A DNA stretch of 64,000 bases from Chionoecetes opilio. Taxonomy: Eukaryota; Arthropoda; Malacostraca; Decapoda; Majidae. The stretch covers positions 76,001 to 140,000 of the forward strand of contig JACEEZ010010078.1 in assembly GCA_016584305.1 (NCBI GenBank). The letters run 5' to 3'. Shown here one piece after another: positions 1-64,000 of the stretch. The position numbers and the translations under genes were made by a program. Every line of letters starts with the position of its first letter. Positions within the stretch are counted from its first letter, which is position 1. The notes under the pieces are model-generated. The model was not told where the DNA came from. It ran no database searches and saw only the letters and a list, made by a program, of their open reading frames with translations.

Positions 1-540
1 TTCTTCAAGTACAGGTACCTCTCTTTTTACGGGGAGTTTGAATTCCCAAGCTTTGAATTAACGTGATGTGAAAAATGGAGCATTTTTTTCAAATTACGTT
101 TTATAAATTTGAATAACGCGATATTTCCAAGTCAAAGAATGCGTAGCTGGTGCAGTTTAAAAGAGTGGCCATCAGATGCCCCTTGCTTTTCCCCCGCATC
201 TGCTATCCCACAGCGTCACCCAGTTTTAAAAACTTATGCAAAGTCTCACTCACCAAATCTTACCATATTCCAGGAATTAATAATTTAGATTTTACAGGTC
301 TGTGTACGTACATTGTTATGGGAAAGTATGTTCACATTACGCGAAATTTACATTACGCGAGGTCTCCAGGGACACAACCGTCACATAAATCGAGCGGTAC
401 CTGTACTATGTTTATTGCCTGTGTTTACGTGCTTTTGGCTTGCCGCGGGAGAGAGGAGTTGCCTTCGGTGACGTCATCGAGTCATGGCGCGTCGTCTGCT
501 AGTTGTCAGGAGCGTTTTGGAAGCTCGGGGAATTTACAGA
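1..540. other. no gene recognised
   Basis: I see no gene, splice-consistent exon or complete repeat here. The 150-codon open frame starting at 150 has no family signature and ends in a dispersed repeat. A stretch near 440-500, with a GACGTCA box, faintly resembles the interior of the repeat copies at 42.1 and 53.2 kb. Confidence 0.5.
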
Positions 541-685
541 TTTTTATTACGGATTATTTAAAAACGGCTGACTGGATGCAAAAAGTAACAACATATTGTT
601 GATATACTCGATAATGGCTATATTTTAACTACTTAAAATCAGGAATGATGAAATGGTCTGGACGATTACTTTAAAAATCTTGGTT
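541..685 (+). repeat. MITE-A, right-end fragment
   Basis: This segment matches 53604-53740 closely: the phrases ATATACTCGATAATGGCTAT and TCAGGAATGATGAAATG are shared, and both end in a TCTGGACGATTACT terminus. The complete copy at 53153-53726 has this terminus inverted at its other end, so this is the right part of a short inverted-terminal-repeat element. A third partial copy lies at 42120-42330. No left end or target duplication is visible here. Confidence 0.7.
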
Positions 686-689
686 CAAT

Positions 690-805
690 TATGTGTAAGC
701 ATGGAAGGCGATATTACAGAAAGGGTGCTGCAAAGGAGGAAAATGATTGGATCTTTAGGACGTATGATGCAAGGAACTACTGAGCATGAACGTAAAAAAG
801 GCACT
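690..805 (+). pseudogene. LINE reverse transcriptase C-terminal fragment
   Basis: The + frame from about 690 encodes a peptide with EGDITERVLQRRKMIGSLGR followed by MMQGT. This resembles the stretch after the reverse transcriptase domain of crustacean non-LTR elements, where a conserved IGSLGR..KG segment precedes the C-terminal region. Only about 35 residues are recognisable before the frame becomes unrelated sequence. It is not a gene of the host. The family match is from memory and rests on a short peptide. Confidence 0.45.
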
Positions 806-828
806 GAGATTTATATTTATTATTTTAC

Positions 829-2190
829 ATCACAAAGAACTGGCTGCAGGCAAAAAAAAGTAACAAAAGGCCGCTTAGTTGCCAGTCCCTATATAAAAGA
901 CAGTAAGAGAATAAAGAAAGGGGTGAAGGCCAATTTAGTTCAGGAGCTGTCTTGTCACTCCTCTCTTGAAGGAATTTAAGTCGTAGGAAGGTGGAAAAAT
1001 TGAAACAGGATGAGTGTTCCAGATTTTACCAGTGAAAGGGATGAAAGAGTGAAGATACTGATTGACTCCTGCATTAGGAAGATGGACATAATAGGGGTGA
1101 GAATGAGTAGAAAGTCTTGTGCAGTAAGGCCGCGGGAGGGGGGGACGCTTGCAGTTAGCAAGTACAGAAGAGGAGTGAGCATGAAAATAACGGTAGGAGA
1201 GAGCAAGAGAAGCAACACTGCAGCGGTGATATATAGATTGCAGACAGTCAGTCACAGAAGGGGAATTGATGAGACGAAAAGCTTTTGACTCAACCCTGTT
1301 TAGGAGAGATGTATAAATGGATCAAACATGATAAGCATACGCCATACATGGGCGGATAAGGCCCATGTACAGAGCAAGCAACTGAAAGGGAGAAAAAAAG
1401 GGACGCAGATGCCACAGGCCACCTAACTTCTTAGAGGCTGTTTTAGCAAGAGATGAGATGTGAGATTTCCGGTTCAGATTTTTAGTAGAGGAGAGTCAAA
1501 GAATGTTCATTGCAGAAGGAGTGTCGAGTGTTGAGTGTCATTGAAGAAGAGGGGATAGTTGTCTGGAAGGTTTTGTCGAGTAGATAGGTGAAGAAATTGG
1601 GATTTTGAAGCATTGAACCAAAACAAGGTTTGCTTTGCCCCAATCAGAAATTATAGATAGATCAGAGTTTAGGTGCTTTGTGGCATCTCTCCGTGAATCA
1701 CTTCGTTCCTGTTGAGTTGGACATCTAATGAACGACGTAGGAAATGCAGGGTAGAATCATCGAATCATCGGTAGAATCATCGAATAGAAGAGTGGATAAG
1801 ACATTGAGATAGACTTAGATCATTAATGAATAATAGAAAGAGAGTGGGTGATAGGACAGAACCCTGAGGAACACCACTATTGATAGACTTTGGATAAGAA
1901 CAATGACAGTCTACAGTAGCTGCAATAAAACGGTTTGAAAGGAAAATTAAAATTAAGGTGCAGAGAGGATAGAAACCGAATGAAGGTAGTTTGGAAATTA
2001 AAGATTTGTGCCGGACTCTAAAGCTTTTGATATGTCAAGGGCAACAGCAAAAATTTCACCAAAACCTTTAAAGGAGGATGACCAAGATTCAGTAAAGCTA
2101 GAAGATCGCTAGTAGATCTTCCTTTACGGAAACCGTACTGACGATCAGGTAGATGCTTAAGAATTGTGGAAATTATCCACCAACCACCCT
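829..2190 (-). mobile_element. Jockey/CR1-like LINE J1, degraded 3' half
   Basis: Read on the minus strand this is the 3' part of a non-LTR retrotransposon. From 2180 downward one sees a QYGFRKGRSTSDLLALL block (RT motif 2 region), a block equivalent to GVPQGSVLSPTLFL near 1870 (in a broken frame), and the end of the protein at 935-1255 with PRPYCTRLSTHS, SFIPFTGKIWNTHPVS and YDLNSFKRGV. Numerous stops and frameshifts break the frame, so it is dead. It lacks the endonuclease half. A second copy of the same 3' end lies at 3540-4128 in the same orientation, which fixes the 3' boundary near 829. Confidence 0.8.
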
Positions 2191-2293
2191 CTCAATTAGT
2201 AGTGGTAGTTTTGTCCCCCCCCCCCCTTGGTAATGAGGGAGGTGTTGTTCTCTCACCATAGGGGGATAATAGGAATGTGTGTATATATATATA
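2191..2293. repeat. low complexity (poly-C and TA tract)
   Basis: A run of about 14 C at 2213-2226 and a short TA tract at 2281-2295 separate the LINE from the next element. Nothing else is visible. Confidence 0.7.
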
Positions 2294-2395
2294 CAGTACC
2301 CTCCCGAGTTTGGCGCTTGGTTTCTTCACAAGGCATAGCGCTAAACTCGAGGATCGCGAAACTCGGGTATTGAAAACACTGTACAAATGCTTATT
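2294..2395 (+). mobile_element. Tigger-2 terminal fragment
   Basis: The sequence starts TACAGTACCCTCCCGAGTTT and ends in a TGCTTATTTAG block. The same 100-bp terminus occurs at 11600-11694, 32090-32200 and at both ends of the element 39952-40930. TA flanking and the CAGTA start fit a Tc1/mariner, Tigger-type DNA transposon. The interior is missing here. Confidence 0.7.
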
Positions 2396-2435
2396 TAGTC
2401 ACTTTCTCCACCCGAAAATACCCTGAAAATGCCCC

Positions 2436-2632
2436 GAGCCCCTGTCCACCCAGCAGTGAATGGGTACCGGGTGTTAGCCCGGGTTATGACCCGCCTCCCG
2501 GAGTGGTCGGCCAAAACTAGAGGACAGGAGAGGAGGAAGAGGAGGAGAGGAGAGGGCCTACGAGCTTGAGCTTGAGTTGGGAGTCACCCAACTGATGCTG
2601 TCGGTGAAGCCTTTGGTCCGGCGTTCTATAGG
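2436..2632 (+). repeat. SINE-like repeat S1 (AAGCTC/CTTGAT-tailed)
   Basis: The unit begins near CCACCCAGCAGTGAATGGGT and continues to GGGAGTCACCCA and GTGAAGCCTTTGGTCCGGCG. Related copies occur at 11290-11545 (opposite strand), 39640-39890 and 54170-54515, usually with runs of CTTGAT or CTTGAG. At 54.5 kb the same block abuts the 3' tail of a LINE, so it may be a SINE sharing that LINE's tail, or a LINE 3' UTR fragment. Confidence 0.55.
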
Positions 2633-2689
2633 CATAGATGTATAAATAAATAAAAAAATTAAAAACACCTGTATTTATGTTTAGCTGTG

Positions 2690-3382
2690 TATGCCACTTC
2701 GCTTCTCAAAACTTTTCAAACCAGGCTCGACTAGCCTTCAACACATCAGTCTCAGAACTTGAACCTGGGATTTTCTTGAGCAAATCCTGGTGCAAAAGCC
2801 TTGCTTTCTCACAAATGATAGCCTCCGAAATACCGTCGCCGGCCAACTGCTTTTCGTTGATCCAAATCAATAGCAACTTTTCTACTTCTTCTAAGGGCTG
2901 CGATCTTTGCTTGGTGATCACAGTCACTCCTTTGGCAACATTAGCATCCTTTATTGCTTCCTTGTTCTTGAGAATGGTACAGATCGATGACTTTGCTAAG
3001 CTGAACTGCAAAGCCAGATCCGAGACGCGAACACCATTTTCATGCTTCCGTATGATCTTTTTCTTCACCTTTATTGTTGTTTTCATTATTTTCCTTTTCA
3101 CCTATACGCTTTCACTAGCTTTCTAAGGACCCATGGTGGCTTATGGAATGAAAAAAATAGAAGAAATAATGCACAACACAAGAAAAATTGTCAAAATCAA
3201 AGGACAGTTCGGAGCGGATGTTCTCCGAGTGAGGGTCGCGGCATGACTAACGACGTGCAACAACAAGCTTGTTTGGCAACCGAGTTATCGTACGGCAACC
3301 AGTGCAATTATGAGTTTGAAATTATGTTCATGAACCGATTTGTTCAAAAAGTGAGACGTTAGAAACCCGAGGTTTGACTGTA
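2690..3382 (-). mobile_element. Tigger-1 transposon, 5' part
   Basis: The 5' terminus on the minus strand reads TACAGTCAAACCTCGG, typical of Tigger/pogo elements, with TA at 3381-3382. It is followed inward by a transposase N-terminus (2706-3101). The element is cut off at about 2690, before the catalytic DDE domain. Confidence 0.8.
2706..3101 (-). pseudogene. Tigger transposase N-terminus (truncated)
   Basis: The 131-residue frame has a pipsqueak/CENP-B-type helix-turn-helix at about residues 8-50 (motifs KKKIIRKHENGVRVSDLA and LAKSSICTILKNKE). A second, Tc5/CENP-B-type DNA-binding helix bundle follows at about 70-130 (EEVEKLLLIWINEKQ, LLKKIPG, ASRAWFEKF). This order matches jerky/TIGD-like transposases, where WF-RF ends the DNA-binding half. 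The DDE catalytic domain is absent: the frame stops exactly after the WFEKF motif. It would have bound the TIR at 3382. It is dead as a transposase, although a DNA-binding-only protein could in principle be made. Confidence 0.85.
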
Positions 3383-3393
3383 TATCGAATATA

Positions 3394-4135
3394 TATAATA
3401 CAATAAACCCTTCATGCTCGCGGGGGTTAGGGAACAGAGACACCCGCGAGTATCGTAAATCCGCGAGCATGACATTAGTCATTCATTTACCCATAGGTTT
3501 TTATTTATTTTTATTTTTTTTTTTTTTTTTTTTTTCCATTTTTTTTTTTCATCACAAGAAACTGGCCAAGGGCACAACAAAAATGGGTAACACAAAGCCC
3601 GCTTAGTCGCCAGTCCCTATAAAGAAGACAGTAAGAGAATAAAATAAAAACAGAGGGGTGAGCCAATTTAGTTCGGGAGGTGTCTTTTTACTCTTCTTTG
3701 AAAAAGATTTAAGTCATAGGAAAGTGGAAAAAATAGAAACAGGAAGAGAGTCCAGAGTTTACCAGTGAAAGGGTTTGAAAGAGTAAAGATATGATTAACT
3801 CTTGCTTTGGGAAGAGGACAGAAGAGGGATGAGAATGAATAGAAAGTCTTGTGCAGCGAGGCCGCGGGAGGGGGGGGGGCATGCAGTTAGCAAGTTCAGA
3901 AGAGCAGGAGCATGAAAATAACGGTAGAAGAGGCAAGAGAAGCAACATTGCAGCGGTGATTTAAAGATTGAAGACAGTCAGTCAGAGGAGAGGAGTGATG
4001 AGATGAAAAGTTTTTGACTCAACCCTGTTTTGGAGAGCTGTATGAGTGGATCCTCCCCAAACATGTAGACATACTCCATACATGGGGGGATAAAACCCCT
4101 GTAGAGAGCAAGCAATTGGGAGGAGTAAGAAGAAG

Positions 4136-4168
<33 letters not shown>

Positions 4169-4229
4169 GGTTGAAAAACCGTGAGTAATCAAAACCCCGA
4201 GCCTTAAACCCGGAACATGAAGGGTTAGT
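3394..4229. mobile_element. Tigger-like MITE interrupted by LINE J1
   Basis: The left end AATAAACCCTTCATG with a CGCGGGGGTTAGG block and the right end CATGAAGGGTTAGTG are inverted copies, each beside TA-rich flanks. The interior is almost wholly a LINE J1 fragment (3540-4128). The pairing is inferred from about 14 shared bases. A similar CGCGGG-GTTAGG terminus sits at 41936. Confidence 0.4.
3540..4128 (-). mobile_element. LINE J1, second 3' copy
   Basis: The copy is colinear with 829-1400. It shares the start TCATCACAA-GAACTGG, the block CGCTTAGT-GCCAGTCCCTAT and the protein end (3709-3948: PLPRPRCTRLSIHSHPS). It is bounded by T-rich sequence at 3510-3550 and an A-run at 4137-4165. It is frameshifted and non-functional. 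Confidence 0.8.
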
Positions 4230-4241
4230 GTATATATATAT

Positions 4242-4286
<45 letters not shown>

Positions 4287-4306
4287 TATATATATATAAA
4301 ATATAC
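4211..4306. repeat. (AT)n microsatellite
   Basis: Alternating TA repeats are interrupted only by AAA triplets. No other content is seen. Confidence 0.95.
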
Positions 4307-4307
4307 C

Positions 4308-4914
4308 GTATTTGCCGGCGCATAAGACGCCCCTCCGCATAAAATGCACCCGTATTTTTCATAAATATTTTTAGAGAAAAAAATTAGTGTTTTGCGGACA
4401 TATTTACTTTCTTAAATTTATTAAGTTATAAAAATAAAGGTTTTGTCAGGGAAATCAAATGATTTTAAGCATGTACCCAAATACAATATTCACAGTGCAG
4501 AGAATGTGAATGAAAAATTATACTAGTTAGAATGTAAATAATGTGTAGGGTAACCAAAATCGGTCATCATTATATGCAGGATGCACCACGAATTGATATT
4601 CTAATATTATCTACCTATGACATTTAGCTTAGATTTAATGTTGTAAGTATGCCTTTGTTGCTTTTCTGCTATGTGTTTAGACTTAGTGGAAAATTTGCAG
4701 TAAAGATAATGGTATTATTTCGGTAGTGGGCTTTCAAGTCTTAGGATTCTTACTTCCATTAACGTATATCTTTCTTCATTCTGTGTATTTTGAGCTCCAT
4801 TTCCCATGGTGCAACCGAATATTAATGGCATTACATGTGACATGTAATGTGACATGTGACATGTGACATGTGTACATACATTTGACATTCGATCAGGCTG
4901 TTTCATGTGGGAAA
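4308..4914. repeat. dispersed repeat ends and TGACATG minisatellite
   Basis: TACCGTATTTGCCGGCGCAT at 4308 resembles the TIR of the element at 51793-52537 (TACCGTAAATGGCGGCG). Positions 4716-4830 are an inverted copy of 14430-14560 (shared block AGTC-TAGGATT-CTTAC). At 4826-4875 the heptamer TGACATG is repeated about six times. No gene signal is seen before about 4915. Confidence 0.6.
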
Positions 4915-7900
4915 TCACATAGCTGGAAGGAGAAACTGTCGAACGTCTCAACTGGGACGGGGTCCACCACACGGCAAAGAGTGCTTGATGCAGCCATTCA
5001 GAGAAACGACTATGAGATTCAAATGCGAATGCTGTCAAACACTGACTTGTTTGCAATGGATGCAAAATATCATCGTATCGCTCTTGCTATTCGCATTACA
5101 TCTCGCTTACCAATATTAAAGCTGCTAGTGCTAGGGCTAAGGTTGATAAATCTGACAATGCGTGTGCCTTCAAAAGTTTGTGTAAGGAGATTGAAGAGAC
5201 TGTCCTGTCCAAAACCATCTCTACCACAACCTTGTCTGTCCTGAATGAACGATTGGTCACTATATCAGCAGAGGTCAACTCTAAAACCAACGAGTCTTGT
5301 ACTACATGGAGATTGAAGGAGAAATTACAGAAGCATTTCGGAGACAGGATTTCATTCATCGTCCAGCCTGAGAAGTCTGATCTTGTATGCTCAGGGGATA
5401 TCACAGTTGCCGAGGCCTTGAAACACATTGTGAGGCTACAAGTGCATTTAAATGAGATTGGTGAATGTGAACTCGAATCCTCTGATGATATCAATTCAGA
5501 AGAGGACGCTGTTGTCTTGCATAAGGCAGCTGGTATCATCAGGAAATGTATCGGTGACATTACATTTCAATCTGATCGTTATGATTCTAGTGGGAATATG
5601 GAGACAAAAAAGTGCAAGGACTTTGTTCCAAATCCTTTGTATGATTTCGTTGCATGGTGTACTTCAAAATAAGACTTTGACAGCGCTACTAGCTATGAAT
5701 CTGAGACTCACATGGGAAACATTGAAATGAGAGTTCTTGCAATATGTCACAACATGATTTCTCTAGTTTGTAAAATCCATACTCCAATAACATTTAGTTT
5801 AGGTGTCAAGCTGCACCACGACCATTGTAGTCGAGAACTGATAGATGACCTGTCCTCTCTTGGACACAGCATACCTTATGATGAAGTGCGTAGATTCCTC
5901 ACTGCCATTGCTTTGGACCAGCTGTCAACCAAGTCTGACGTTCATATACCACGTGACATTTCTGTCTATGATCCTGAGAATGTTATTAAGACCACTGTTG
6001 ATGCCGCAATTGACAATTTCGATCAAAATGAACAGACAATAGACGGAAAGAACACTACACATTCAATGGCTGTGGTGTTGTATCAAAGGTCTCCTAGGCC
6101 AGAAGAAACACCTTGCATTCCAAGATCAAACCTAAAAACCCTAGATGCACAGAGCTGTGATGAGGAGGAAATCAAACGCTACAACAAACCCCATACAAAA
6201 ACCAAAAACCATGTGTGAAATGGGAAGTCAAAAAACTGGATAAGTCTGCTAGTGATGTGGTACTAAAAGATTTGTTTTGGGGAAATGGCCGGGGGCAAGT
6301 CCCCTGAAACTCACGTATTCCGGTTTGGGGGGTGGTTTCAATTCTCTAGTTAGCGAGAGAGAAATTTCCCAAATGACTCGAATATGGTATCTCCCTTCAT
6401 TATGCGCCACCCTTGATTTCCCTCTACGATCACACGACTTTGCTGAAATTGGTTAAAATTTGCAAATGCAGTGGGACAAGAACATGTTCTGGTCACTGCT
6501 GACCTGGCAATATATAGCAAGGCTGAACAGATTCTCTGGGACTGAGCCAGATCCCTTGGCTGGTCGAGTGATGATGAGGCTTGGTGGGATGCATCTCACT
6601 AGGGCCCTTTCATAGCCAGTATAGGGAAGCTGTTTAGTGATGGTGGTCTCCACAACATGCTGACAGTACCTGAAGTGTATGCTCATGCGTCTGTGAGTTT
6701 GATGTTGCAAGGGAAGCAGTATGCAGAGGTCAAAGAGGAATCAGACTGGTACACGAAGCACTGTTTAAACTTGTTTCTATCAGCTGCCGAAACCTTGCAA
6801 TAAAAAACAAGTTGCCCTGGTTGGAGGTGAGACCCCCCACTTAATTGCAGATCTAGAGAATACCTTCAAAATGCAATCCCCGGAAGCCTGCACGCTGTGT
6901 GTCAGGAGATTGAAATGCGCTTGTCTTTCCTCTCTTCTCAGTACAATGAAGAAGTTCAAAGACACAGGAAGAGAACAATCAGCAACTTTCCCATTACTGG
7001 ATTAGCTTTCTGGATGCTGGTGACACCCTCTTGAAGTTACTTGGGCAGACCGTGAGGTGATTTTGAAATGCACCTTACCGCCGTCCTTGAAGTCATACCG
7101 TATTTCTTCCTGGCAGGCCGCAGCAACTATGCATGATACACCCCAGTCTATTTTGCGGAAAATGCGTCACTTGTAGGTGTCGGCTCCCCGAAGTTTCAGC
7201 ACATGTCGGAAGGTGGTTTCATTGTGAAACGATCAGAAAGGACTTTCAACTGCATTCCTACGGATCAGGCTCTCGAACAGAGTATCAATCGCGAGGCTAA
7301 AAGTAAAGGTGGTGTCATCGGTTACCCCACTGAGGAAAGGACCCTTAGTTCGCTTGGCTGCTGACCCGCCACATAACCGGGGAATACGCAGAACGATTAA
7401 AAGAAATGGTACCCTACCAAATCCAGATACACATGAAGAACTTGGACATACTCGAGTGCCCAAGGACCAGAATGATGTTAAAGTCATCAAGGAATACATA
7501 AAGGGAAAACAATGCCAAGATCCATTTGACCTGGAAAGTGTGGCAACCTCCTAGTTAATATAACTAGTGGACAGGTGGCACAGATGAAGTCGAAGAGTCG
7601 TTTGAAGGGAGTGCCACAAAAGGGTCGGGAAATGTTCAATCAGTTCACGAGAAAGGCTTGGGGACGAAAAGAAGGGGAATTTTCGGGGACCCAATTCCCC
7701 AAGACAGTAGTCAAAACGTTTTCTGCAAATGAGGAAGTGTCTTTCCAGTGATAAGGAAGGGAAGATAATGATCGATATGGAGGTACTCTTCAGAAGACTG
7801 CTTGCAGTGTCAAAGAACCGTGATGTGGGATATGTGCAAGGTCCTCTCCTACGAATTGGCAGCTGTTCCGCCTTCAATGTTCCACGCGATGGTTCGATGA

Positions 7901-9290
7901 GGAAGATCAACAAAGCAGATCTTGCCAAAAAGCTGGAAGCAAATACGGATGAAATTCTTGTCCTTCCTAGTCAGAATTTCCCCCACGTCATCGCAGTCTG
8001 CTGCATACCTCATTGATGGCATGGCAATGTGTCAGGCCCTGAACGAGAATCATTTAAAGACTTTCAATGATCTTGGAAAGGTGGTTCTGGACCGAATTTT
8101 GCGTCTTCTGAAGAACAGTGCCATGGATCCTTCCATTTGACGTTTTGACGTTGGTCTTGACCGGTACGACAGAGAACAGTCAATTAAGTCGACTGAACGA
8201 CACAGACGAGGAAGATGGATTCCGGATTTAACTACCAGATACAAGGGAACAGGGACGTCCGACTACAGGAACTTCCTCAAAAACCAGTACCAACAAGGCT
8301 AGTTAGCTTCATTCATCTGTCAGTACATTTGCGACAATGGAAAGATTCCTGCCTGCAGATAAATCGGTAGTACTGGTGGTGGATTTTAAGATGGAGAAGT
8401 GGTCAAAGTTTGAATGAAGTGGGTTGTGGGCAGTCTTGAGGGTTGTACAGCACACAAGAGGAGGGGGACACTCGTTGGTATTGCATGCAATCATGTTATC
8501 GAGAGACCCTCCAAGGATAATCATTCGGGGACGACACGGATGTCCTCGTTTGTTGGTGTATTTCTGGAGCAGGGGGGCACTGGCCGATGAAGTATATGCA
8601 TGCTGGGCACTCAGGGAAATTAGTCTCCAAAGGGAAAGATTCATACCTGTTCACCATATCAGTACCAAAACCGGCAAAGCAGCATGCAAGTCATTCCAGC
8701 CGGGCATGCCTGTCAGGATGTGACACGACAAGTGCTCTATACAGACTTGGAAAGCGAAAAGGCATATTCAGCTCTCACCAAAAATTGAGATGCCTTTCCC
8801 GGGCCTGGAAGCATTTCCCGGATGTGCCTACTTTCCTAGATACCGCAAGGCGATTTGTCCTTCTCATGCATGGTAAAAAAAATAAAAAAAATTTAGTTCA
8901 CTGAATGAGCCCTTTGTTTCGTAAATCGCCACCCCAACTGATAAGCCCCCATCCTTTCTGCCACCAACAGATGATGCCTTCGAAACATGTATGGGGGCCC
9001 AATACCAAGTAGCAGTGTGGTGTTTAGAGTCCCCAAACGCAAAACCTGAGACATGAACCCAGTTGGCCATGGTTGGCATTTTGAATGCAAAGGGTGAACT
9101 GCGTCAACAATGTACAAGAATGAATCGGCACCAGCAGAGGTTTGAGACCTAACTCATTTGTACTGCACTGACAAAGGTTGTCGCAGACAAAAAGCCGTGT
9201 GTCATTGCTGGACTTGAGGCACTGACATTTGTTCCTGTGGTGGAGAATGTGCGAATCGGCCGGAGATAAGTGAGGTGGCAAATGGAGATG
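4915..9290 (+). pseudogene. decayed large PIN-like/CXC multidomain gene
   Basis: Across 4.4 kb the plus strand carries, in order but in shifting frames, segments of one large protein type I remember only as uncharacterised, multi-copy proteins in crustaceans, molluscs and cnidarians. Recognisable blocks: MDAKYHR (5060) with a frameshift near 5082; a 378-codon frame 5082-6218 broken by one in-frame TAA at 5670 (ACAFKSLCKEIEETVLSKT, FVPNPLYDFVAW); VTADLAIYSKAEQILW (6489); EGGFIVKRSERTFNCIP (7208); KINKADLAKKLE (7904); a PIN-like block YLIDGMAMCQALNENHLKTF (8009), then LDRYDREQSIK (8157); a GDDTDVL block (8530) and CLSGCDTTSALYRLGKRKG (8708); finally a cysteine cluster of TSO1/tesmin CXC type, CTDKGCRRQKAVCHC (9160) and CSCGGECANRPE (9231). 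It has many stops and frameshifts, so it is non-functional. No terminal repeats or target duplication are seen. Confidence 0.7.
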
Positions 9291-9336
9291 AAGTCGGAGA
9301 TGATACGGACATGATGGTGTAAATACTTTTAAACCC

Positions 9337-9629
9337 AAGTAATCTTTGTAAGTGCCAAATAAAAAATTTTTAAGATATTCCAACATTCTCAATTTTTTAT
9401 GGGTTAAATGGGTTAAAAGGCCATGTTTTAATTAGAATCTGACTGTAAAAATCTTTTTCATAAAGTAGACATCCTAATAGTGTAAGTAATCTTTGTAAGT
9501 GCCCAAATAAAAAATTTTAAGATATTCAAAATTCTCAATTTTTTATGGGTTGAAAAGGGTTAAATGGCCATGTTTTAATTAGAATCGACTGTAAAACATC
9601 ATTTTTCATAAGGTAAACATCCTAACGAA
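9337..9629. repeat. two-copy tandem duplication, 147-bp unit
   Basis: AAGTAATCTTTGTAAGTGCC begins at 9337 and again at 9484, and the two units stay colinear to the CATCCTAA block. They differ by a few single-base indels and substitutions, so the duplication is not brand new. No coding content is seen. Confidence 0.9.
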
Positions 9630-9948
9630 TCCAACAAAACCTCATTTGCCTTGTTCTAAAGTGTGGAGGGGTAAACTCCTTAAATATGGCCCTTTTTGGC
9701 CTCGGGCCACTCCACTATGTCTGGGACCAGGATTAGAGGGTGACCTGACATTGACCTGACTTGTCCTCGCCGACACAACTGCAACACCAGCAAGGTAATT
9801 CAGTCAGCCACAGGACACACACGCCGCGCACGTCTTGTCCCCACGTTGTACAATGACTCGCTGTCAAATAAACTACAAAGCCACGACGCCCTTTCTCCAT
9901 CCTTGTGTGTATAGACAGACTCCCCAAGATAGTACACCTCCCTCCCTC
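9630..9948. other. no feature recognised
   Basis: Unique-looking sequence with no family signature or splice-consistent frame. Confidence 0.5.
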
Positions 9949-10250
9949 TCACCGCTCACACTCCTTCAAATAAAACTTTAACACGCTCTTTGTTTCACTA
10001 TTCCATTTATCAACAATACTCATTACAACGAAAGTTTCATCACCATTTTCTGCCTCCCTTCTATCATCTCCTTCCAACTGTTGTGTCAACTTGTGTGGCC
10101 CGAGACGAATGCGGGTTAAGGCGACATCTAATATGCGGGAGGTTTGTCTTTTCCATGGGTGCGGGGAGGAGTCTGAGCGGTAATGACCCATGGTGGGTGC
10201 ACGGAGAGCGTCGCCGAGTGAAGTATCCCAGGTGAAGCGGCAGACCTGAG
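9949..10250 (-). pseudogene. LINE RNase H/C-terminal fragment
   Basis: The minus frame carries LGDALRAPTMGHYRSDSSPH, PWKRQTSRILDVALTRIRLG and PHKLTQQLE. These resemble the end of the RNase H domain and the following conserved ALTRLRLGHT segment of I/Jockey-type LINEs. The usual zinc-knuckle (C..C...H....C) that follows is not visible. The frame extends to an ATG at 10317 in a CCAAGATGGCC context, but the first 25 residues show no LINE similarity. Confidence 0.5.
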
Positions 10251-10623
10251 ATATCAAACATTTTACAATGGAGAGCAGCAGCGGGGGGTGGATGATGTTT
10301 ACATCTGACACGGCCATCTTGGCAGCAAAAATCGCTATCTTGTTGCCCCAGTTCTTGTTTTCTCTTAAACTCCAACCTTTTCTTAGTATTATGCATTACT
10401 GTTGATAACAGTTACACATTTGTGCTCAGTGGACTATTGCTCAACACAGATCACTCCAGACCCCTTTAGTAATACACCACCGGCTGTTCTGCATTCTCTG
10501 CCCGACCTCTCATTCGCTAATATGGCCGCATTAGACGCAGGGTGAACTTTGCATTCCTTTTTAAGTACCACATAGTACTATTAAGTACCATAAGTACCAA
10601 CCATAGTACCACACACGTCCTTG

Positions 10624-11165
10624 TTAACCCTTTCACGTACAAATGACATCTTTGAGCGTCATCCGGTACGTGTAGGCCATACGTACAAATGACGTCTTTG
10701 AGCGTCATCCAAAAATATTTTAAAATATTTATTAAATCTTAAAAAGCGCGCGGTTGACGTGAGATTCACTTAAACGTTGGAGCGAATTACAATATATTAT
10801 ATTAAAATATATTTTGTATAATATAATATTGTATAATATTATATTATACAATATATTTATTAAAATGATGACAAGTTGATTTTTGGCATATTATTTTTTG
10901 CCGCAAGGTGTTATTTATTTATTTTTTTCACTTCTAACTCGAGGTTTTGTAAGTTATTTTCACGCTAGTGTATTTTTTTAACATTGTATGATATAGGAAA
11001 TTATCTTAGCTTAAAAACGAAACATAATTGAACTCGATACCTTTGATAGTTTAGTTTCTAGACGCGGTGGAAGTACAACTTTTTCCCGCGCGTGACATTT
11101 CGGGTGACAATGGGTTTACGCGAAACAACAAAAAGTGAATGACAATGGTGACGTGCAAGGGTTAA
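10624..11165. mobile_element. piggyBac-type MITE (TTAA-flanked)
   Basis: The element is bounded by TTAA at both ends, with inverted termini CCCTTTCACGTAC (left) and ACGTGCAAGGG (right). The TTAA target and CCC start are the hallmark of piggyBac-class elements. Inside, a 31-base segment containing TACAAATGAC and TTTGAGCGTCATCC is repeated in tandem at 10637 and 10682. No transposase frame is present. Confidence 0.75.
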
Positions 11166-11289
11166 TCACTTACAAAGGAGTATTTTGTGGTAAATAAGTA
11201 AGGATCGGCGGGTGTGTAAGGTCAGGTGCTACTTATTTCGAGGTGTTACTTATTTTATGCAACACCGGTTCAAAGGCCTGGCCTATGGC

Positions 11290-11545
11290 CTGGCCACCTG
11301 TAATATCAAGATCAAGATCAAGTATCGTTCGTAGGACAGAATACGTGTGGGAGAAAGCCGGACTAAAGGCTTCACCGACAGCATCTGCTGGGTGACTCCC
11401 AACTCAAGCTCAAGCTCGAGCTCCTCTCCTCTACGTAGTGTTGGTCGAAGCCACCACCCCGGGAGGTGGGTCACAAACCCTTGGCTGACACCAGGTACCC
11501 ATTCACTGCTGGGTGGACAGGGGCTTGGGGCATTTTCAGGATATT
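11290..11545 (-). repeat. SINE-like repeat S1
   Basis: On the minus strand it runs from CCACCCAGCAGTGAATGGGT through GGGAGTCACCCAGCAGATGC to a (CTTGAT)n tail at 11310-11325. It is the most complete S1 copy in the window and matches 2436-2632 and 54170-54515. Confidence 0.6.
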
Positions 11546-11599
11546 TTTTGGGGGAAAAAGGGAGTCTTATAAGCTGTAAAATACGGTAGGTACACCTCG

Positions 11600-11694
11600 C
11601 ACCGGTCTAAATAAGCATTTTTACAGTGTTTTCAATACCCGAGTTTCACGCTATGCCTTGGGAAGAAAGCAAGCACGTAACTCGAGAGGGTACT
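11600..11694 (-). mobile_element. Tigger-2 terminal fragment
   Basis: The right end reads GAGGGTACTGTA and lies at a TA inside LINE Z. The uninterrupted LINE at 29580-29620 reads AGAGTATTCCACTG across this point, which shows the insertion site. The matching left end of this insertion is missing. Confidence 0.7.
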
Positions 11695-12172
11695 GTATTC
11701 CACTGAAAAACAGAGGAAGAGTATTTGAAGCATGTATAAGATTAGTTTTGCTGTATGGTTCTGAAAAATGGGCTTTGACGAAGAAGTTGGAGGATGTGTT
11801 GGTTGGGTGTGATCGGAGAATGTTTACATATATGACTGGGATCACATGGAGAGATGAAGTGTCCAGTGATTTGGTAGCAAAAAAACGTGGATTGAAGGAG
11901 CTGAGTACAGTGCTGAGTAAGGCGCTTAAGGTGGTTTGGGCACGTGAAGAGGAGAGAAGGTGGTGAGGCACTGGGGAGAGCTGTTAGGGTGGAAGTTCCA
12001 GGTCGCCGTACACCGGACAGGCCAAGGAAGACAAGGAGGTAGTGTGTTGAAGAGGATCTGGCAGCATTGGGCATTGAAGAAGTTGAGGCACCAGATAGAT
12101 AGTTGGAAGCGTATCATCGGCCGTCTAACCTCATAAAAATTATAGGAAAAACTGACGTTAAACAGAAAGAAG
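11695..12172 (+). mobile_element. LINE Z (RTE-like) 3' fragment
   Basis: The plus frames 11658-11966 and following encode KNRGRVFEACIRLVLLYGSE, MFTYMTGITWRDEVSS and VVWAREEERRW. These match the minus-strand LINE at 29136-31612 over its whole 3' end, including the terminal AACAGAAAGAAGAA tail. A frameshift near 11930 separates the last RRPGRPRK-type block. It is 5' truncated and non-functional. Confidence 0.8.
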
Positions 12173-12174
12173 AA

Positions 12175-12487
12175 TAAGGTTGAAACGGTAAATTTTCATT
12201 GACAACCACAATTTCAAGGCCGAAACTTAAGTTTCCCTGAATTGTTTTGAGACGTTTTGAATGATTCTTGCACTCGTTTTTGTCGGAAATCAATGTTTGT
12301 TTACAGGTGTAGGGGGTGCCCACCCCTCCCGGCAAACCTAGCTCCACTTCGCACTTCCATAGGATTGATCATTTCTTTTTTTCTTGATGTCATCTGTTAC
12401 TAAATCTAACCCCACCTCTAACCTAACCTAATCTGATTTAACCTAACTTAACTGTTTCTGACCGAAATAACGGTAGATTTACGGTAG
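12175..12487. repeat. dispersed GGTAAATTT-ended repeat
   Basis: The sequence from ACGGTAAATTTTCATTG through CTGAAT-GTTTTGA and TTGCACTCGTTTTTG parallels 27165-27300. AACCT pentamers at 12415-12445 lie within it. Ends are not resolved. Confidence 0.5.
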
Positions 12488-13024
12488 TACAGGGAGGTCC
12501 CGAAGATACGAGCAGTTAGGTTCCACCTGGCATACTCATAAAGCGAAATCTCGCATAACGAAACACATAACTAATGGTAAAATATAGGTTTGGTTCCAGG
12601 ATCTCATCAATTATAAAAAAAGAAAAAAAAAAGAAAAAAAAAAAAAATTCAAGCTAAAATAAACTAGAGCAAACGCAACAAACACACAGGGTCTATATTA
12701 CCCACACTGTACTACCTATTCTGTAGTAAAAGCATTCTGAAAGAGAAAATAGCACACAAAATAACATAACTGCACATTAATTAAACATAAAACATGCATA
12801 ACACTCACAAGTGGTAATGTTGTGTGGGGAGACAGGAAGCTGGCAAGTAGCCAGCTGAGAGTCCCTGTTTTCTCTCTCCGAGGCTCGAGAGAAAACGGGG
12901 GTGACTGTGTTTGCAGGGATGACTGGGTTAGAGTTCTTCCTCCTCCCCTTGATCACTTGGGGAAGAGAAAAGATCCTCGGTGCTGCCGCGTGATGCAATA
13001 GACTCGAGAAGGTAGGGTAGGTAA

Positions 13025-14036
13025 AGCCCCCTTCACACATTCCATAATCGAACCACGAAAGCGCCAACAATGCAGTGCGCAGTGCCGTCATGGTCCTGGT
13101 TATGGGTCCATCGTGACCGATCGTGACGCGCTCGGCCGAGGCCACGAAAAGTTAGTGTGTGCATGAAAAAATCGGGAAGCTCCCCGATTTTCGTACCCAA
13201 CGCAGCGGTATCGTAAGTCTATCGTGACGCTATCGTTATCTATGTAGCAGCTTCGTGACACTATCGTGATCGTCGTATGTTTATCGTGACGATAAGAAAT
13301 AGTTACGCGCTCCTTCATCCCTGCCTTCCCCCCCTTTTTTGCACCCCCTTCCGCCTTCCCCCCGCTTTCTCATTAACCACCACCCACCCCCGACTCCACT
13401 CCCCCTACTCCCACCACCACGTGATAACACTCCCCCCTCGACTACCTTCCCCCTACTCCCACCACCACATGGTGACACTCCCCCCTCGACTACCTTCCCC
13501 CTACTCCCACCACCACGTGATGACACTCCCTCCGTGACTCCCTACCCACTACTCCCATCAGCACGTGGTAACACCCCCACCAACACCACGCCTTCTCCAC
13601 CCCCCCTGTTTCCCCACCAACACCAACACCCCCTACCCCGTTTCCCCCCATTCCCCATCACCAACACAACCCTGTTTCTCCCACTTTCATCTCTTATAGT
13701 CCCCCTTCCTTCTCCATCACCATGGCAACCCACGTGTGGGGCTAGCTCTTGACGCTATCGTGGTACGTTCATGGCACCGTCATGGCACTATCGTTGTTAT
13801 CGTAGCCCTATCATGACGACAAAATGACCGTTTATTTTCCATTCGTGACATAGTCTTACAGCTGTCATGACTCCATCGTGACCATCTTACGACCGTCATG
13901 ACACATACGTACAGGCAGCGTGACATTGTTGTGAGGCTATCGTGGTCTGCGTTTTTCGTGGTTAAATTTCACGATAGCGTCAATAATCAAATGGTGGCGC
14001 TATCGTGGTTCGATTATGGAATGTGTGAAGGGAGCT
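13025..14036. mobile_element. Harbinger-like nested element, TAA target duplication
   Basis: Inverted termini are AGCCCCCTTCACACATTCC at the left and GGAATGTGTGAAGGGAGCT at the right, continuing inward to CGAACCACGA. TAA precedes (13022) and follows (14037) it. The related host element at 62835-63830 has the uninterrupted site GGTAGGTAAGGGACAAGG (read on the minus strand at about 63507-63524), with a single TAA. A 3-bp TWA-type duplication fits PIF/Harbinger. The interior is dense in ATCGTGAC-like words (13090-13290, 13745-13990) and has no transposase. Confidence 0.75.
13392..13575. repeat. C-rich minisatellite, about 48-bp unit
   Basis: CTCCCACCACCACGTGAT followed by ACACTCCCCCCTCGAC recurs about four times inside the Harbinger-like element. 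The surrounding 13320-13730 is strongly C-rich. Long proline-rich frames here are composition artefacts. Confidence 0.85.
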
Positions 14037-14410
14037 TAAGGACAAGGGAGGGGTGCGCAGACCTCTTCCACTGCCCACAAACTCGTCTCTGTGCATCTGA
14101 ATCATTGTACATTGCCCAGGATGTGAATTTTTGTAGGCCACATTGTTGTACCGAGCCACCAGAATTATCATATTTTCAGATTGATTATCGTACAACCTTA
14201 GGTAAAATCATATAGTCAGTAAATGACTTTATAATTTTAGCAAATAACTTTTAATTTACTTTAGTAAATAACTTGGTAATTTTACTCACCCCAGTTTGAA
14301 TGTCGTAGCATTGGATTTTCGATCTCGTATATTGAAAATAGACCCTAATTTACACATCTCGTATCATCGGATTCTCGTATACCGAATGCTCGTATAACGG
14401 GACCTCCCTG

Positions 14411-15284
14411 TACATGTAACGCCATTATTATTCAATTGCGCAATGGGAAATGGGTTTCTAAAGCCTCAGAATAAAGAAATCTACACGATAATGTAGGTAA
14501 GAAATCCTAGGACTTTTAAAAGCCCATAACCGAAATAAGGTAAAAATTTACCTACTTTATTATTATTGCAAGATTTTCAGACAAGTTCAATTTTTTTCAC
14601 TTAATATGTGATGCTTTTCCTAATGGAGATTGTTTTTTCCTGTGCAAACCTCAAAATAGTCATTTTTGCAATTCAAAAAAGCTATGCCAAATTTATAAAA
14701 ATACACTATTGAGACATTTTGACTGGAAAAAACACTGGTTCTACTGCAGTTTAAAGTATTACAAGGCACGCAGCCGTCAGCACGTATTAGTGTCATCAGC
14801 TTGTAGCTCTGACCATTTGCAGTATTTCTAACCAATACATCAGTCGTCAGAAATTAATAATAACGTCGCAAAAGAAATTTTAAGATATAAAAGTAATTTC
14901 TGCCTTACTTCCGACTCATGAAGCTTGAAATGATGACTCATTTCAAGCCGAAATGCATTTGTTGGTTTGTTGGTGTCATGGGCACAGTGATCGCATAGGC
15001 CTACTCACGTGACCATTTTCAGCCAATGAAAACGATTCTATTATGACGTATAATTTTTGGCCAATGCCAAGACACAACGTGTTTGTAGACTTGGCAGGAC
15101 ACCTTGCCCCAAAGATTGCTGTCAGTCTTGCAATGGCTGCCGTTCAGGTAACTTGCTAATGGGGTGATGGTGTTGTTGTTTTAACAGATGCCTGTGTTGC
15201 TTTTGGAGGAAGTAGCGACCTTGAAACACGCCCAGGACCCTCTACTTCCGATTACAGTATTTTACTTGAACTTGAGTAAAAAAT
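14411..15284. repeat. dispersed repeats, no gene
   Basis: 14430-14560 is an inverted copy of 4716-4830. 14600-14780 shares TAATGGAGAT and TTCTACTGCAGTTTA with 16770 and 18610. A short open frame at 15060-15155 (start ATGCCAAGACAC) ends at a CAG/GTAACT donor-like site and follows two CCAAT words, but it is too short to support. Confidence 0.5.
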
Positions 15285-16180
15285 AGGTAAGGTTAGGTTA
15301 GGTAACTAATGGGTAGGGTTGGTTAGTGTATTAGCGGAGTAGGTTTAGGGGGAGCTGCGCCCCCATTTCAGGTAATTTATTACGCAATTTCAGTTCTTCC
15401 CTACTTAAGATAAATTTTTCCAAAATTTCGGGAAATTTACCATAACTTATGAATCCTTCATTGTAGGGAATTATCCCTGATTATAGAGATATTACCTTAA
15501 CTTCTATGATATTACTCTAAAATTCTAGGGTAATATCCCTAATTTCCGGGAAGCCCAAATGTATAGTCTATTTTCATTTCCCCACCCTAAAACCCCGCTT
15601 TCCCACAAGGTCCCCAGGTTTGTTGGGCATAGGGAAAGAGAAAAAAGATAGGGAGTAATGCTTTAAACTGCAGTTTTACCAAAACACTCCATTTGTGAAA
15701 GCATCAAATAATAACCTAATCAATCCATTAAACTAACTTAACCTAACCCTCAAACTAACCTAACCTAACCTATGAATTTGTTTATGTTTGCACAACATTT
15801 CGTTGTTACTTTCAAACTCGTTCTGACGGTAAAATTATAGTCTTTTCCCGCCCTTAATAGTGATTTGTATTCTCTCCAGACCTTCACAGATCCCTTCAGA
15901 TACCTCTAAAACGTAATTATAAAGTGGGGGAGAGATGCTCCCTTCAACCCCCCCTCCCCCCCTAAATTACCACCCTGGACCATCGAAAACTAACCTAACC
16001 TCACTATAACCTAACCTGACTTTGCCAATAACCACCTAGCGAGACCTAAGGGCGGGATCGGACAAGAATTTTACCAGGTTAGGTTATATTGAGGTTAGCT
16101 TAGTCATTATTTTTTGGGGGGTCTCGCTTGGAGCTTATTGGTGAGGTTAGGTTATAGTAAGGTTAGGTTAGTAATAGTAA
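15285..16180. repeat. AACCT/TTAGG-rich mosaic with a small foldback
   Basis: Clusters of two to four AACCT or GGTTA pentamers occur at 15285-15330, 15730-15775, 15985-16020 and 16073-16170. ACGGTAAAATTATAGTC at 15828 and its inverted partner GACAAGAATTTTACCAG at 16051 bound a roughly 250-bp foldback. The arm at 15895-15965 is inverted again at 16605-16690 and the outer terminus recurs at 17250-17275, so several foldbacks are interleaved. Confidence 0.6.
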
Positions 16181-16190
16181 CGGTAAATTT

Positions 16191-16560
16191 CCAGATGAAC
16201 ACCAAGCTTCCTTTGGTGGACGAAACTATTTTTTCCTGGTAAGTTTTGATGTTTTGAATTACTCTGCCAACCATTTCTGTTGCAAATTTTTTTTTCTTTT
16301 TTTTCAACTAAAATGACAAAAAAATTGAAGCTAACCGAACCTATACCTAACCTAACCTAACCTTTACCTAACATAACCTAACCTAACCTTTACCCTATAG
16401 CTAACCTAACCTAACCTTTACCTAACTTTTTTTTTAAATAGAAATATAACAAATTTAGAAAAATTGCGACAGAAACGGTTAGCAGATTAATTCAAAACAC
16501 ATCAAAACTCACCAGAAAAAAATGGTTTCGTCCACCAAAATGAATTCGGTGTTCATCTGG
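16191..16560. mobile_element. foldback element FB-1, copy 1
   Basis: Arms of about 110 bases start CCAGATGAACACC and end GGTGTTCATCTGG. Both include GGTGGACGAAAC and TTTTGATG. The loop contains about ten AACCT pentamers (16335-16430). A second copy with the same arms is at 42825-43135. Confidence 0.85.
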
Positions 16561-16698
16561 AATAATACCATTCTATTTTTTAGGATTCCAGGAGGGTCGT
16601 TTATGGGGGGAGGGGGGTGAATCGGTGAAGGGGGCATCTCTCCCCCACTTTATAATTACGTTATAGAGGTATCTGAGGTCTAGAGGGAAAAAAACAAT

Positions 16699-17236
16699 GG
16701 TTATAATGGACGAGGACTTCGCAGTCGTTTTCAGAGACACCGCCTATTTTTTCCTGGCCTACAATAGGTGCTTTTTCTAATGGAGATAGTTTTATTTTGA
16801 GCAAACCAATCTAGTTTAAAAAAAAAAAAAAAAAAATCATCACCAATTTTTATGGTACCGTTTCCATTAAAAACACTTGTCTCCATCAGAAAAAGCACTA
16901 AAACTTTGCCGGGAAAAATTTGTCAGGGTCTTATAGGTTTTAATGAAACCTATAAGGTTAGGTTAGGTATACTTTGTGGGTAAGATTAGGTTTGGTTTCA
17001 TTAAAACCTATAAGACCCCGACTAATTTATCCAGGCCAAGTTTTAGTGCTTTTTCTGATGGAGATAAGTGTTTTTAATGGAAACGGTACCATAAAATTCG
17101 GTGATGATTTCTATTTTTATTTTTATGGGTTTGCGCAAAATAAAACTATCTCCATTAGAAAAAGCACCTATTGTAGGCCAGGAAAAAATAGTCAGTGTCT
17201 CTGAAAACGACCGCGAAGTCCTCGTCCATTATTACC
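16699..17236. mobile_element. foldback element FB-2, copy 1
   Basis: The arms are nearly perfect inverted copies: GGTTATAATGGACGAGGACT at the left end and CGTCCATTATTACC at the right. They share CCTACAATAGGTGCTTTTTC and CTAATGGAGATAG in inverted orientation. The loop holds GGTTAGGTTAGGTATACTTT. A second copy (22941-26674) is interrupted by another transposon. No coding capacity is seen. Confidence 0.9.
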
Positions 17237-17357
17237 AAAACAATAATAAGGGCGGGAAAAGACTAGAATTTTACCATAATGCCATTGAAACTGCATAATA
17301 TTATTTACTTTGGTAACCAGAAATATTTGTTATTACGTAAAAGTTATATTCACTTAC

Positions 17358-17584
17358 CCGTCAGGTGAAAACTCCAAATTAAACACTCCACCGTGGCCGA
17401 TGTAGCCTGTCTTGGGGTCGTTATCGCGGGGATCCCAGGAGAAACAGGGGACCATGGAAGAGTAAAGGGAACACCTGATGTCAGACTCCCAGCCTAGGGT
17501 CGCCCTCAGCCCAGACTCGCGCCTCCTCAACTCATGTTCGGGGAAGCAACTGCCATACACCCTCCCAGACTTCACTTTAGGCAT
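17358..17584 (-). CDS. DCAF10-like WD40 protein, first coding exon
   Basis: The minus frame starts at ATG 17584, with an in-frame TGA four codons upstream, and runs 75 codons plus two bases to a GTAAGTG splice donor (17357-17351; phase 2). The peptide ends SLYSSM, then HGGVFNLEFSPDG, the start of the first WD40 blade. This matches the region just before and into blade 1 of DCAF10 (WDR32), a substrate receptor of CUL4-DDB1 ubiquitin ligases, where human DCAF10 has an SLYGS segment followed by an FNLEYSPDG motif. The N-terminus (RRRESGLRATLG) is shorter than the long low-complexity human one. No later exon is visible at lower coordinates, so intron 1 would exceed 17 kb or continue outside the window. 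Orthology is inferred from about 35 residues. Confidence 0.7.
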
Positions 17585-18841
17585 TTTTTCAGTTCAGGGC
17601 TGCGACTCTTTGTCTTCTCCGGTGTCAGGGGCGTCTTGGTTGCCAGGGTGGGGAAGGTAAGGCGTCCACACAGGCATGAAAGACACTCGAGTCGACACAC
17701 CGCCAGCTGAGGCAAGGTTAACTTCTCCGCTGGACCGCTGGTGCCACAAAAACTTTCCAGACTGCCACCCAAATAAACATTTGCCACTGAAAACTGGAAT
17801 CAAGCGGGTAAATAAAGGAAACCACTGTAAACTTTCTCAATTTTACATTATGATATATCGGGGGAAAATAAATGATAATATTACAGTTATTAATGAAATC
17901 ATAATGTGACGTCTTTTCAGCACATTAATCACATGTTCATTATATAGATGCAAGAAATGTGTTATTTGCTTCATAATATTTTTGTTTCTCAGATTTATCA
18001 ATGTAAAGTCGTTATTCGTTACATTAAAACAATGTACCAATGGGGTACCTGCGAACCAATGCACCGTAATTATTTTAACTCATATAACGTATCACTATCA
18101 CCACTCCATTAGTTCATGGTATAGTTTTCATCTTTGTATATGAAAGGATAGTTTCTACATTTATAATGGAATGTAGCGAGAAAAAGTATATGCATTGTGC
18201 AATATTATCTCAGCAGAAGCACGGAGATCCTGGCGTTAGGGACGTAAACAAACCTTGTCGAGCGGAATCATTGCCTGAACCCGTGATAGTGAGTACTCAG
18301 CAGTCACGGGGGCGAATAAGGTCGAATATATCATCAGAACCCTTCATCAACTTAAAAAAAAACCAGGATGTAAGTTGGTACAGTAACATTTAGCAAGGCG
18401 TTCAGGCATACAGTGGTCCATGGGGATTATGGTACGGTTTATGGAGTTGTCGCCGATAGGAATTTTCACCGAAAAACCAACTAAGAACTGTCGCCGACGC
18501 GGAAATTTTCGGCGATAGTTCCACTTGGAATAGATTAAAAGGAAGAATAAAGGGTGAAATTTTGGTTGTGGGCATTAACCTATTTCGGAGACAAAAAAAA
18601 ATCTGATTAATTTGGTTCTACTGCAGTTTATTACATTACAAGGCACGTAGTTATAACCGTCCTCAACTTGTAGAGGGAATACTTTGGAACTCATCCTTCC
18701 GGCTTTGACTGAAATGAACTACCGCACTGTATTGTATGCTTATTGTACTTCACATCTGTAAAGGTTCCAGCGTGCGCTCAGCCTTGGTTAACCCACACGG
18801 CCGCTATGAAATATGAGGTGCCTCAAAAAATTCTGAGTCCA
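17585..18841. other. upstream flank of the DCAF10-like exon, no gene
   Basis: 17585-17800 is the probable 5' UTR and promoter side of the minus-strand exon and has higher GC than its surroundings. Beyond it I see only AT-rich sequence and a repeat piece at 18600-18690 shared with 14735-14790. No TATA box or clear initiator could be assigned. Confidence 0.5.
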
Positions 18842-19095
18842 GTTAGGTTAGGTATACTTTGTGGTTAAGGTTAGGTTAGGTTAGGTTAGGTATACTTTGT
18901 GGTTAAGGTTAGGTTAGGTTAGGTATACTTTGTGGTTAAGGTTAGGTTAGGTTAGGTATACTTTGTGGTTAAGGTTAGGTTAGGTTAGGTATACTTTGTG
19001 GTTAAGGTTAGGTTAGGTTCGGTTAGGTATACTTTGTGGTTAAGGTTAGGTTAGGTATACTTTGTGGTTAAGGTTAGGTTAGGTTAGGTTAGATT
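18842..19095. repeat. telomere-derived tandem array
   Basis: Seven copies of TATACTTTGTGGTTAAGG alternate with one to four TTAGG pentamers. The pentamer is the canonical arthropod telomere repeat. The 18-base spacer also appears in the loops of FB-2 copies (16963, 26200-26400), so the array may derive from a foldback loop rather than from a chromosome end. Confidence 0.9.
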
Positions 19096-19104
19096 TTTAC
19101 ATAT

Positions 19105-22100
19105 AGTGACTTTAATGATTTTTTTGGGAGCCATAAATCACTTATATTTGCTTCCCCCACCCAAAAACCCCGTATTCCCGCCAGTTCCCCAGGCTTGTTG
19201 GCTATAGGGGGAAGAAAAAAAAGATAGGGGTGAAGGACTTCTTCCAAAGTTTTACCGCCCTTTCTTTCCCTGCCACCTGTGGGGAGAGAAGGGCACAACA
19301 GGGCAGTATATACACAGACATAAGTCCCTCCTATACGTCTTCTACATTCCCACGCAAACATTTTTCCAAGGCCTGCTTTAAAAACATCTTAGTTATTTCT
19401 ACTATTTTCCTTCTCTCTTCATTACCCCCATACAGTCCTAGTAAGGATTCCCCCATCCACCTCGTATATCCTTCTATCCCATTCACCGTCTCCTATCACT
19501 CCTAATAGGGCCTGTATCAGCCTCCTCCTCTCCTGCTCATATCTGCCACACTCTATTATCAAGTGTTCAATAGTTTCCCTTGTTCCTCTACAGAAGCTAC
19601 AGGCCTGGGCCTGCCCATCCCTACTCCTACCTAGCCTTCACCTCTACTGTTCCTGTCCTTGCCTTCACCAACAGGCTGTTTCCCCAATCACCTGCATGCC
19701 AGTGAAGTGCCTTGGGCTTCTCTTTCCTACAGTACCACTATAACGTGGATTTACCCTCCATACCTGCTCTCCACCTAGCTAGTCCATTGTCTTCTATTCT
19801 TATCTTCACCTCCTTGGTTCTTATCCTGTCCCAGGTTTTTACTAGGTTTTCCCTCCTTTTCCACCTCTCTAATTCCTTTATCCATGTTGAGCTTGTCCCA
19901 ACCTCTTTCAGGATCTGCTTCACCCATCTATCCTCACTAAGTCCCTCTATTTTCTTCAGCATGTTAAGTTTCCCTTTTAAAATCCTTTCCCTGAAGGTGC
20001 TCCACCCCATATCTCCTCGAATGGCCTCCACAGCTGTGCTGGTTGGGGCTCCTAATCCCCATCTACCCATAATGTTCTGTGTCCTCTCTAGCTTAGTAAA
20101 CCGATAATAGGTTATCTCAGACCCATACAAGCAATATGGCACTGCCATTCCTTTCCAAAGACTCCTACCTACTTCATATTTGTTAATTGTCCTACTTCCC
20201 CCGTTCATGATCATGCCTGTCATCCTCCTAGCCTTTCCCTCATTAGTTTTCCTTTGTCTTTCTCCTCCAACTCCTTCCTTACTTACTTCCAGTCCTAAGT
20301 ATGTATACCTATCAACCACCTCTAGAATGTTGTTCCCTTGAACCCATTGACCTTCCTCTCTGCTGTTGAACTCCATCACCTTACTCTTCCTGACACTGAA
20401 CCTAATGTTCCATTCCCTTCCATAACTGTTGACTATTCCCAGCAACTCCTCCATGTCTTCCTTCCTCTCTGTCATGAGAACTACATCGTCTGCATAGGCT
20501 AATCATCCTAGTTTTCTATTCCCCACTCTGACTCCCTTCTCTGACTTTCTGATCCTCACTATCAGTTCCTCCATGTAAATGTTGAGGAGTGTTGGAGAGA
20601 TAACACATCCCTGCTGGACTCCTATGTTATTCTTCATCCATCCTGTGCTGATATCTCCTAGTGTGAACTTTACCTCATTTTCCTTATACAACTCCCTAAT
20701 TACCTGCACCACCTTATCATCTACTCCTAGGTGTGCCAATAGTCTCATTCATTTTCCTCTATCAACCAAGTCGTATGCTTTCTCAATATCTATAAATACC
20801 AGGTACAGTTCCTCATCTCCCCTCCGGCTCCTTTCTATGATTTCCTTTATCACCAACAAGTTTTCTAAACCTCCTCTACCTTTTCTGAACCCATTTTGCT
20901 CTTCTCCCAGCACCTTATCTTCCTCCAGCCATGACATTAGCTTGTTGTTTATCACCCACCCAAATACCTTGGCCAGTACATTCATCACTGCTCTGGGTCT
21001 GTAATTTCCTATTTTCTCTTTTGGCTTCCCTCCTCCTTTATGTATAAGTGTCACCCTACTCCTTTTCCAGTCTTGGGGCACCTCACCTTTCTCCAACATC
21101 TCTAAACAGATTAACTAGAGCTAGTTTCAACCCTTCTCCTCCATACTTTATGAATTCCCCTATGATTCCATCTGTTCCTCCGGATTTGCCTATCTTAATT
21201 GCTTGTATAGCAGAAGCTACATCCTGCTCCTCTATTACTATACTTTCCATTTCTCTTTCTTCACTGTAGATAACTAAGTTCCCTACTTCCTCTTCCACTT
21301 CTTCCTCCTTCCATATGACTTTCCTCCAGTATTCTTCCACTACAGGTATAATCTCTTCCTCTCTTGTTAACTCTCTATCCTCCATCTTCAGCCTAACTTT
21401 TTGGTGCCCACTGGCCCCATCTAGGTTTCTCCTCAGTCTTCTCCATCCTTCCTTTTCTCTTTCCCTTCTAGGCATATTACGAAGTACCTGTGCCTGTTCT
21501 TCTTCCCACATTCCTATCTTCTTCTTAACTAAGGACTGGGCTCTTTTCTTTGCCTCTTGGTATCTATCCCAGGCCTCCCTCCATTCTTCCTCATACCTCC
21601 CCCCTTGAAGTCTTGCTAATTTGGCCAAACTTCTCTGTTTCCTGTTCTTTTTTTTTCTATCTCGTATTGCCTGCCTGACCTCCTTATCCCACCAACCTTT
21701 GAGCCTCATTTTTCCTATTTTGAATTTCTTTGTTCCTATAGCTTTCTTGGCTTCCTGTCTAATGACGTTCTTGATCCCTTGTTTCCACTCACTAACAGTG
21801 CTCCCAATCCCTTCTGTATCTCCTGGCATGGTATTCTCCATTCCTCGACAATACTCTATCCAGTTAGCATTTTTCACATCCCATTTTTCTTTCCATATTA
21901 CCTTCTTAGCATTATTTTCCTCCCTGTGTTTGCCACACGTGATCCCTATCATGCTATGATCTGATATATCTACATCCTCATTTTTCCAAATCCTGCATCC
22001 TTGTCTATTTACAGACTCATTGACGAGTATATAATCTATCGCCGACTCGTTGTTTCTATCTCTCCATGTTGTTGGGTTTTCTAACTCCCAATTCTTTATT

Positions 22101-22454
22101 CTACAGCCCGACCTTTCAGCAATGTCTAATAACAACTCTCCGTTCCTGTTAACTCTTTCCTCCATCAGGCTGATATGACCATTCATGTCGCCCATTATCA
22201 CCCACTTGTCCCTGCCAACCTTTTCTTTGATCTCAAGCATCGCCTCAAACAGCTTTCTATTGTCTTCCTGATTTCCATGACCTTCTACTCCCATGTACAC
22301 TACTGTCACCCACCAGACTTCTTTATGTTCCCTAACTTTTACTGTTACTATATCTCCTTTATTATAACCAAGCTGGTTTTCTATATCACTGGTTGGGTTT
22401 ATTTCTTCAATAGTTCTTCCTGCCTTTTCTTTCATGAGTATTCCTGCATCTCCC
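19105..22454 (-). mobile_element. LINE D, 5'-truncated, comparatively intact
   Basis: A minus-strand non-LTR retrotransposon with an apurinic-type endonuclease, a reverse transcriptase and a C-terminal Cys-His knuckle. The 3' UTR includes a block shared with 15585-15650. The 5' end is lost at a run of about 18 T (22455-22472), followed by foldback FB-3. Both flanks are telomere-like repeats but in opposite orientation (TTAGG at the left, CCTAA at the right), so this is not a simple insertion into one array. Confidence 0.85.
19738..22453 (-). pseudogene. LINE D endonuclease-reverse transcriptase
   Basis: The coding region is split into four large frames. 21083-22453 holds the endonuclease (WVIMGDMNGHI, SAIDYILVNE, DISDHSMIG) and the linker to RT (GKSGGTDGIIGEFIKYGG). 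20749-21099 holds RT motifs (VTLIHKGG, NYRPRAVMNV, EEQNGFRKGRGG, VFIDIEKAYDLVD). 20503-20748 has GVQQGCVISPTLLN. 19738-20475 begins just after AYADDVVLM at the frame join near 20490. A further frame near 19500-19620 carries the knuckle (CSFCRGT, HLIIECGRYE). Breaks are one stop near 20747 and shifts near 21090, 20490 and 19730. Few lesions imply recent activity. It would nick the target and copy its own RNA at the cut. Confidence 0.85.
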
Positions 22455-22471
22455 TTTTTTTTTTTTTTTTT

Positions 22472-22757
22472 ACAAAATGCCTCCCTCTTCCTCATCTTGT
22501 GACCTGCATCGCTTTTGTTTCGGAGGCGCACCCGTGGCTACCTTACCTAACCTAACCTAACCTAACCTGAACCTTACCTTACCTTACCTTACCTTACCTT
22601 ACCTTACCTTACCTTACCTTACCTTACCTTACCTTACCTTACCTAACCTAACCTAACCTTTAACCTCCTAACTGGGTCCAATAATAAAAAGGTTAATAAA
22701 ATACCAAACAAAAGCGATGCAGGTCACAAGAAGAGGAATAGGGAGGCATTTTGTATA
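22472..22757. mobile_element. foldback element FB-3 with AACCT/ACCTT loop
   Basis: The left arm ACAAAATGCCTCCC with GTGACCTGCATCGCTTTTGT is inverted at 22703-22757 (ACAAAAGCGATGCAGGTCAC). The loop (22535-22670) is almost entirely AACCT pentamers flanking about 15 ACCTT pentamers. The left arm adjoins the truncated 5' end of LINE D. Confidence 0.8.
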
Positions 22758-23149
22758 CAAGGAGACGTATTCCTCCTCCAACCTAAAATGTTCTATATCT
22801 CCGAAACTATTGATTTGCGACGGAAAGTTCAAGGAGAAAATGTCTCTTAGAATACAATAAGGTAAACAAAAACCATGCTCCCAATTGTGTAGGGAAGTTT
22901 GGTGCTGTCGTAAAATAATACCCCATTGACTACCGTAAATAGTTATAATGGACGAGAACTTCCAGGTTGTTTTCAGAGACACCGACTAATTTTTCCTGGC
23001 CTACAATAGGTGCTTTTTCGGCACTCGTGGGGGAGTGTGGTCCCGTCACTTACAGCTGATCTTCCACGTGGTCTGAGTTGCCAATTCATGCATTCACGGT
23101 CCACTGTTACCACGCTGGGCGAGTAGTCCCTCCCCCTCTCTCTCTCTCC

Positions 23150-25352
23150 TTTTTTATTTTATTTTTTTTATTTAAACTTTAGTACATTTTGGTGTTATTA
23201 GAGTTAAAGCTCTAGGTTTTACACTAGAGCTATCTATAGCTACATATAATATTAAAAAGACATTTTATATTTAATAATAATTTAGGCCATCAACCAGCTG
23301 TTCACCCCCCGCTTAAAGTCTTGTAGCGAGGCGTGGTGGTGGAGGTCGGTTTGGTGAACTAACTGGTTCCACAGACGGCCGTAGCGGGGTAAGAAGGAAC
23401 GTAGGTGGTGCTCTCTCCTGGAGAAGGGCACAGTCACTTGCTCCTGTCTGTGTGAGGCGACACGGGTGGAGTGAAGGGGCGGCGGGGGCCTGGGGAGCTT
23501 GATGGCTGCCAGGTGGGGCGTGTGGAGATTTAGTGCCTTGTGCATGACACATAAACCTGCCACATCCCTGCATTCCTGGAGGGGTTGGAAGGAGTCAGGC
23601 GCGTGGTGGGGACGTTTATCGCTAACTAGTCGCTGGGCTCTTCTCTGGACGCGGTCTAGTGTGGCCAGGTAAGAGGGCGGGCAGGAAGACCATGCTAGGG
23701 GGGGGTATTCCATTAGGGGATGTACCTGAGCCTTGTACAGAACCTCAACCCCCTTGGCATCTAGAAGGTGGGAGATGCGCCGGACACAGCTGAGTCTCCA
23801 GGCCGAGTTTTTAGCTACTCTCCTGGCATGACTGGTGAAGGTCAGTCCCGCGTCAAACTCCACCCCAAGGATGGAGATGGATCTCTGAAGGGGGAGTGAT
23901 CTGCCCTCAAGCCGTATGTCCGGTGCAGGCAGGTTGGTGATGTCTTGCCTGTGGAAAATGAGCAGAGACTGGGTTTTGTCAGGGGCCAGGCTGACCTGCC
24001 ATAGACTACTCCAGGTGACGATGTTGTCCAATGCCAGGTTGATGCGGCACACCGTGTCCTGCCAGTCACGTCTGTCGCAGGGGAAGGCAAGGGTGCAGTC
24101 ATCAGCGTAGGCCTGGGCCTCAGGAATGAGCTGGAGAATGTCATTGAAATAGACATTCCACAGAAGAGGCCCGAGTACGCTGCCTTGCAGGACGCTGGCG
24201 TGGATGGGTTGCTGGCTGGAGGTGTGGCCGTTGATCACCACCCGTAAGGTCCTGTCTTGGAGGTAGTCCTGGATGAGCTGCAGTAGGGCGCCGCGCACTC
24301 CCAGGCTCCTCAGCTTGGCAGCGAGACCTCGGTGCCACACCCTGTCAAAGGCTCCGGCGATGTCCAAAGCCACGACAAAGGTGTCCATTCCTCTATCCAG
24401 CGAGTGGTTCCAGGAAGCAGACTGAAGGAGGAGCAGGTCTGCAGCTGACCTTCCCTGCCTGAAACCAAATTGCTTGGAGTTGAGGAGATGGTGGGCGTCC
24501 AAGAAGGTGTTGATCTTGGCGGTGATGAGGGACTCCAGGATTTTCCCAACAGTGGTGAGAAGGGAAATTGGGCGGTAGTTCTTTGGGTCCCGTTTGCTGT
24601 TTTTTTTTGGATGGCCACCACTCTTGCCTCTTTCCATTGCGTGGGCCACTTGCACGAGGAAAGAATGTTGTTGAAGATGATGGTGAGTGGTGGAGCGAGC
24701 TGGGCAGCACATCCCTTTAGGAGGTGAGGGCTGATGTTGTCGGGCCCTAGCGCCTTCTTGGGATCTATTTGCCGCAGCTGATGTTCTACTTCCTTATTGT
24801 TAACTGCGAGACTCTCCAGAGAGGCCCTGGTGAGGGATGGTATCTCTGGGGGCTCGCATGAGGGATCTGGCACCGACATCTTAAAAGAAAAATGAGCTGC
24901 CAACAGCTCAGCCTTGTCCTTGTCGCGGACAGCCACTGACCCGTCTGGTCTGGTGAGCGGCGGAATGGTGTTGTCAGCAAAGAGGCCTTGCTGCTGCTTC
25001 ACTCCACACCACCACTCCTTACTGCTCACTGACTGGCCGCTGTACTTGGCCTTTAAGTCCTCTCTCCAGCGTTGTATGGCCTGCTTTTGGACCTGACACA
25101 TGGTCTTGCAGGCTTCTTTGTGCCGATGTTTGTTGACTTGGGAGGGGTGGGACTTGTACCGCAGCCAGGCCCTGCTCTTGTTGTCAGCAGCTCTCCTACA
25201 CTGAAAACCAAACCAAGGCTGATCATGGGGTTTGGATTTGTAGGTTTGGCTGGGTATATGGTTTTTCTGGAGGGATAGGAGGAGGTTGGAGAAGGTCTCC
25301 ACTTGTGTGTTAACGTCGCCGTGGAGAAGCTCCGTCCACACAATGGAGTCCA
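23150..25352 (-). mobile_element. Jockey-like LINE inserted in the (CT)n arm
   Basis: A minus-strand LINE with a poly(A)/(TAAAA)-type 3' end (T-rich at 23150-23175) is 5' truncated at about 25352. It sits inside the (CT)n tract of the left arm of the long-TIR transposon: CTCTCTCTCCT occurs on both sides, so any target duplication is hidden in the repeat. Confidence 0.85.
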
Positions 25353-25353
25353 A
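23282..25353 (-). pseudogene. Jockey-like reverse transcriptase, one frameshift
   Basis: Two overlapping minus frames (24310-25353 and 23282-24712) form one RT-containing polypeptide if shifted once at the T9 run near 24600. In order: KALGPDNISPHLLKG and WKEARVVAI (palm entry), NYRPISLLTTVGKILE, QFGFRQGRSAADLLL, VALDIAGAFDRVWHRGL, LQGSVLGPLLWNVYFNDI, AYADDCTLA (catalytic DD), LGVEFDAGLTF, then a C-terminal FLPRYGRLWNQLV and LQDFKRGVNSWL. The upstream endonuclease is missing through 5' truncation. The single lesion is in a homopolymer and could be a sequencing error. The copy looks young. Confidence 0.85.
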
Positions 25354-25356
25354 GTT

Positions 25357-25998
<642 letters not shown>

Positions 25999-26189
25999 AC
26001 TCGCCCGGCCTGGTAACAGTGGATCGTGAATGCATGAATTGGCAACTCAGACCAAGTGGAAGATCAGCTGTAAGTGACGGGACCACACTCCTCCACGAGT
26101 GCCGCTTTTTCTAATGGAGATAGTTTTATTTTCCGGAAACACATTAAAAACAAAACAAAAACAAAAATTTCATCACCGAATGTTATGCA

Positions 26190-26415
26190 TGGTTAAGGTT
26201 AAGGTTAGGTTTGGTATACTTAGTGGTTAAGGTTAGGTATACTTAGTGGTTAAGCTTAGGTTAGGTTTCATTAAAACCTATAAGGTTAGGTTAGGTATAC
26301 TTAGTGGTTAAGGTTAGGTTAGGTTTCATTACAACCTATAAGGTTAGGTTAGATATACTTTGTGGTTAAGGTTAGGTTAGTTTTCATTAAAACCTATAAG
26401 GTTAGGTTTGGTATG
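26190..26415. repeat. TTAGG-derived repeat in FB-2 loop
   Basis: Repeats of TATACTTAGTGGTTAAGG with TTAGG pentamers alternate with TTTCATTAAAACCTATAAGG. This is an expanded version of the short loop of copy 1 at 16930-17010. Confidence 0.85.
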
Positions 26416-26674
26416 TTCTATTCAATTACTTCCCTGTTATCTGAGACCCTGACTAATTTCTCCCGGCCAAGTTTTAGTGCTTTTCCTGATGGAGACTGTT
26501 TTTAATGGAAACGGCGACCATAAAATTCGGTGATGAAATTATTATTATTTTTTTTTTTTAATATTGGTTTCCGGAAAATAAAACTATCTCCATTACAAAA
26601 AGCACCTATTGTAGGCCAGGAAAAATTAGTCGGTGTCTCTGCAAACGAGCGCGAAGTCCTCGTCCATTATTACC

Positions 26675-27164
26675 CCGTATATAACACTAAAGTCGCCAGG
26701 GCAATGTTTCTTTTCGATTTACAGACGTTTGGTGGCATCCATACTTACATTTCTACATCCATAATTTCAGTAAAGTTAAAAGGGGCTATCTGGAGAGTCT
26801 GTGTCTTCATCTGTATCATATGGCTATAAATGAACAAATTACCAAAATATCACCTGTGTGGCGACGTTGGTAACAGCTACATGTCGCCAGCTAGTGTTTA
26901 CGTCCTCCCGCCCGAAATGTGAAGAGCTGCTGTCTGTCGTCGAGTGAAAAAAAACTAGCAGTGAAATTTGAAACAGTTTATACTTGCAGATACAAAGCAT
27001 AAAACAACACTGAAACAGGGTAGATTATAGTCATGATATAAACTACTGTGTATCATCTTCAGTGGCACATACAAATCAGTAGTGATGCTATAATTCGTAA
27101 TATATGGCGCCTGGCGACATTAGTGCAGGTGGCTACTATAGTGTTATCTACGGTACAGTATTTC
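26675..27164. other. no feature recognised
   Basis: AT-rich sequence without repeat-family matches in this window or gene-like frames. Confidence 0.5.
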
Positions 27165-27400
27165 TGGTAAAATTTCGGTTGTGGGCTTTTACCGATTTTG
27201 AGACCGAAACATGGTTTTCCTGAATAGTTTTGATGTGTTTTGTATGAATCTGGCACTCGTTTTGGTAAATTTCTAGCATTTGCCCATACTCTCCCCCTTC
27301 CACCAAACAAGCTTGGGGACCTGTGGGAATGCGGGGTTTTCGGGTAGGGAACAAATAATGCATCGGAAACACATAATTTTGGAGTTATGTAGGGGGGATA
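27165..27400. repeat. dispersed GGTAAAATTTCGG repeat
   Basis: Parallel to 12175-12380: GGTAAAATTTCGGTTGTGGG, then a CTGAATAGTTTTGA-type segment, then GGCACTCGTTTTGG. A CAAGCTTGGGGACCTGTGGG block resembles 15610 and 19180 inverted. Ends are unresolved. Confidence 0.5.
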
Positions 27401-27446
27401 GAATTCCATAGATCTAGGGTAATTTGCCTAACCAAAATTAACCTAG

Positions 27447-27551
27447 CCATAGACCACTGTATACCTGGACTGCACACGCGACAATGTTTTGAATTGCGGG
27501 GCTGCATAGGGGCCTGCGGGGCGCCCGACAAAGAGATATAGTGGTCTATGG
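27447..27551. mobile_element. 105-bp hairpin MITE
   Basis: CCATAGACCACTGTAT at the left and ATAGTGGTCTATGG at the right are inverted copies around a GC-rich middle. No flanking duplication is obvious. No second copy is seen in the window. Confidence 0.6.
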
Positions 27552-27949
27552 ACTATCATATAGACTGGTTTATCAGTATATATGATATACTGTAATCTGC
27601 GTAAATGTTTGTTCTATAATATTATCAAATAAAAAACAGTAAAACATGCTAAAGAAATGCCATTACGAGACTCTGAAGAAATATGCATGAACTTAATATT
27701 CACTTAACTCTTCGCCATTTAAAACTTTGCAAGTCAACTTTTATCATGAAGGGTATCAATAGAAGCGCAATTTTATTAGCTTTCCATTGCTATATTTCGT
27801 TATCTGATAAATTAATTAGAACCATGCATAAATTAGCGTTAAATAAATGAATAAAATCATCAATTTTAAAATCGGGTAATTTTCCCGATTGATGATGTTA
27901 TTTATTTACTTATATATTCAAGACAATATATTCAATATTAATATATTCA

Positions 27950-29131
27950 AGGCTCGTATTCGGACCCTCATTATTCGGACTTCGACATTATTCGGACTTC
28001 CTCCTCCTCTTTTTTTTTTTTTTTTTTTTTTTCCAGAGGTACTGAAACAAGGGGTACTTTTTTACAGGGTTTTTTTTGTCATGATGTGAGCCAGTGAGGT
28101 TAGAGGCCCAGGCAGCCAGGCAGAGCATTTATGATCCATTACTGAGCATATTCTTTGTATACTGTAATTGTGGTTTCTTTGTTGTGTCCAAATGTTGTAT
28201 TGGCGAGTGATCTGAGGCCATTGAGCCTTAGACCCAGATCCAGCAACGGAGGTCGTATCTCCAGCTACCACCCGCTCTCCCACCGCCTAGATATTACCTG
28301 CCCTTACTACCATATCCAGCAAGCCTCCCTCGTTAGGTAATTAACAGGTAGGAAGGCCCTGACTGGCTTGGACGAGTAATGACGTCATCAAACGTCATCA
28401 GTCACCAGCCAATGACAAACTGTTTCTAAAACTTCTCGACCAATCACAAGTCAACAAGACGTTTGACACGGCCTTTAAAGGTCATGTCACACGGACACTT
28501 TTTCCGTTAGTGTTACGGGGTGGCCGCGGCAAGAATGTTTCCCCATCCCCGGCTACCCTGCCACCTCAACACCTTTAAATCACCCTTATTTAAGGTGACA
28601 CACGGTTCTACACTGACCTAAATAATGACGCGTATATATAACAGCTCATCATAATCACTACGATGTATAATAACTAGTAATAAGACGTAAAACCCTGCCC
28701 ACCCTGCTGGCGAGCGGTCTCACCTGTGCCTTCCTGAAGAAGACAGGTCAGCTACCACGCCTGTGGGCTGTGATAGCATCATAGGATATCACCAGGGATC
28801 ATAGGGCTCCTCAAGGGGTCCTGGCAGCCCTACAGACAACACCAAGAAGGAGGAGGAAATCTCCGCCATCATAATACTGCTGCCGGCTGCCGCTGCCAGA
28901 CGTAGGACTGATAGTACTGTACACTACTCCTGTACATTACTGTATTGTGTATTTTTACTGTAGATTTATTTATTTACATGAGTTATCTTATGTTTATTGA
29001 TATTTGCATGACTTAGAAATTTTCTATATTCACCTAGATTTTTTTTTTTTTTTTTTTTTTTTTTATTATTTTATCCCTGCATTACTCGGACCACTCCTTG
29101 GCCCAATTAGTCCGAATACGAGAGGGTTTAC
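27950..29131. mobile_element. Tigger-4 type element with cargo-like interior
   Basis: The right end is GAATACGAGAGGGTTTACTG next to TA (29132), inserted in the 3' tail of LINE Z. The left end near 27950 (CTCGTATTCGGACC and ATTATTCGGAC) is its diverged inverted partner. Another right end of this family is at 61008-61054. Poly-T runs at 28011-28032 and 29040-29063 sit just inside the ends. The interior (28080-29030) is not transposase. Confidence 0.55.
28375..28960. promoter_or_regulatory. possible promoter-like segment
   Basis: Within about 300 bases lie TGACGTCATC (CRE-like, 28380), CAGCCAATGA and GACCAATCAC (CCAAT boxes, 28405-28445), and GCGTATATATAACAG (TATA box, 28629). Downstream on + the sequence is GC-richer. 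On - a CAG/GTGAGA donor-like site lies at about 28728. No coding frame is linked to it and no transcript evidence exists, so this may be only compositional. Confidence 0.2.
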
Positions 29132-29135
29132 TGTA

Positions 29136-31612
29136 TTCTTCTTCTTTCTGTAACGTCAGCTTTTCCCATAATTGTTAATGAGGTTAGAAGCCGATCAATT
29201 AAGGCTTCCAACTATCTCTATCCATTGCCTTAACTTCTTCAATGCCCAATGCTGCCAAATCCTCTTCAACACACTGCCTCCATGTCTTCCTTGGCCTGCT
29301 CGATGGATGGCGACTTGGAACTTACACTCTAACAGCTCTCCCCAATGCCTCACCACCTTCTCTCCTCTTCACGTGCCCAAACCACCTCAAACGCCTTACT
29401 CTCAGTGCTGTACTCAGCTCCTTCAATGCACATTTTCTTGCCACCTCTTCACTGAACACCTCGTCTCTCCATGTGATCCCAGTCATATATCTCGACATCA
29501 CACCCAACCAACACATCCTCCAACTTCTTCGTCAAAGCCCATGTCTCAGAACCATACAACAAAACTAATCTTATACATGCTTCAAATACCTACTCTTCCT
29601 CTGTTTTTCAGTGGAATACTCTTGTTTATCAGCAGTCCTGCTATCTCTCCACTTCATCCATGTAGTTGCAACTAGTTTTCTTACTGCTCTCTCCACTCCA
29701 CCCTCGCTATCTAACATGTCACCAAGATAACAAAACTGTTTTACTTCTTCTATTACATCACCATTCACTTCTATAGATTCTACCTCTTCCTCTTCTGGCC
29801 CCTTCTGTTGATTCTTCTTATACACACTGGACAGCAAAAATCTACCACCCTATTCAAGTTTCCTAGGCCCGAACATCTTTTATGGCACCACTTATCACAT
29901 TCCTTGCAACGAATAGAGTTTACTCCTACTCCACTACCGCACACTACACAGGGAAACCTTCCCACTTGTATATTTTGCTCTAATTTCTTGCCTGTTACCA
30001 TCATCTTCGTCTTGGACATATTCCTTTTCAGACCTCTTCTCTCCATTGTTTGCTTCCAATCTATAAATCTCCTCTCAAATTCCTCCTTTGTCTCAACTGT
30101 CAAGACTAAATCATCAGCATATAGCAGCTCCCATGGATCTCCTGTTCTGCACACCTCCGTGGCCTCTTCCATCAATACCACAAACAAAAGAGGACTGAGG
30201 ACTGAGCCTTGATGCACCCCAACACCTATCTCAAAGGCATCTGATATTCCTCCAGCTAATCTAATCTTTGATCTTGATCCTTCATTCAGTGCCATTACCA
30301 ACCTTACAAGCCTCTCTGGTACATTTTGTCTTCGTAATGCCCATCTAATTGTTCTTTTTGGAATCCTGTCAAATGCCTTTTTCCAGATCCACAAACACAT
30401 GATACAGCCTTTTCTTCTTATATTTCTCCTGGAGATGTTTTGTGATGAAGATTGCATCGGTCGTTTACTTTTCACCCAGAAAGCCAAATTGGCAGTCATC
30501 GATCTTGATGATTTTCTTAAGCCTTTCACACAACACCCTCTCCCAAATCTTCATCTCATGTTCTAACAGCCTCAAACCTCTGTACCCTCCAAATGATAGT
30601 GCATCTCCTTTTCCTTTAAAAAGTAGTAAGGTAAAACTATCTTTCCATTCTTCTGGACCTTTCTCCTCCCTCATAATCTTTTCAAAAACTCCAGTTAGTT
30701 TTCTGATACCTGTCCTTCCTGCTAGCTTCAGCATATCACTGCTTACACCCGATGGACCTGGTGCCTTACTATCTTTCATCCCTTTCAATGCTCTTACTAC
30801 CTCTTTTTCTATTATATTTTCAACTGGACCTTTCAACATTTCAACCTACTCCAGCTCAATGTTATTTTCTATATTTAGCAGTCTTTCAAAATATTCTCTC
30901 CATCTTTCTCTTACCTCCCTCTCCACCACTTTGATTTCTCAGTTTTCGTGCTTTAAATACTTTGCTCCTTGTACATCCTTCTTGTCTTTTCTCATCTGCT
31001 TAGCTACTCTGAACATTTTCTGCCTTCCTTCTGCTGTATTCAAATTCTGCTCCACTCCCCCGATGCTTGTTTCTTTGTTATTGCCACTTGCCTCTTGGTA
31101 TCATTTGTTCTTTCTCTATACATTCTTTTATCCACCTCACATCTTGATAGTTGCCTCTGTTTGAATGCGATTCTTATCGCCTTCATTTTTTGTTGCACCT
31201 CTATATTCCACCACCAAATCTCCCTTTCTCTACCTCTTCCAGATGTTAGTCCACACACCTCTTCTCCAGCACTCAGTATGCTTGCCTGTAAGTGGTGCCA
31301 GTCTCCCTCTCTTCCTTCCATTTTTGTTGCAAAGTTACTTCAAACTCCTGTCTCTTGTTGGCCTCTTTCAGCTTCCATGGTTTTATTCTTTGTACACCTT
31401 TTCTCTTTATTCTCTTCATCTTTTTTATTTTGAGATCTACCCGTACCAACCTGTGCTGCGTCAACCAAGCCTCTCCAAGTATTGCCTTACAGTTAATGAC
31501 TTGCACATCTGGTCTTTTCCTCATCAGCACCAAATCCAACTGTGTCTCTGATCCACCGCTTTTGTATGTAATTAGCTTTTCCCTGTCTCTTGAAATAGGT
31601 GTTTAGTATCCT
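29136..31612 (-). mobile_element. LINE Z (RTE-like), 5'-truncated
   Basis: A minus-strand LINE begins inside the endonuclease domain and ends in a GAAGAA-rich tail at 29136, where a Tigger-4 end is inserted at TA. Its 3' part matches the fragment 11695-12172. Flanking sequence at 31613 is unrelated. Confidence 0.8.
29320..31540 (-). pseudogene. LINE Z polyprotein with PHD-like finger after RT
   Basis: The reading order on the minus strand: end of endonuclease (QKRWIRDTVGFGADEEKTR, in shifted frame), then SKAPGPSGVSSDMLKLAG and the WKDSFTLLLFKGKGD entry motif, DCQFGF, HVFVDLEKAFDRIPK, GVGVHQGSVLSPLLFVV, LLYADDLVL (catalytic DD). Then comes an unusual zinc module: CVVCGSGVGVNSIRCKECDK with WCHKRCSGL and FCCPVCI, a C4HC3-like PHD pattern. 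The C-terminal segment is at 29322-29837 (YLGDM, YMTGITWRDEV, RVRRLRWFGHVKRREGG). At least four frameshifts or stops (near 30840, 30480, 29790 and 29530) inactivate it. The finger placed after the palm marks this family and may bind RNA or target chromatin; that role is inference. Confidence 0.8.
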
Positions 31613-31863
31613 TAACCCTAGAACACCAACCTGGTACCGAATCCAGAATCTAGGCCTATTAGAACGTGGCGCATAGGCTTTGGTGCGCTCACCGGCCCGC
31701 GCTTCTAAGAGTTTTAAGTGTATGTGTTGTTCTAGTGGACTGTGGTTGGTCCGTGTTGCTCCGACGTCTACTTTTCGATTTAGGCCTAAAAATACCAACT
31801 TCGGTACTGGGTTGGTAAAATAGGGTGTATAAGACATCCTACAACACTCAGGTAATATATATA
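31613..31863. other. possible piggyBac-like end, otherwise unassigned
   Basis: TTAACCCTAGAACACCAACC at 31612 looks like a TTAA-flanked terminus, but no matching right end is present before the next element. No gene is seen. Confidence 0.3.
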
Positions 31864-32089
31864 CAGGGAGGTCCCGTTATACGAGCATTCGGTTTACGAG
31901 AATCCGATGATACGAGATGTGTAAATTAGGGTCTATTTTTAATATACGAGATCGAAAATCCAATGCTACGACATTCAAACTGGGGTGAGTAAAATTACCA
32001 AGTTATTTACTAAAGTAAATTACAAGTTATTTACTAAAGTAAATTACAAGTTATTTACTAAAATTATAAAGTCATTTACTGACTACACT

Positions 32090-32200
32090 ACCCTCCCGAG
32101 TTTCGCGCTTGCTTTCTTCCGGAGGCATAGCACGAAACTCGCGGAGCGCGAAACTCTGGTATTAAAAACACTGTAAAAATGCTTATTTAGTCCGGTGTTT
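32090..32200 (+). mobile_element. Tigger-2 terminal fragment
   Basis: ACCCTCCCGAGTTTCGCGC through CTTATTTAGTCCGG matches 2296-2395. It lies inside copy 2 of the TA-flanked element and is followed by a T16 run. Only one end is present. Confidence 0.65.
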
Positions 32201-32213
32201 TTTTTTTTTTTTT

Positions 32214-32501
32214 TGCGCGCGGGTAACGGTTTCTTATCGTCACAATAAACATACGACCATCACGATAGTATCACGAAGCTGCTACATAGATAATGATAGC
32301 GTCACGATAGACTTACGATAGCGCTGCGTTGGGTACAAAAATCGGGGAGTTTCCCGATTTTTTAGTGCACGCACTAACTTTTCATGGCCTTGGCCGAGCG
32401 CGTCACGATCGGTCACGATGGACCCATAACCAGGACCATGACGGCGCTGCGCATTGCATTGGTGGCGCGTTTGTGGTTCCATTATGAAATGTGTGAAGGG
32501 G
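32214..32501. mobile_element. Harbinger-like element, truncated copy
   Basis: The right end GAAATGTGTGAAGGGGGCT matches the TIR of 13025-14036 and is followed by CAA. The interior shares the inverted ATCGGGGAGTTTCCCGAT block and the CACGATCGGTCACGATGG words. The other end is lost at the T-run and GCGCGCGGG near 32214. Confidence 0.7.
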
Positions 32502-33087
32502 GCTCAAGTGATCAAGGGGAGGAGGAAGAACTCTAACCCAGTCATCCCTGCAAACGCAGTTACCCCTGTTTTCTCTCGAGCCTCGGAGAGAGAAAACAGG
32601 GACTCTCAACTGGCTACTTGCCAGCTTCCTGTCTCCCCACACAACATTACCACTTGTGAGTGTTATGCATGTTTTATGTTTAATTAATGTGCAGTTATGT
32701 TATTTTGTGTGCTATTTTCTCTTTCAGAATGCTTTTTCTACAGAATAGGTAGTACAGTGTGGGTAATATAGACGCTGTGTGTTTGTTGTGTTTGCTATAG
32801 TTTATTTTAGCTTGAAAAACATGTTTTTTTGTTGGGTTTTTTTAATTGATGGGGTCCTGGAACCAAACCTATATTTTACCATTAGTTATGTGTTTCATTA
32901 TACGAGATTTCGCTTTACGAGTATGCCAGGTGGAACCTAACTGCTCGTATCTTCGGGACCTCCCTGTACTAATACAGATGTAAAAAAAAAAGCTTATTTC
33001 TGTATATTTTGGTATATTTCGGTACGTGTTTGGGTGGATTTTGGTATTACGAGTTTATTTTATTACCTTTCGGTATTAAGAGTTATC

Positions 33088-33755
33088 TTAACCATAGGAC
33101 ACATTTGGGGTGTAAAATTTTACACCGCAACTTTCTCAATGCGCAAACCGATGCGTTTTGCGAGGTAGCAGGCTGGGGTTCCATGTAGCTTAATTTTTCT
33201 AAGCGGTCTTGTAGTGAAAGGTGTGTGTGACATGCTCCAACCTGTATCTTGCCTATTATAGACCTATAGTGTAAAATTTACACACGGATGTGTTTACGTG
33301 GTATAGTAACGTCTCGTGAATGCATAATTTTATTTTTTTTCTTCAAATATTTTTACAGGGTTTATTAGATATTTTGAGTTGAATAAGAACCTATTGTTGT
33401 CGTGTGGGCAGTATGGTGACACGGCGTAGTGCGAGACGAGACATTTCAAAACAGTTGGCAGAGTATGTGAACTTTGTGAATCTGGTATTTTTGACACAAC
33501 AAAGGATGATTTCGGAGATAGTAATGTTGGTGAAGGTGGTACTTGAAATTGATGATGTGATTGACAGTAATAATGATTGCCTGTATGAAGTGAATTCCAG
33601 TGGTGGTGAGAGTAGTGACTATTTTGACGAGCCACAAAGAAAGTGCAGGCGAGGGTGGGGAAGTACCAGAACCGCAGTGAATGGTAAGTACAAACCATTT
33701 TGCATGTATATATGTAATTGTTACTTCTATATATACATTATATGTTGTTGCTACA
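33088..33755 (+). mobile_element. piggyBac-like 5' remnant with N-terminal frame
   Basis: TTAACCATAGGACACATTTG at 33089, followed by the palindromic GGTGTAAAATTTTACACC, suggests a TTAA-flanked terminus. The ATG at 33412 opens a 118-codon frame with an acidic segment (DSNNDCLYEVNSSGGESSDY) then basic PQRKCRR, as in the N-termini of piggyBac transposases. A donor-like GGTAAGTA at 33684 follows. The element is cut by the RTE LINE at about 33755. No DDD catalytic region remains. Confidence 0.4.
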
Positions 33756-33799
33756 CTTAAGCTTCATGTCAAGTCCAGAAGAATCTCAAGAGGTAACCA

Positions 33800-35699
33800 A
33801 ACTGTGTTTCATCTTGAGAAGCTGAAGGACTTGACATGTGCCCATGAGTATGCAGTGGCAGTCTCAAATCGGTTTGATGTGCTCGGTGCCCTCGAGGACC
33901 CTGTAGAACTGTGGGATACTTTCAAACGTGAAACTCTACAGGCTGCCAAGGAATGTATTGGGGAGTGCCCGAGGTCAAGGCGTGGTTTTGTCTCAACGGA
34001 GACGCTGGAGAAAATCGCTGCCAGGCTGCGCTGCCAGGCTGGCTGGCAACCAGGACCAGCACAAGGATCTGTCACGCCGGACTAGAACCTTCCTGGGAAG
34101 AGACAAGGATAGGTATGTCAGGAGTCTCGCTGAGGATGTCGAGGGCAATTTGAACGCTAATGACCTCCGACCCGCCTACCGAGCCCTGAAGAAGCTCCGT
34201 TCCAAGTCTCCATCTCGGGCGAGTGCTATTCGAGCAGCAGATGAGTGCCTCGTGTCGGACATGGATGGGCAGATGGCTCGTTGGGCTGAGTACTTTGGGC
34301 ATTTGTTCACAGTGGACCCTCCAATTGAGCAGCTTCACACCACTGGGTTACAGGCAGTGGATGCCGATCCTCCCATTGACGAAACCGCACCCTCTCTTGA
34401 CGAAGTCAGAGAGGCTGTAGCAAAGTTGAGGGGTGGAAAGGCAGCTGGTGTTTGTAATATCAGTGCGGAGCTTCTCATAGCTGGGGGGAGGCCATTATCC
34501 GCGGGTTGCATGCTGTCCTGACAGCCATGTGGCAATCAGGTACCATTCCTCCTGACTGGAAAATGGGGCTGGTCATCCCTACCTGGAAAGGGAAAGGGGG
34601 CCATCAGGACTGCAACAATTACACTGCTCAGCGTGCCAGGCAAGGTGCTTGCCCATCTATTGCTGACACGGATCTGCAGTCATCTGACGAAGCATCAGAG
34701 ACCTCAGCAGTCTGGGTTCACGCATGGTAAGTCAACAACGGACCGTATCCTAGCGCTTAGTGTCCTGGTGGAACGCCGACGTGAGTTGCGACAGGGGATG
34801 CTTGCAGCTAATGTTGATCTCAAGAAGGCGTTTGACTCAGTGCATCGTGAGTCACTCTGGGATCTTCTGCGACTTCACGGGATTCCTGCAAGGACTATTG
34901 GTTTGATGACTGGTCTGTACTCTGGGACTGAGAGTGCTGTGAAGTGTGGGGGAAATGTATCCAGCTTCTTTCCTATGAATACAGGAGTGAGGCAAGGGTG
35001 TGTCCTTGCCCCATCACTTTTCAACACTTGTATGGACTGGGTAGTGGGTAAAGTTGTAGATCAAAGGGATTGTGGAGCATCCCTCGGCAACACCAAGATC
35101 ACTGATCTTGTTTTTGCCGATGATGCAATAATCTTTGCTGAGTTGCTGGAGGTCCTGGTGATGGCTCTCGAGGCGCTGCACAAGGAGGCAAAGCCTTTGG
35201 AACTTGAGGTCTCCTGGCTTAAGAAGACCAAGGTCTAGGTGTTTGGAGGCTTACTAGATGAAGCAGTACAGTCTGTTCATGCGTGCGGCGAGGACGTTGA
35301 GATCTTGGAAAGTTTTACATACCTTGGTAGCGCAGTCCATAATGATGGCGGGTCACGTCAAGAAGTCTTACGGCGGATTGGCATAGCCCATGGTGTTATG
35401 GACTCGCTCAGCAGGAGTATTTGGCATTGTCGGTACCTGTGCAGGAGGACAAAGATTCGGATCTTTAAGTCGCTTGTGATCCCTGTCTTACTCTATGGTT
35501 GTGAGACATGGACACTAAATAGCGACTTGAAGAGACGAATCGATGCCTTTGGTAATAAGTGTCTTCACAGAATCATGGGGTATCGCTGGGATGATTACAT
35601 GTCAAATCAGCGATTGCACCGTGAGACTGAATCGAGGCCTATTACCTGCATAGTCCGTCAGCGCCAACTTCGGCTATATGGGCATGTGGCATGCTACCC
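33800..35699 (+). pseudogene. RTE reverse transcriptase, frameshifted
   Basis: In order on + : DPVELWDTFKRETLQAAKEC (33897), the DKDRYVRSLAEDVEGNL linker, LDEVREAVAKLRGGKAAGVC and ISAELL (34398), IPPDWKMGLVIPTWKGKG (34550), QSGFTHGKSTTDRIL (34709), ANVDLKKAFDSVHRESLWD (34809), TGVRQGCVLAPSLFNTCMDW (34983), LVFADDAIIFAE (35109, catalytic DD), ESFTYLGSAVHNDGG and YGCETWTLNSDLKRRIDAFG (35494), RIMGYRWDDYMSNQRLHRET (35572). Frameshifts lie near 34060, 34500, 34620 and a stop at 35236. The finishing segment RGRPQGSWLGQVDVSCRELL lies at 38842-38900 beyond the CR1 insertion. Confidence 0.9.
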
Positions 35700-36874
35700 G
35701 ACCAGATGAAGTGTATCCCAGAGTATTAAAAGAATGCAAAGAGGTTCTTAGTGAGTCGTTAGTGCACATTTTTAGGAAAACGGTTAAGATAGGCGATGTG
35801 CCGTTATTGTGGAGGAAAGGAAATGTAATCCCCATATTTAAGAAGCGAGACAGAGGATTAAAGTCAAATTATCGACCCGTTAGTCTAACGTCAGTGGTAG
35901 GTAAATTATTGGAATCTATTATTGCAAAAAAACATTAGAGAGCACTTAGAAAAACATAGTTTGATCAATGATTCACAACATGGATTCACCAAGGGTAGGT
36001 CATGTCTCACCAATTTATTGAGTATTTCTAGGAAAGTTTATGAGAAGGCAGATAATGATAAGGATTATGATATAATATACCTGGACTTTAGTAAGGCATT
36101 CGACAAAGTACCACACGAGCGACTCTTAAATAAGGTTAAGGCTCATGGAATAGATGGGAAGGTTCTTCGTTGGATCAAAGCATGGCTAAGTGATAGGCAA
36201 CAAAGGGTTACAATTAATGGTTCTAAATCTGAATGGGGACAGGTGACAAGTGGAGTTCCACAAGGGTCTGTTTTGGGTCCATTACTATTTTTGATTTACA
36301 TCAACGACTTGGATAGTGGGATTAGCAGTGATTTCAGCAAGTTTGCTGATGATACTAAGGTACGTAGGATTATTGGATCACAGTCTGATGTAAACATATT
36401 GCAGGGAGACTTAGATAAACTTAATGAGTGGGTAGTCAGATGGCAGATGGAATTTAATATTGATAAGTTCAGCGTTATGAATGTTGGTAGAAAAAACCCT
36501 GGTAATGAATACACCATAAGCAATGTATCGCTGAAAAATTCAAAAGGTGAAAAAGATCTTGGAGTGAGGTTGAGCCCAGACCTCCGACCTAGGAAACAAT
36601 GTATTGAGGCTAGAAATAGAGCTAACAGAGTGTTAGGGTTCATTACCAGAAGTGTTAAAAGTAGAAGTGCGGAAGTTATTCTAAAGCCTTATCTGGCTCT
36701 AGTCAGACCTCACCTAGACTATGCAGTATGCAGTTCAGTTTTGGTCTCCATATTACAGGATGGATGTAGCCTTGTTATAATCAGTGCAGAGAAGGATGAC
36801 CAAAATTATTCAAGGGATGTGTAACATCCCTTGAATTTTTTGAAAGCAAAAATTATGAGAAGAGATTGAAGCTA

Positions 36875-38376
36875 CAGTAAAACCCTTATAACTCGGCACG
36901 ATAGGGGCTCTGGCCCTTGCCGAGTTATTCAATGTGCCGAGTTATTCAATGTCCTCCTCTGATATGGGTTATAAACAAACAAAAAAAAAAAAGAAAAAAA
37001 AAAAAAAAAAAAAGGAAATACAGTACTGTAAAAGCATAAAAACTACACTTACCAATGAACGGGTAGAATGTGCTGGATTTGATATCAAACTCAGCACAAA
37101 TAGCACACATGGACGCACCTGCATCCATCCTTGCCAGCACTTTCACCTTTTCCTGCAGGCTCAGGCTCTTCAATTTCATTCCCTTCCTGCTGGAGACACT
37201 CTTGCGTGATGGAGCTGACATCTTGATATACAGTACTGTATGATGTAATCCCAAAACACGTAAAATAGGTGGCAAATTAAGCAAAGATCAGGAACCAGTG
37301 CGTAGGCTGAGCCGTGTTTTTGTCGTCCAAGCACCGTCTTGGATTACGAAACCCAATCCAATAACACTTGCTGAAATGTGTGTTATACTACTCTGTGATA
37401 TTGTTTGCAATGTTTTGCATTGATTATTATTTCGGCTCCTACCAAGCTTGTTGTGTTTTTGAAGCAGAAACCAATCCTTTTTCAATTTCGACAAAAAACG
37501 GAATTCGTATCCAAGACGGTGCTTTGACGACATAAACACGGCTCAGCAGCTGACAGCCTACACGCTGGTTCCCGACCTTTGCTTTACTTTGCCACCTATT
37601 TTACGTGTTTTGGGATTACATCATACAGTACTGTATTTCAAGATGTCAGCTCCATCACGCAAGGGTGTCTCCAGCAGGAAGGGAATGAAATTGAAGAGCC
37701 TGAGCTTGCAGGAAAAGATCAAAAGGACAAAAATACGACTTTATGCGACTGACGATATGCAGAGTGTAAGCGAAGAGATGCAGTTATAACATCAATATGC
37801 CGAGATACATTATTTTTTGCCAACTTTCTGTTTACATGTTCACAGAAGAGGTTGTGAGGGCATGATATGCCGAGTGAAAACCATGAGATGCAATTTAGGT
37901 GAGGCGGTAGCAGAGTGGTTAGCGTCACCGTGTGGCGTTCTCGAAGACCCGAGTTCGATCCCGAGTGAGACCCATAAATCCACTTGAAATCTTTTTGCAC
38001 CGTCGAGTGGCCTAAGAACACCCACATGCCCTGTCCATTAACTCTACCTTCGACTGTGAGTGCATGGGAGGACACGGGGCGGCATGAGCCTCTAATCACA
38101 GGCGTCACTATAACAATCCTGCCTGCGCCACCACGGGCGAGGGCCAACCATCACAGCCCTCGAGTGAGCCTCCAGGGCCTATCATTCCACCCCTGGAGCT
38201 CACTGCCTACATGTGCTATGGGCATAGGTGTGTGGGTGTGGGTGTGGGTGTGGGGGTGGGTGGGTGTGTGTGTGTGTGTGTATAAAAAAAAAAAAAAAAA
38301 AAAAACATTAGTCTTTGCCATGCCGAGTTATATCAAATTCCGAGTTATACAGTGCCGAGTTATAAGGGTTTTACTG
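36875..38376. mobile_element. Tigger-3 foldback element, copy 1
   Basis: It is flanked by TA (36873, 38377), with TIRs CAGTAAAACCCTTATAACTC and GAGTTATAAGGGTTTTACTG. The pseudo-terminal phrase TGCCGAGTTAT recurs within both ends. The same transposase N-terminus occurs twice in opposite orientation: minus 37030-37221 (SSRKGMKLKSLSLQEKVKVL with ICAEFDIKSSTFY, a pipsqueak helix-turn-helix) and plus 37643-37730 (first 29 codons only). The two halves form a head-to-head inverted duplication. No catalytic domain is present. A SINE (37900-38304) lies in the right half. Confidence 0.85.
37900..38304 (+). mobile_element. tRNA-derived SINE
   Basis: Box A-like TAGCAGAGTGGTTAGCG (37908) and box B-like GAGTTCGATCC (37951) are spaced as in a tRNA-type RNA polymerase III promoter. 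They are followed by a body of about 270 bases (GTGGCCTAAGAACACCCACA, CCTCCAGGGCCTATCATTCC) and a (GGTGTG)n/A-rich tail. Partial copies are at 40092-40352 (minus, 3' part) and 47370-47524 (5' part). Confidence 0.85.
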
Positions 38377-39009
38377 TATTAAAGTTACACTCACTCGAGA
38401 GACGCAGAGTAAGGGACGATCTGATAGAAGTTTTTAAGTGGATAAAGGGATTTAATAAAGGAGCGGTAGGAAAAGTTCTTATACGGCTATTAACCAGGGT
38501 AGAACAAGAAGTAACAGATTCAAGCTGGAAAAGTGTAGATTTAAAAAAGAAATAGGGAAAAACTGGTTCACAAATAGGGTGGTGAATGACTGGAATGGAC
38601 TCAGTAGACAGGTAGTTAGTGCGGAGTCATTGGGGAGCTTTAAAGAGGGGCTGGATAGGTTCATGGATGGGGATGAAAGGTGGATGTAGGTAGTGTTAGG
38701 TAACAGGAACTACCACGTGTAGGCCTCGCGGCCTCTTGTAGCTTCCTTATTTTCTTATGTTCTTATGTACCCTGAAACCGATACTTCCCATCGGGTTGTA
38801 TCTGTAAGAGACAATGCGGCATGGAGGAGGCCAAGGGGGCGCCCACAAGGCTCGTGGCTGGGGCAAGTTGATGTTTCTTGTCGAGAGCTGCTTGGTATGG
38901 AAAAGGAGCCTGCATGGGGACTCGTGCGCGGTGACGCCCTCGAGTGGCGTCGTAGGGTGGGCGAGGCGACGCGCCCTGCGGCGTATGCCCCCAATGATTG
39001 ATTGATTGA

Positions 39010-39640
39010 TATATATTGCTCAATTTATTATATCTTTTTTACCAGATGTCACTTGTAAATATATTTTCAGAAAAAAATTGGGAAAATTATTCTTTTCAAT
39101 GAAACTACAAATTTCTACATATACAAACACCACAATATTGAGGTGAATACAGTAAACCCTCACTTTTACGGACCTCGATATAACAAATTTCGGCTTTAAC
39201 GAACTTTTTCTGCCAGTCCGATATGTGCGGGGATTTACCTAATATATTCGGTAAATGCGGGGTTTGGTTCGGTGGTGGGCCGGCCAAACATGTACACGCA
39301 GGTCAGACGACGGGAGTGAAAACAAAGTCGACCGCGGCGATGCGCGTCTGCATGCTGATCAGGAAGGAAGGAAGGAATATAAGGAAGGAGCCTGTGTATC
39401 TAGTGATTTAGAAATAGAAGGTATGTATGTGGGTTAAAATAGTTAATATTAGGGCCAGTTGCAAGAAGGCCTTTTGTGTTGTGTTTCGTGCTTGTGCACT
39501 GCACAGCATGATTGGCAGCAACAGATGACATAATCAAGCCAAACTCAAGGAAACTACAGAGTTACATATAATTTAGGTACTCATACCCATACAGAATGAG
39601 TGTTAACACGCTTTGTATTGTATAAACAAACGTTTGGTTT
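39010..39640. repeat. Tigger-type left end, rest unassigned
   Basis: TACAGTAAACCCTCACTTTT at 39149 followed by ACGGACCTCGATATAAC is a Tigger-like terminus. The region to 39640 has a GC-richer segment (39240-39350) and no recognisable gene. No right end is found. Confidence 0.5.
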
Positions 39641-39890
39641 GATCTTGATCTTGAGTTGGGAGTCACCTAGCGAAGGCTGTTGGTGAAACCTTTGGTTCGG
39701 CGTCCTCCACCACATATACCTGTTGGAAGAAGCAAAAGGGGAAAGCAAAACTAGGGATTTCATTTTCCCCTTCTACCTCTACAAGCACCACATGGTGCAC
39801 TGCACAGCATGGTAACTGCCGAAGACCCATCGCTAGGTGACTCCCAACTCAAGATCAAGTTCAACTTGATCTTGATCAAAATTCAAGCCA
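39640..39890. repeat. inverted pair of S1-type blocks
   Basis: CTTGATCTTGAGTTGGGAGTC at 39645 (read in two parts: CTTGATCTTGAG, TTGGGAGTCACC) is inverted at 39836-39872 (GGTGACTCCCAACTC then AAGATCAAG). Between them is the GCAAAACTAGGGATTTC phrase, also found at 54550 and inverted at 40775. Confidence 0.65.
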
Positions 39891-40091
39891 GATCTACTAC
39901 TTTTTCATGACACCATGATTTTATTCTATACAGTTACATTCATTCATTCTACAGTACCCCCCCGAGTTTCACGCTATGTGAGTTTCGTGCCGTCCTAAAT
40001 TCTTACCATCCCGACTTTCGCGCATTATCTCCCCGAGTTTCGCACTGCTGTACACTTTTTGTTTTGTTTGTTTTTGTGTTTTTGTGATGGT

Positions 40092-40352
40092 GTGTGTGTG
40101 TGCCTACAGCGCCGTTAGGCAGTGACCTCCAGGGGTGGGATGGTAGGCCCTGGAGGTTCCCTCGAGGGCTGTGATGGTTGGCCCTCATCCGTGGTGGTGC
40201 AGGCAGGATTTTTATAGTGACGCTTGTGAGTAGAGGTTCATGTCGCACCCCTGTGTCCTCCGATGCACTCACAATCATAGGTAGAGTTAATGGGCAGCAT
40301 GTGGGGGTTCTTAGGCCATTCGACAGTGCAGAGAAAGATTTTATACCTTACG
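40092..40352 (-). mobile_element. SINE, 3' part
   Basis: Reverse copy of the body of the SINE at 37900: GCAGTGACCTCCAGGGGTGG and CTTAGGCCATTCGACAGTGC match it inverted. The tRNA-like head is missing. Confidence 0.8.
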
Positions 40353-40394
40353 GTAATATCAAGATCAAGTATTGCTAAAGAGGTAAATAGTCGT

Positions 40395-40800
40395 ATGTAG
40401 CTACAGATGGAAGAATGGTGTTAGCAAGTCGTGTGTGATGTGTGAGACAGGAGTGGATGAAACTGTGGAGTACTTGATGCTGGAATGTGAACGGTATGAG
40501 TATGCTAGAAGAAAGATGTTGGAGGTAGTGGTAGGAGAAGTCGGAGTGGAAGAATGGCGAGAGATGAGAGACAGTAGTGTGGATAGGCAGATGGAGTACC
40601 TTCTGGGGTTGTGTGCTGAGTGAAGTGACAGTCGTGGGGCTGAAAGTGTGAAAAAATTCTTGGAGGATTCTTGGAGAGCATTTATGAGAGAGAATGAGAG
40701 GCAGGGGGCCCCTCAGTGAGGGGGGGACCCCGTATGAATGTGATGCAGAGAGAGGAAGGAAGGGAAAATGAAACCCCTAGTTTTGCTTCTCTCCAAATAG
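40395..40800 (+). mobile_element. LINE E 3' end
   Basis: The plus frame 40435-40623 has CETGVDETVEYLMLECERYE, a C..C...H/V....C knuckle of the type that follows RT in several LINE clades, then a stop and SVKKFLEDSWRAFMRENERQ in the next frame. The same end lies inverted at 54519-54700 (FLENSWRARRREHERQG), so both belong to one family. The TTTTGCTTCTCTCC phrase closes it. Confidence 0.75.
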
Positions 40801-41109
40801 AATACTATGTGTGTGGAGAAAGTGACAAAATAAGCATTTTTACAGTGTTTTCAATATCCGAGTTTCGCGATCCTCGAGTTTAGCGCTATGCCTTGTGAAA
40901 AAAGCAAGCGCCAAACTCGGGAGGGTACTGTAGTAGAAACTCTAGTAAAAACATACTAGTCTACTAGTAGAAAGACATTCTAGTAGAAATATAAGTGGAA
41001 GGAAAAGTATGAAAAAGTATAGCCCCCCCTACGATGGAAATATTCCCCCCAAATTTCAAGTCCTGGTCAAGTCAAGTCTACGGGCCTGCTTCTGCATAGT
41101 TCTGTACAT

Positions 41110-41589
41110 CAGTGTTCTTCAAACTGTTTTCATCGCGACCCAGTTTGATTCTACATTACATTCACGACCCTTGTACGTATGTTGCTGCTTTCTCTCTCCG
41201 ATGTAATTTTTTATTGCAATTACATACATACATACATACATACATGTGCATATAAATGTGCATACATATATACATCCATGCATCTATGGATTCAAAATAA
41301 TTGCATATCTTTGAGTGTGCCAATGTAAATGTTATCTATTAAAAGTATTTATAAAAAATATAGAAGTACTGTGTAAATTATAACTACGTAATTAGAGAAA
41401 CATAGTATTATTGATTGGCAAGTGAAGATTATGCGTACAAGTCCTGCCTTCTCCCATCGGCATTTTTTTGTCTCGTATTAATGCATTTCACATATTATTC
41501 ATACAATGATCTGTTTACGACGTGGCGACCCACTGAGCAAAAGTTTGCGACCCAGTATTGGGTCGCGACCCGTACTTTGAAGAACCCTG
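41110..41589. mobile_element. hAT-type MITE with perfect 8-bp duplication
   Basis: The ends are CAGTGTTCTTCAAA and TTTGAAGAACCCTG, flanked by CTGTACAT at 41102-41109 and 41590-41597. Sub-terminal CGCGACCC motifs are also inverted. The CAGTG/CAGGG terminus plus an 8-bp duplication is diagnostic for hAT. There is no transposase. Confidence 0.9.
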
Positions 41590-42119
41590 CTGTACATAGT
41601 CCTGTATATAGCTCTACATATAGTTTATGGTATGTAAAATGAACACTAATATTATTTTCATGTTTTTGTTTTGTAATGATACATAGTGTCTATCTAGGTT
41701 ATACATATCAATAGATTTCTTAATACCCGTAAATACTTTTAATTATTTATAATAATTTCATATTTTTCTTGTCTATAAGTAATACACAGTTTTAAGTATG
41801 AAAAACAATGGCGTCCGGCCCGCGAATACCAAGCAACATACTTTTTCAAGCAACGGATACTTCAATTACCCACTTTGTCCGTCGATGGTCGAGTGTATAT
41901 AAATATGACACTGTTCGTGTTTTTATTGTTGAACCTTAACATTCGCGGGAGTTAGGTAACAGAAGGTCGCGTAAGTAAAAAATCCGTGAAAATTTGCTAA
42001 CCCCCTGTAATACTACCCCTGGACCCCTCCTTTCCTTATATAACTTATGAACATCCTATCTGAATCTTTAAAAGCTATAAATGACAAAGAAGCTGTAAAT
42101 AAACGGTTAAGATTAATTT
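41590..42119. other. AT-rich spacer with one Tigger-like terminus
   Basis: At 41938-41985 ACATTCGCGGGAGTTAGG resembles the terminus at 3400-3420. Otherwise no gene or repeat was recognised. Confidence 0.5.
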
Positions 42120-42330
42120 GACTTAATGATTTTCCGTGGCGTCATCAGCAAGTTTCGCGGGGCGGCTGGAAGGGCCTGATTTTTTTTCCCGCGCTTTTTA
42201 CAAAAGTTGTGTTTTTACGGAAATAAGGCGTGGAAATGAATGATTTTTTGTGGATTAGGTGTTTTGAATGAACATTCAACATACTTATGCAAAGAAAAAA
42301 AGGGTCTGGACGATTACCTTAAGTGTTTAT
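42120..42330 (-). repeat. MITE-A, partial copy
   Basis: Inverted relative to 53158-53340: CCCGCGCTTTTTACAAAAG, TTTTTACGGAAATAAGGCG and GGTCTGGACGATTAC are shared. Its other end is missing. Confidence 0.75.
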
Positions 42331-42466
42331 CCTGTTGCTACCCATTTCTGTCCTGTTACCAAGTGCTTACTTGCCAGGAAGTGTAGAAGAGGAGGGGTAT
42401 GTAACAATATCATGGTGCGATGTGAGATTGGCGGGATTAAACTCGCTGATTATCAAGTCTATTACC

Positions 42467-42679
42467 TTAACCCCTTCACGCCCAGATCTTTCCTTTGCTA
42501 TGAAAAAATGTTTGTTGTTGAGCCATAAAATTACAAAAGCTAACTGAATATACCAAAATAGCCAGTCGACAAGGATACTAAACAGGTCATAGCTATAAAA
42601 TATTGCTTATGTTACCTAGAAATCGTCTAATGGTACCCAGATTACAATGGAAATTACGTTCTGGGCCTCAAGGGGTTAA
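42467..42679. mobile_element. 213-bp piggyBac-type MITE
   Basis: TTAA at both ends (42467, 42676) with inverted termini CCCCTTCACGCCCAGA and TTCTGGGCCTCAAGGGG. It is small, without coding capacity, and about 540 bases upstream of the EMC4 start codon. Confidence 0.85.
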
Positions 42680-42824
42680 GGTACTCGTGGCTTTCCCCAC
42701 AACTTATAAAAACCGAGAGAGTTAAGAAAGCTAATATTAAAGTTTGACAGTATTTGTATTTTTTCACAGTTAATTCAATAATTTTTAATAGAACAAGAAA
42801 TGATTACAAAATATGAAAAATGTT

Positions 42825-43135
42825 CTAGTTTGACACCGAACTCACTTTAGTAGACGAAACAATTTTTTCTCTGGCGCGTTTTGATGTTTTTTTAATTAAT
42901 CTGCTAACCGCTTGTCGCAAATCACTATTTGTGTGTGTGTGTGTCTAATCTGCGACAAAAATGATTGAAACAAATTGAACCTAACCTAACCTTTACCTTA
43001 AAAAAATATGTATAATAAATAAATAAATGAAATAGTTATTTGCGACAGAAACGGTTAGCAGATTAATTTAAAACACATCAAAACTCACCAGAAAAAATTG
43101 TTTCGTCCACCAAAGTGAATTCGGTGTCAAACTGG
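42825..43135. mobile_element. foldback element FB-1, copy 2
   Basis: The arms CTAGTTTGACACCGAA and TTCGGTGTCAAACTGG, with GACGAAAC and TAATCTGCTAACCG inward, match the copy at 16191-16560. The loop has only two to three AACCT units and a (TG)n tract. It ends about 80 bases before the EMC4 ATG, so it lies in the promoter or 5' UTR. Confidence 0.9.
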
Positions 43136-43216
43136 AATAATACCCAAAATAATTGAAGAAAAATTGGAAGGTAGTATATTATAAGATCAATTTTATCATC
43201 TAGCAGGTTCACCACA

Positions 43217-43420
43217 ATGACCAATCGTGCCATTGCCCATCGCCGGAAGTGGGCCCTTGATCTGGCAGGGAGGAGAGGCGAACGTGGGAATGAGAACCTG
43301 CCAGCACCTCCAGGCTACCGCAGCTCTGTAAGCCAGGTCCATGCCGAGGCCAGCAGGCAGGGCGACCCTAACCTGGTCATCAAGAAGGCTTGGGACACAG
43401 CCCTTAGTCCTCTCAAATCT
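43217..43420 (+). CDS. EMC4: EMC4, exon 1
   Basis: Sixty-eight codons from ATG 43217 to a GTAAGT donor at 43421 (phase 0). The peptide has the EMC4 N-terminal pattern: a basic RRKWALDL segment near residue 10, PPGY near 31, and the conserved KKAWDTALSPLKS at 56-68. In human EMC4 the corresponding RCWDIALGPLKQ directly precedes IPMNLF, which here is supplied by exon 2. EMC4 is a subunit of the ER membrane protein complex, which inserts and stabilises tail-anchored and multipass membrane proteins; this part is the cytosolic N-terminal domain. The start is supported by homologous length. A foldback MITE ends 80 bases upstream. Confidence 0.93.
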
Positions 43421-44824
43421 GTAAGTCTTATCTGGTGGTCTTAATTATGTATACTGTCAATAATTAGGTAACACAGCTGAGGTCTCCTGCTTGAATTTTC
43501 TAAACTAAATGTGAATAATTAAAGATGGGAAGCAACAGCCAGATGTAAGCTACCCAATCAAGGAGATCAGCCTTATGCAAAGACTTTTAGCAAAAAATAT
43601 GAGGTGCCCTGTGACAGAACAATGACTTAACCAAAAACAAGGTTTTGAAATAATTAAGGTCAAAGTTCAGTGGTTTCTATGACACTGTTGCCTTGTGAAA
43701 CCTATGTATTGTTTTGTACTATTTAATTTGTATTACATACTTGAGACTAATTTTTTCGCAATATGAATAAAATAAATCAAATATTTGTCTCCGACACCCA
43801 CCCCGTTATTGATTTTGTACAATATATTGTGTAATTCGCAATATTTTGCTTGTACATTAAACTTTATATTGTAACGAATACACTTATGTAAAAAAAACCA
43901 TGGTGATAAATATTTGTGATTTATGAGAATTCAAAAATGTAGAGAAAATTAACACATTGGAAATGGCACAATAAGGCAACTTAACATTTTTTTTCTTATA
44001 TTGATAAACATAATGCAAATTCAAAACATAATGAATATGATATGCAAAATTTATGGTGCTAAATTCTAAAACTGAATTTTGGCAAATTTCCAAAAAAGCT
44101 TTCTTTCCTCCTGATCATGGTCTCTTTTCTTCTTTGCCACAACTTTCTTCCACTCTGACTGATGCCTTACTTTCTTCCTCGCAATGTTAAGTCTCTCTCC
44201 CCTACTATCCGAGTCACTTAACTGCGTTATTGCACTGTTATACCTCAAAAATCACTACGATAACACAGAACTTAGCAGCAGGTCTGTTTAGAGGAGGAAG
44301 CAAAGGCTGACCATGCGGGCGCAAGGAAGGTATCCTGTGATTGGCCAAGCAGGTAGATGTAAACGTGCACGTTTGTAAGGCCCCCTACCATTGGCTTGTC
44401 ATCTCGTTCTGCCACAGCGAGCGGCACCCTGGTAGGCAATTTTGACTGTCAAAGTCTTATAACTTTGAGCTTCGTTTTAGAGAGGATTGAGGGTGCGAAT
44501 CCTTTTCCTTTTCTTCACACATGGAAGGGTTAGTTATACTTACTGAGGAGATATCTTTAGATATCCTATTTTCTCTAAATTGATCATCTCGTTCTGCCAC
44601 CGGACACCTCATATCTGATCAGCATTTCACATATGAGAGTTTAAACTCAAAATATCATGAGTAACTTGCACTTCGGATATGATCAGCATTGCTCTAGACT
44701 TGTAAATACTGTACTATGTACTAATTAAGTAGCTTTTTATATGTAGCATAAAGTATTTCAACAAAGTGCAGATACATATTTTCAAATAGATGAAAAGCAT
44801 GAATACCATAAAACTATGTATCTA
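43421..44824. other. EMC4 intron 1, proximal part
   Basis: The intron runs 43421-49184 (5764 bases). This part is AT-rich with no recognised repeat. A minus frame at 44066-44248 (KKVRHQSEWKKVVAKKKRDH) is basic and exon-like in composition but has no confirmed family. CATCTCGTTCTGCCAC occurs at 44400 and again at 44585. Confidence 0.6.
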
Positions 44825-46275
44825 GTCACCGCAAAAAAACTTAGGCCGGGAAAGACGTCCTCAGATTTTTTGCCCTTTTCCGTGGTATTGGTTGAATGTT
44901 CTCGGGTTTGTCATACTATATCTGACATCTCACTGGACTGGAGGTTAGTCTTCAATTCTCCAGATCGCTTAGGCTACACTAAGGTATGAAGGGGAGAGGG
45001 TTGCCGTCTTTGCTCCTTGTGCTTAGATACCCCATATATCCCCTCCTTCCTCTAACCCCTCTCCCAGGTCTACAAGAAGCATTTTGTCTGGCAAATCACT
45101 ATCCATTGTTAAGAAGACACATTTTGTCACTTTGTACAGTGGTGGCAAGTCCATTAGCCAGATAGCAAGGGAGATGGGAATCTCCAGATGTTGTCTCAAT
45201 TTGATGCATGCAGGCTTTAAATGATGAGTTGGTAACTAGTTTCGTGGAAAAAGGGTTAGAACGACCTCGGAAAATGCCAAAGAAGACGATGCTGCATGCT
45301 TGGTCTTCTTTGTCTTCCATGATGCTTGGTAATTTTTGACATTTTCCGAGGTCGTTCTAACCCCTTTTTTCCACGAAACTAGTTACCAACTCATCATATA
45401 AAGCCTGCATGCACCGGATTGAGACAACATTTTTGGAGATTCCCCTTGCTATCTAGCTAATGGACTTGCCACCACTGTACAAAGTGACTATATGTGTCTT
45501 CTTGACAATGGATAGTGATTTGCCAAGCAAAATGCTTCTGTAGACCTGGGAGAGGGGATAGGTCAGTGCTCTTCAACCTTTTTTGATGTCGTCCACCCCT
45601 AGTAGTGATTTGGTAAGACCTGTCCACCGCAATTTTTTTCTCTTTAAAATCTCACGGCTGACATTTTAAATCTAACTATATCATTCTACAAAATATATAG
45701 ACAGGAAAAGACAGCTTCACTCTCATTTTAATTTAACAGTTTACATATTCTTCTGTATCTTTTACTTCAAAATCAGAACAACACCTCTTTTCTACATTGC
45801 TTTTAAATTTTTTCACCTTCAGTTTGAATCCATTTATTTTCCCTATACTTGTAAAAATATCCCCACCCTTGCCTAGTTTTATATCATCAATTTCTTTTCC
45901 ATTATCTATACCAACACGTGGGCATGATCTTGTCCACCCATCTGTCCACCCTAAGACAGCCATCCACCCCTCACTGTCTCGTCCACCTTTAGGTGGACCG
46001 TCTACCCAGGTTGAATAGCACTGGGATAGAGGAAGGAGGGGATATCTGGGGTATCTTAAGCACAAGGAGCAAAGACAGCAACCCTCTCCCCTTCATACCT
46101 TAGTGTAGCCTAAGCGATCTGGAGCACTGAAGACTAACCTCCAGTCCAGTGAGATGTCAGATATAGTATGACAAACCCGAGAACATTCAACCAATACCAC
46201 CGAAAGGGCAAAAAATCTGAAAACTTCTTTCCCGTCCTAAGATTTTTTGCGTCCAAAGTTATTTTGCAGTGCCTG
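44825..46275. mobile_element. giant foldback Tc1/mariner-like element in EMC4 intron
   Basis: The two halves are inverted copies about 490 bases long each, centred near 45322: AAATCACTATCCATTGTTAA (45090) pairs with TTGACAATGGATAGTGATTT (45503), and AGGTATGAAGGGGAGAGGGT (44982) pairs with ACCCTCTCCCCTTCATACCT (46080). It is flanked by TA (44823, 46276), with GTCACCGCAAAA and TTTTGCAGTGCC termini. The left arm encodes LYSGGKSISQIAREMGIS and, after a shift, FRGKRVRTTSENAKED, the first helix-turn-helix and linker of a Tc1-like transposase. The inverted copy repeats it. A hAT MITE (45564-46023) is inserted in the right arm. Confidence 0.9.
45564..46023. mobile_element. hAT-type MITE nested in the foldback
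   Basis: CAGTGCTCTTCAACC at the left and GGTTGAATAGCACTG at the right are inverted. The flanks GGATAGGT and GGATAGAG are a near-perfect 8-bp duplication (6 of 8). Without it the right arm of the host hairpin matches the left arm without a gap. No coding content is seen. Confidence 0.85.
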
Positions 46276-46381
46276 TAGTTACTAGTTGTCTAGACCCAAC
46301 TGACTAACTAACCCAATTGTCCATATTTTTCCAATACCAGTTCAACAATTTGTGAAAAAAGGGATAAACTATTCCAAAGTA

Positions 46382-47525
46382 CAGTAAAACCCTTATAACT
46401 TGGCATGATAGGGGCTCTGGCCCTTGCTGAGTTATGCAATGTCCTCTGATATGGGTTTAAAAAAAAAAAAAAATGGAAATACAGTACTGTAAAAGCATAA
46501 AAACTACACTTACCAGTGAACGGGTAGAATGTGCTGGATTTGATATCAAACTCAGCACAAATAGCACGCATGGACATACCTGCACCCATCCTTGCCAGCA
46601 CTTTCACCTTTTCCTGCAGGCTCAGGCTCTTCAATTTCATTCCCTTCCTGCTGGAGACACCCTTGCGTGATGGAGCTGACATCTTGATATACAGTACTAT
46701 ATGATGTAATCCCAAAACACGTAAAATAGGTGGCAAAGTAAAGCGAAGGTCGGGTACCAGTGCGTAGGCTGAGCCGTGTTTTTGTCGTCCAAGCACCGTC
46801 TTGGATTACGAATCCCAATCCAATAACACTTGCTGAAATGTGTGTTATACTACTTTGTGATATTGTTTGCAGTGTTTTGCGTTGATTATTATTTCGGCTC
46901 CTACCAAGCTTGTTGTGTTTTTGAAGCAGAAACCAATCCTTTTTCAATTTCGACAAAAAACGGAATTTGTATCCAAGACGGTGCTTGGACGACATAAACA
47001 CGGCTCAGCAGCTGACAGCCTACAGTGCCCTACACGCTGGTGCCCGACCTTTGCTTTACTTTGCCACCTATTTTACGTGTTTTGGGATTACATCATACAG
47101 TACTGTATTTCAAGATGTCAGCTCCATCATGCAAGGGTGTCTCCAGCAGGAAGGGAATGAAATTGAAGAGCCTGAGCCTGCAGGAAAAGGTCAAAAGGAC
47201 AAAAACACGACTTTATGCGACTGAGGATATGCCGAGTGTAAGCAAAGAGATGCAGTTATAACATCAATATGCCGAGATACATTATTTTTTGCCGACTTTC
47301 TGTTTACATGTATACACAAGAGATTGTGAGGGCATGATATGCCAAGTGAAAACCAAGAGATGCAGTTTAGGGGAGGCGATAGCAGAGTAGTTAGCGTCAC
47401 CGAGTGGCATTCTCGAAGACCCGAGTTCGATCCCGAGTGAGACCCATAAATCCACTTGAAATCTTTCTGCACCGGCGAGTGGCCTAAGAACACCCACATG
47501 CCCTGTCCATTAACTCTACCTTCGA
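46382..47525. mobile_element. Tigger-3 foldback, copy 2 (truncated)
   Basis: It is colinear with 36875-38036: the TIR CAGTAAAACCCTTATAACT after TA (46380), the minus transposase N-terminus (46485-46683: SLQEKVKVLARMGAGMSMRA), the inverted plus copy (47115-47205) and the 5' part of the same SINE (47370-47524). It breaks off inside the SINE at 47525. Both copies share the SINE at the same position, so the SINE inserted before this family amplified. Confidence 0.85.
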
Positions 47526-48641
47526 TAATATTCAGTTCGTGAATATTATCAGTAAGCTTGTGATTACATAAAGTGAACAGTTGGCAGTTCTTCAAAATTT
47601 CAAAGGTGCTATTTACCAAGCTAGTGAACCACTGTGAATACTTTACAATGGTGTTACTATATGTAATGTAATTATCAACTGCTTACTTTTCATTCATTAC
47701 TTCTTTTCAATCAGATGTAGTAAAATGTTTCCACCTGAGATGTCCCATTGGACTCCGCTCCTAAGTTGTCTTTAAATATGTGGAATTCCTTGTTCAAGGC
47801 AGATGCGGTTTTAAAGGATGAGCTACGACATGGCAACTCATGGGCACAAGAGACTGCTAGCTGACGAATGCACACAAAAATTAAGATCTGAATTTTTGGT
47901 ATCAATTAGTTTGTTTGATTCAGTTTGTCATGCATGAGATAGCTTCCTAAAAATTCTTATAAATAATATCATTGTGAGTTGTGAAAATTTTAATAACTTT
48001 TTCCAATACAAATAACTAATATGATGGGATTACATTCCAAACCCCATTAAAAAAGATACAATTTTACCATGCGTTAATGAAAATTGTGAAATAGAGTAGG
48101 TAGTTTGTGTTTCATCATGTTCTTCTACATGGCTAGAGGAATGTATAGTTATGGATATGTTTACATCCTGTCTTTGGAATCTTATCAAAGTGTAGTGCTC
48201 TCACCACATTTGACAGCCATACCTATTGCCACCATATCTCCATCAGCTTGCCTTTGACAGTGGTGCTTCTCTTCATCAGGATCAGTTTCCGTAGAAGTTT
48301 TTATATACAAATATTAGAAAGATAGAAGCAGGTATCAGAGCACATCGCTCAGCAGACACCATGATAGCGGAGCATGCTCCTCTGTGCTTATTTGCACTTA
48401 TATGGAGGATTGCCTGTATAATCCACTATTAAAACAGGCAATTATGACAAATTGCCTTGGATGAGTATATTTATTTACATACAGTGATCATTTTTATGTT
48501 AGATTTTGCTGGTTGCAAGAAGACTTGAGTATGTCATGTGATTGCAATGGGGCTTTCATAAATGACGCTCAGGGCACCATCACGGCAGTGAATCAAGAAG
48601 GGCTAAGAGAAACAAAAGATTTATTAATCTTTGATTAGAAT
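47526..48641. other. EMC4 intron 1, distal part
   Basis: AT-rich intronic sequence with no recognised repeat or exon. Confidence 0.6.
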
Positions 48642-48928
48642 ATGTCAAGGATCATAGAGGGCTTACAACCTTATTATCTAGCAAATTGCCAATTATATGT
48701 ATGTCTAGAATCATAGAGGGATACAATCATATTATCTAACAAATTACCAATTATATGTATGTCTAGGATCATAGTGAAACAACCCTATTATCTAGCAAAT
48801 TGCCAATTATATGTATGTCTAGGATCATAGTGAAACAACCCTATTATCTAGCAAATTGCCAATTATATGTATGTCTATAATCATAGAGGGATACAACCTT
48901 ATTATCTAGCAAATTGCCAATTATATGA
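48642..48928. repeat. five-copy tandem repeat, about 56-bp unit
   Basis: ATGTCTAGGATCATAG with TATTATCTAGCAAATTGCCA and ATTATATGT recurs five times with small differences (GTGAAACAACC versus GAGGGATACAACC). It lies about 260 bases before the exon 2 acceptor. It should be length-polymorphic. Confidence 0.95.
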
Positions 48929-49184
48929 AGTCTCAAGCTTCCTGCAAACTGGATTGATGAAGTTTTACTGAAATATTATTACCTTGTGATTGCCACATCC
49001 ATGCTGTTTCTTAAACCATGATGTGATGATAATAATTGATTATAATGGTAGTAACTAATTTACTACTGTATCCCACAAATATTATTTGCAAAACGATGAT
49101 TGATCAGCACTTTACATGTGATTTTCTGTAACTTTGTGTCTTCTTCACTGAGGCCAACCAACCCTACCCATCCCCCTGCCACAG

Positions 49185-49340
49185 GTGCCAATGAACCTGT
49201 TCCTGATGTTCATGGCTGGGAACAGCATCAGCATCTTTCCCATCATGATGGTGGGTATGATGCTTCTGCGACCCATCAAGGCTCTGTGGGCCACCGGTGC
49301 CACCTTCAGGACCATTGAGGGCACCCACTCTGGCCTCCAG
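49185..49340 (+). CDS. EMC4: EMC4, exon 2
   Basis: Fifty-two codons, phase 0 on both sides, from a CCCTGCCACAG acceptor to a GTGAGT donor. It encodes [20 protein letters not shown], the EMC4 family signature and first transmembrane helix, followed by [20 protein letters not shown] and the loop EGTHSGLQ. The M-A-G-N and IFP motifs align with the human PMNLFIMYMAGNTISIFP segment. Confidence 0.95.
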
Positions 49341-49509
49341 GTGAGTAGGTTCAGGATTATCTTCTTAACTGAATTTTGCTCATAATTCAATACTTTTTTA
49401 TATGTATATTCTGAGAGAAAAAAAAATTACTGCTATACAAATAAGCCATTTTACCCATATTCACCATAGCAATAGAAGTCCTGTCATTCTGCTTTTCTTC
49501 CTAATTCAG

Positions 49510-49668
49510 AAACTGATCTACCTGCTGGGAAACCTAGTCAACGTTGGTTTAGCCCTGTACAAGTGTCACAGCATGGGCTTGCTGCCGACCCATGCCTCGG
49601 ATTGGCTAGCATTCCAGGAGCCAGCTATACAGATGGAATTCTCTCATGGAGGCATGGTGTTAGGCTAG
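49510..49668 (+). CDS. EMC4: EMC4, exon 3 and stop
   Basis: The exon starts after CTAATTCAG and encodes [20 protein letters not shown] (second transmembrane helix) and [15 protein letters not shown], the most conserved EMC4 C-terminal stretch, ending [11 protein letters not shown] and TAG at 49666. Intron 2 is 169 bases. Total protein 172 residues against 183 in human; the deficit is in the N-terminal low-complexity part. No frameshift or lost motif is seen, so the gene looks functional. Confidence 0.95.
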
Positions 49669-50350
49669 GCTGGGTTAAGGGAGAGCCATAGGGTGTCTGG
49701 GGTATGTATGTCATGCAGGTGATGTGTATACCCTAATTTGTCCTTAAGTTGTTTTTGCTTATTTTCTTAGTAATACAAATATTGGCTGTTAGATAGATCT
49801 GCATTCCCTATCTGGACTGTGGTGTATATTCTTCCCCTTTTCATTTCTGCTGGTGGCACAGTTGTGAGTTGACACCTATAGCTGATAATGCTATACTCCT
49901 CCATTCACCACCACATGCATGCCCAGTACAGGTCCCATCATATCCAGACTGGCATATTACCTTTGTGAAAGGAAGGCTTTTGAATGGTGTGGAAATGGAT
50001 CTTTACCCCTTGACAGTAGTGGGAACAGTTCCATTAATCTGCAGGCTGCTAAGTATGGAGGCTGACTTTTTCATTAGCAGATTATTTTTTCCTTTAACTT
50101 AGATAACTGTTTAGGGACCAATTAGCTTCTGCAAAATTTAGTTTTACTAACGTTAAGTCTGCTAACCCCAAAATCATACATGTTTGTTTCTGTCTGTTAA
50201 AAGATAACCTCATCTTTCAAACCCTGGCTGTGAGCAGCTCAGGCATATGGAGCCAAGACACCATGCGGGACATGCACACCTCTCTATGTTCCAGCGTACA
50301 CATACCCCACAGACTGACCACAATGAAAAATGAACATATTTTGGTTCTGC
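49669..50350. other. EMC4 3' UTR and flank
   Basis: No clear AATAAA poly(A) signal was found within the first 300 bases after the stop. The region ends at the RTE insertion. A frame is open from about 50184 through the RTE target site (see findings). Confidence 0.5.
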
Positions 50351-50360
50351 TTAAGGATCT

Positions 50361-51390
50361 ATTTGATGAGTGGTCTGTACTCTGGCACTGAGAGTACTGT
50401 GAAGTGTGGGGGAGGTGTATCCAGCTTCTTTCCTGTTAATACAGGAGTGAGGCAAGGGTGCGTCCTTGCCCCATCACTTTTCAACACTTGTATGGACTGG
50501 GTATTGGGCAAAGTTGTAGATCAAAGTGATTGTGGAGCATCCCTCGGCAACACCAAGATCATTGATCTTGTTTTTGCCGATGATGCAGTAATCTTTACTG
50601 AGTCACTGGAGGTCCTGGTGATGGCTCTCGAGGCGCTGCACGAGGAGGCAAAGCCTTTGGGACTTGAGGTCTCCTGGTTTAAGACCAAGGTCCAGGTGTT
50701 TGGAGGCTTACTAGATGAAACAGTACAGTCTGTTCATGCGTGCGGCGAGGACATTGAGATCTTGGAAAGTTTTACATACCTTGGTAGCGCAGTCCTTAAT
50801 GACGGGCAGGTCACGTCAAGAAGTCTTACGGCGGATTGGCATAGCCCACAGTGTTATGGACTCGCTCAGCAGGAGTATTTGGCGTTGTCGGTACCTGTGC
50901 AGGAGGACAAAGATCTGGATCTTCAAGTTGCTTGTGATCCCTGTCTTACTCTATGGGTGTGAGACATGGACACTAAATAGCGACTTGAAGAGACTAATCG
51001 ATGCCTTTGATAATAAGTGTCTTCACAGAATCATGGGGTATCGCTGGGATGATTACGTGTCAAATCAGCGATTGCACCGTGAGACTGAATCGAAGCCTAT
51101 TACCTGCATAGTCCGTCAGCGCCAACTTTGATTATATGGTCATGTGGCACGCTACCCTGAAACTGATCCTTCCCATCGGGTTGTATCTGTAAGAGACAAT
51201 CCGGCGTGGAGGAGGCCAAGGGGGTGCCCACAAGGCTCGTGGCTGGGGCAAGTTGATGTTTCTTGTCGAGATCTGCTTGGTATGGGAAAGGAGCCTGCAT
51301 GGGGACTCGCGCGTGGTGACCCCCGGGAGTGGCGTCGTAGGATGGGCGAGACGACGCGCCCCCCGGCGTATGCCCCCAATGATTGATTGA
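50361..51390 (+). mobile_element. RTE LINE, 5'-truncated, clean target duplication
   Basis: TTAAGGATCT flanks it at 50351-50360 and 51391-51400. The 3' tail is AATGATTGATTGA. It encodes the second half of the RT (GVRQGCVLAPSLFNTCMDWV, LVFADDAVIF) and the C-terminal region, with frameshifts near 50815 and 51130. It is about 95% similar in appearance to the copy at 34915-39009 and lacks that copy's CR1 insertion. Confidence 0.95.
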
Positions 51391-51400
51391 TTAAGGATCT

Positions 51401-51792
51401 TGGGACTCTTGATGGCCAGGTTTGCAAGAACTAGCTCAACCAGAAGTCTCAGAACCAGACGCCCTACCTGGAGGACTACTTTGTCCATGTCAAGGGATAA
51501 ATACATTGGTGACCACCATCAAGGGACATGTGTCAAGTTTCCAAAACTTAAAGTTGTAATTCACTATTTCTAAGGAGCAACTTTCAGGGTTTTAGGAAAA
51601 AAAATTAATGATAAAAATTTGCAGTTTATGATAATCGTTAGCTTCTGATTAATATTTTTGCTGTTTATTGGTTTGATATTATTGAAGTTCAGTTTTGAGT
51701 TAGCAGATCAGCGGTCATAGTAGGTAGCTTAACTTTTCTGTTAAAATATACAATTGCCACATTGTTTCAATACTGGCTCATTTTCGGAGATA
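51401..51792. other. no confident feature
   Basis: The first 100 bases hold a short open frame (QNQTPYLEDYFVHVKG, stop at about 51500) continuous with the frame before the RTE insertion; it is discussed as a finding. The remainder is AT-rich. Confidence 0.4.
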
Positions 51793-52537
51793 TACCGTAA
51801 ATGGCGGCGTACAAGTCAACCCCAAGATTATTAGCTCAAGATTACGGGTTAGGCCTATACTTGCCGTATAAGTCAGCCCCCAAAATACGGTAGGCTACTG
51901 GTAGGCCTAAGCTTAAATGTGGATAGGCTACGGTACGGTATACGGTAACTTCTCACAAAAACACATGACACCACACCACTTATATGAAGATATGAATCTT
52001 TACTATAAGTCCGCCTCTTGTTTTCACTTGAAAAACACCGTAGTCCCCTGATAGTACCGCTACATACTGTATATTATAGTAAAACACGGTAGTATGACTG
52101 GACTGGACTTACCAGTGCCCTCCTCCATTTGCATTGGACTGCTCAAAAAGTGGCGCATATTGTAGTTGTCTGACTGGCCACTTAGGTTCAGTGGCGTTCC
52201 GGTCAGTGTTTACAAACTGTGTATCAGCTGTTGGAAACAGTCGATGGTTTTGTGTTGATATAAACTGAATTTTTATTATTATTTTCTTACTTATATATAA
52301 ATCTGTGTTAAATATGTTAAGTAAGTTCACCGAACACAAGTTTTAGTTGGAAATATTTGTGGTAACCTGCTGGAGTTATGGTAAGTGGTGTACAGCGATT
52401 GTTAGTAGTGCTGATCCATTTGTTTGCCACTCGGTGGTAAAGGTTCGCATTTTATCCTAGCCGTATAAGTCGACCCCTAGTTTTGGAAAGATTTTTTCAG
52501 GCTCAAAGAGTCTACTTTTACGCCGCCATTCACGGTA
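51793..52537. mobile_element. MITE with TACCGT(A/G)AATGGCGGCG ends
   Basis: The left end TACCGTAAATGGCGGCGTA and right end TACGCCGCCATTCACGGTA are inverted copies starting at TA. GCCGTATAAGTC-ACCCC motifs lie near both ends, also inverted. It resembles the terminus at 4308. The interior has no transposase. Confidence 0.8.
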
Positions 52538-53152
52538 ACTACAGCAAAGTTTTCTCCTCTTGTATTTAATTGAATAGCTTTTTATCATTTTATTTGTGTT
52601 TAATGCTATTTTGACCCACTGCTTCTTTCATAAATGAAGTAAAATCACAGTAATCTAACATGTAATGCGGGCCAAGAAGTTGTTTAGAGTGGTCGCCTCT
52701 GGTGGCAGATATGTAACTTCAAAAGTCCCCATTGTTGTTTATGTGCTTATTCTTGTAGGTGACTAGATCACAGCAGTGTATTAGAGTCCTGATTATATCA
52801 TGCCATCAGTTCTCTTAATATTTCTTCATCCATGAAATTAAATACACTATTAATTTCATATTAGCAAATAGTATGTCTCCTGTGATGACATTATCTTTGT
52901 GATGAATTTACGTTACATTATCAAGTATTTCTCCTTTGCCAGTTTCTCAGTTTTCTATCTCATATTTATGTTTCATCATTTCCTAATTTTGCCACTGCTA
53001 TCTACCATCAGTTTCTTAATTACATCCCTTTACTGTTTGGTATCCTTCATAGCTGCATGTTGATTTATCCAGTATGGTCTTTTATTACTTCTACATCTTT
53101 AATAAATTTCAATACTTTCTTTTCATCCTCTTCTGCTCTCCTGTATCCAGCC
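52538..53152. other. no feature recognised
   Basis: AT-rich sequence without gene-like frames or repeats seen elsewhere in the window. Confidence 0.5.
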
Positions 53153-53726
53153 TTAAAGTAATCGTCCAGACCCATTTCTTCTTTGCATAAATATGTTGTT
53201 CATTTAAAACCCCTAATCCACAAAAAAGAATTCATTTCCACGCCTTATTTCCGTAAAAACACGACTTTTGTAAAAAGCGCGGGGAAAAAATCTGCACCAT
53301 TCCAGCCGCCGTGCGAATATTACTGATGACGTCAGAGGAGGTGTTTCACCGAGAGAGAGAGAGAGAGAGAGAGATGATGGAGTCCTTCAAGAATCTGCCA
53401 TTATTTACCCTACTTCATCCCCAACACCGACCCACATTCCACAACACCCACCCCCGTTCCCACCCACATTCCCACTTCCAATACCCACCCCCGCTTCCAC
53501 ACCACCAACACCCATCCCCGCTTCCTCACCACCAACACCCATCCCTGCTAACCCCACCACCAACACCCATCCCCGCTTCCCATAATATTTACATATTTTG
53601 ATTGCAGATTATTTAAAAATGGCCGACTATGCAAAAGTGACGACATATTCTTGATATATTCGATAATGGCTATATTTTGACTGCATTAAATCAGGAATGA
53701 TGAAATGCTCTGGACGATTACTCTAA
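53153..53726. mobile_element. MITE-A, complete copy
   Basis: The ends TTAAAGTAATCGTCCAGA and TCTGGACGATTACTCTAAA are inverted. Inside are a (GA)n tract (53352-53373) and a minisatellite of about 27 bases (CACCAACACCCATCCCCGCT, 53490-53585). Partial copies are at 541-685 and 42120-42330. The target duplication is not resolved. Confidence 0.75.
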
Positions 53727-54169
53727 ATATTTTATCTTAATCTTGAAACCTTCATTACCATTTTTTTTTATCTCACTGACACCTTCATGTTTCCATGTTT
53801 TATTTGGAAATTTTCATTCGTTATTTGATACTTATCATGATCCTAGAACGTACTGTTTCTGCAATATCTGTTCAAAGAAATATCCATCCTGTTGTCAGTC
53901 ACTTCTACACACATGATCTTCATTTATCAGTACATATAGGGACACACAGATCTTGTAACGCATCAACCCAGGTAAATAAAATTTTCTCTAACAAAGCTAA
54001 TTTCACCATCCTGTTGCATTTGAGAGAGAGAAAGAGAAGAGGGGAGGAATGTAAGTTATCGTTATTATTCAACTATTGAGGTTTTGTTTGCTTTTGAATA
54101 ATTGATGCTTGCTTATTGACAGTTGTTTAATTTAAATTAATCTTTGGATTTTCGTTCTGGTGGTGTGTT
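53727..54169. other. no feature recognised
   Basis: AT-rich. A 94-codon frame at 53795-54079 has no family features. Confidence 0.5.
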
Positions 54170-54518
54170 GGGTAGTTCCCAACTCTAGGTAGAGACAATT
54201 TGGGCCTTTTCTGTTTTAACTAGCCCCTGCTTACCTAGCAGAGAATGGGTACGGGATTTAATACCCTTTCACTGCTGGACACAATATTTTACATACTGGT
54301 CACCGCTGGACTCTGAAAGACTAATTGATTTTTTCAGGTACTTGACAATATTGACAAGTTTTTGAGGGTGGGGTTTGCTAGGGTGCTAGGATGCTAGGGT
54401 GTCAAGCTCGAGCTCGAGCTTGATCTTGATCTTGATCTTGATCTTGATCTTGATTTGGGAGTCACCCAGCAGATGCTGTCAGTGAAGCCTTTGGTCCGGC
54501 GTTCTCCCACACATGTAA
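54170..54518 (-). repeat. S1-type block with (CTTGAT)n
   Basis: AGCAGAGAATGGGTACGGG (54239), then a GAGCTC/CTTGAT run (54410-54457) and GGGAGTCACCCAGCAGATGC to GTTCTCCCACACATG. It abuts the 3' end of LINE E at 54519. Confidence 0.6.
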
Positions 54519-57500
54519 TCTGTTGGGAGAGAAGCAAAAGGGGGAAGCAAAACTAGGGATTTCTTTTTCCCCTCCTTCCTCTCTCTGCATCACATTCATA
54601 CGGGGTCCCCCATCACTGAGGGGCCCCCTGCCTCTCATGCTCTCTCCTACGTGCTCTCCAAGAGTTCTCCAAGAATTCTTTTACACTCTCAATAAACCGC
54701 CCTGTCACTCCCCCCAACTCAGCACCCCCAACCCCCACGGGTACTCCATCTCCACTCTCCTTTTCTCTCATCTCTGCCTTTTCCACTCCGACCTCTCCTC
54801 CCAAACCCCCTCCAACATCTGTGTTCTAGCAAAACTCATACCTTTTAACTTTCCCCGCATCAAGTCTCCAGGTTTCATCCCCCCCGGCCCACACGTCTCA
54901 CACCCCTTCTGCCTTTCTTTTCTTCCCTGTACATACGACTATTTACCCCCAAAGCGACTTTTTTCCTGGCTCTGAAGAGTGGTCCCCCATAGCCCCCAAA
55001 TAAATAGAACCTTTCATACCGGGGTGGTCCTTTCTCCTGTACCTTCCCAGTGTTGATTTCTCACCATTCCCCTCAGCCATTCTTCCCCCTTTTCTCTTCC
55101 ACTCTCCTATTTATTTCCTTTTTGCATAAAGCCACCCTCCATGTCTCATCACCCCCTGTAAAAAAACTTTCCAGTTCCCCTCCCCCCCCCCCAAAACCCC
55201 CCTTTTTTTTCCAAATTTTTATGAGGTTTTAACCCATTTCCCCTCCCAATTTTTCCAGCCCCAAAACCTTGTTTGCCCTTTTGTGTCACCATTCGTTGCA
55301 GTCTAGCTTTTGAAACCCCCAGCCCTGCCTTTCAAATCCTCTCTCTGAACGTGCCCACCCCAAATGTCCCCTCAAATCGCTTCCACTGCCAACTATTGGC
55401 CCCCTAAGGCATTCTCCCTGCTTTGTTCTTGTTTTTCCATTCTGTAAAACTCCTTCCCTAGCCCCACACCATTGTTTCCAGGCCTTTACATATGCTAGGG
55501 ACTGCCAAAACCCTTCCATATTTCCTCTCACCATTTAAACCTTTTTGGCCCGACATTTTGCCACACTCCCTACCCTTTCCAAAACCCATGGTTGGCTCAG
55601 CTATCCTCTCCTTTGGTTTATTTTTCTCACGGGTTTTATCATCCAAAAAAATACCCAGATTACTTGTACTCTTTCGTTCTCTTTTTTCATTCCCACCCAC
55701 CATCCAAACCCTGTAATCATCAGGTCATCCCCTTTTCACCACCAACACTTGACTTCCCCTTTTACTGAGCCTAACTTTGAAGCCCCTTCCCAAATACTCG
55801 CCCCGCATTAACATCTCTTGTGCTCATTGGGGTTTTTTTCACTAAGGCACCACATCTCTGCATACCCCGTCCCACTCAACATTTTCATCTCCAATTTTCA
55901 CCCCAGCCCGGGACGCTTCCTTCACTCCCCATTTCCCCCAAACATAAAAACCCAAAAAAATTTAGAGGGAAAGGACACACCCCTGTCTTACTCCCTCTTA
56001 CTTTTCACCCTTTCCCGTCTCGGGTTTAAACCCCTACTAAAATTTGGCCTGTGTTTTCCTACATCTGCTTTTTATTTTAAAAACCTTCTCACTCATCCAA
56101 TCGTTTTCCAATACCTTCATAGCATTCTCCTACCCACTCTGTCTTTACGCTTTCTCAAAATTGGGAAAAGGTAATTTTTCTTTTTTCCCCTCCTTTTTTT
56201 TTTCCTTTTTCTAAACTTCTTTCCCCTACAAACATATTGTCCTAAACCCCGCCTTTTGTCTTTTCTGAATCCTTTTCTCTCTTAAACCCATAAACCTTTA
56301 AATTTTTTTCCACAACTTCACCTTTTTTTCATTCAGTACACCACAAAAAAATCTTACATCCCCGTGTCACTTTCCGTTTTTTTGGCCCTTTTTAATTTTT
56401 TAATCCCCTTCTACTCTTGTGCCCCCCTTATGTATGAGGGTCACTCTACTGTCTTTTTCCAGGCCCCAGGCCCCCTTTCCTATTTATATGTCCAAACAAC
56501 TCATGCTTTCCCTCAATTACCCCCTCACCCCCTCTCTATACAATTCTTCGGGATACCGCCATTCCAGGGGCCTTTCCATTTTTCATTTTCCCTTACATCC
56601 CCTTAAATCTCATCCATTCTAATTTTTTTCACCCACCCATTTCCTCTATTTTCCTCCCAAAAGTCACTATCGGGGCTCATTTCACACCCAATACTTTCCA
56701 GAAGTCTTCTACGCTCTGGCCATTTCCTTTTTCCCCCTTTAGTGCCCTGCCATTCACCCCCTAGTTTTTTCTACATTTCCTGTATGCTTACTCTCTTCCC
56801 TCTCAAAAAAACTTATACCATTCCCAAACCTCCTTCCTCCCCTTTTTTCCCCTAAGTTCTCTGATCACTTTTCTCTCTTCATTCACTCTTTTCCTTCCTT
56901 AAACCCAAACATTTCAACCCCCTTTTGTTACTCTTATCCCCTTTTTTCCCCAAAGCCCTTTCATAAATCTATTCTTTCAGCTTCACTGTTTGACCATTCT
57001 TTTCCCCCCTCCCCACACTTCCCAATTGACGTTTCCTTTCTTTCCCCGGCCTTGTCGATCTCATTTTCCCCCAAAATCTTTTTGCCTGCCAAATTTTCTC
57101 GACTTGTTCTGCCTAGCTTCTTTTTCGGCCCCCTTTTTTTAAGTTCCTTAACAAATTTTCTTCTCTCACCCACCTCTCTCCCGCCCCCAAACCCATTTCC
57201 CCAGCTTCCCGTCCCATTATCACCCCTTCCTGAAATAATCCCCGTCTGTCTCTAAGTTTCCCCAAAGTCATTCCTCTCCTCTTTCACGTTACTCTTTTTT
57301 CCTTCAAAAAATCTACTCCAATTTCCCTGGCCCTTAAAGGTCACTCGCTCGGATTTTCCTTTCCCCCTTTCCCCCCACATACTTCTCACCCATTCTCTAG
57401 CCTTCCGGTTCATAACATAAAAATCAAAGGGGATTCATTTTCCCTTCCCTTCCCGGGCACTCTTCCTTCGCCCCGGGGCACATTCAAAAATTTTTAATTT

Positions 57501-59870
57501 ATTCTCCTCCCGCAAAGCCGCAGCAAAAGGGCCCTTTCCATTTTTTCCTCTCCAACACACCAATGGGGACCATTCATGTCTCCCATCACCCTCAATTTTC
57601 AAATTCTTTTTTTGTTTTTACAAACCTTTGCACAAATTTATACTTCCCTTTTATTCCGGCTTTTCGCTCCCTTTTCCTTTTCCCCTGTCATGTAAAAAAA
57701 ACTATCACCCAAAATCCTTTTTCCTTTTCCCCTTTGCCCCCTTTATTCCCGACGTTTCTCCATGATATCCTACCCCATTCACACCCTCCTACATTTTAGC
57801 TCCCCTACATCTTAACCCCGCTTCCTGCCCCCAAGACTCCCACTCCGCCACCCTTTTTCTGCGGGTTTTCTTCTACCCCTTTCCCATCATACTGTAAGTC
57901 TCAGATCTAAGTTTTAATTCTCCCTCCATTTGTTTTTCTATCACCCAACTATGTCAATGTTCCATTTATTCATTTTTTCTGCGAGGTCTTTCCCTTTTTT
58001 AAAAAATTTTCCCTCCCCTAAAATTTTACACAGCCCATCCTCACATTCCCTTTTGTTTTTCAACAGTCAAATATTTTGCATTTGTCCCCCCTCTTTTCCC
58101 TCAAAATTGCGAGTTTTTCTCCTCGCGCGTATCCACTCAAGCATTCTCCCACACTCCGCCCCTCTCCTTCCCAGTTTAGGGGCACTTTGTTCCCCCAAAG
58201 ACCTCCTGTGGGGGTGCCCCCCCTCCAAAGGGCTATGAAGCTTTCTCCATAGTCCCCCGGATCCCCAAATGCACTCTGCTTTTATTCTTACAAACCCCCT
58301 CTTGGAGCGTTGTTTGTGTCGCCCTTTTCCCTTTCCTCATACCCTGCATTTTTCCCCAGGGGGCCCCATGATTCCCACCCCCAGCCACTCGACTTTCTTC
58401 CCGCCTTCTTTTTTATCCTTAAAGGGACTTTCCCTCCCCCTTTCCCCCCCGTTTTGCTCGGGGCCCCAACTCCCAAGGGTGTTCCCCCCTCCCCCCATTA
58501 TCACCATTCCTTCCTGTAAAAACCATTTACCCCCTCCCTCCCCCTCCTTCAAACATCCTCCATCCCCTTTCCACTCGGCTAACCAGCACACTCTTCTGGT
58601 CTCTCTAGCCACTTTTCGGCCCCAACATTCTTCCCCCATACTGTCCCCTATAACCGTTGGGCCAAATTCTTTTCCCCGGGGGTTTTTCCCCCCCCTTTTC
58701 TATTTAGTCCTGACCCCCCCGGGGGTTTGGGAAAACTCCACTACCCTCATCTCCCCCACTGGGGCCCGAGCGGGCCCCAGCCCCCCGGGGGGCGGGGATC
58801 AGGCCCCCCAGCCTCAAAAAACGCCCCCACAGCTTTAGCTGCCGCTACAGGCAAAAGCGAGGGGGGGCGGATTTGACCAGCCCCCCACGACTTCAGGCCT
58901 CAACTGGCGAGGGTTAGGAGGGGGCAGGTTTCCCCCCGTCTCACCCACACCCTCAAACGCCCCCCCAGGGCCCTACTTCGACATCTTCCTCCGCTGCGCT
59001 CCCCTAGCCTCACCCCCCACCCTCAACATCCCTAGACCCCCCTGCTACGAAATCTTCCCCCGCTGCAGCTCCCCCACTTTTCCTCTCCTTCGGGCAAAGC
59101 CTGCTTTGGGGGAGTCCCAACGTAAGCAGCCCCCATCCCCAGGGCCCCCTGGTGGGTCTGGCCCCCAAAAACCCCCCCTCATTAAAAACCCCACCCGCCC
59201 CTTTTTGCCTCCATTTTTTCTTACTTTTTTGCAAGGTTTTTAAAAATCCCCTCCAGGGCTTGTATCCCCTCTTTTTCCCCCTTCAGTTTACCCCTTTCAC
59301 TGTTCTAGTTCCCCAGTTCCCCCGCCCCATTCTCCACCCTTTTGCTTTTGGATCTCTTCAAACCTTAATTTTCCCGCTTTTTTTCACCCTTTCCCCCCGA
59401 AACCCCAGTTCCTTTTGTGCCCTGGAGCTTTTTTATAAAGCTCTGGGGCCGCATCCCCTTTCCCGGTACTGTGGCGACCACCAAATTTTCAGCTATTGCC
59501 CCGCAAACCACTGTCCTTGTCCCCTGACTTTTTTCACAACATAGCGGGCACTGTGCCTGCTCTTTCCCCACCACCTCACACCGATCCGCATCTCCCTGTC
59601 CCCGCCTATTTTTCCCTTCCCCTTGCATTCCAAAACATTTCCCACTTCTGAACCCCCCTTTTGACCCCAGTGCCATGCCCCCCCATCCCTTCCCCGTCCA
59701 CTAAAAAGGATCTCACATGGTCACCAAACTTAACACCTCACGACACACTTACCCCCTCTAATACTTCAAGCTATTCGCCTGTGCAAACCCCCCTGCCCCC
59801 CCCTACCCGACAATTTCCCCCATCTCCCACGATACCCTTATCCCCTCTAACTTCCTGAAAACTAACTCAA
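54519..59870 (-). mobile_element. LINE E, near full length but corrupted
   Basis: Read on minus, the order is that of a LINE: a PHD-like cysteine segment near 59530-59600, an endonuclease motif GDMNG at about 57575, RT motif GVRQGCV at about 55985, DDLMI at about 55720, and the C-terminal FLENSWRARRREHERQG at about 54640. Alignment by eye with LINE D holds along the RT (CTTTTCTGAA at 56264 against 20892). No frame longer than about 120 codons survives. From about 54840 to 59860 the plus strand is extremely C/T-rich with many homopolymers and few G, unlike the flanks. Confidence 0.65.
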
Positions 59871-60003
59871 ACTACCTCACCTTTACACGTTGATGTTGTC
59901 GTGACGACGACCTGGACTGGACCTGGGCTTGACAGACCTAGAAAGCGATCCTAAGCAGAAGAGGTCACAACAACAATAACAAGCCAGACACAGGCCGTGG
60001 TTG
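59871..60003. other. no feature recognised
   Basis: Short unique sequence between the corrupted LINE and the micro-ORF. Confidence 0.4.
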
Positions 60004-60126
60004 TCAAAGGTATTGTGGTGTCACAGCTGGGGGAGCCATCAGGAATACAGCCAGGATAAAGCAGAGGAACAACAGCACCTCCAGGAGGCCAGGAACAGCC
60101 CCAAAAGCCACAAACACTTTCGCCAT
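60004..60126 (-). CDS. hypothetical 40-residue membrane micro-ORF
   Basis: ATG at 60126 (context GACAATGG) opens 40 codons. After MAKVFVAFGAVP comes one hydrophobic segment of about 18 residues (LLEVLLFLCFILAVFLM), then a proline-containing tail and TGA. It could be a single-pass micropeptide or the signal-peptide exon of a longer protein. Upstream on the minus strand a T-run and CCCCATAG look like a splice acceptor at 60275. There is no homology evidence and a chance frame is quite possible. Confidence 0.2.
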   Translation of the reverse strand: MAKVFVAFGAVPGLLEVLLFLCFILAVFLMAPPAVTPQYL

Positions 60127-60399
60127 TGTCCGAACACAGACCGGGTAATGAGGTGTTTACCATAAGAAAACAGGTGCGCGACTAAAAAGCATACAGTGGA
60201 AGACAGAGGAGGTGGCGGTGTCTTGCATCCGTCTTGCTCCTTGACAAATTTCTTTAATTCCCTCCTGGCGCTTCCTATGGGGAATGATTGAAAAAAAAAA
60301 GATGTCTGGGAACTCACTCGCAGCTTTTCAAATCATTAGTCATTAATGGTCAGTGACCAGGACATTGTTTCTTATCGTCAGTCCCGGCTTGATTTCCCA

Positions 60400-60601
60400 A
60401 AACGTCACCAAAACATTTTGGGAAAGTGGTTTCGCTCAGTTGGATAAGGGGCCTAAGCCACAGTTGACTGCAGACCAGATCACCCGTATTCACAGCTTAT
60501 ATAAGATCGGTTTTAGTTCAAAAAAAATTGTGAGGGAGACTGGGTTACTCAACGAAAGGTTGAGCGGTGGGTTAAGAAATTGCAAGACTTTACGGATGTA
60601 A
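60400..60601 (+). pseudogene. Tc1/mariner transposase helix-turn-helix fragment
   Basis: The frame encodes KPQLTADQITRIHSLYKIGF and SSKKIVRETGL, then NERLSGGLRNCK. This is the pattern of the first DNA-binding helix-turn-helix of Tc1-like transposases (LT..Q...I..LY..G.S...I....G.....V..W). About 45 residues remain before a stop; no catalytic part is visible. Confidence 0.6.
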
Positions 60602-61007
60602 CGAGACACGCTCCTTACACACACTGTACCTAGTAACTGTGGGTTTATTGACTTCAATTATCTTGCTGTTTTGGTAGGAGATTTCACTAACTGTCTTTTG
60701 ATAATATTCAAAGTTTTCTTTGAAACTTTTTTCTTGCGTCCAGGACGAGACAAGTGCGTTAGACTTTCAACAGTTGGCGAGTAAAATATTTTCAAGACTG
60801 GCCTGTTTGTGTTCAAGTACATTTTCTGTGGTAATTTTATGGGGGAATATTATGATCTTGTTGTGCGCATGTGTTTACCCATGGCGACGATGGAACTACG
60901 CCAACTACTTTGACCTCTACGTTCATAATTCAATTTTTTTTACGTAAATAACATTTAGGGATGCAATAATGAAATAATGCAATTATGATAATCAGGGCTT
61001 TCACATA
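60602..61007. other. no gene recognised
   Basis: AT-rich sequence; a 75-codon frame at 60720-60947 shows no family features. Confidence 0.5.
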
Positions 61008-61054
61008 AATTCGGAATCCGAATAATGATGGTCCGAATACGCGAGGGTTTACTG
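61008..61054 (-). mobile_element. Tigger-4 right end
   Basis: CGAATAATGATGGTCCGAAT and ACGCGAGGGTTTACTG before TA match the terminus at 29105-29131. The left end is not found. Confidence 0.65.
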
Positions 61055-61058
61055 TATA

Positions 61059-61905
61059 CAGCCAAATTCCCAACATCCGACTTGGCCAAACACCGACTTT
61101 TTTCTTCTATGTCCCAAGTCGGATAAATTATTAAACAATTCCAGACAACCGACCCTCGGTCAGACGTTTGAATTCGGCGGCGGACGGGAGGCAGGTACTT
61201 CGTGTTTTTCTCACTACCCGCTCGCAGCGCTGGTAGCGGCGTGGCGTTGGCGGGTGTTTTCAGAGTTTATTTACACTTGCTGTTGGCTGCTTCACCACCA
61301 CATTGTGTCTTGTTTTGGCCATTTATTTTACTTTCTACAGTGAATAATGTCGTCTACAAGTGCTAAACGTAAGCGTGTTGTGTTGAACATTGAACAGAAA
61401 GTTAATATTATAAGGAAAGTAGAACAAGGTGTTCCTAGGCAAGATATATGTCGGGAATTTAACATCGGCAAGTATACTGTGGTATAATGTATAACATTTC
61501 TGTGGTGGACATTTTAAAGTCCAAAGATAACTTGTTCAAGTTTTATGCTGGTACAGAAACTAATGACGGAAATTCACAAGTGACTTGGGATGATGCACAA
61601 CAAGGTTTAGAAAAATTGATTTCCTTCATGGAAACAAGGAATGAATTCACAACTCAGGAAGTCATGAACCAGTATATGTTGCACTCCAGGTTTCTAAGTT
61701 ATAGAAGAGCATCATCAAAGCAGTTAACCTTGCAGGAAACATTCAAGAGAGCTGCCAGGCAAACACCTACACCAACCAGTACACCTGTACATTATATATC
61801 TATTCTTTATTATATTTATTAAATTATGTACATCCGAACATACGACTATTCCAATTATCCGACCTACCTTCGCTCCCCCCAAGGTCGGATAATTAATACT
61901 TAGCT
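61059..61905 (+). mobile_element. Tigger-5, internally deleted
   Basis: TIRs are CAGCCAAATTCCCAACATCC and GGTCGGATAATTAATACTTA (ending AGCTG), flanked by TA (61057, 61906). A GTCGGATAA motif repeats near both ends. It holds the two ends of a transposase gene with the middle missing. Confidence 0.85.
61347..61822 (+). pseudogene. Tigger-5 transposase, N and C ends joined
   Basis: ATG 61347 opens 46 codons: basic start, then VLNIEQKVNIIRKVEQGVP and RQDICREFNIGKYTV, a pipsqueak/CENP-B helix-turn-helix. A stop at 61485 coincides with the deletion point. The following frame (61487-61822) has VTWDDAQQGLEKLISFMETR and LTLQETFKRAA, resembling the C-terminal tail of jerky/TIGD-like transposases. The DDE domain of about 300 residues is missing, so the copy depends on a full element elsewhere. 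Confidence 0.8.
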
Positions 61906-62229
61906 GTATATATATTGATACAGGGTGTAACACGAGTTTCTGCAAATATTGATACAGGTGAAAGAACATTTTATTCTAAGCAGAAAATATTCTATACACA
62001 GGCATTTTGAAGCTTCATTTAGACGTGAGTTGAAGTGAGAAAAATTACCGCGGCCAGTAATTTCACAATGGCAGGCGACGTATGGAGGTAGTGCAGTGTG
62101 TACTCGCGGTTGCCCCTCGGTGAAATTTTGAATGATTTAATCATTATTTTTACTAGTAATGGAACATTACATTATCTTATAGCGATACAATTGGTATTAA
62201 TGGACATGTTATTTACCAAATAAGCAGTA

Positions 62230-62420
62230 CATGAGAACAGCAAGGCTGTAATACACAATACTGTAAAAGGCTACTTGGCAACGTGTCGGGGCGGGGTAGG
62301 AAGGAGCGACTAAGCTGAGAGGCTGCCCGTCAGCTGTCACGTGTTACACTCTCCCCCGCCCCAACACAATGCCACTTAGCCTTTTACAGTATTGTTTATT
62401 ACAGCCCTGCTGTTTTCATG
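62230..62420. mobile_element. 191-bp hairpin MITE
   Basis: CATGAGAACAGCAAGGCTGT pairs with ACAGCCCTGCTGTTTTCATG, continuing through CAATACTGTAAAAGGCTA. TA flanks both sides (62228, 62421). The right TA is shared with the next element. Confidence 0.85.
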
Positions 62421-62422
62421 TA

Positions 62423-62790
62423 CAGGGAGGTCCCGAAGATACGAGCAGTTAGGTTCCACCTGGCATACTCGTAAAGCGAAATCTCGTATAACGAAACACA
62501 TAACTAATGGTAAAATATAGGTTTGGTTCCAGGACCCCATCAATTAAAAAAAAAAAAAGAAAAAAAAAAAAAGACATGTTTTTCAAGCTAAAATAAACTA
62601 TAGCAACCACAATAAACACACAGCGTCTATATTACCCACACTGTACTACCTATTCTATAGAAAAAGCATTCTGAAAGAGAAAATAGCACACAAAATAACA
62701 TAACTGCACATTAATTAAACATAAAACATGCATAACAAGCAATAAAGACGTAATGTAGGGGACGCCGCGTGATACAAGAGAAGGTAGTGT
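62423..62790 (+). mobile_element. 'CAGGGAGGTCCCG' element, copy 3 (truncated)
   Basis: Starts CAGGGAGGTCCCGAAGATAC after TA and follows copy 1 up to the GATACAAGAGAAGGTAG block near 62790, where it is cut off. Confidence 0.75.
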
Positions 62791-62834
62791 AGCAGTCCCA
62801 AGGTTGCAGAAACTCGTGTTACACCCTGTATATA

Positions 62835-63830
62835 CAGGGAGGTCCCATTATACGAGCATTCGGTATACGAGAAATCAATTATACGAGCTGAGTAAATTAG
62901 GGTCTATTTTCAATATACGAGATCGAAAATCCAATGCTACAACATTCAAACTGGGGTGAGTAAAATTACCAGTTTCAAAAGGCCGCCCTACCACGTATAC
63001 ATCTGGGCTGTATGATGATGTTGTGGTGGCCCCAAGCTTGGGGCCGCACACCTGGCTAATTACCCCTAAAGGTCAAGCCAACACCTGACGTGGACCTGAC
63101 TCGCGGGTGAAAAGGGGAGTATTGTGGTGGCCCCAAGCTTGGGGCTGCACACCTGGCTAATTACCCCTAAAGGTCAAGCCAACATCTGGCGTGGACCTGA
63201 CTCGCTCGTGACCCAAATTCTTCCCACACCTCCGTTGCTGGGTTCCCGCCCTGGCTTCCTAGACCAGCTTCTGGCAGTTACCTACCTACCACCACAGTGA
63301 GAGGACACCACTCCTCCTCTCTCTGTTCCTCGTGGCATTCCTTCGCTGTACCTACATATTCCCGCCGAAATAAACCTGTGTGTGAACTCTGTGTTTGGTG
63401 TAACCCGTGTCTAGCTAAAGTGTACACACCAATGTACAATGATTCAGATGCGCAGAGACGAGTTTGTGGGCAGTGGAAGAGGTCTGCGCACCCCTCCCTT
63501 GTCCCTTACCTACCCTACCCTCTCTTGTATCACGCGGCGTCCCCTACAGTACGTCTTGTACAACCCCGTCCCTCTACAGTACAACCTTTTGTGTGCTATT
63601 TACTCTTTCAGAATGCTTTTTCTACAGAATAGGGAGTACAGTGTGGGTAATATAGATGCTGTGTGTTTGTTGTGTCTGGTATAGTTTATTTTAGCTTGAA
63701 AACATGTCTTTGATGGGGTCCTGGAACCAAACCTATATTTTACTATTAGTTATGTATTTAGCTATACGAGATTTCGCTTTACGAGTATGCCAGGTGGAAC
63801 CTAACTGCTCGTATCTTCGGGACCGCCCTG
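62835..63830 (-). mobile_element. 'CAGGGAGGTCCCG' element, copy 4
   Basis: The ends are CAGGGAGGTCCCATTATACG after TA and ATCTTCGGGACCGCCCTG before TA. It contains foreign sequence (about 62971-63420) and preserves, at 63480-63540, the site that is empty of the Harbinger-like element. Confidence 0.8.
63022..63222. repeat. 101-bp tandem duplication, possible LTR piece
   Basis: TGTGGTGGCCCCAAGCTTGG begins at 63022 and 63123, each followed by CACACCTGGCTAATTACCCC. A TACCACCACA at 63288-63297 would give TG...CA termini to the second copy, so an LTR remnant is possible. No 5-bp duplication is seen. Confidence 0.7.
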
Positions 63831-63837
63831 TATATAT

Positions 63838-64000
63838 ATACTGTCGGACCCCGCCGAACACGACAGTTACGGTCCTGACCCCGTCGTGCACGGCAAAATT
63901 CGTGTTCGGCGAATAACAGGTTCAATAGGAAAATAGGGGTTACGTTCCCAGACCATCACTTTTTGGGGGGTCAAAAAAAAAATTCACTTTTTTTTTTATA
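63838..64000. repeat. Tigger-like terminus at window edge
   Basis: TACTGTCGGACCCCGCCGAA after a TA tract resembles a Tigger-type end and its motif CCG-C-GAACACGA recurs inverted at 63885-63915. It is cut by the window edge. Confidence 0.4.

What the first reader, a model, noticed from the sequence alone, without database searches (positions are those of the whole stretch)
4915..9290. Decayed copy of an unnamed PIN-like/CXC multidomain gene family
Ordered blocks over 4.4 kb fit one large protein with an N-terminal KYHR-type segment, a central PIN-like nuclease-type region (YLIDGMAMC, LDRYDREQSIK, GDDTDVL, GCDTTSALY) and a C-terminal cysteine cluster like TSO1/tesmin DNA-binding CXC domains. 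I know such proteins only as uncharacterised multi-copy genes. A nuclease-type fold joined to a DNA-binding cysteine cluster in a gene that leaves decayed copies suggests a mobile or selfish gene.
Basis: partly seen in the sequence, partly recalled or inferred. Interest (0 to 1): 0.8.

Follow-up and report, generated by a model that had tools for sequence, protein, structure and literature searches.

The report
Academ-like DNA transposon, broken copy
The stretch is a broken copy of a cut-and-paste mobile DNA element that fits the already described Academ kind, with a probable transposase fused to a flap-cutting type of nuclease; it is a well-resolved new family rather than a new system.

The parts
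4880..9717 (+). 5'-truncated copy of the Academ-like DNA transposon (left terminal repeat and coding sequence for the first ~131 residues missing)
   Evidence: Alignments to the other copies begin at 4880 where those copies continue; right end ...CACTCCACTA at 9717
4881..9307 (+). Broken transposase/nuclease gene, residues 132-1601 of the ~1,600-aa protein, several frames
   Evidence: tblastn of P0004, two pieces, 60 stops inside them
5046..5250 (+). Second Cys/His segment with the KYHR motif (5065-5076)
   Evidence: pattern A/G-x-Y/S-H-x-x-C-Y in 18 of 27 homologues of 1,400 aa or more
6012..7277 (+). Probable DDE/RNase H-type transposase core: Asp (DNFD) 6012, Asp (TADLAIY) 6501, Glu (TDQALEQ) 7275
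   Evidence: conserved in 41/42, 75/75 and 88/88 covered homologues of 91; weak DUF6589 hits
7890..9060 (+). 5' nuclease region (IDG 8015, FDRYD-type Asp 8159, EE-x-D 8458-8469, DDTD 8530-8541, GCD 8722), frameshifted
   Evidence: motif positions; homologue models match EXO1/FEN1/XPG/XRN; counts
9164..9256 (+). Tesmin/TSO1-like cysteine cluster, frameshifted or altered inside
   Evidence: Pfam TCR in 3 of 28 homologues, best E 3e-5
9337..9477 (+). Extra tandem copy of the inner part of the right terminal repeat
   Evidence: Paired with 9476-9625 in alignments to other copies; same arrangement in L010
9488..9717 (+). Right terminal inverted repeat, length (~230 bp) taken from other copies
   Evidence: Right end; repeat length in six other copies

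Best explanation
It is a 5'-truncated, non-functional copy of a cut-and-paste DNA transposon of the Academ superfamily, AcademX-type. Uninterrupted relatives encode one ~1,600-aa protein. Inferred mechanism: the N-terminal Cys/His segments and the C-terminal CXC cluster bind the ~230-bp terminal repeats or the target; the DDE core cuts the ends and joins them to target DNA with a 3-bp stagger; gap filling gives the 3-bp duplications; the FEN1/XPG-like domain, fused in the same chain, cuts branched or 5'-flapped DNA made during excision or integration. Shown here: repeats, duplications, copy number, protein layout, nuclease fold (predicted) and conserved acidic residues in relatives, and a sign of selection on the spreading lineage. 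Inferred: the RNase H nature of the core, the DNA-binding roles, and the step at which the nuclease acts.
Against: No Academ reference sequence was compared. Pfam hits to DUF6589 and TCR are below their curated cut-offs where shown, and equally weak hits to unrelated families (Mrpl_C, DUF5402) occur. No RNase H transposase is in the rows shown by the fold searches, which the nuclease filled. The modelled core has ~110 residues, partly helical, between strands 2 and 3, and pLDDT 53-80 around residues 170-210. Foldseek by E-value ranks XRN1/XRN2 above Rad2 and FEN1. [quoted passage not shown] Four of 17 copies show no 3-bp duplication. The private-variant ratio (0.77) is below 1, so the contrast is not clean.
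Confidence: 0.87

Rival explanations
1. A DNA transposon of a separate, undescribed superfamily that independently combined a DDE core with a FEN1/XPG-type nuclease and a CXC cluster.
For: No direct sequence comparison with Academ was possible; Pfam knows only a weak DUF6589 match.
Against: A nuclease, 3-bp duplication and length all agree with published descriptions of AcademX/Academ.
Confidence: 0.09
2. A multi-copy host gene family (nuclease plus CXC regulator) spread by gene duplication, not a transposon.
For: Annotated in animals as uncharacterised, 'CRC domain-containing' or otherwise labelled proteins.
Against: Terminal inverted repeats and 3-bp target duplications with unrelated flanks.
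Confidence: 0.01
3. A piece of an integrated virus or a large virus-like element carrying a flap nuclease.
For: FEN1/XPG-type nucleases also occur in DNA viruses (recalled).
Against: In L010 this one gene takes up ~4.8 of the 5.7 kb between the mapped ends, leaving no room for capsid or polymerase genes, which were not searched for separately.
Confidence: 0.01

Closest known systems
AcademX (Academ superfamily, eukaryotic DNA transposons)
   Same: Nuclease lineage, 3-bp target duplications (PMC10045372 passage), terminal inverted repeats, length near the curated Academ mean (PMC10294476 passage)
   Different: Not compared letter by letter (no reference held); this family has ~230-bp repeats and, in 14 of 19 copies compared, an extra tandem copy of the inner right repeat
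AcademH (helicase lineage of Academ)
   Same: Same superfamily by description
   Different: 9-10 bp duplications and a helicase (PMC10045372 passage); here 3 bp and no helicase among the Pfam families found for 28 homologues
Kolobok lineages with accessory nucleases (KolobokE, KolobokD, KolobokP)
   Same: DDE transposase with an accessory nuclease
   Different: Their nucleases are lambda-exonuclease-like, DEDDh or His-Me finger (PMC9587614 passages); here FEN1/XPG-like; the TTAA duplication of Kolobok (recalled) is not seen
FEN1/XPG/EXO1 and XRN 5' nucleases
   Same: Predicted fold and, by recalled FEN1 motifs, the acidic active-site set
   Different: Fused to a probable transposase; 10-17% identity in the EXO1/FEN1/XPG rows shown
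Tesmin/TSO1/LIN54 CXC domains
   Same: Cysteine spacing of one CXC repeat
   Different: One cluster, not two; weak profile scores (lin-54 E 0.054)

Membership tests
AcademX | 3-4 bp target site duplication | tested here: met
   3 bp exactly in 13 of 17 copies, none at 4-10 bp; definition from PMC10045372 passage
AcademX | Encodes a nuclease with the transposase (that it is of XPG type is recalled) | tested here: met
AcademX | DDE/D transposase core | tested here: inconclusive
   Conserved D, D, E and RNase H-like order of strands and helices with an extra insertion, but no RNase H transposase among the rows shown; DUF6589 below cut-off
AcademX | Sequence homology to Academ reference transposases | not testable with these tools
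   No Academ reference held; the Kojima 2020 paper is not held
AcademX | Terminal inverted repeats | tested here: met
   ~230 bp in 6 of 6 copies examined
AcademH | Helicase and 9-10 bp duplications | tested here: not met
   0 of 17 copies at 9-10 bp; no helicase among the 11 Pfam families found for 28 homologues at E 0.1
Tesmin/TSO1 CXC proteins | Two CXC repeats (recalled definition) | tested here: not met
   By pattern 47 of 91 homologues have one cluster, 44 none, 0 two; the frame of copy L015 repeats it within a local duplication

The most novel reading that the evidence does not exclude
The fused FEN1/XPG-type domain is an obligatory step of the transposition reaction (cleaving the second strand or the 5' flaps after strand transfer), which would make this a cut-and-paste pathway that carries its own flap processing instead of relying on host repair or hairpins.
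Probability: 0.3. Interest if true: 0.5.

Novelty: new member of a known kind. Interest (0 to 1): 0.25.

Why it matters
It identifies a gene family found across many animals that sources leave unnamed or label as other things (beta-glucanase, ankyrin, CRC-domain protein), and points to homologues with long open frames (27 of 91 are 1,400 aa or more) in which the role of a flap-type nuclease inside a transposase could be tested. It also warns that a repeat in a noisy contig can look more decayed than it is.

Tried and rejected
Pfam gave nothing for the five window fragments of this gene; hits came from longer frames of other copies and from homologues, all weak, with unrelated families (Mrpl_C, DUF5402 and others) at similar scores; PIN_8 (E 0.01) and DDE_Tnp_IS1 (E 0.08) matched one homologue each. 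PDB sequence search with a frame of copy L015 gave 0 hits; with the profile of 28 homologues two: lin-54 (E 0.054) and an unrelated FAT-domain fusion (E 1.4). NCBIfam gave nothing useful for 4 homologues. Paper searches: DUF6589, 0 papers; Academ with XPG, Cys8 finger and other terms, 0; Academ with Penaeus, 0; of 19 papers listed none shows both 'academ' and 'xpg'; some searches gave the papers cited or nothing to the point. That AcademX carries an XPG nuclease and a Cys8 finger is recalled. Solitary ends or short non-autonomous copies were not counted because the genome search did not complete. L013, L015, L021 and L023 have both ends but no 3-bp duplication and count as misses; L012, L014, L017 and the window lack a recognised end and were left out of the 17.

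Full report
The window lies in an unnamed 1.94 Gb genome.

The stretch is a dispersed repeat. Window 7000-9200 matched 42 rows, 40 of them at least 1.6 kb long and one of these the window itself, with 40 of 385 candidates scored; window 4600-6900 matched 40 rows with 40 of 2,042 candidates scored. These are lower bounds. Twenty copies were fetched with flanks. Their main pieces are about 96-98% alike when compared with copy L009, and they share sharp ends with unrelated flanks. The left end reads TAGTGGAGCGG and the right end CCGCTCCACTA in nearly all copies; the inverted repeats extend ~230 bp in all six copies measured. Of 21 sequences examined (20 copies and the window), 17 had both ends; 13 of the 17 have an exact 3-bp target duplication, none matches at 4-10 bp, and shuffling the right flanks 2,000 times gave a mean of 1.9 and a maximum of 7. 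The 13 duplications are A or T at 36 of 39 positions. Nine of the 17 copies measure 5.54-5.72 kb; the other eight range from 3.5 to 7.2 kb.

The gene has no introns in this genome: in L010 the homologue aligns from 1910 to 6715 in three pieces without gaps of intron size. Many copies carry frameshifts or stops. A database search with an unbroken 1,196-aa frame of copy L019 (residues 400-1160 scored) returned 91 proteins, only the 7,993 best candidates having been scored; 27 of the 91 are 1,400 aa or longer. Named sources include a sea spider, four fishes, a beetle, a coral, a sea anemone and a priapulid. An alignment of 28 of the 91 shows N-terminal Cys/His segments, a core with near-invariant acids, a second set of acids, and a C-terminal cysteine cluster.

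Core: D508, D667, H697 and E925 (P0004 numbering) are kept in 41/42, 75/75, 71/71 and 88/88 of the homologues with a residue there, out of 91 (gaps: 1 at D508, 5 at H697). In the AlphaFold model of P0059 (pLDDT 83.2, pTM 0.67) strands 164-173 (first Asp, 169), 184-194 and 307-311, helix 322-338, strand 344-348 (second Asp just after it), helix 350-362, strand 370-374, helix 376-394, a long helical stretch and the Glu in or at the end of helix 599-604 follow the RNase H order (positions), with an extra ~110 residues between the second and third strands and weak confidence near 170-210. Pfam gives DUF6589 below its cut-off (6 of 28 homologues at E 0.1, best 0.0012). I read this as a DDE transposase core; the fold listings, filled by the nuclease domain, do not test it.

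Cysteine cluster: 47 of 91 homologues carry it by pattern, each once; 45 of the 52 that reach the C-terminal GW motif do. TCR scores are weak (3 of 28, best E 3e-5) and LIN54 is matched at E 0.054.

Selection: across 20 copies, variants shared by two or more copies have a non-synonymous/synonymous ratio of 0.35 (77 changes, 3 of them stops), private ones 0.77 (835 changes, 44 stops). Selection on the spreading lineage is the likely reason; the private ratio below 1 is not explained.

How decayed is the window copy? It lacks the left repeat and ~131 residues, so it could not be autonomous. But its indels are suspicious: median gap openings are 13 per kb (4880-6900, 14 copies compared) and 27 per kb (6900-9300, 21 copies), against 1-4 per kb for six other copies measured the same way. 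Contig C18338 is colinear with window 1-10553 at 96.7%, so it is the same locus assembled twice, or its other allele; its copy differs from the window by 26 gap openings per kb in the 3' half but shows only 2.3 per kb against other copies. Along the window the gap openings against C18338 are 10-17 per 500 columns at 6000-10000 and at 3500-4500, and 0-7 elsewhere. Most of the window copy's private frameshifts are therefore probably contig errors. The C18338 copy is broken too (six aligned pieces, ten stops, starting at the same residue 132).

Classification: PMC10045372 (passages) states that AcademX makes 3-4 bp duplications and AcademH 9-10 bp, and relates this to nuclease and helicase. PMC3627910 (passage) mentions a RecQ helicase in Academ. 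PMC10294476 (passages) gives a mean of 5,565 bp for curated bivalve Academ elements. PMC8594854 (passages) reports one Academ-1 gain in Daphnia magna mutation-accumulation lines, so the superfamily appears to move in a living crustacean. That AcademX carries an XPG nuclease and a Cys8 finger is recalled, not read. The features that could be tested agree with AcademX, the transposase core less firmly than the rest; direct homology to a reference could not be tested.

Noticed in passing
2706-3101 (- strand): Frame with a Tc5-type DNA-binding match (E 5.3e-6) and a weaker CENP-B N-terminal match: probably a remnant of a pogo/Tigger-like transposon.
   Followed up: no
815-1381 and 3538-4115: Two direct copies of a ~580-bp repeat, 83% alike.
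   Followed up: no
3500-4500 and 6000-10000: Dense indels relative to contig C18338, and in the element also relative to other copies: probably noisy consensus; frameshift readings here should be distrusted.
   Followed up: partly
18842-19089 and 26225-26414: Degenerate arrays containing GGTTAGGTTAGG, like the arthropod telomere unit (recalled), inside the contig.
   Followed up: no
19738-25506, 29780-30550, 34522-36824, 50327-51131: Several frames that read like non-LTR retrotransposon reverse transcriptases or endonucleases (by eye).
   Followed up: no
9337-9625: Tandem duplication of ~140-150 bp in the right terminal repeat; 14 of 19 other copies compared with L009, and the window, show it; L009, L016, L017 and L022 show one unit, L014 and L023 could not be read in that comparison.
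   Followed up: partly
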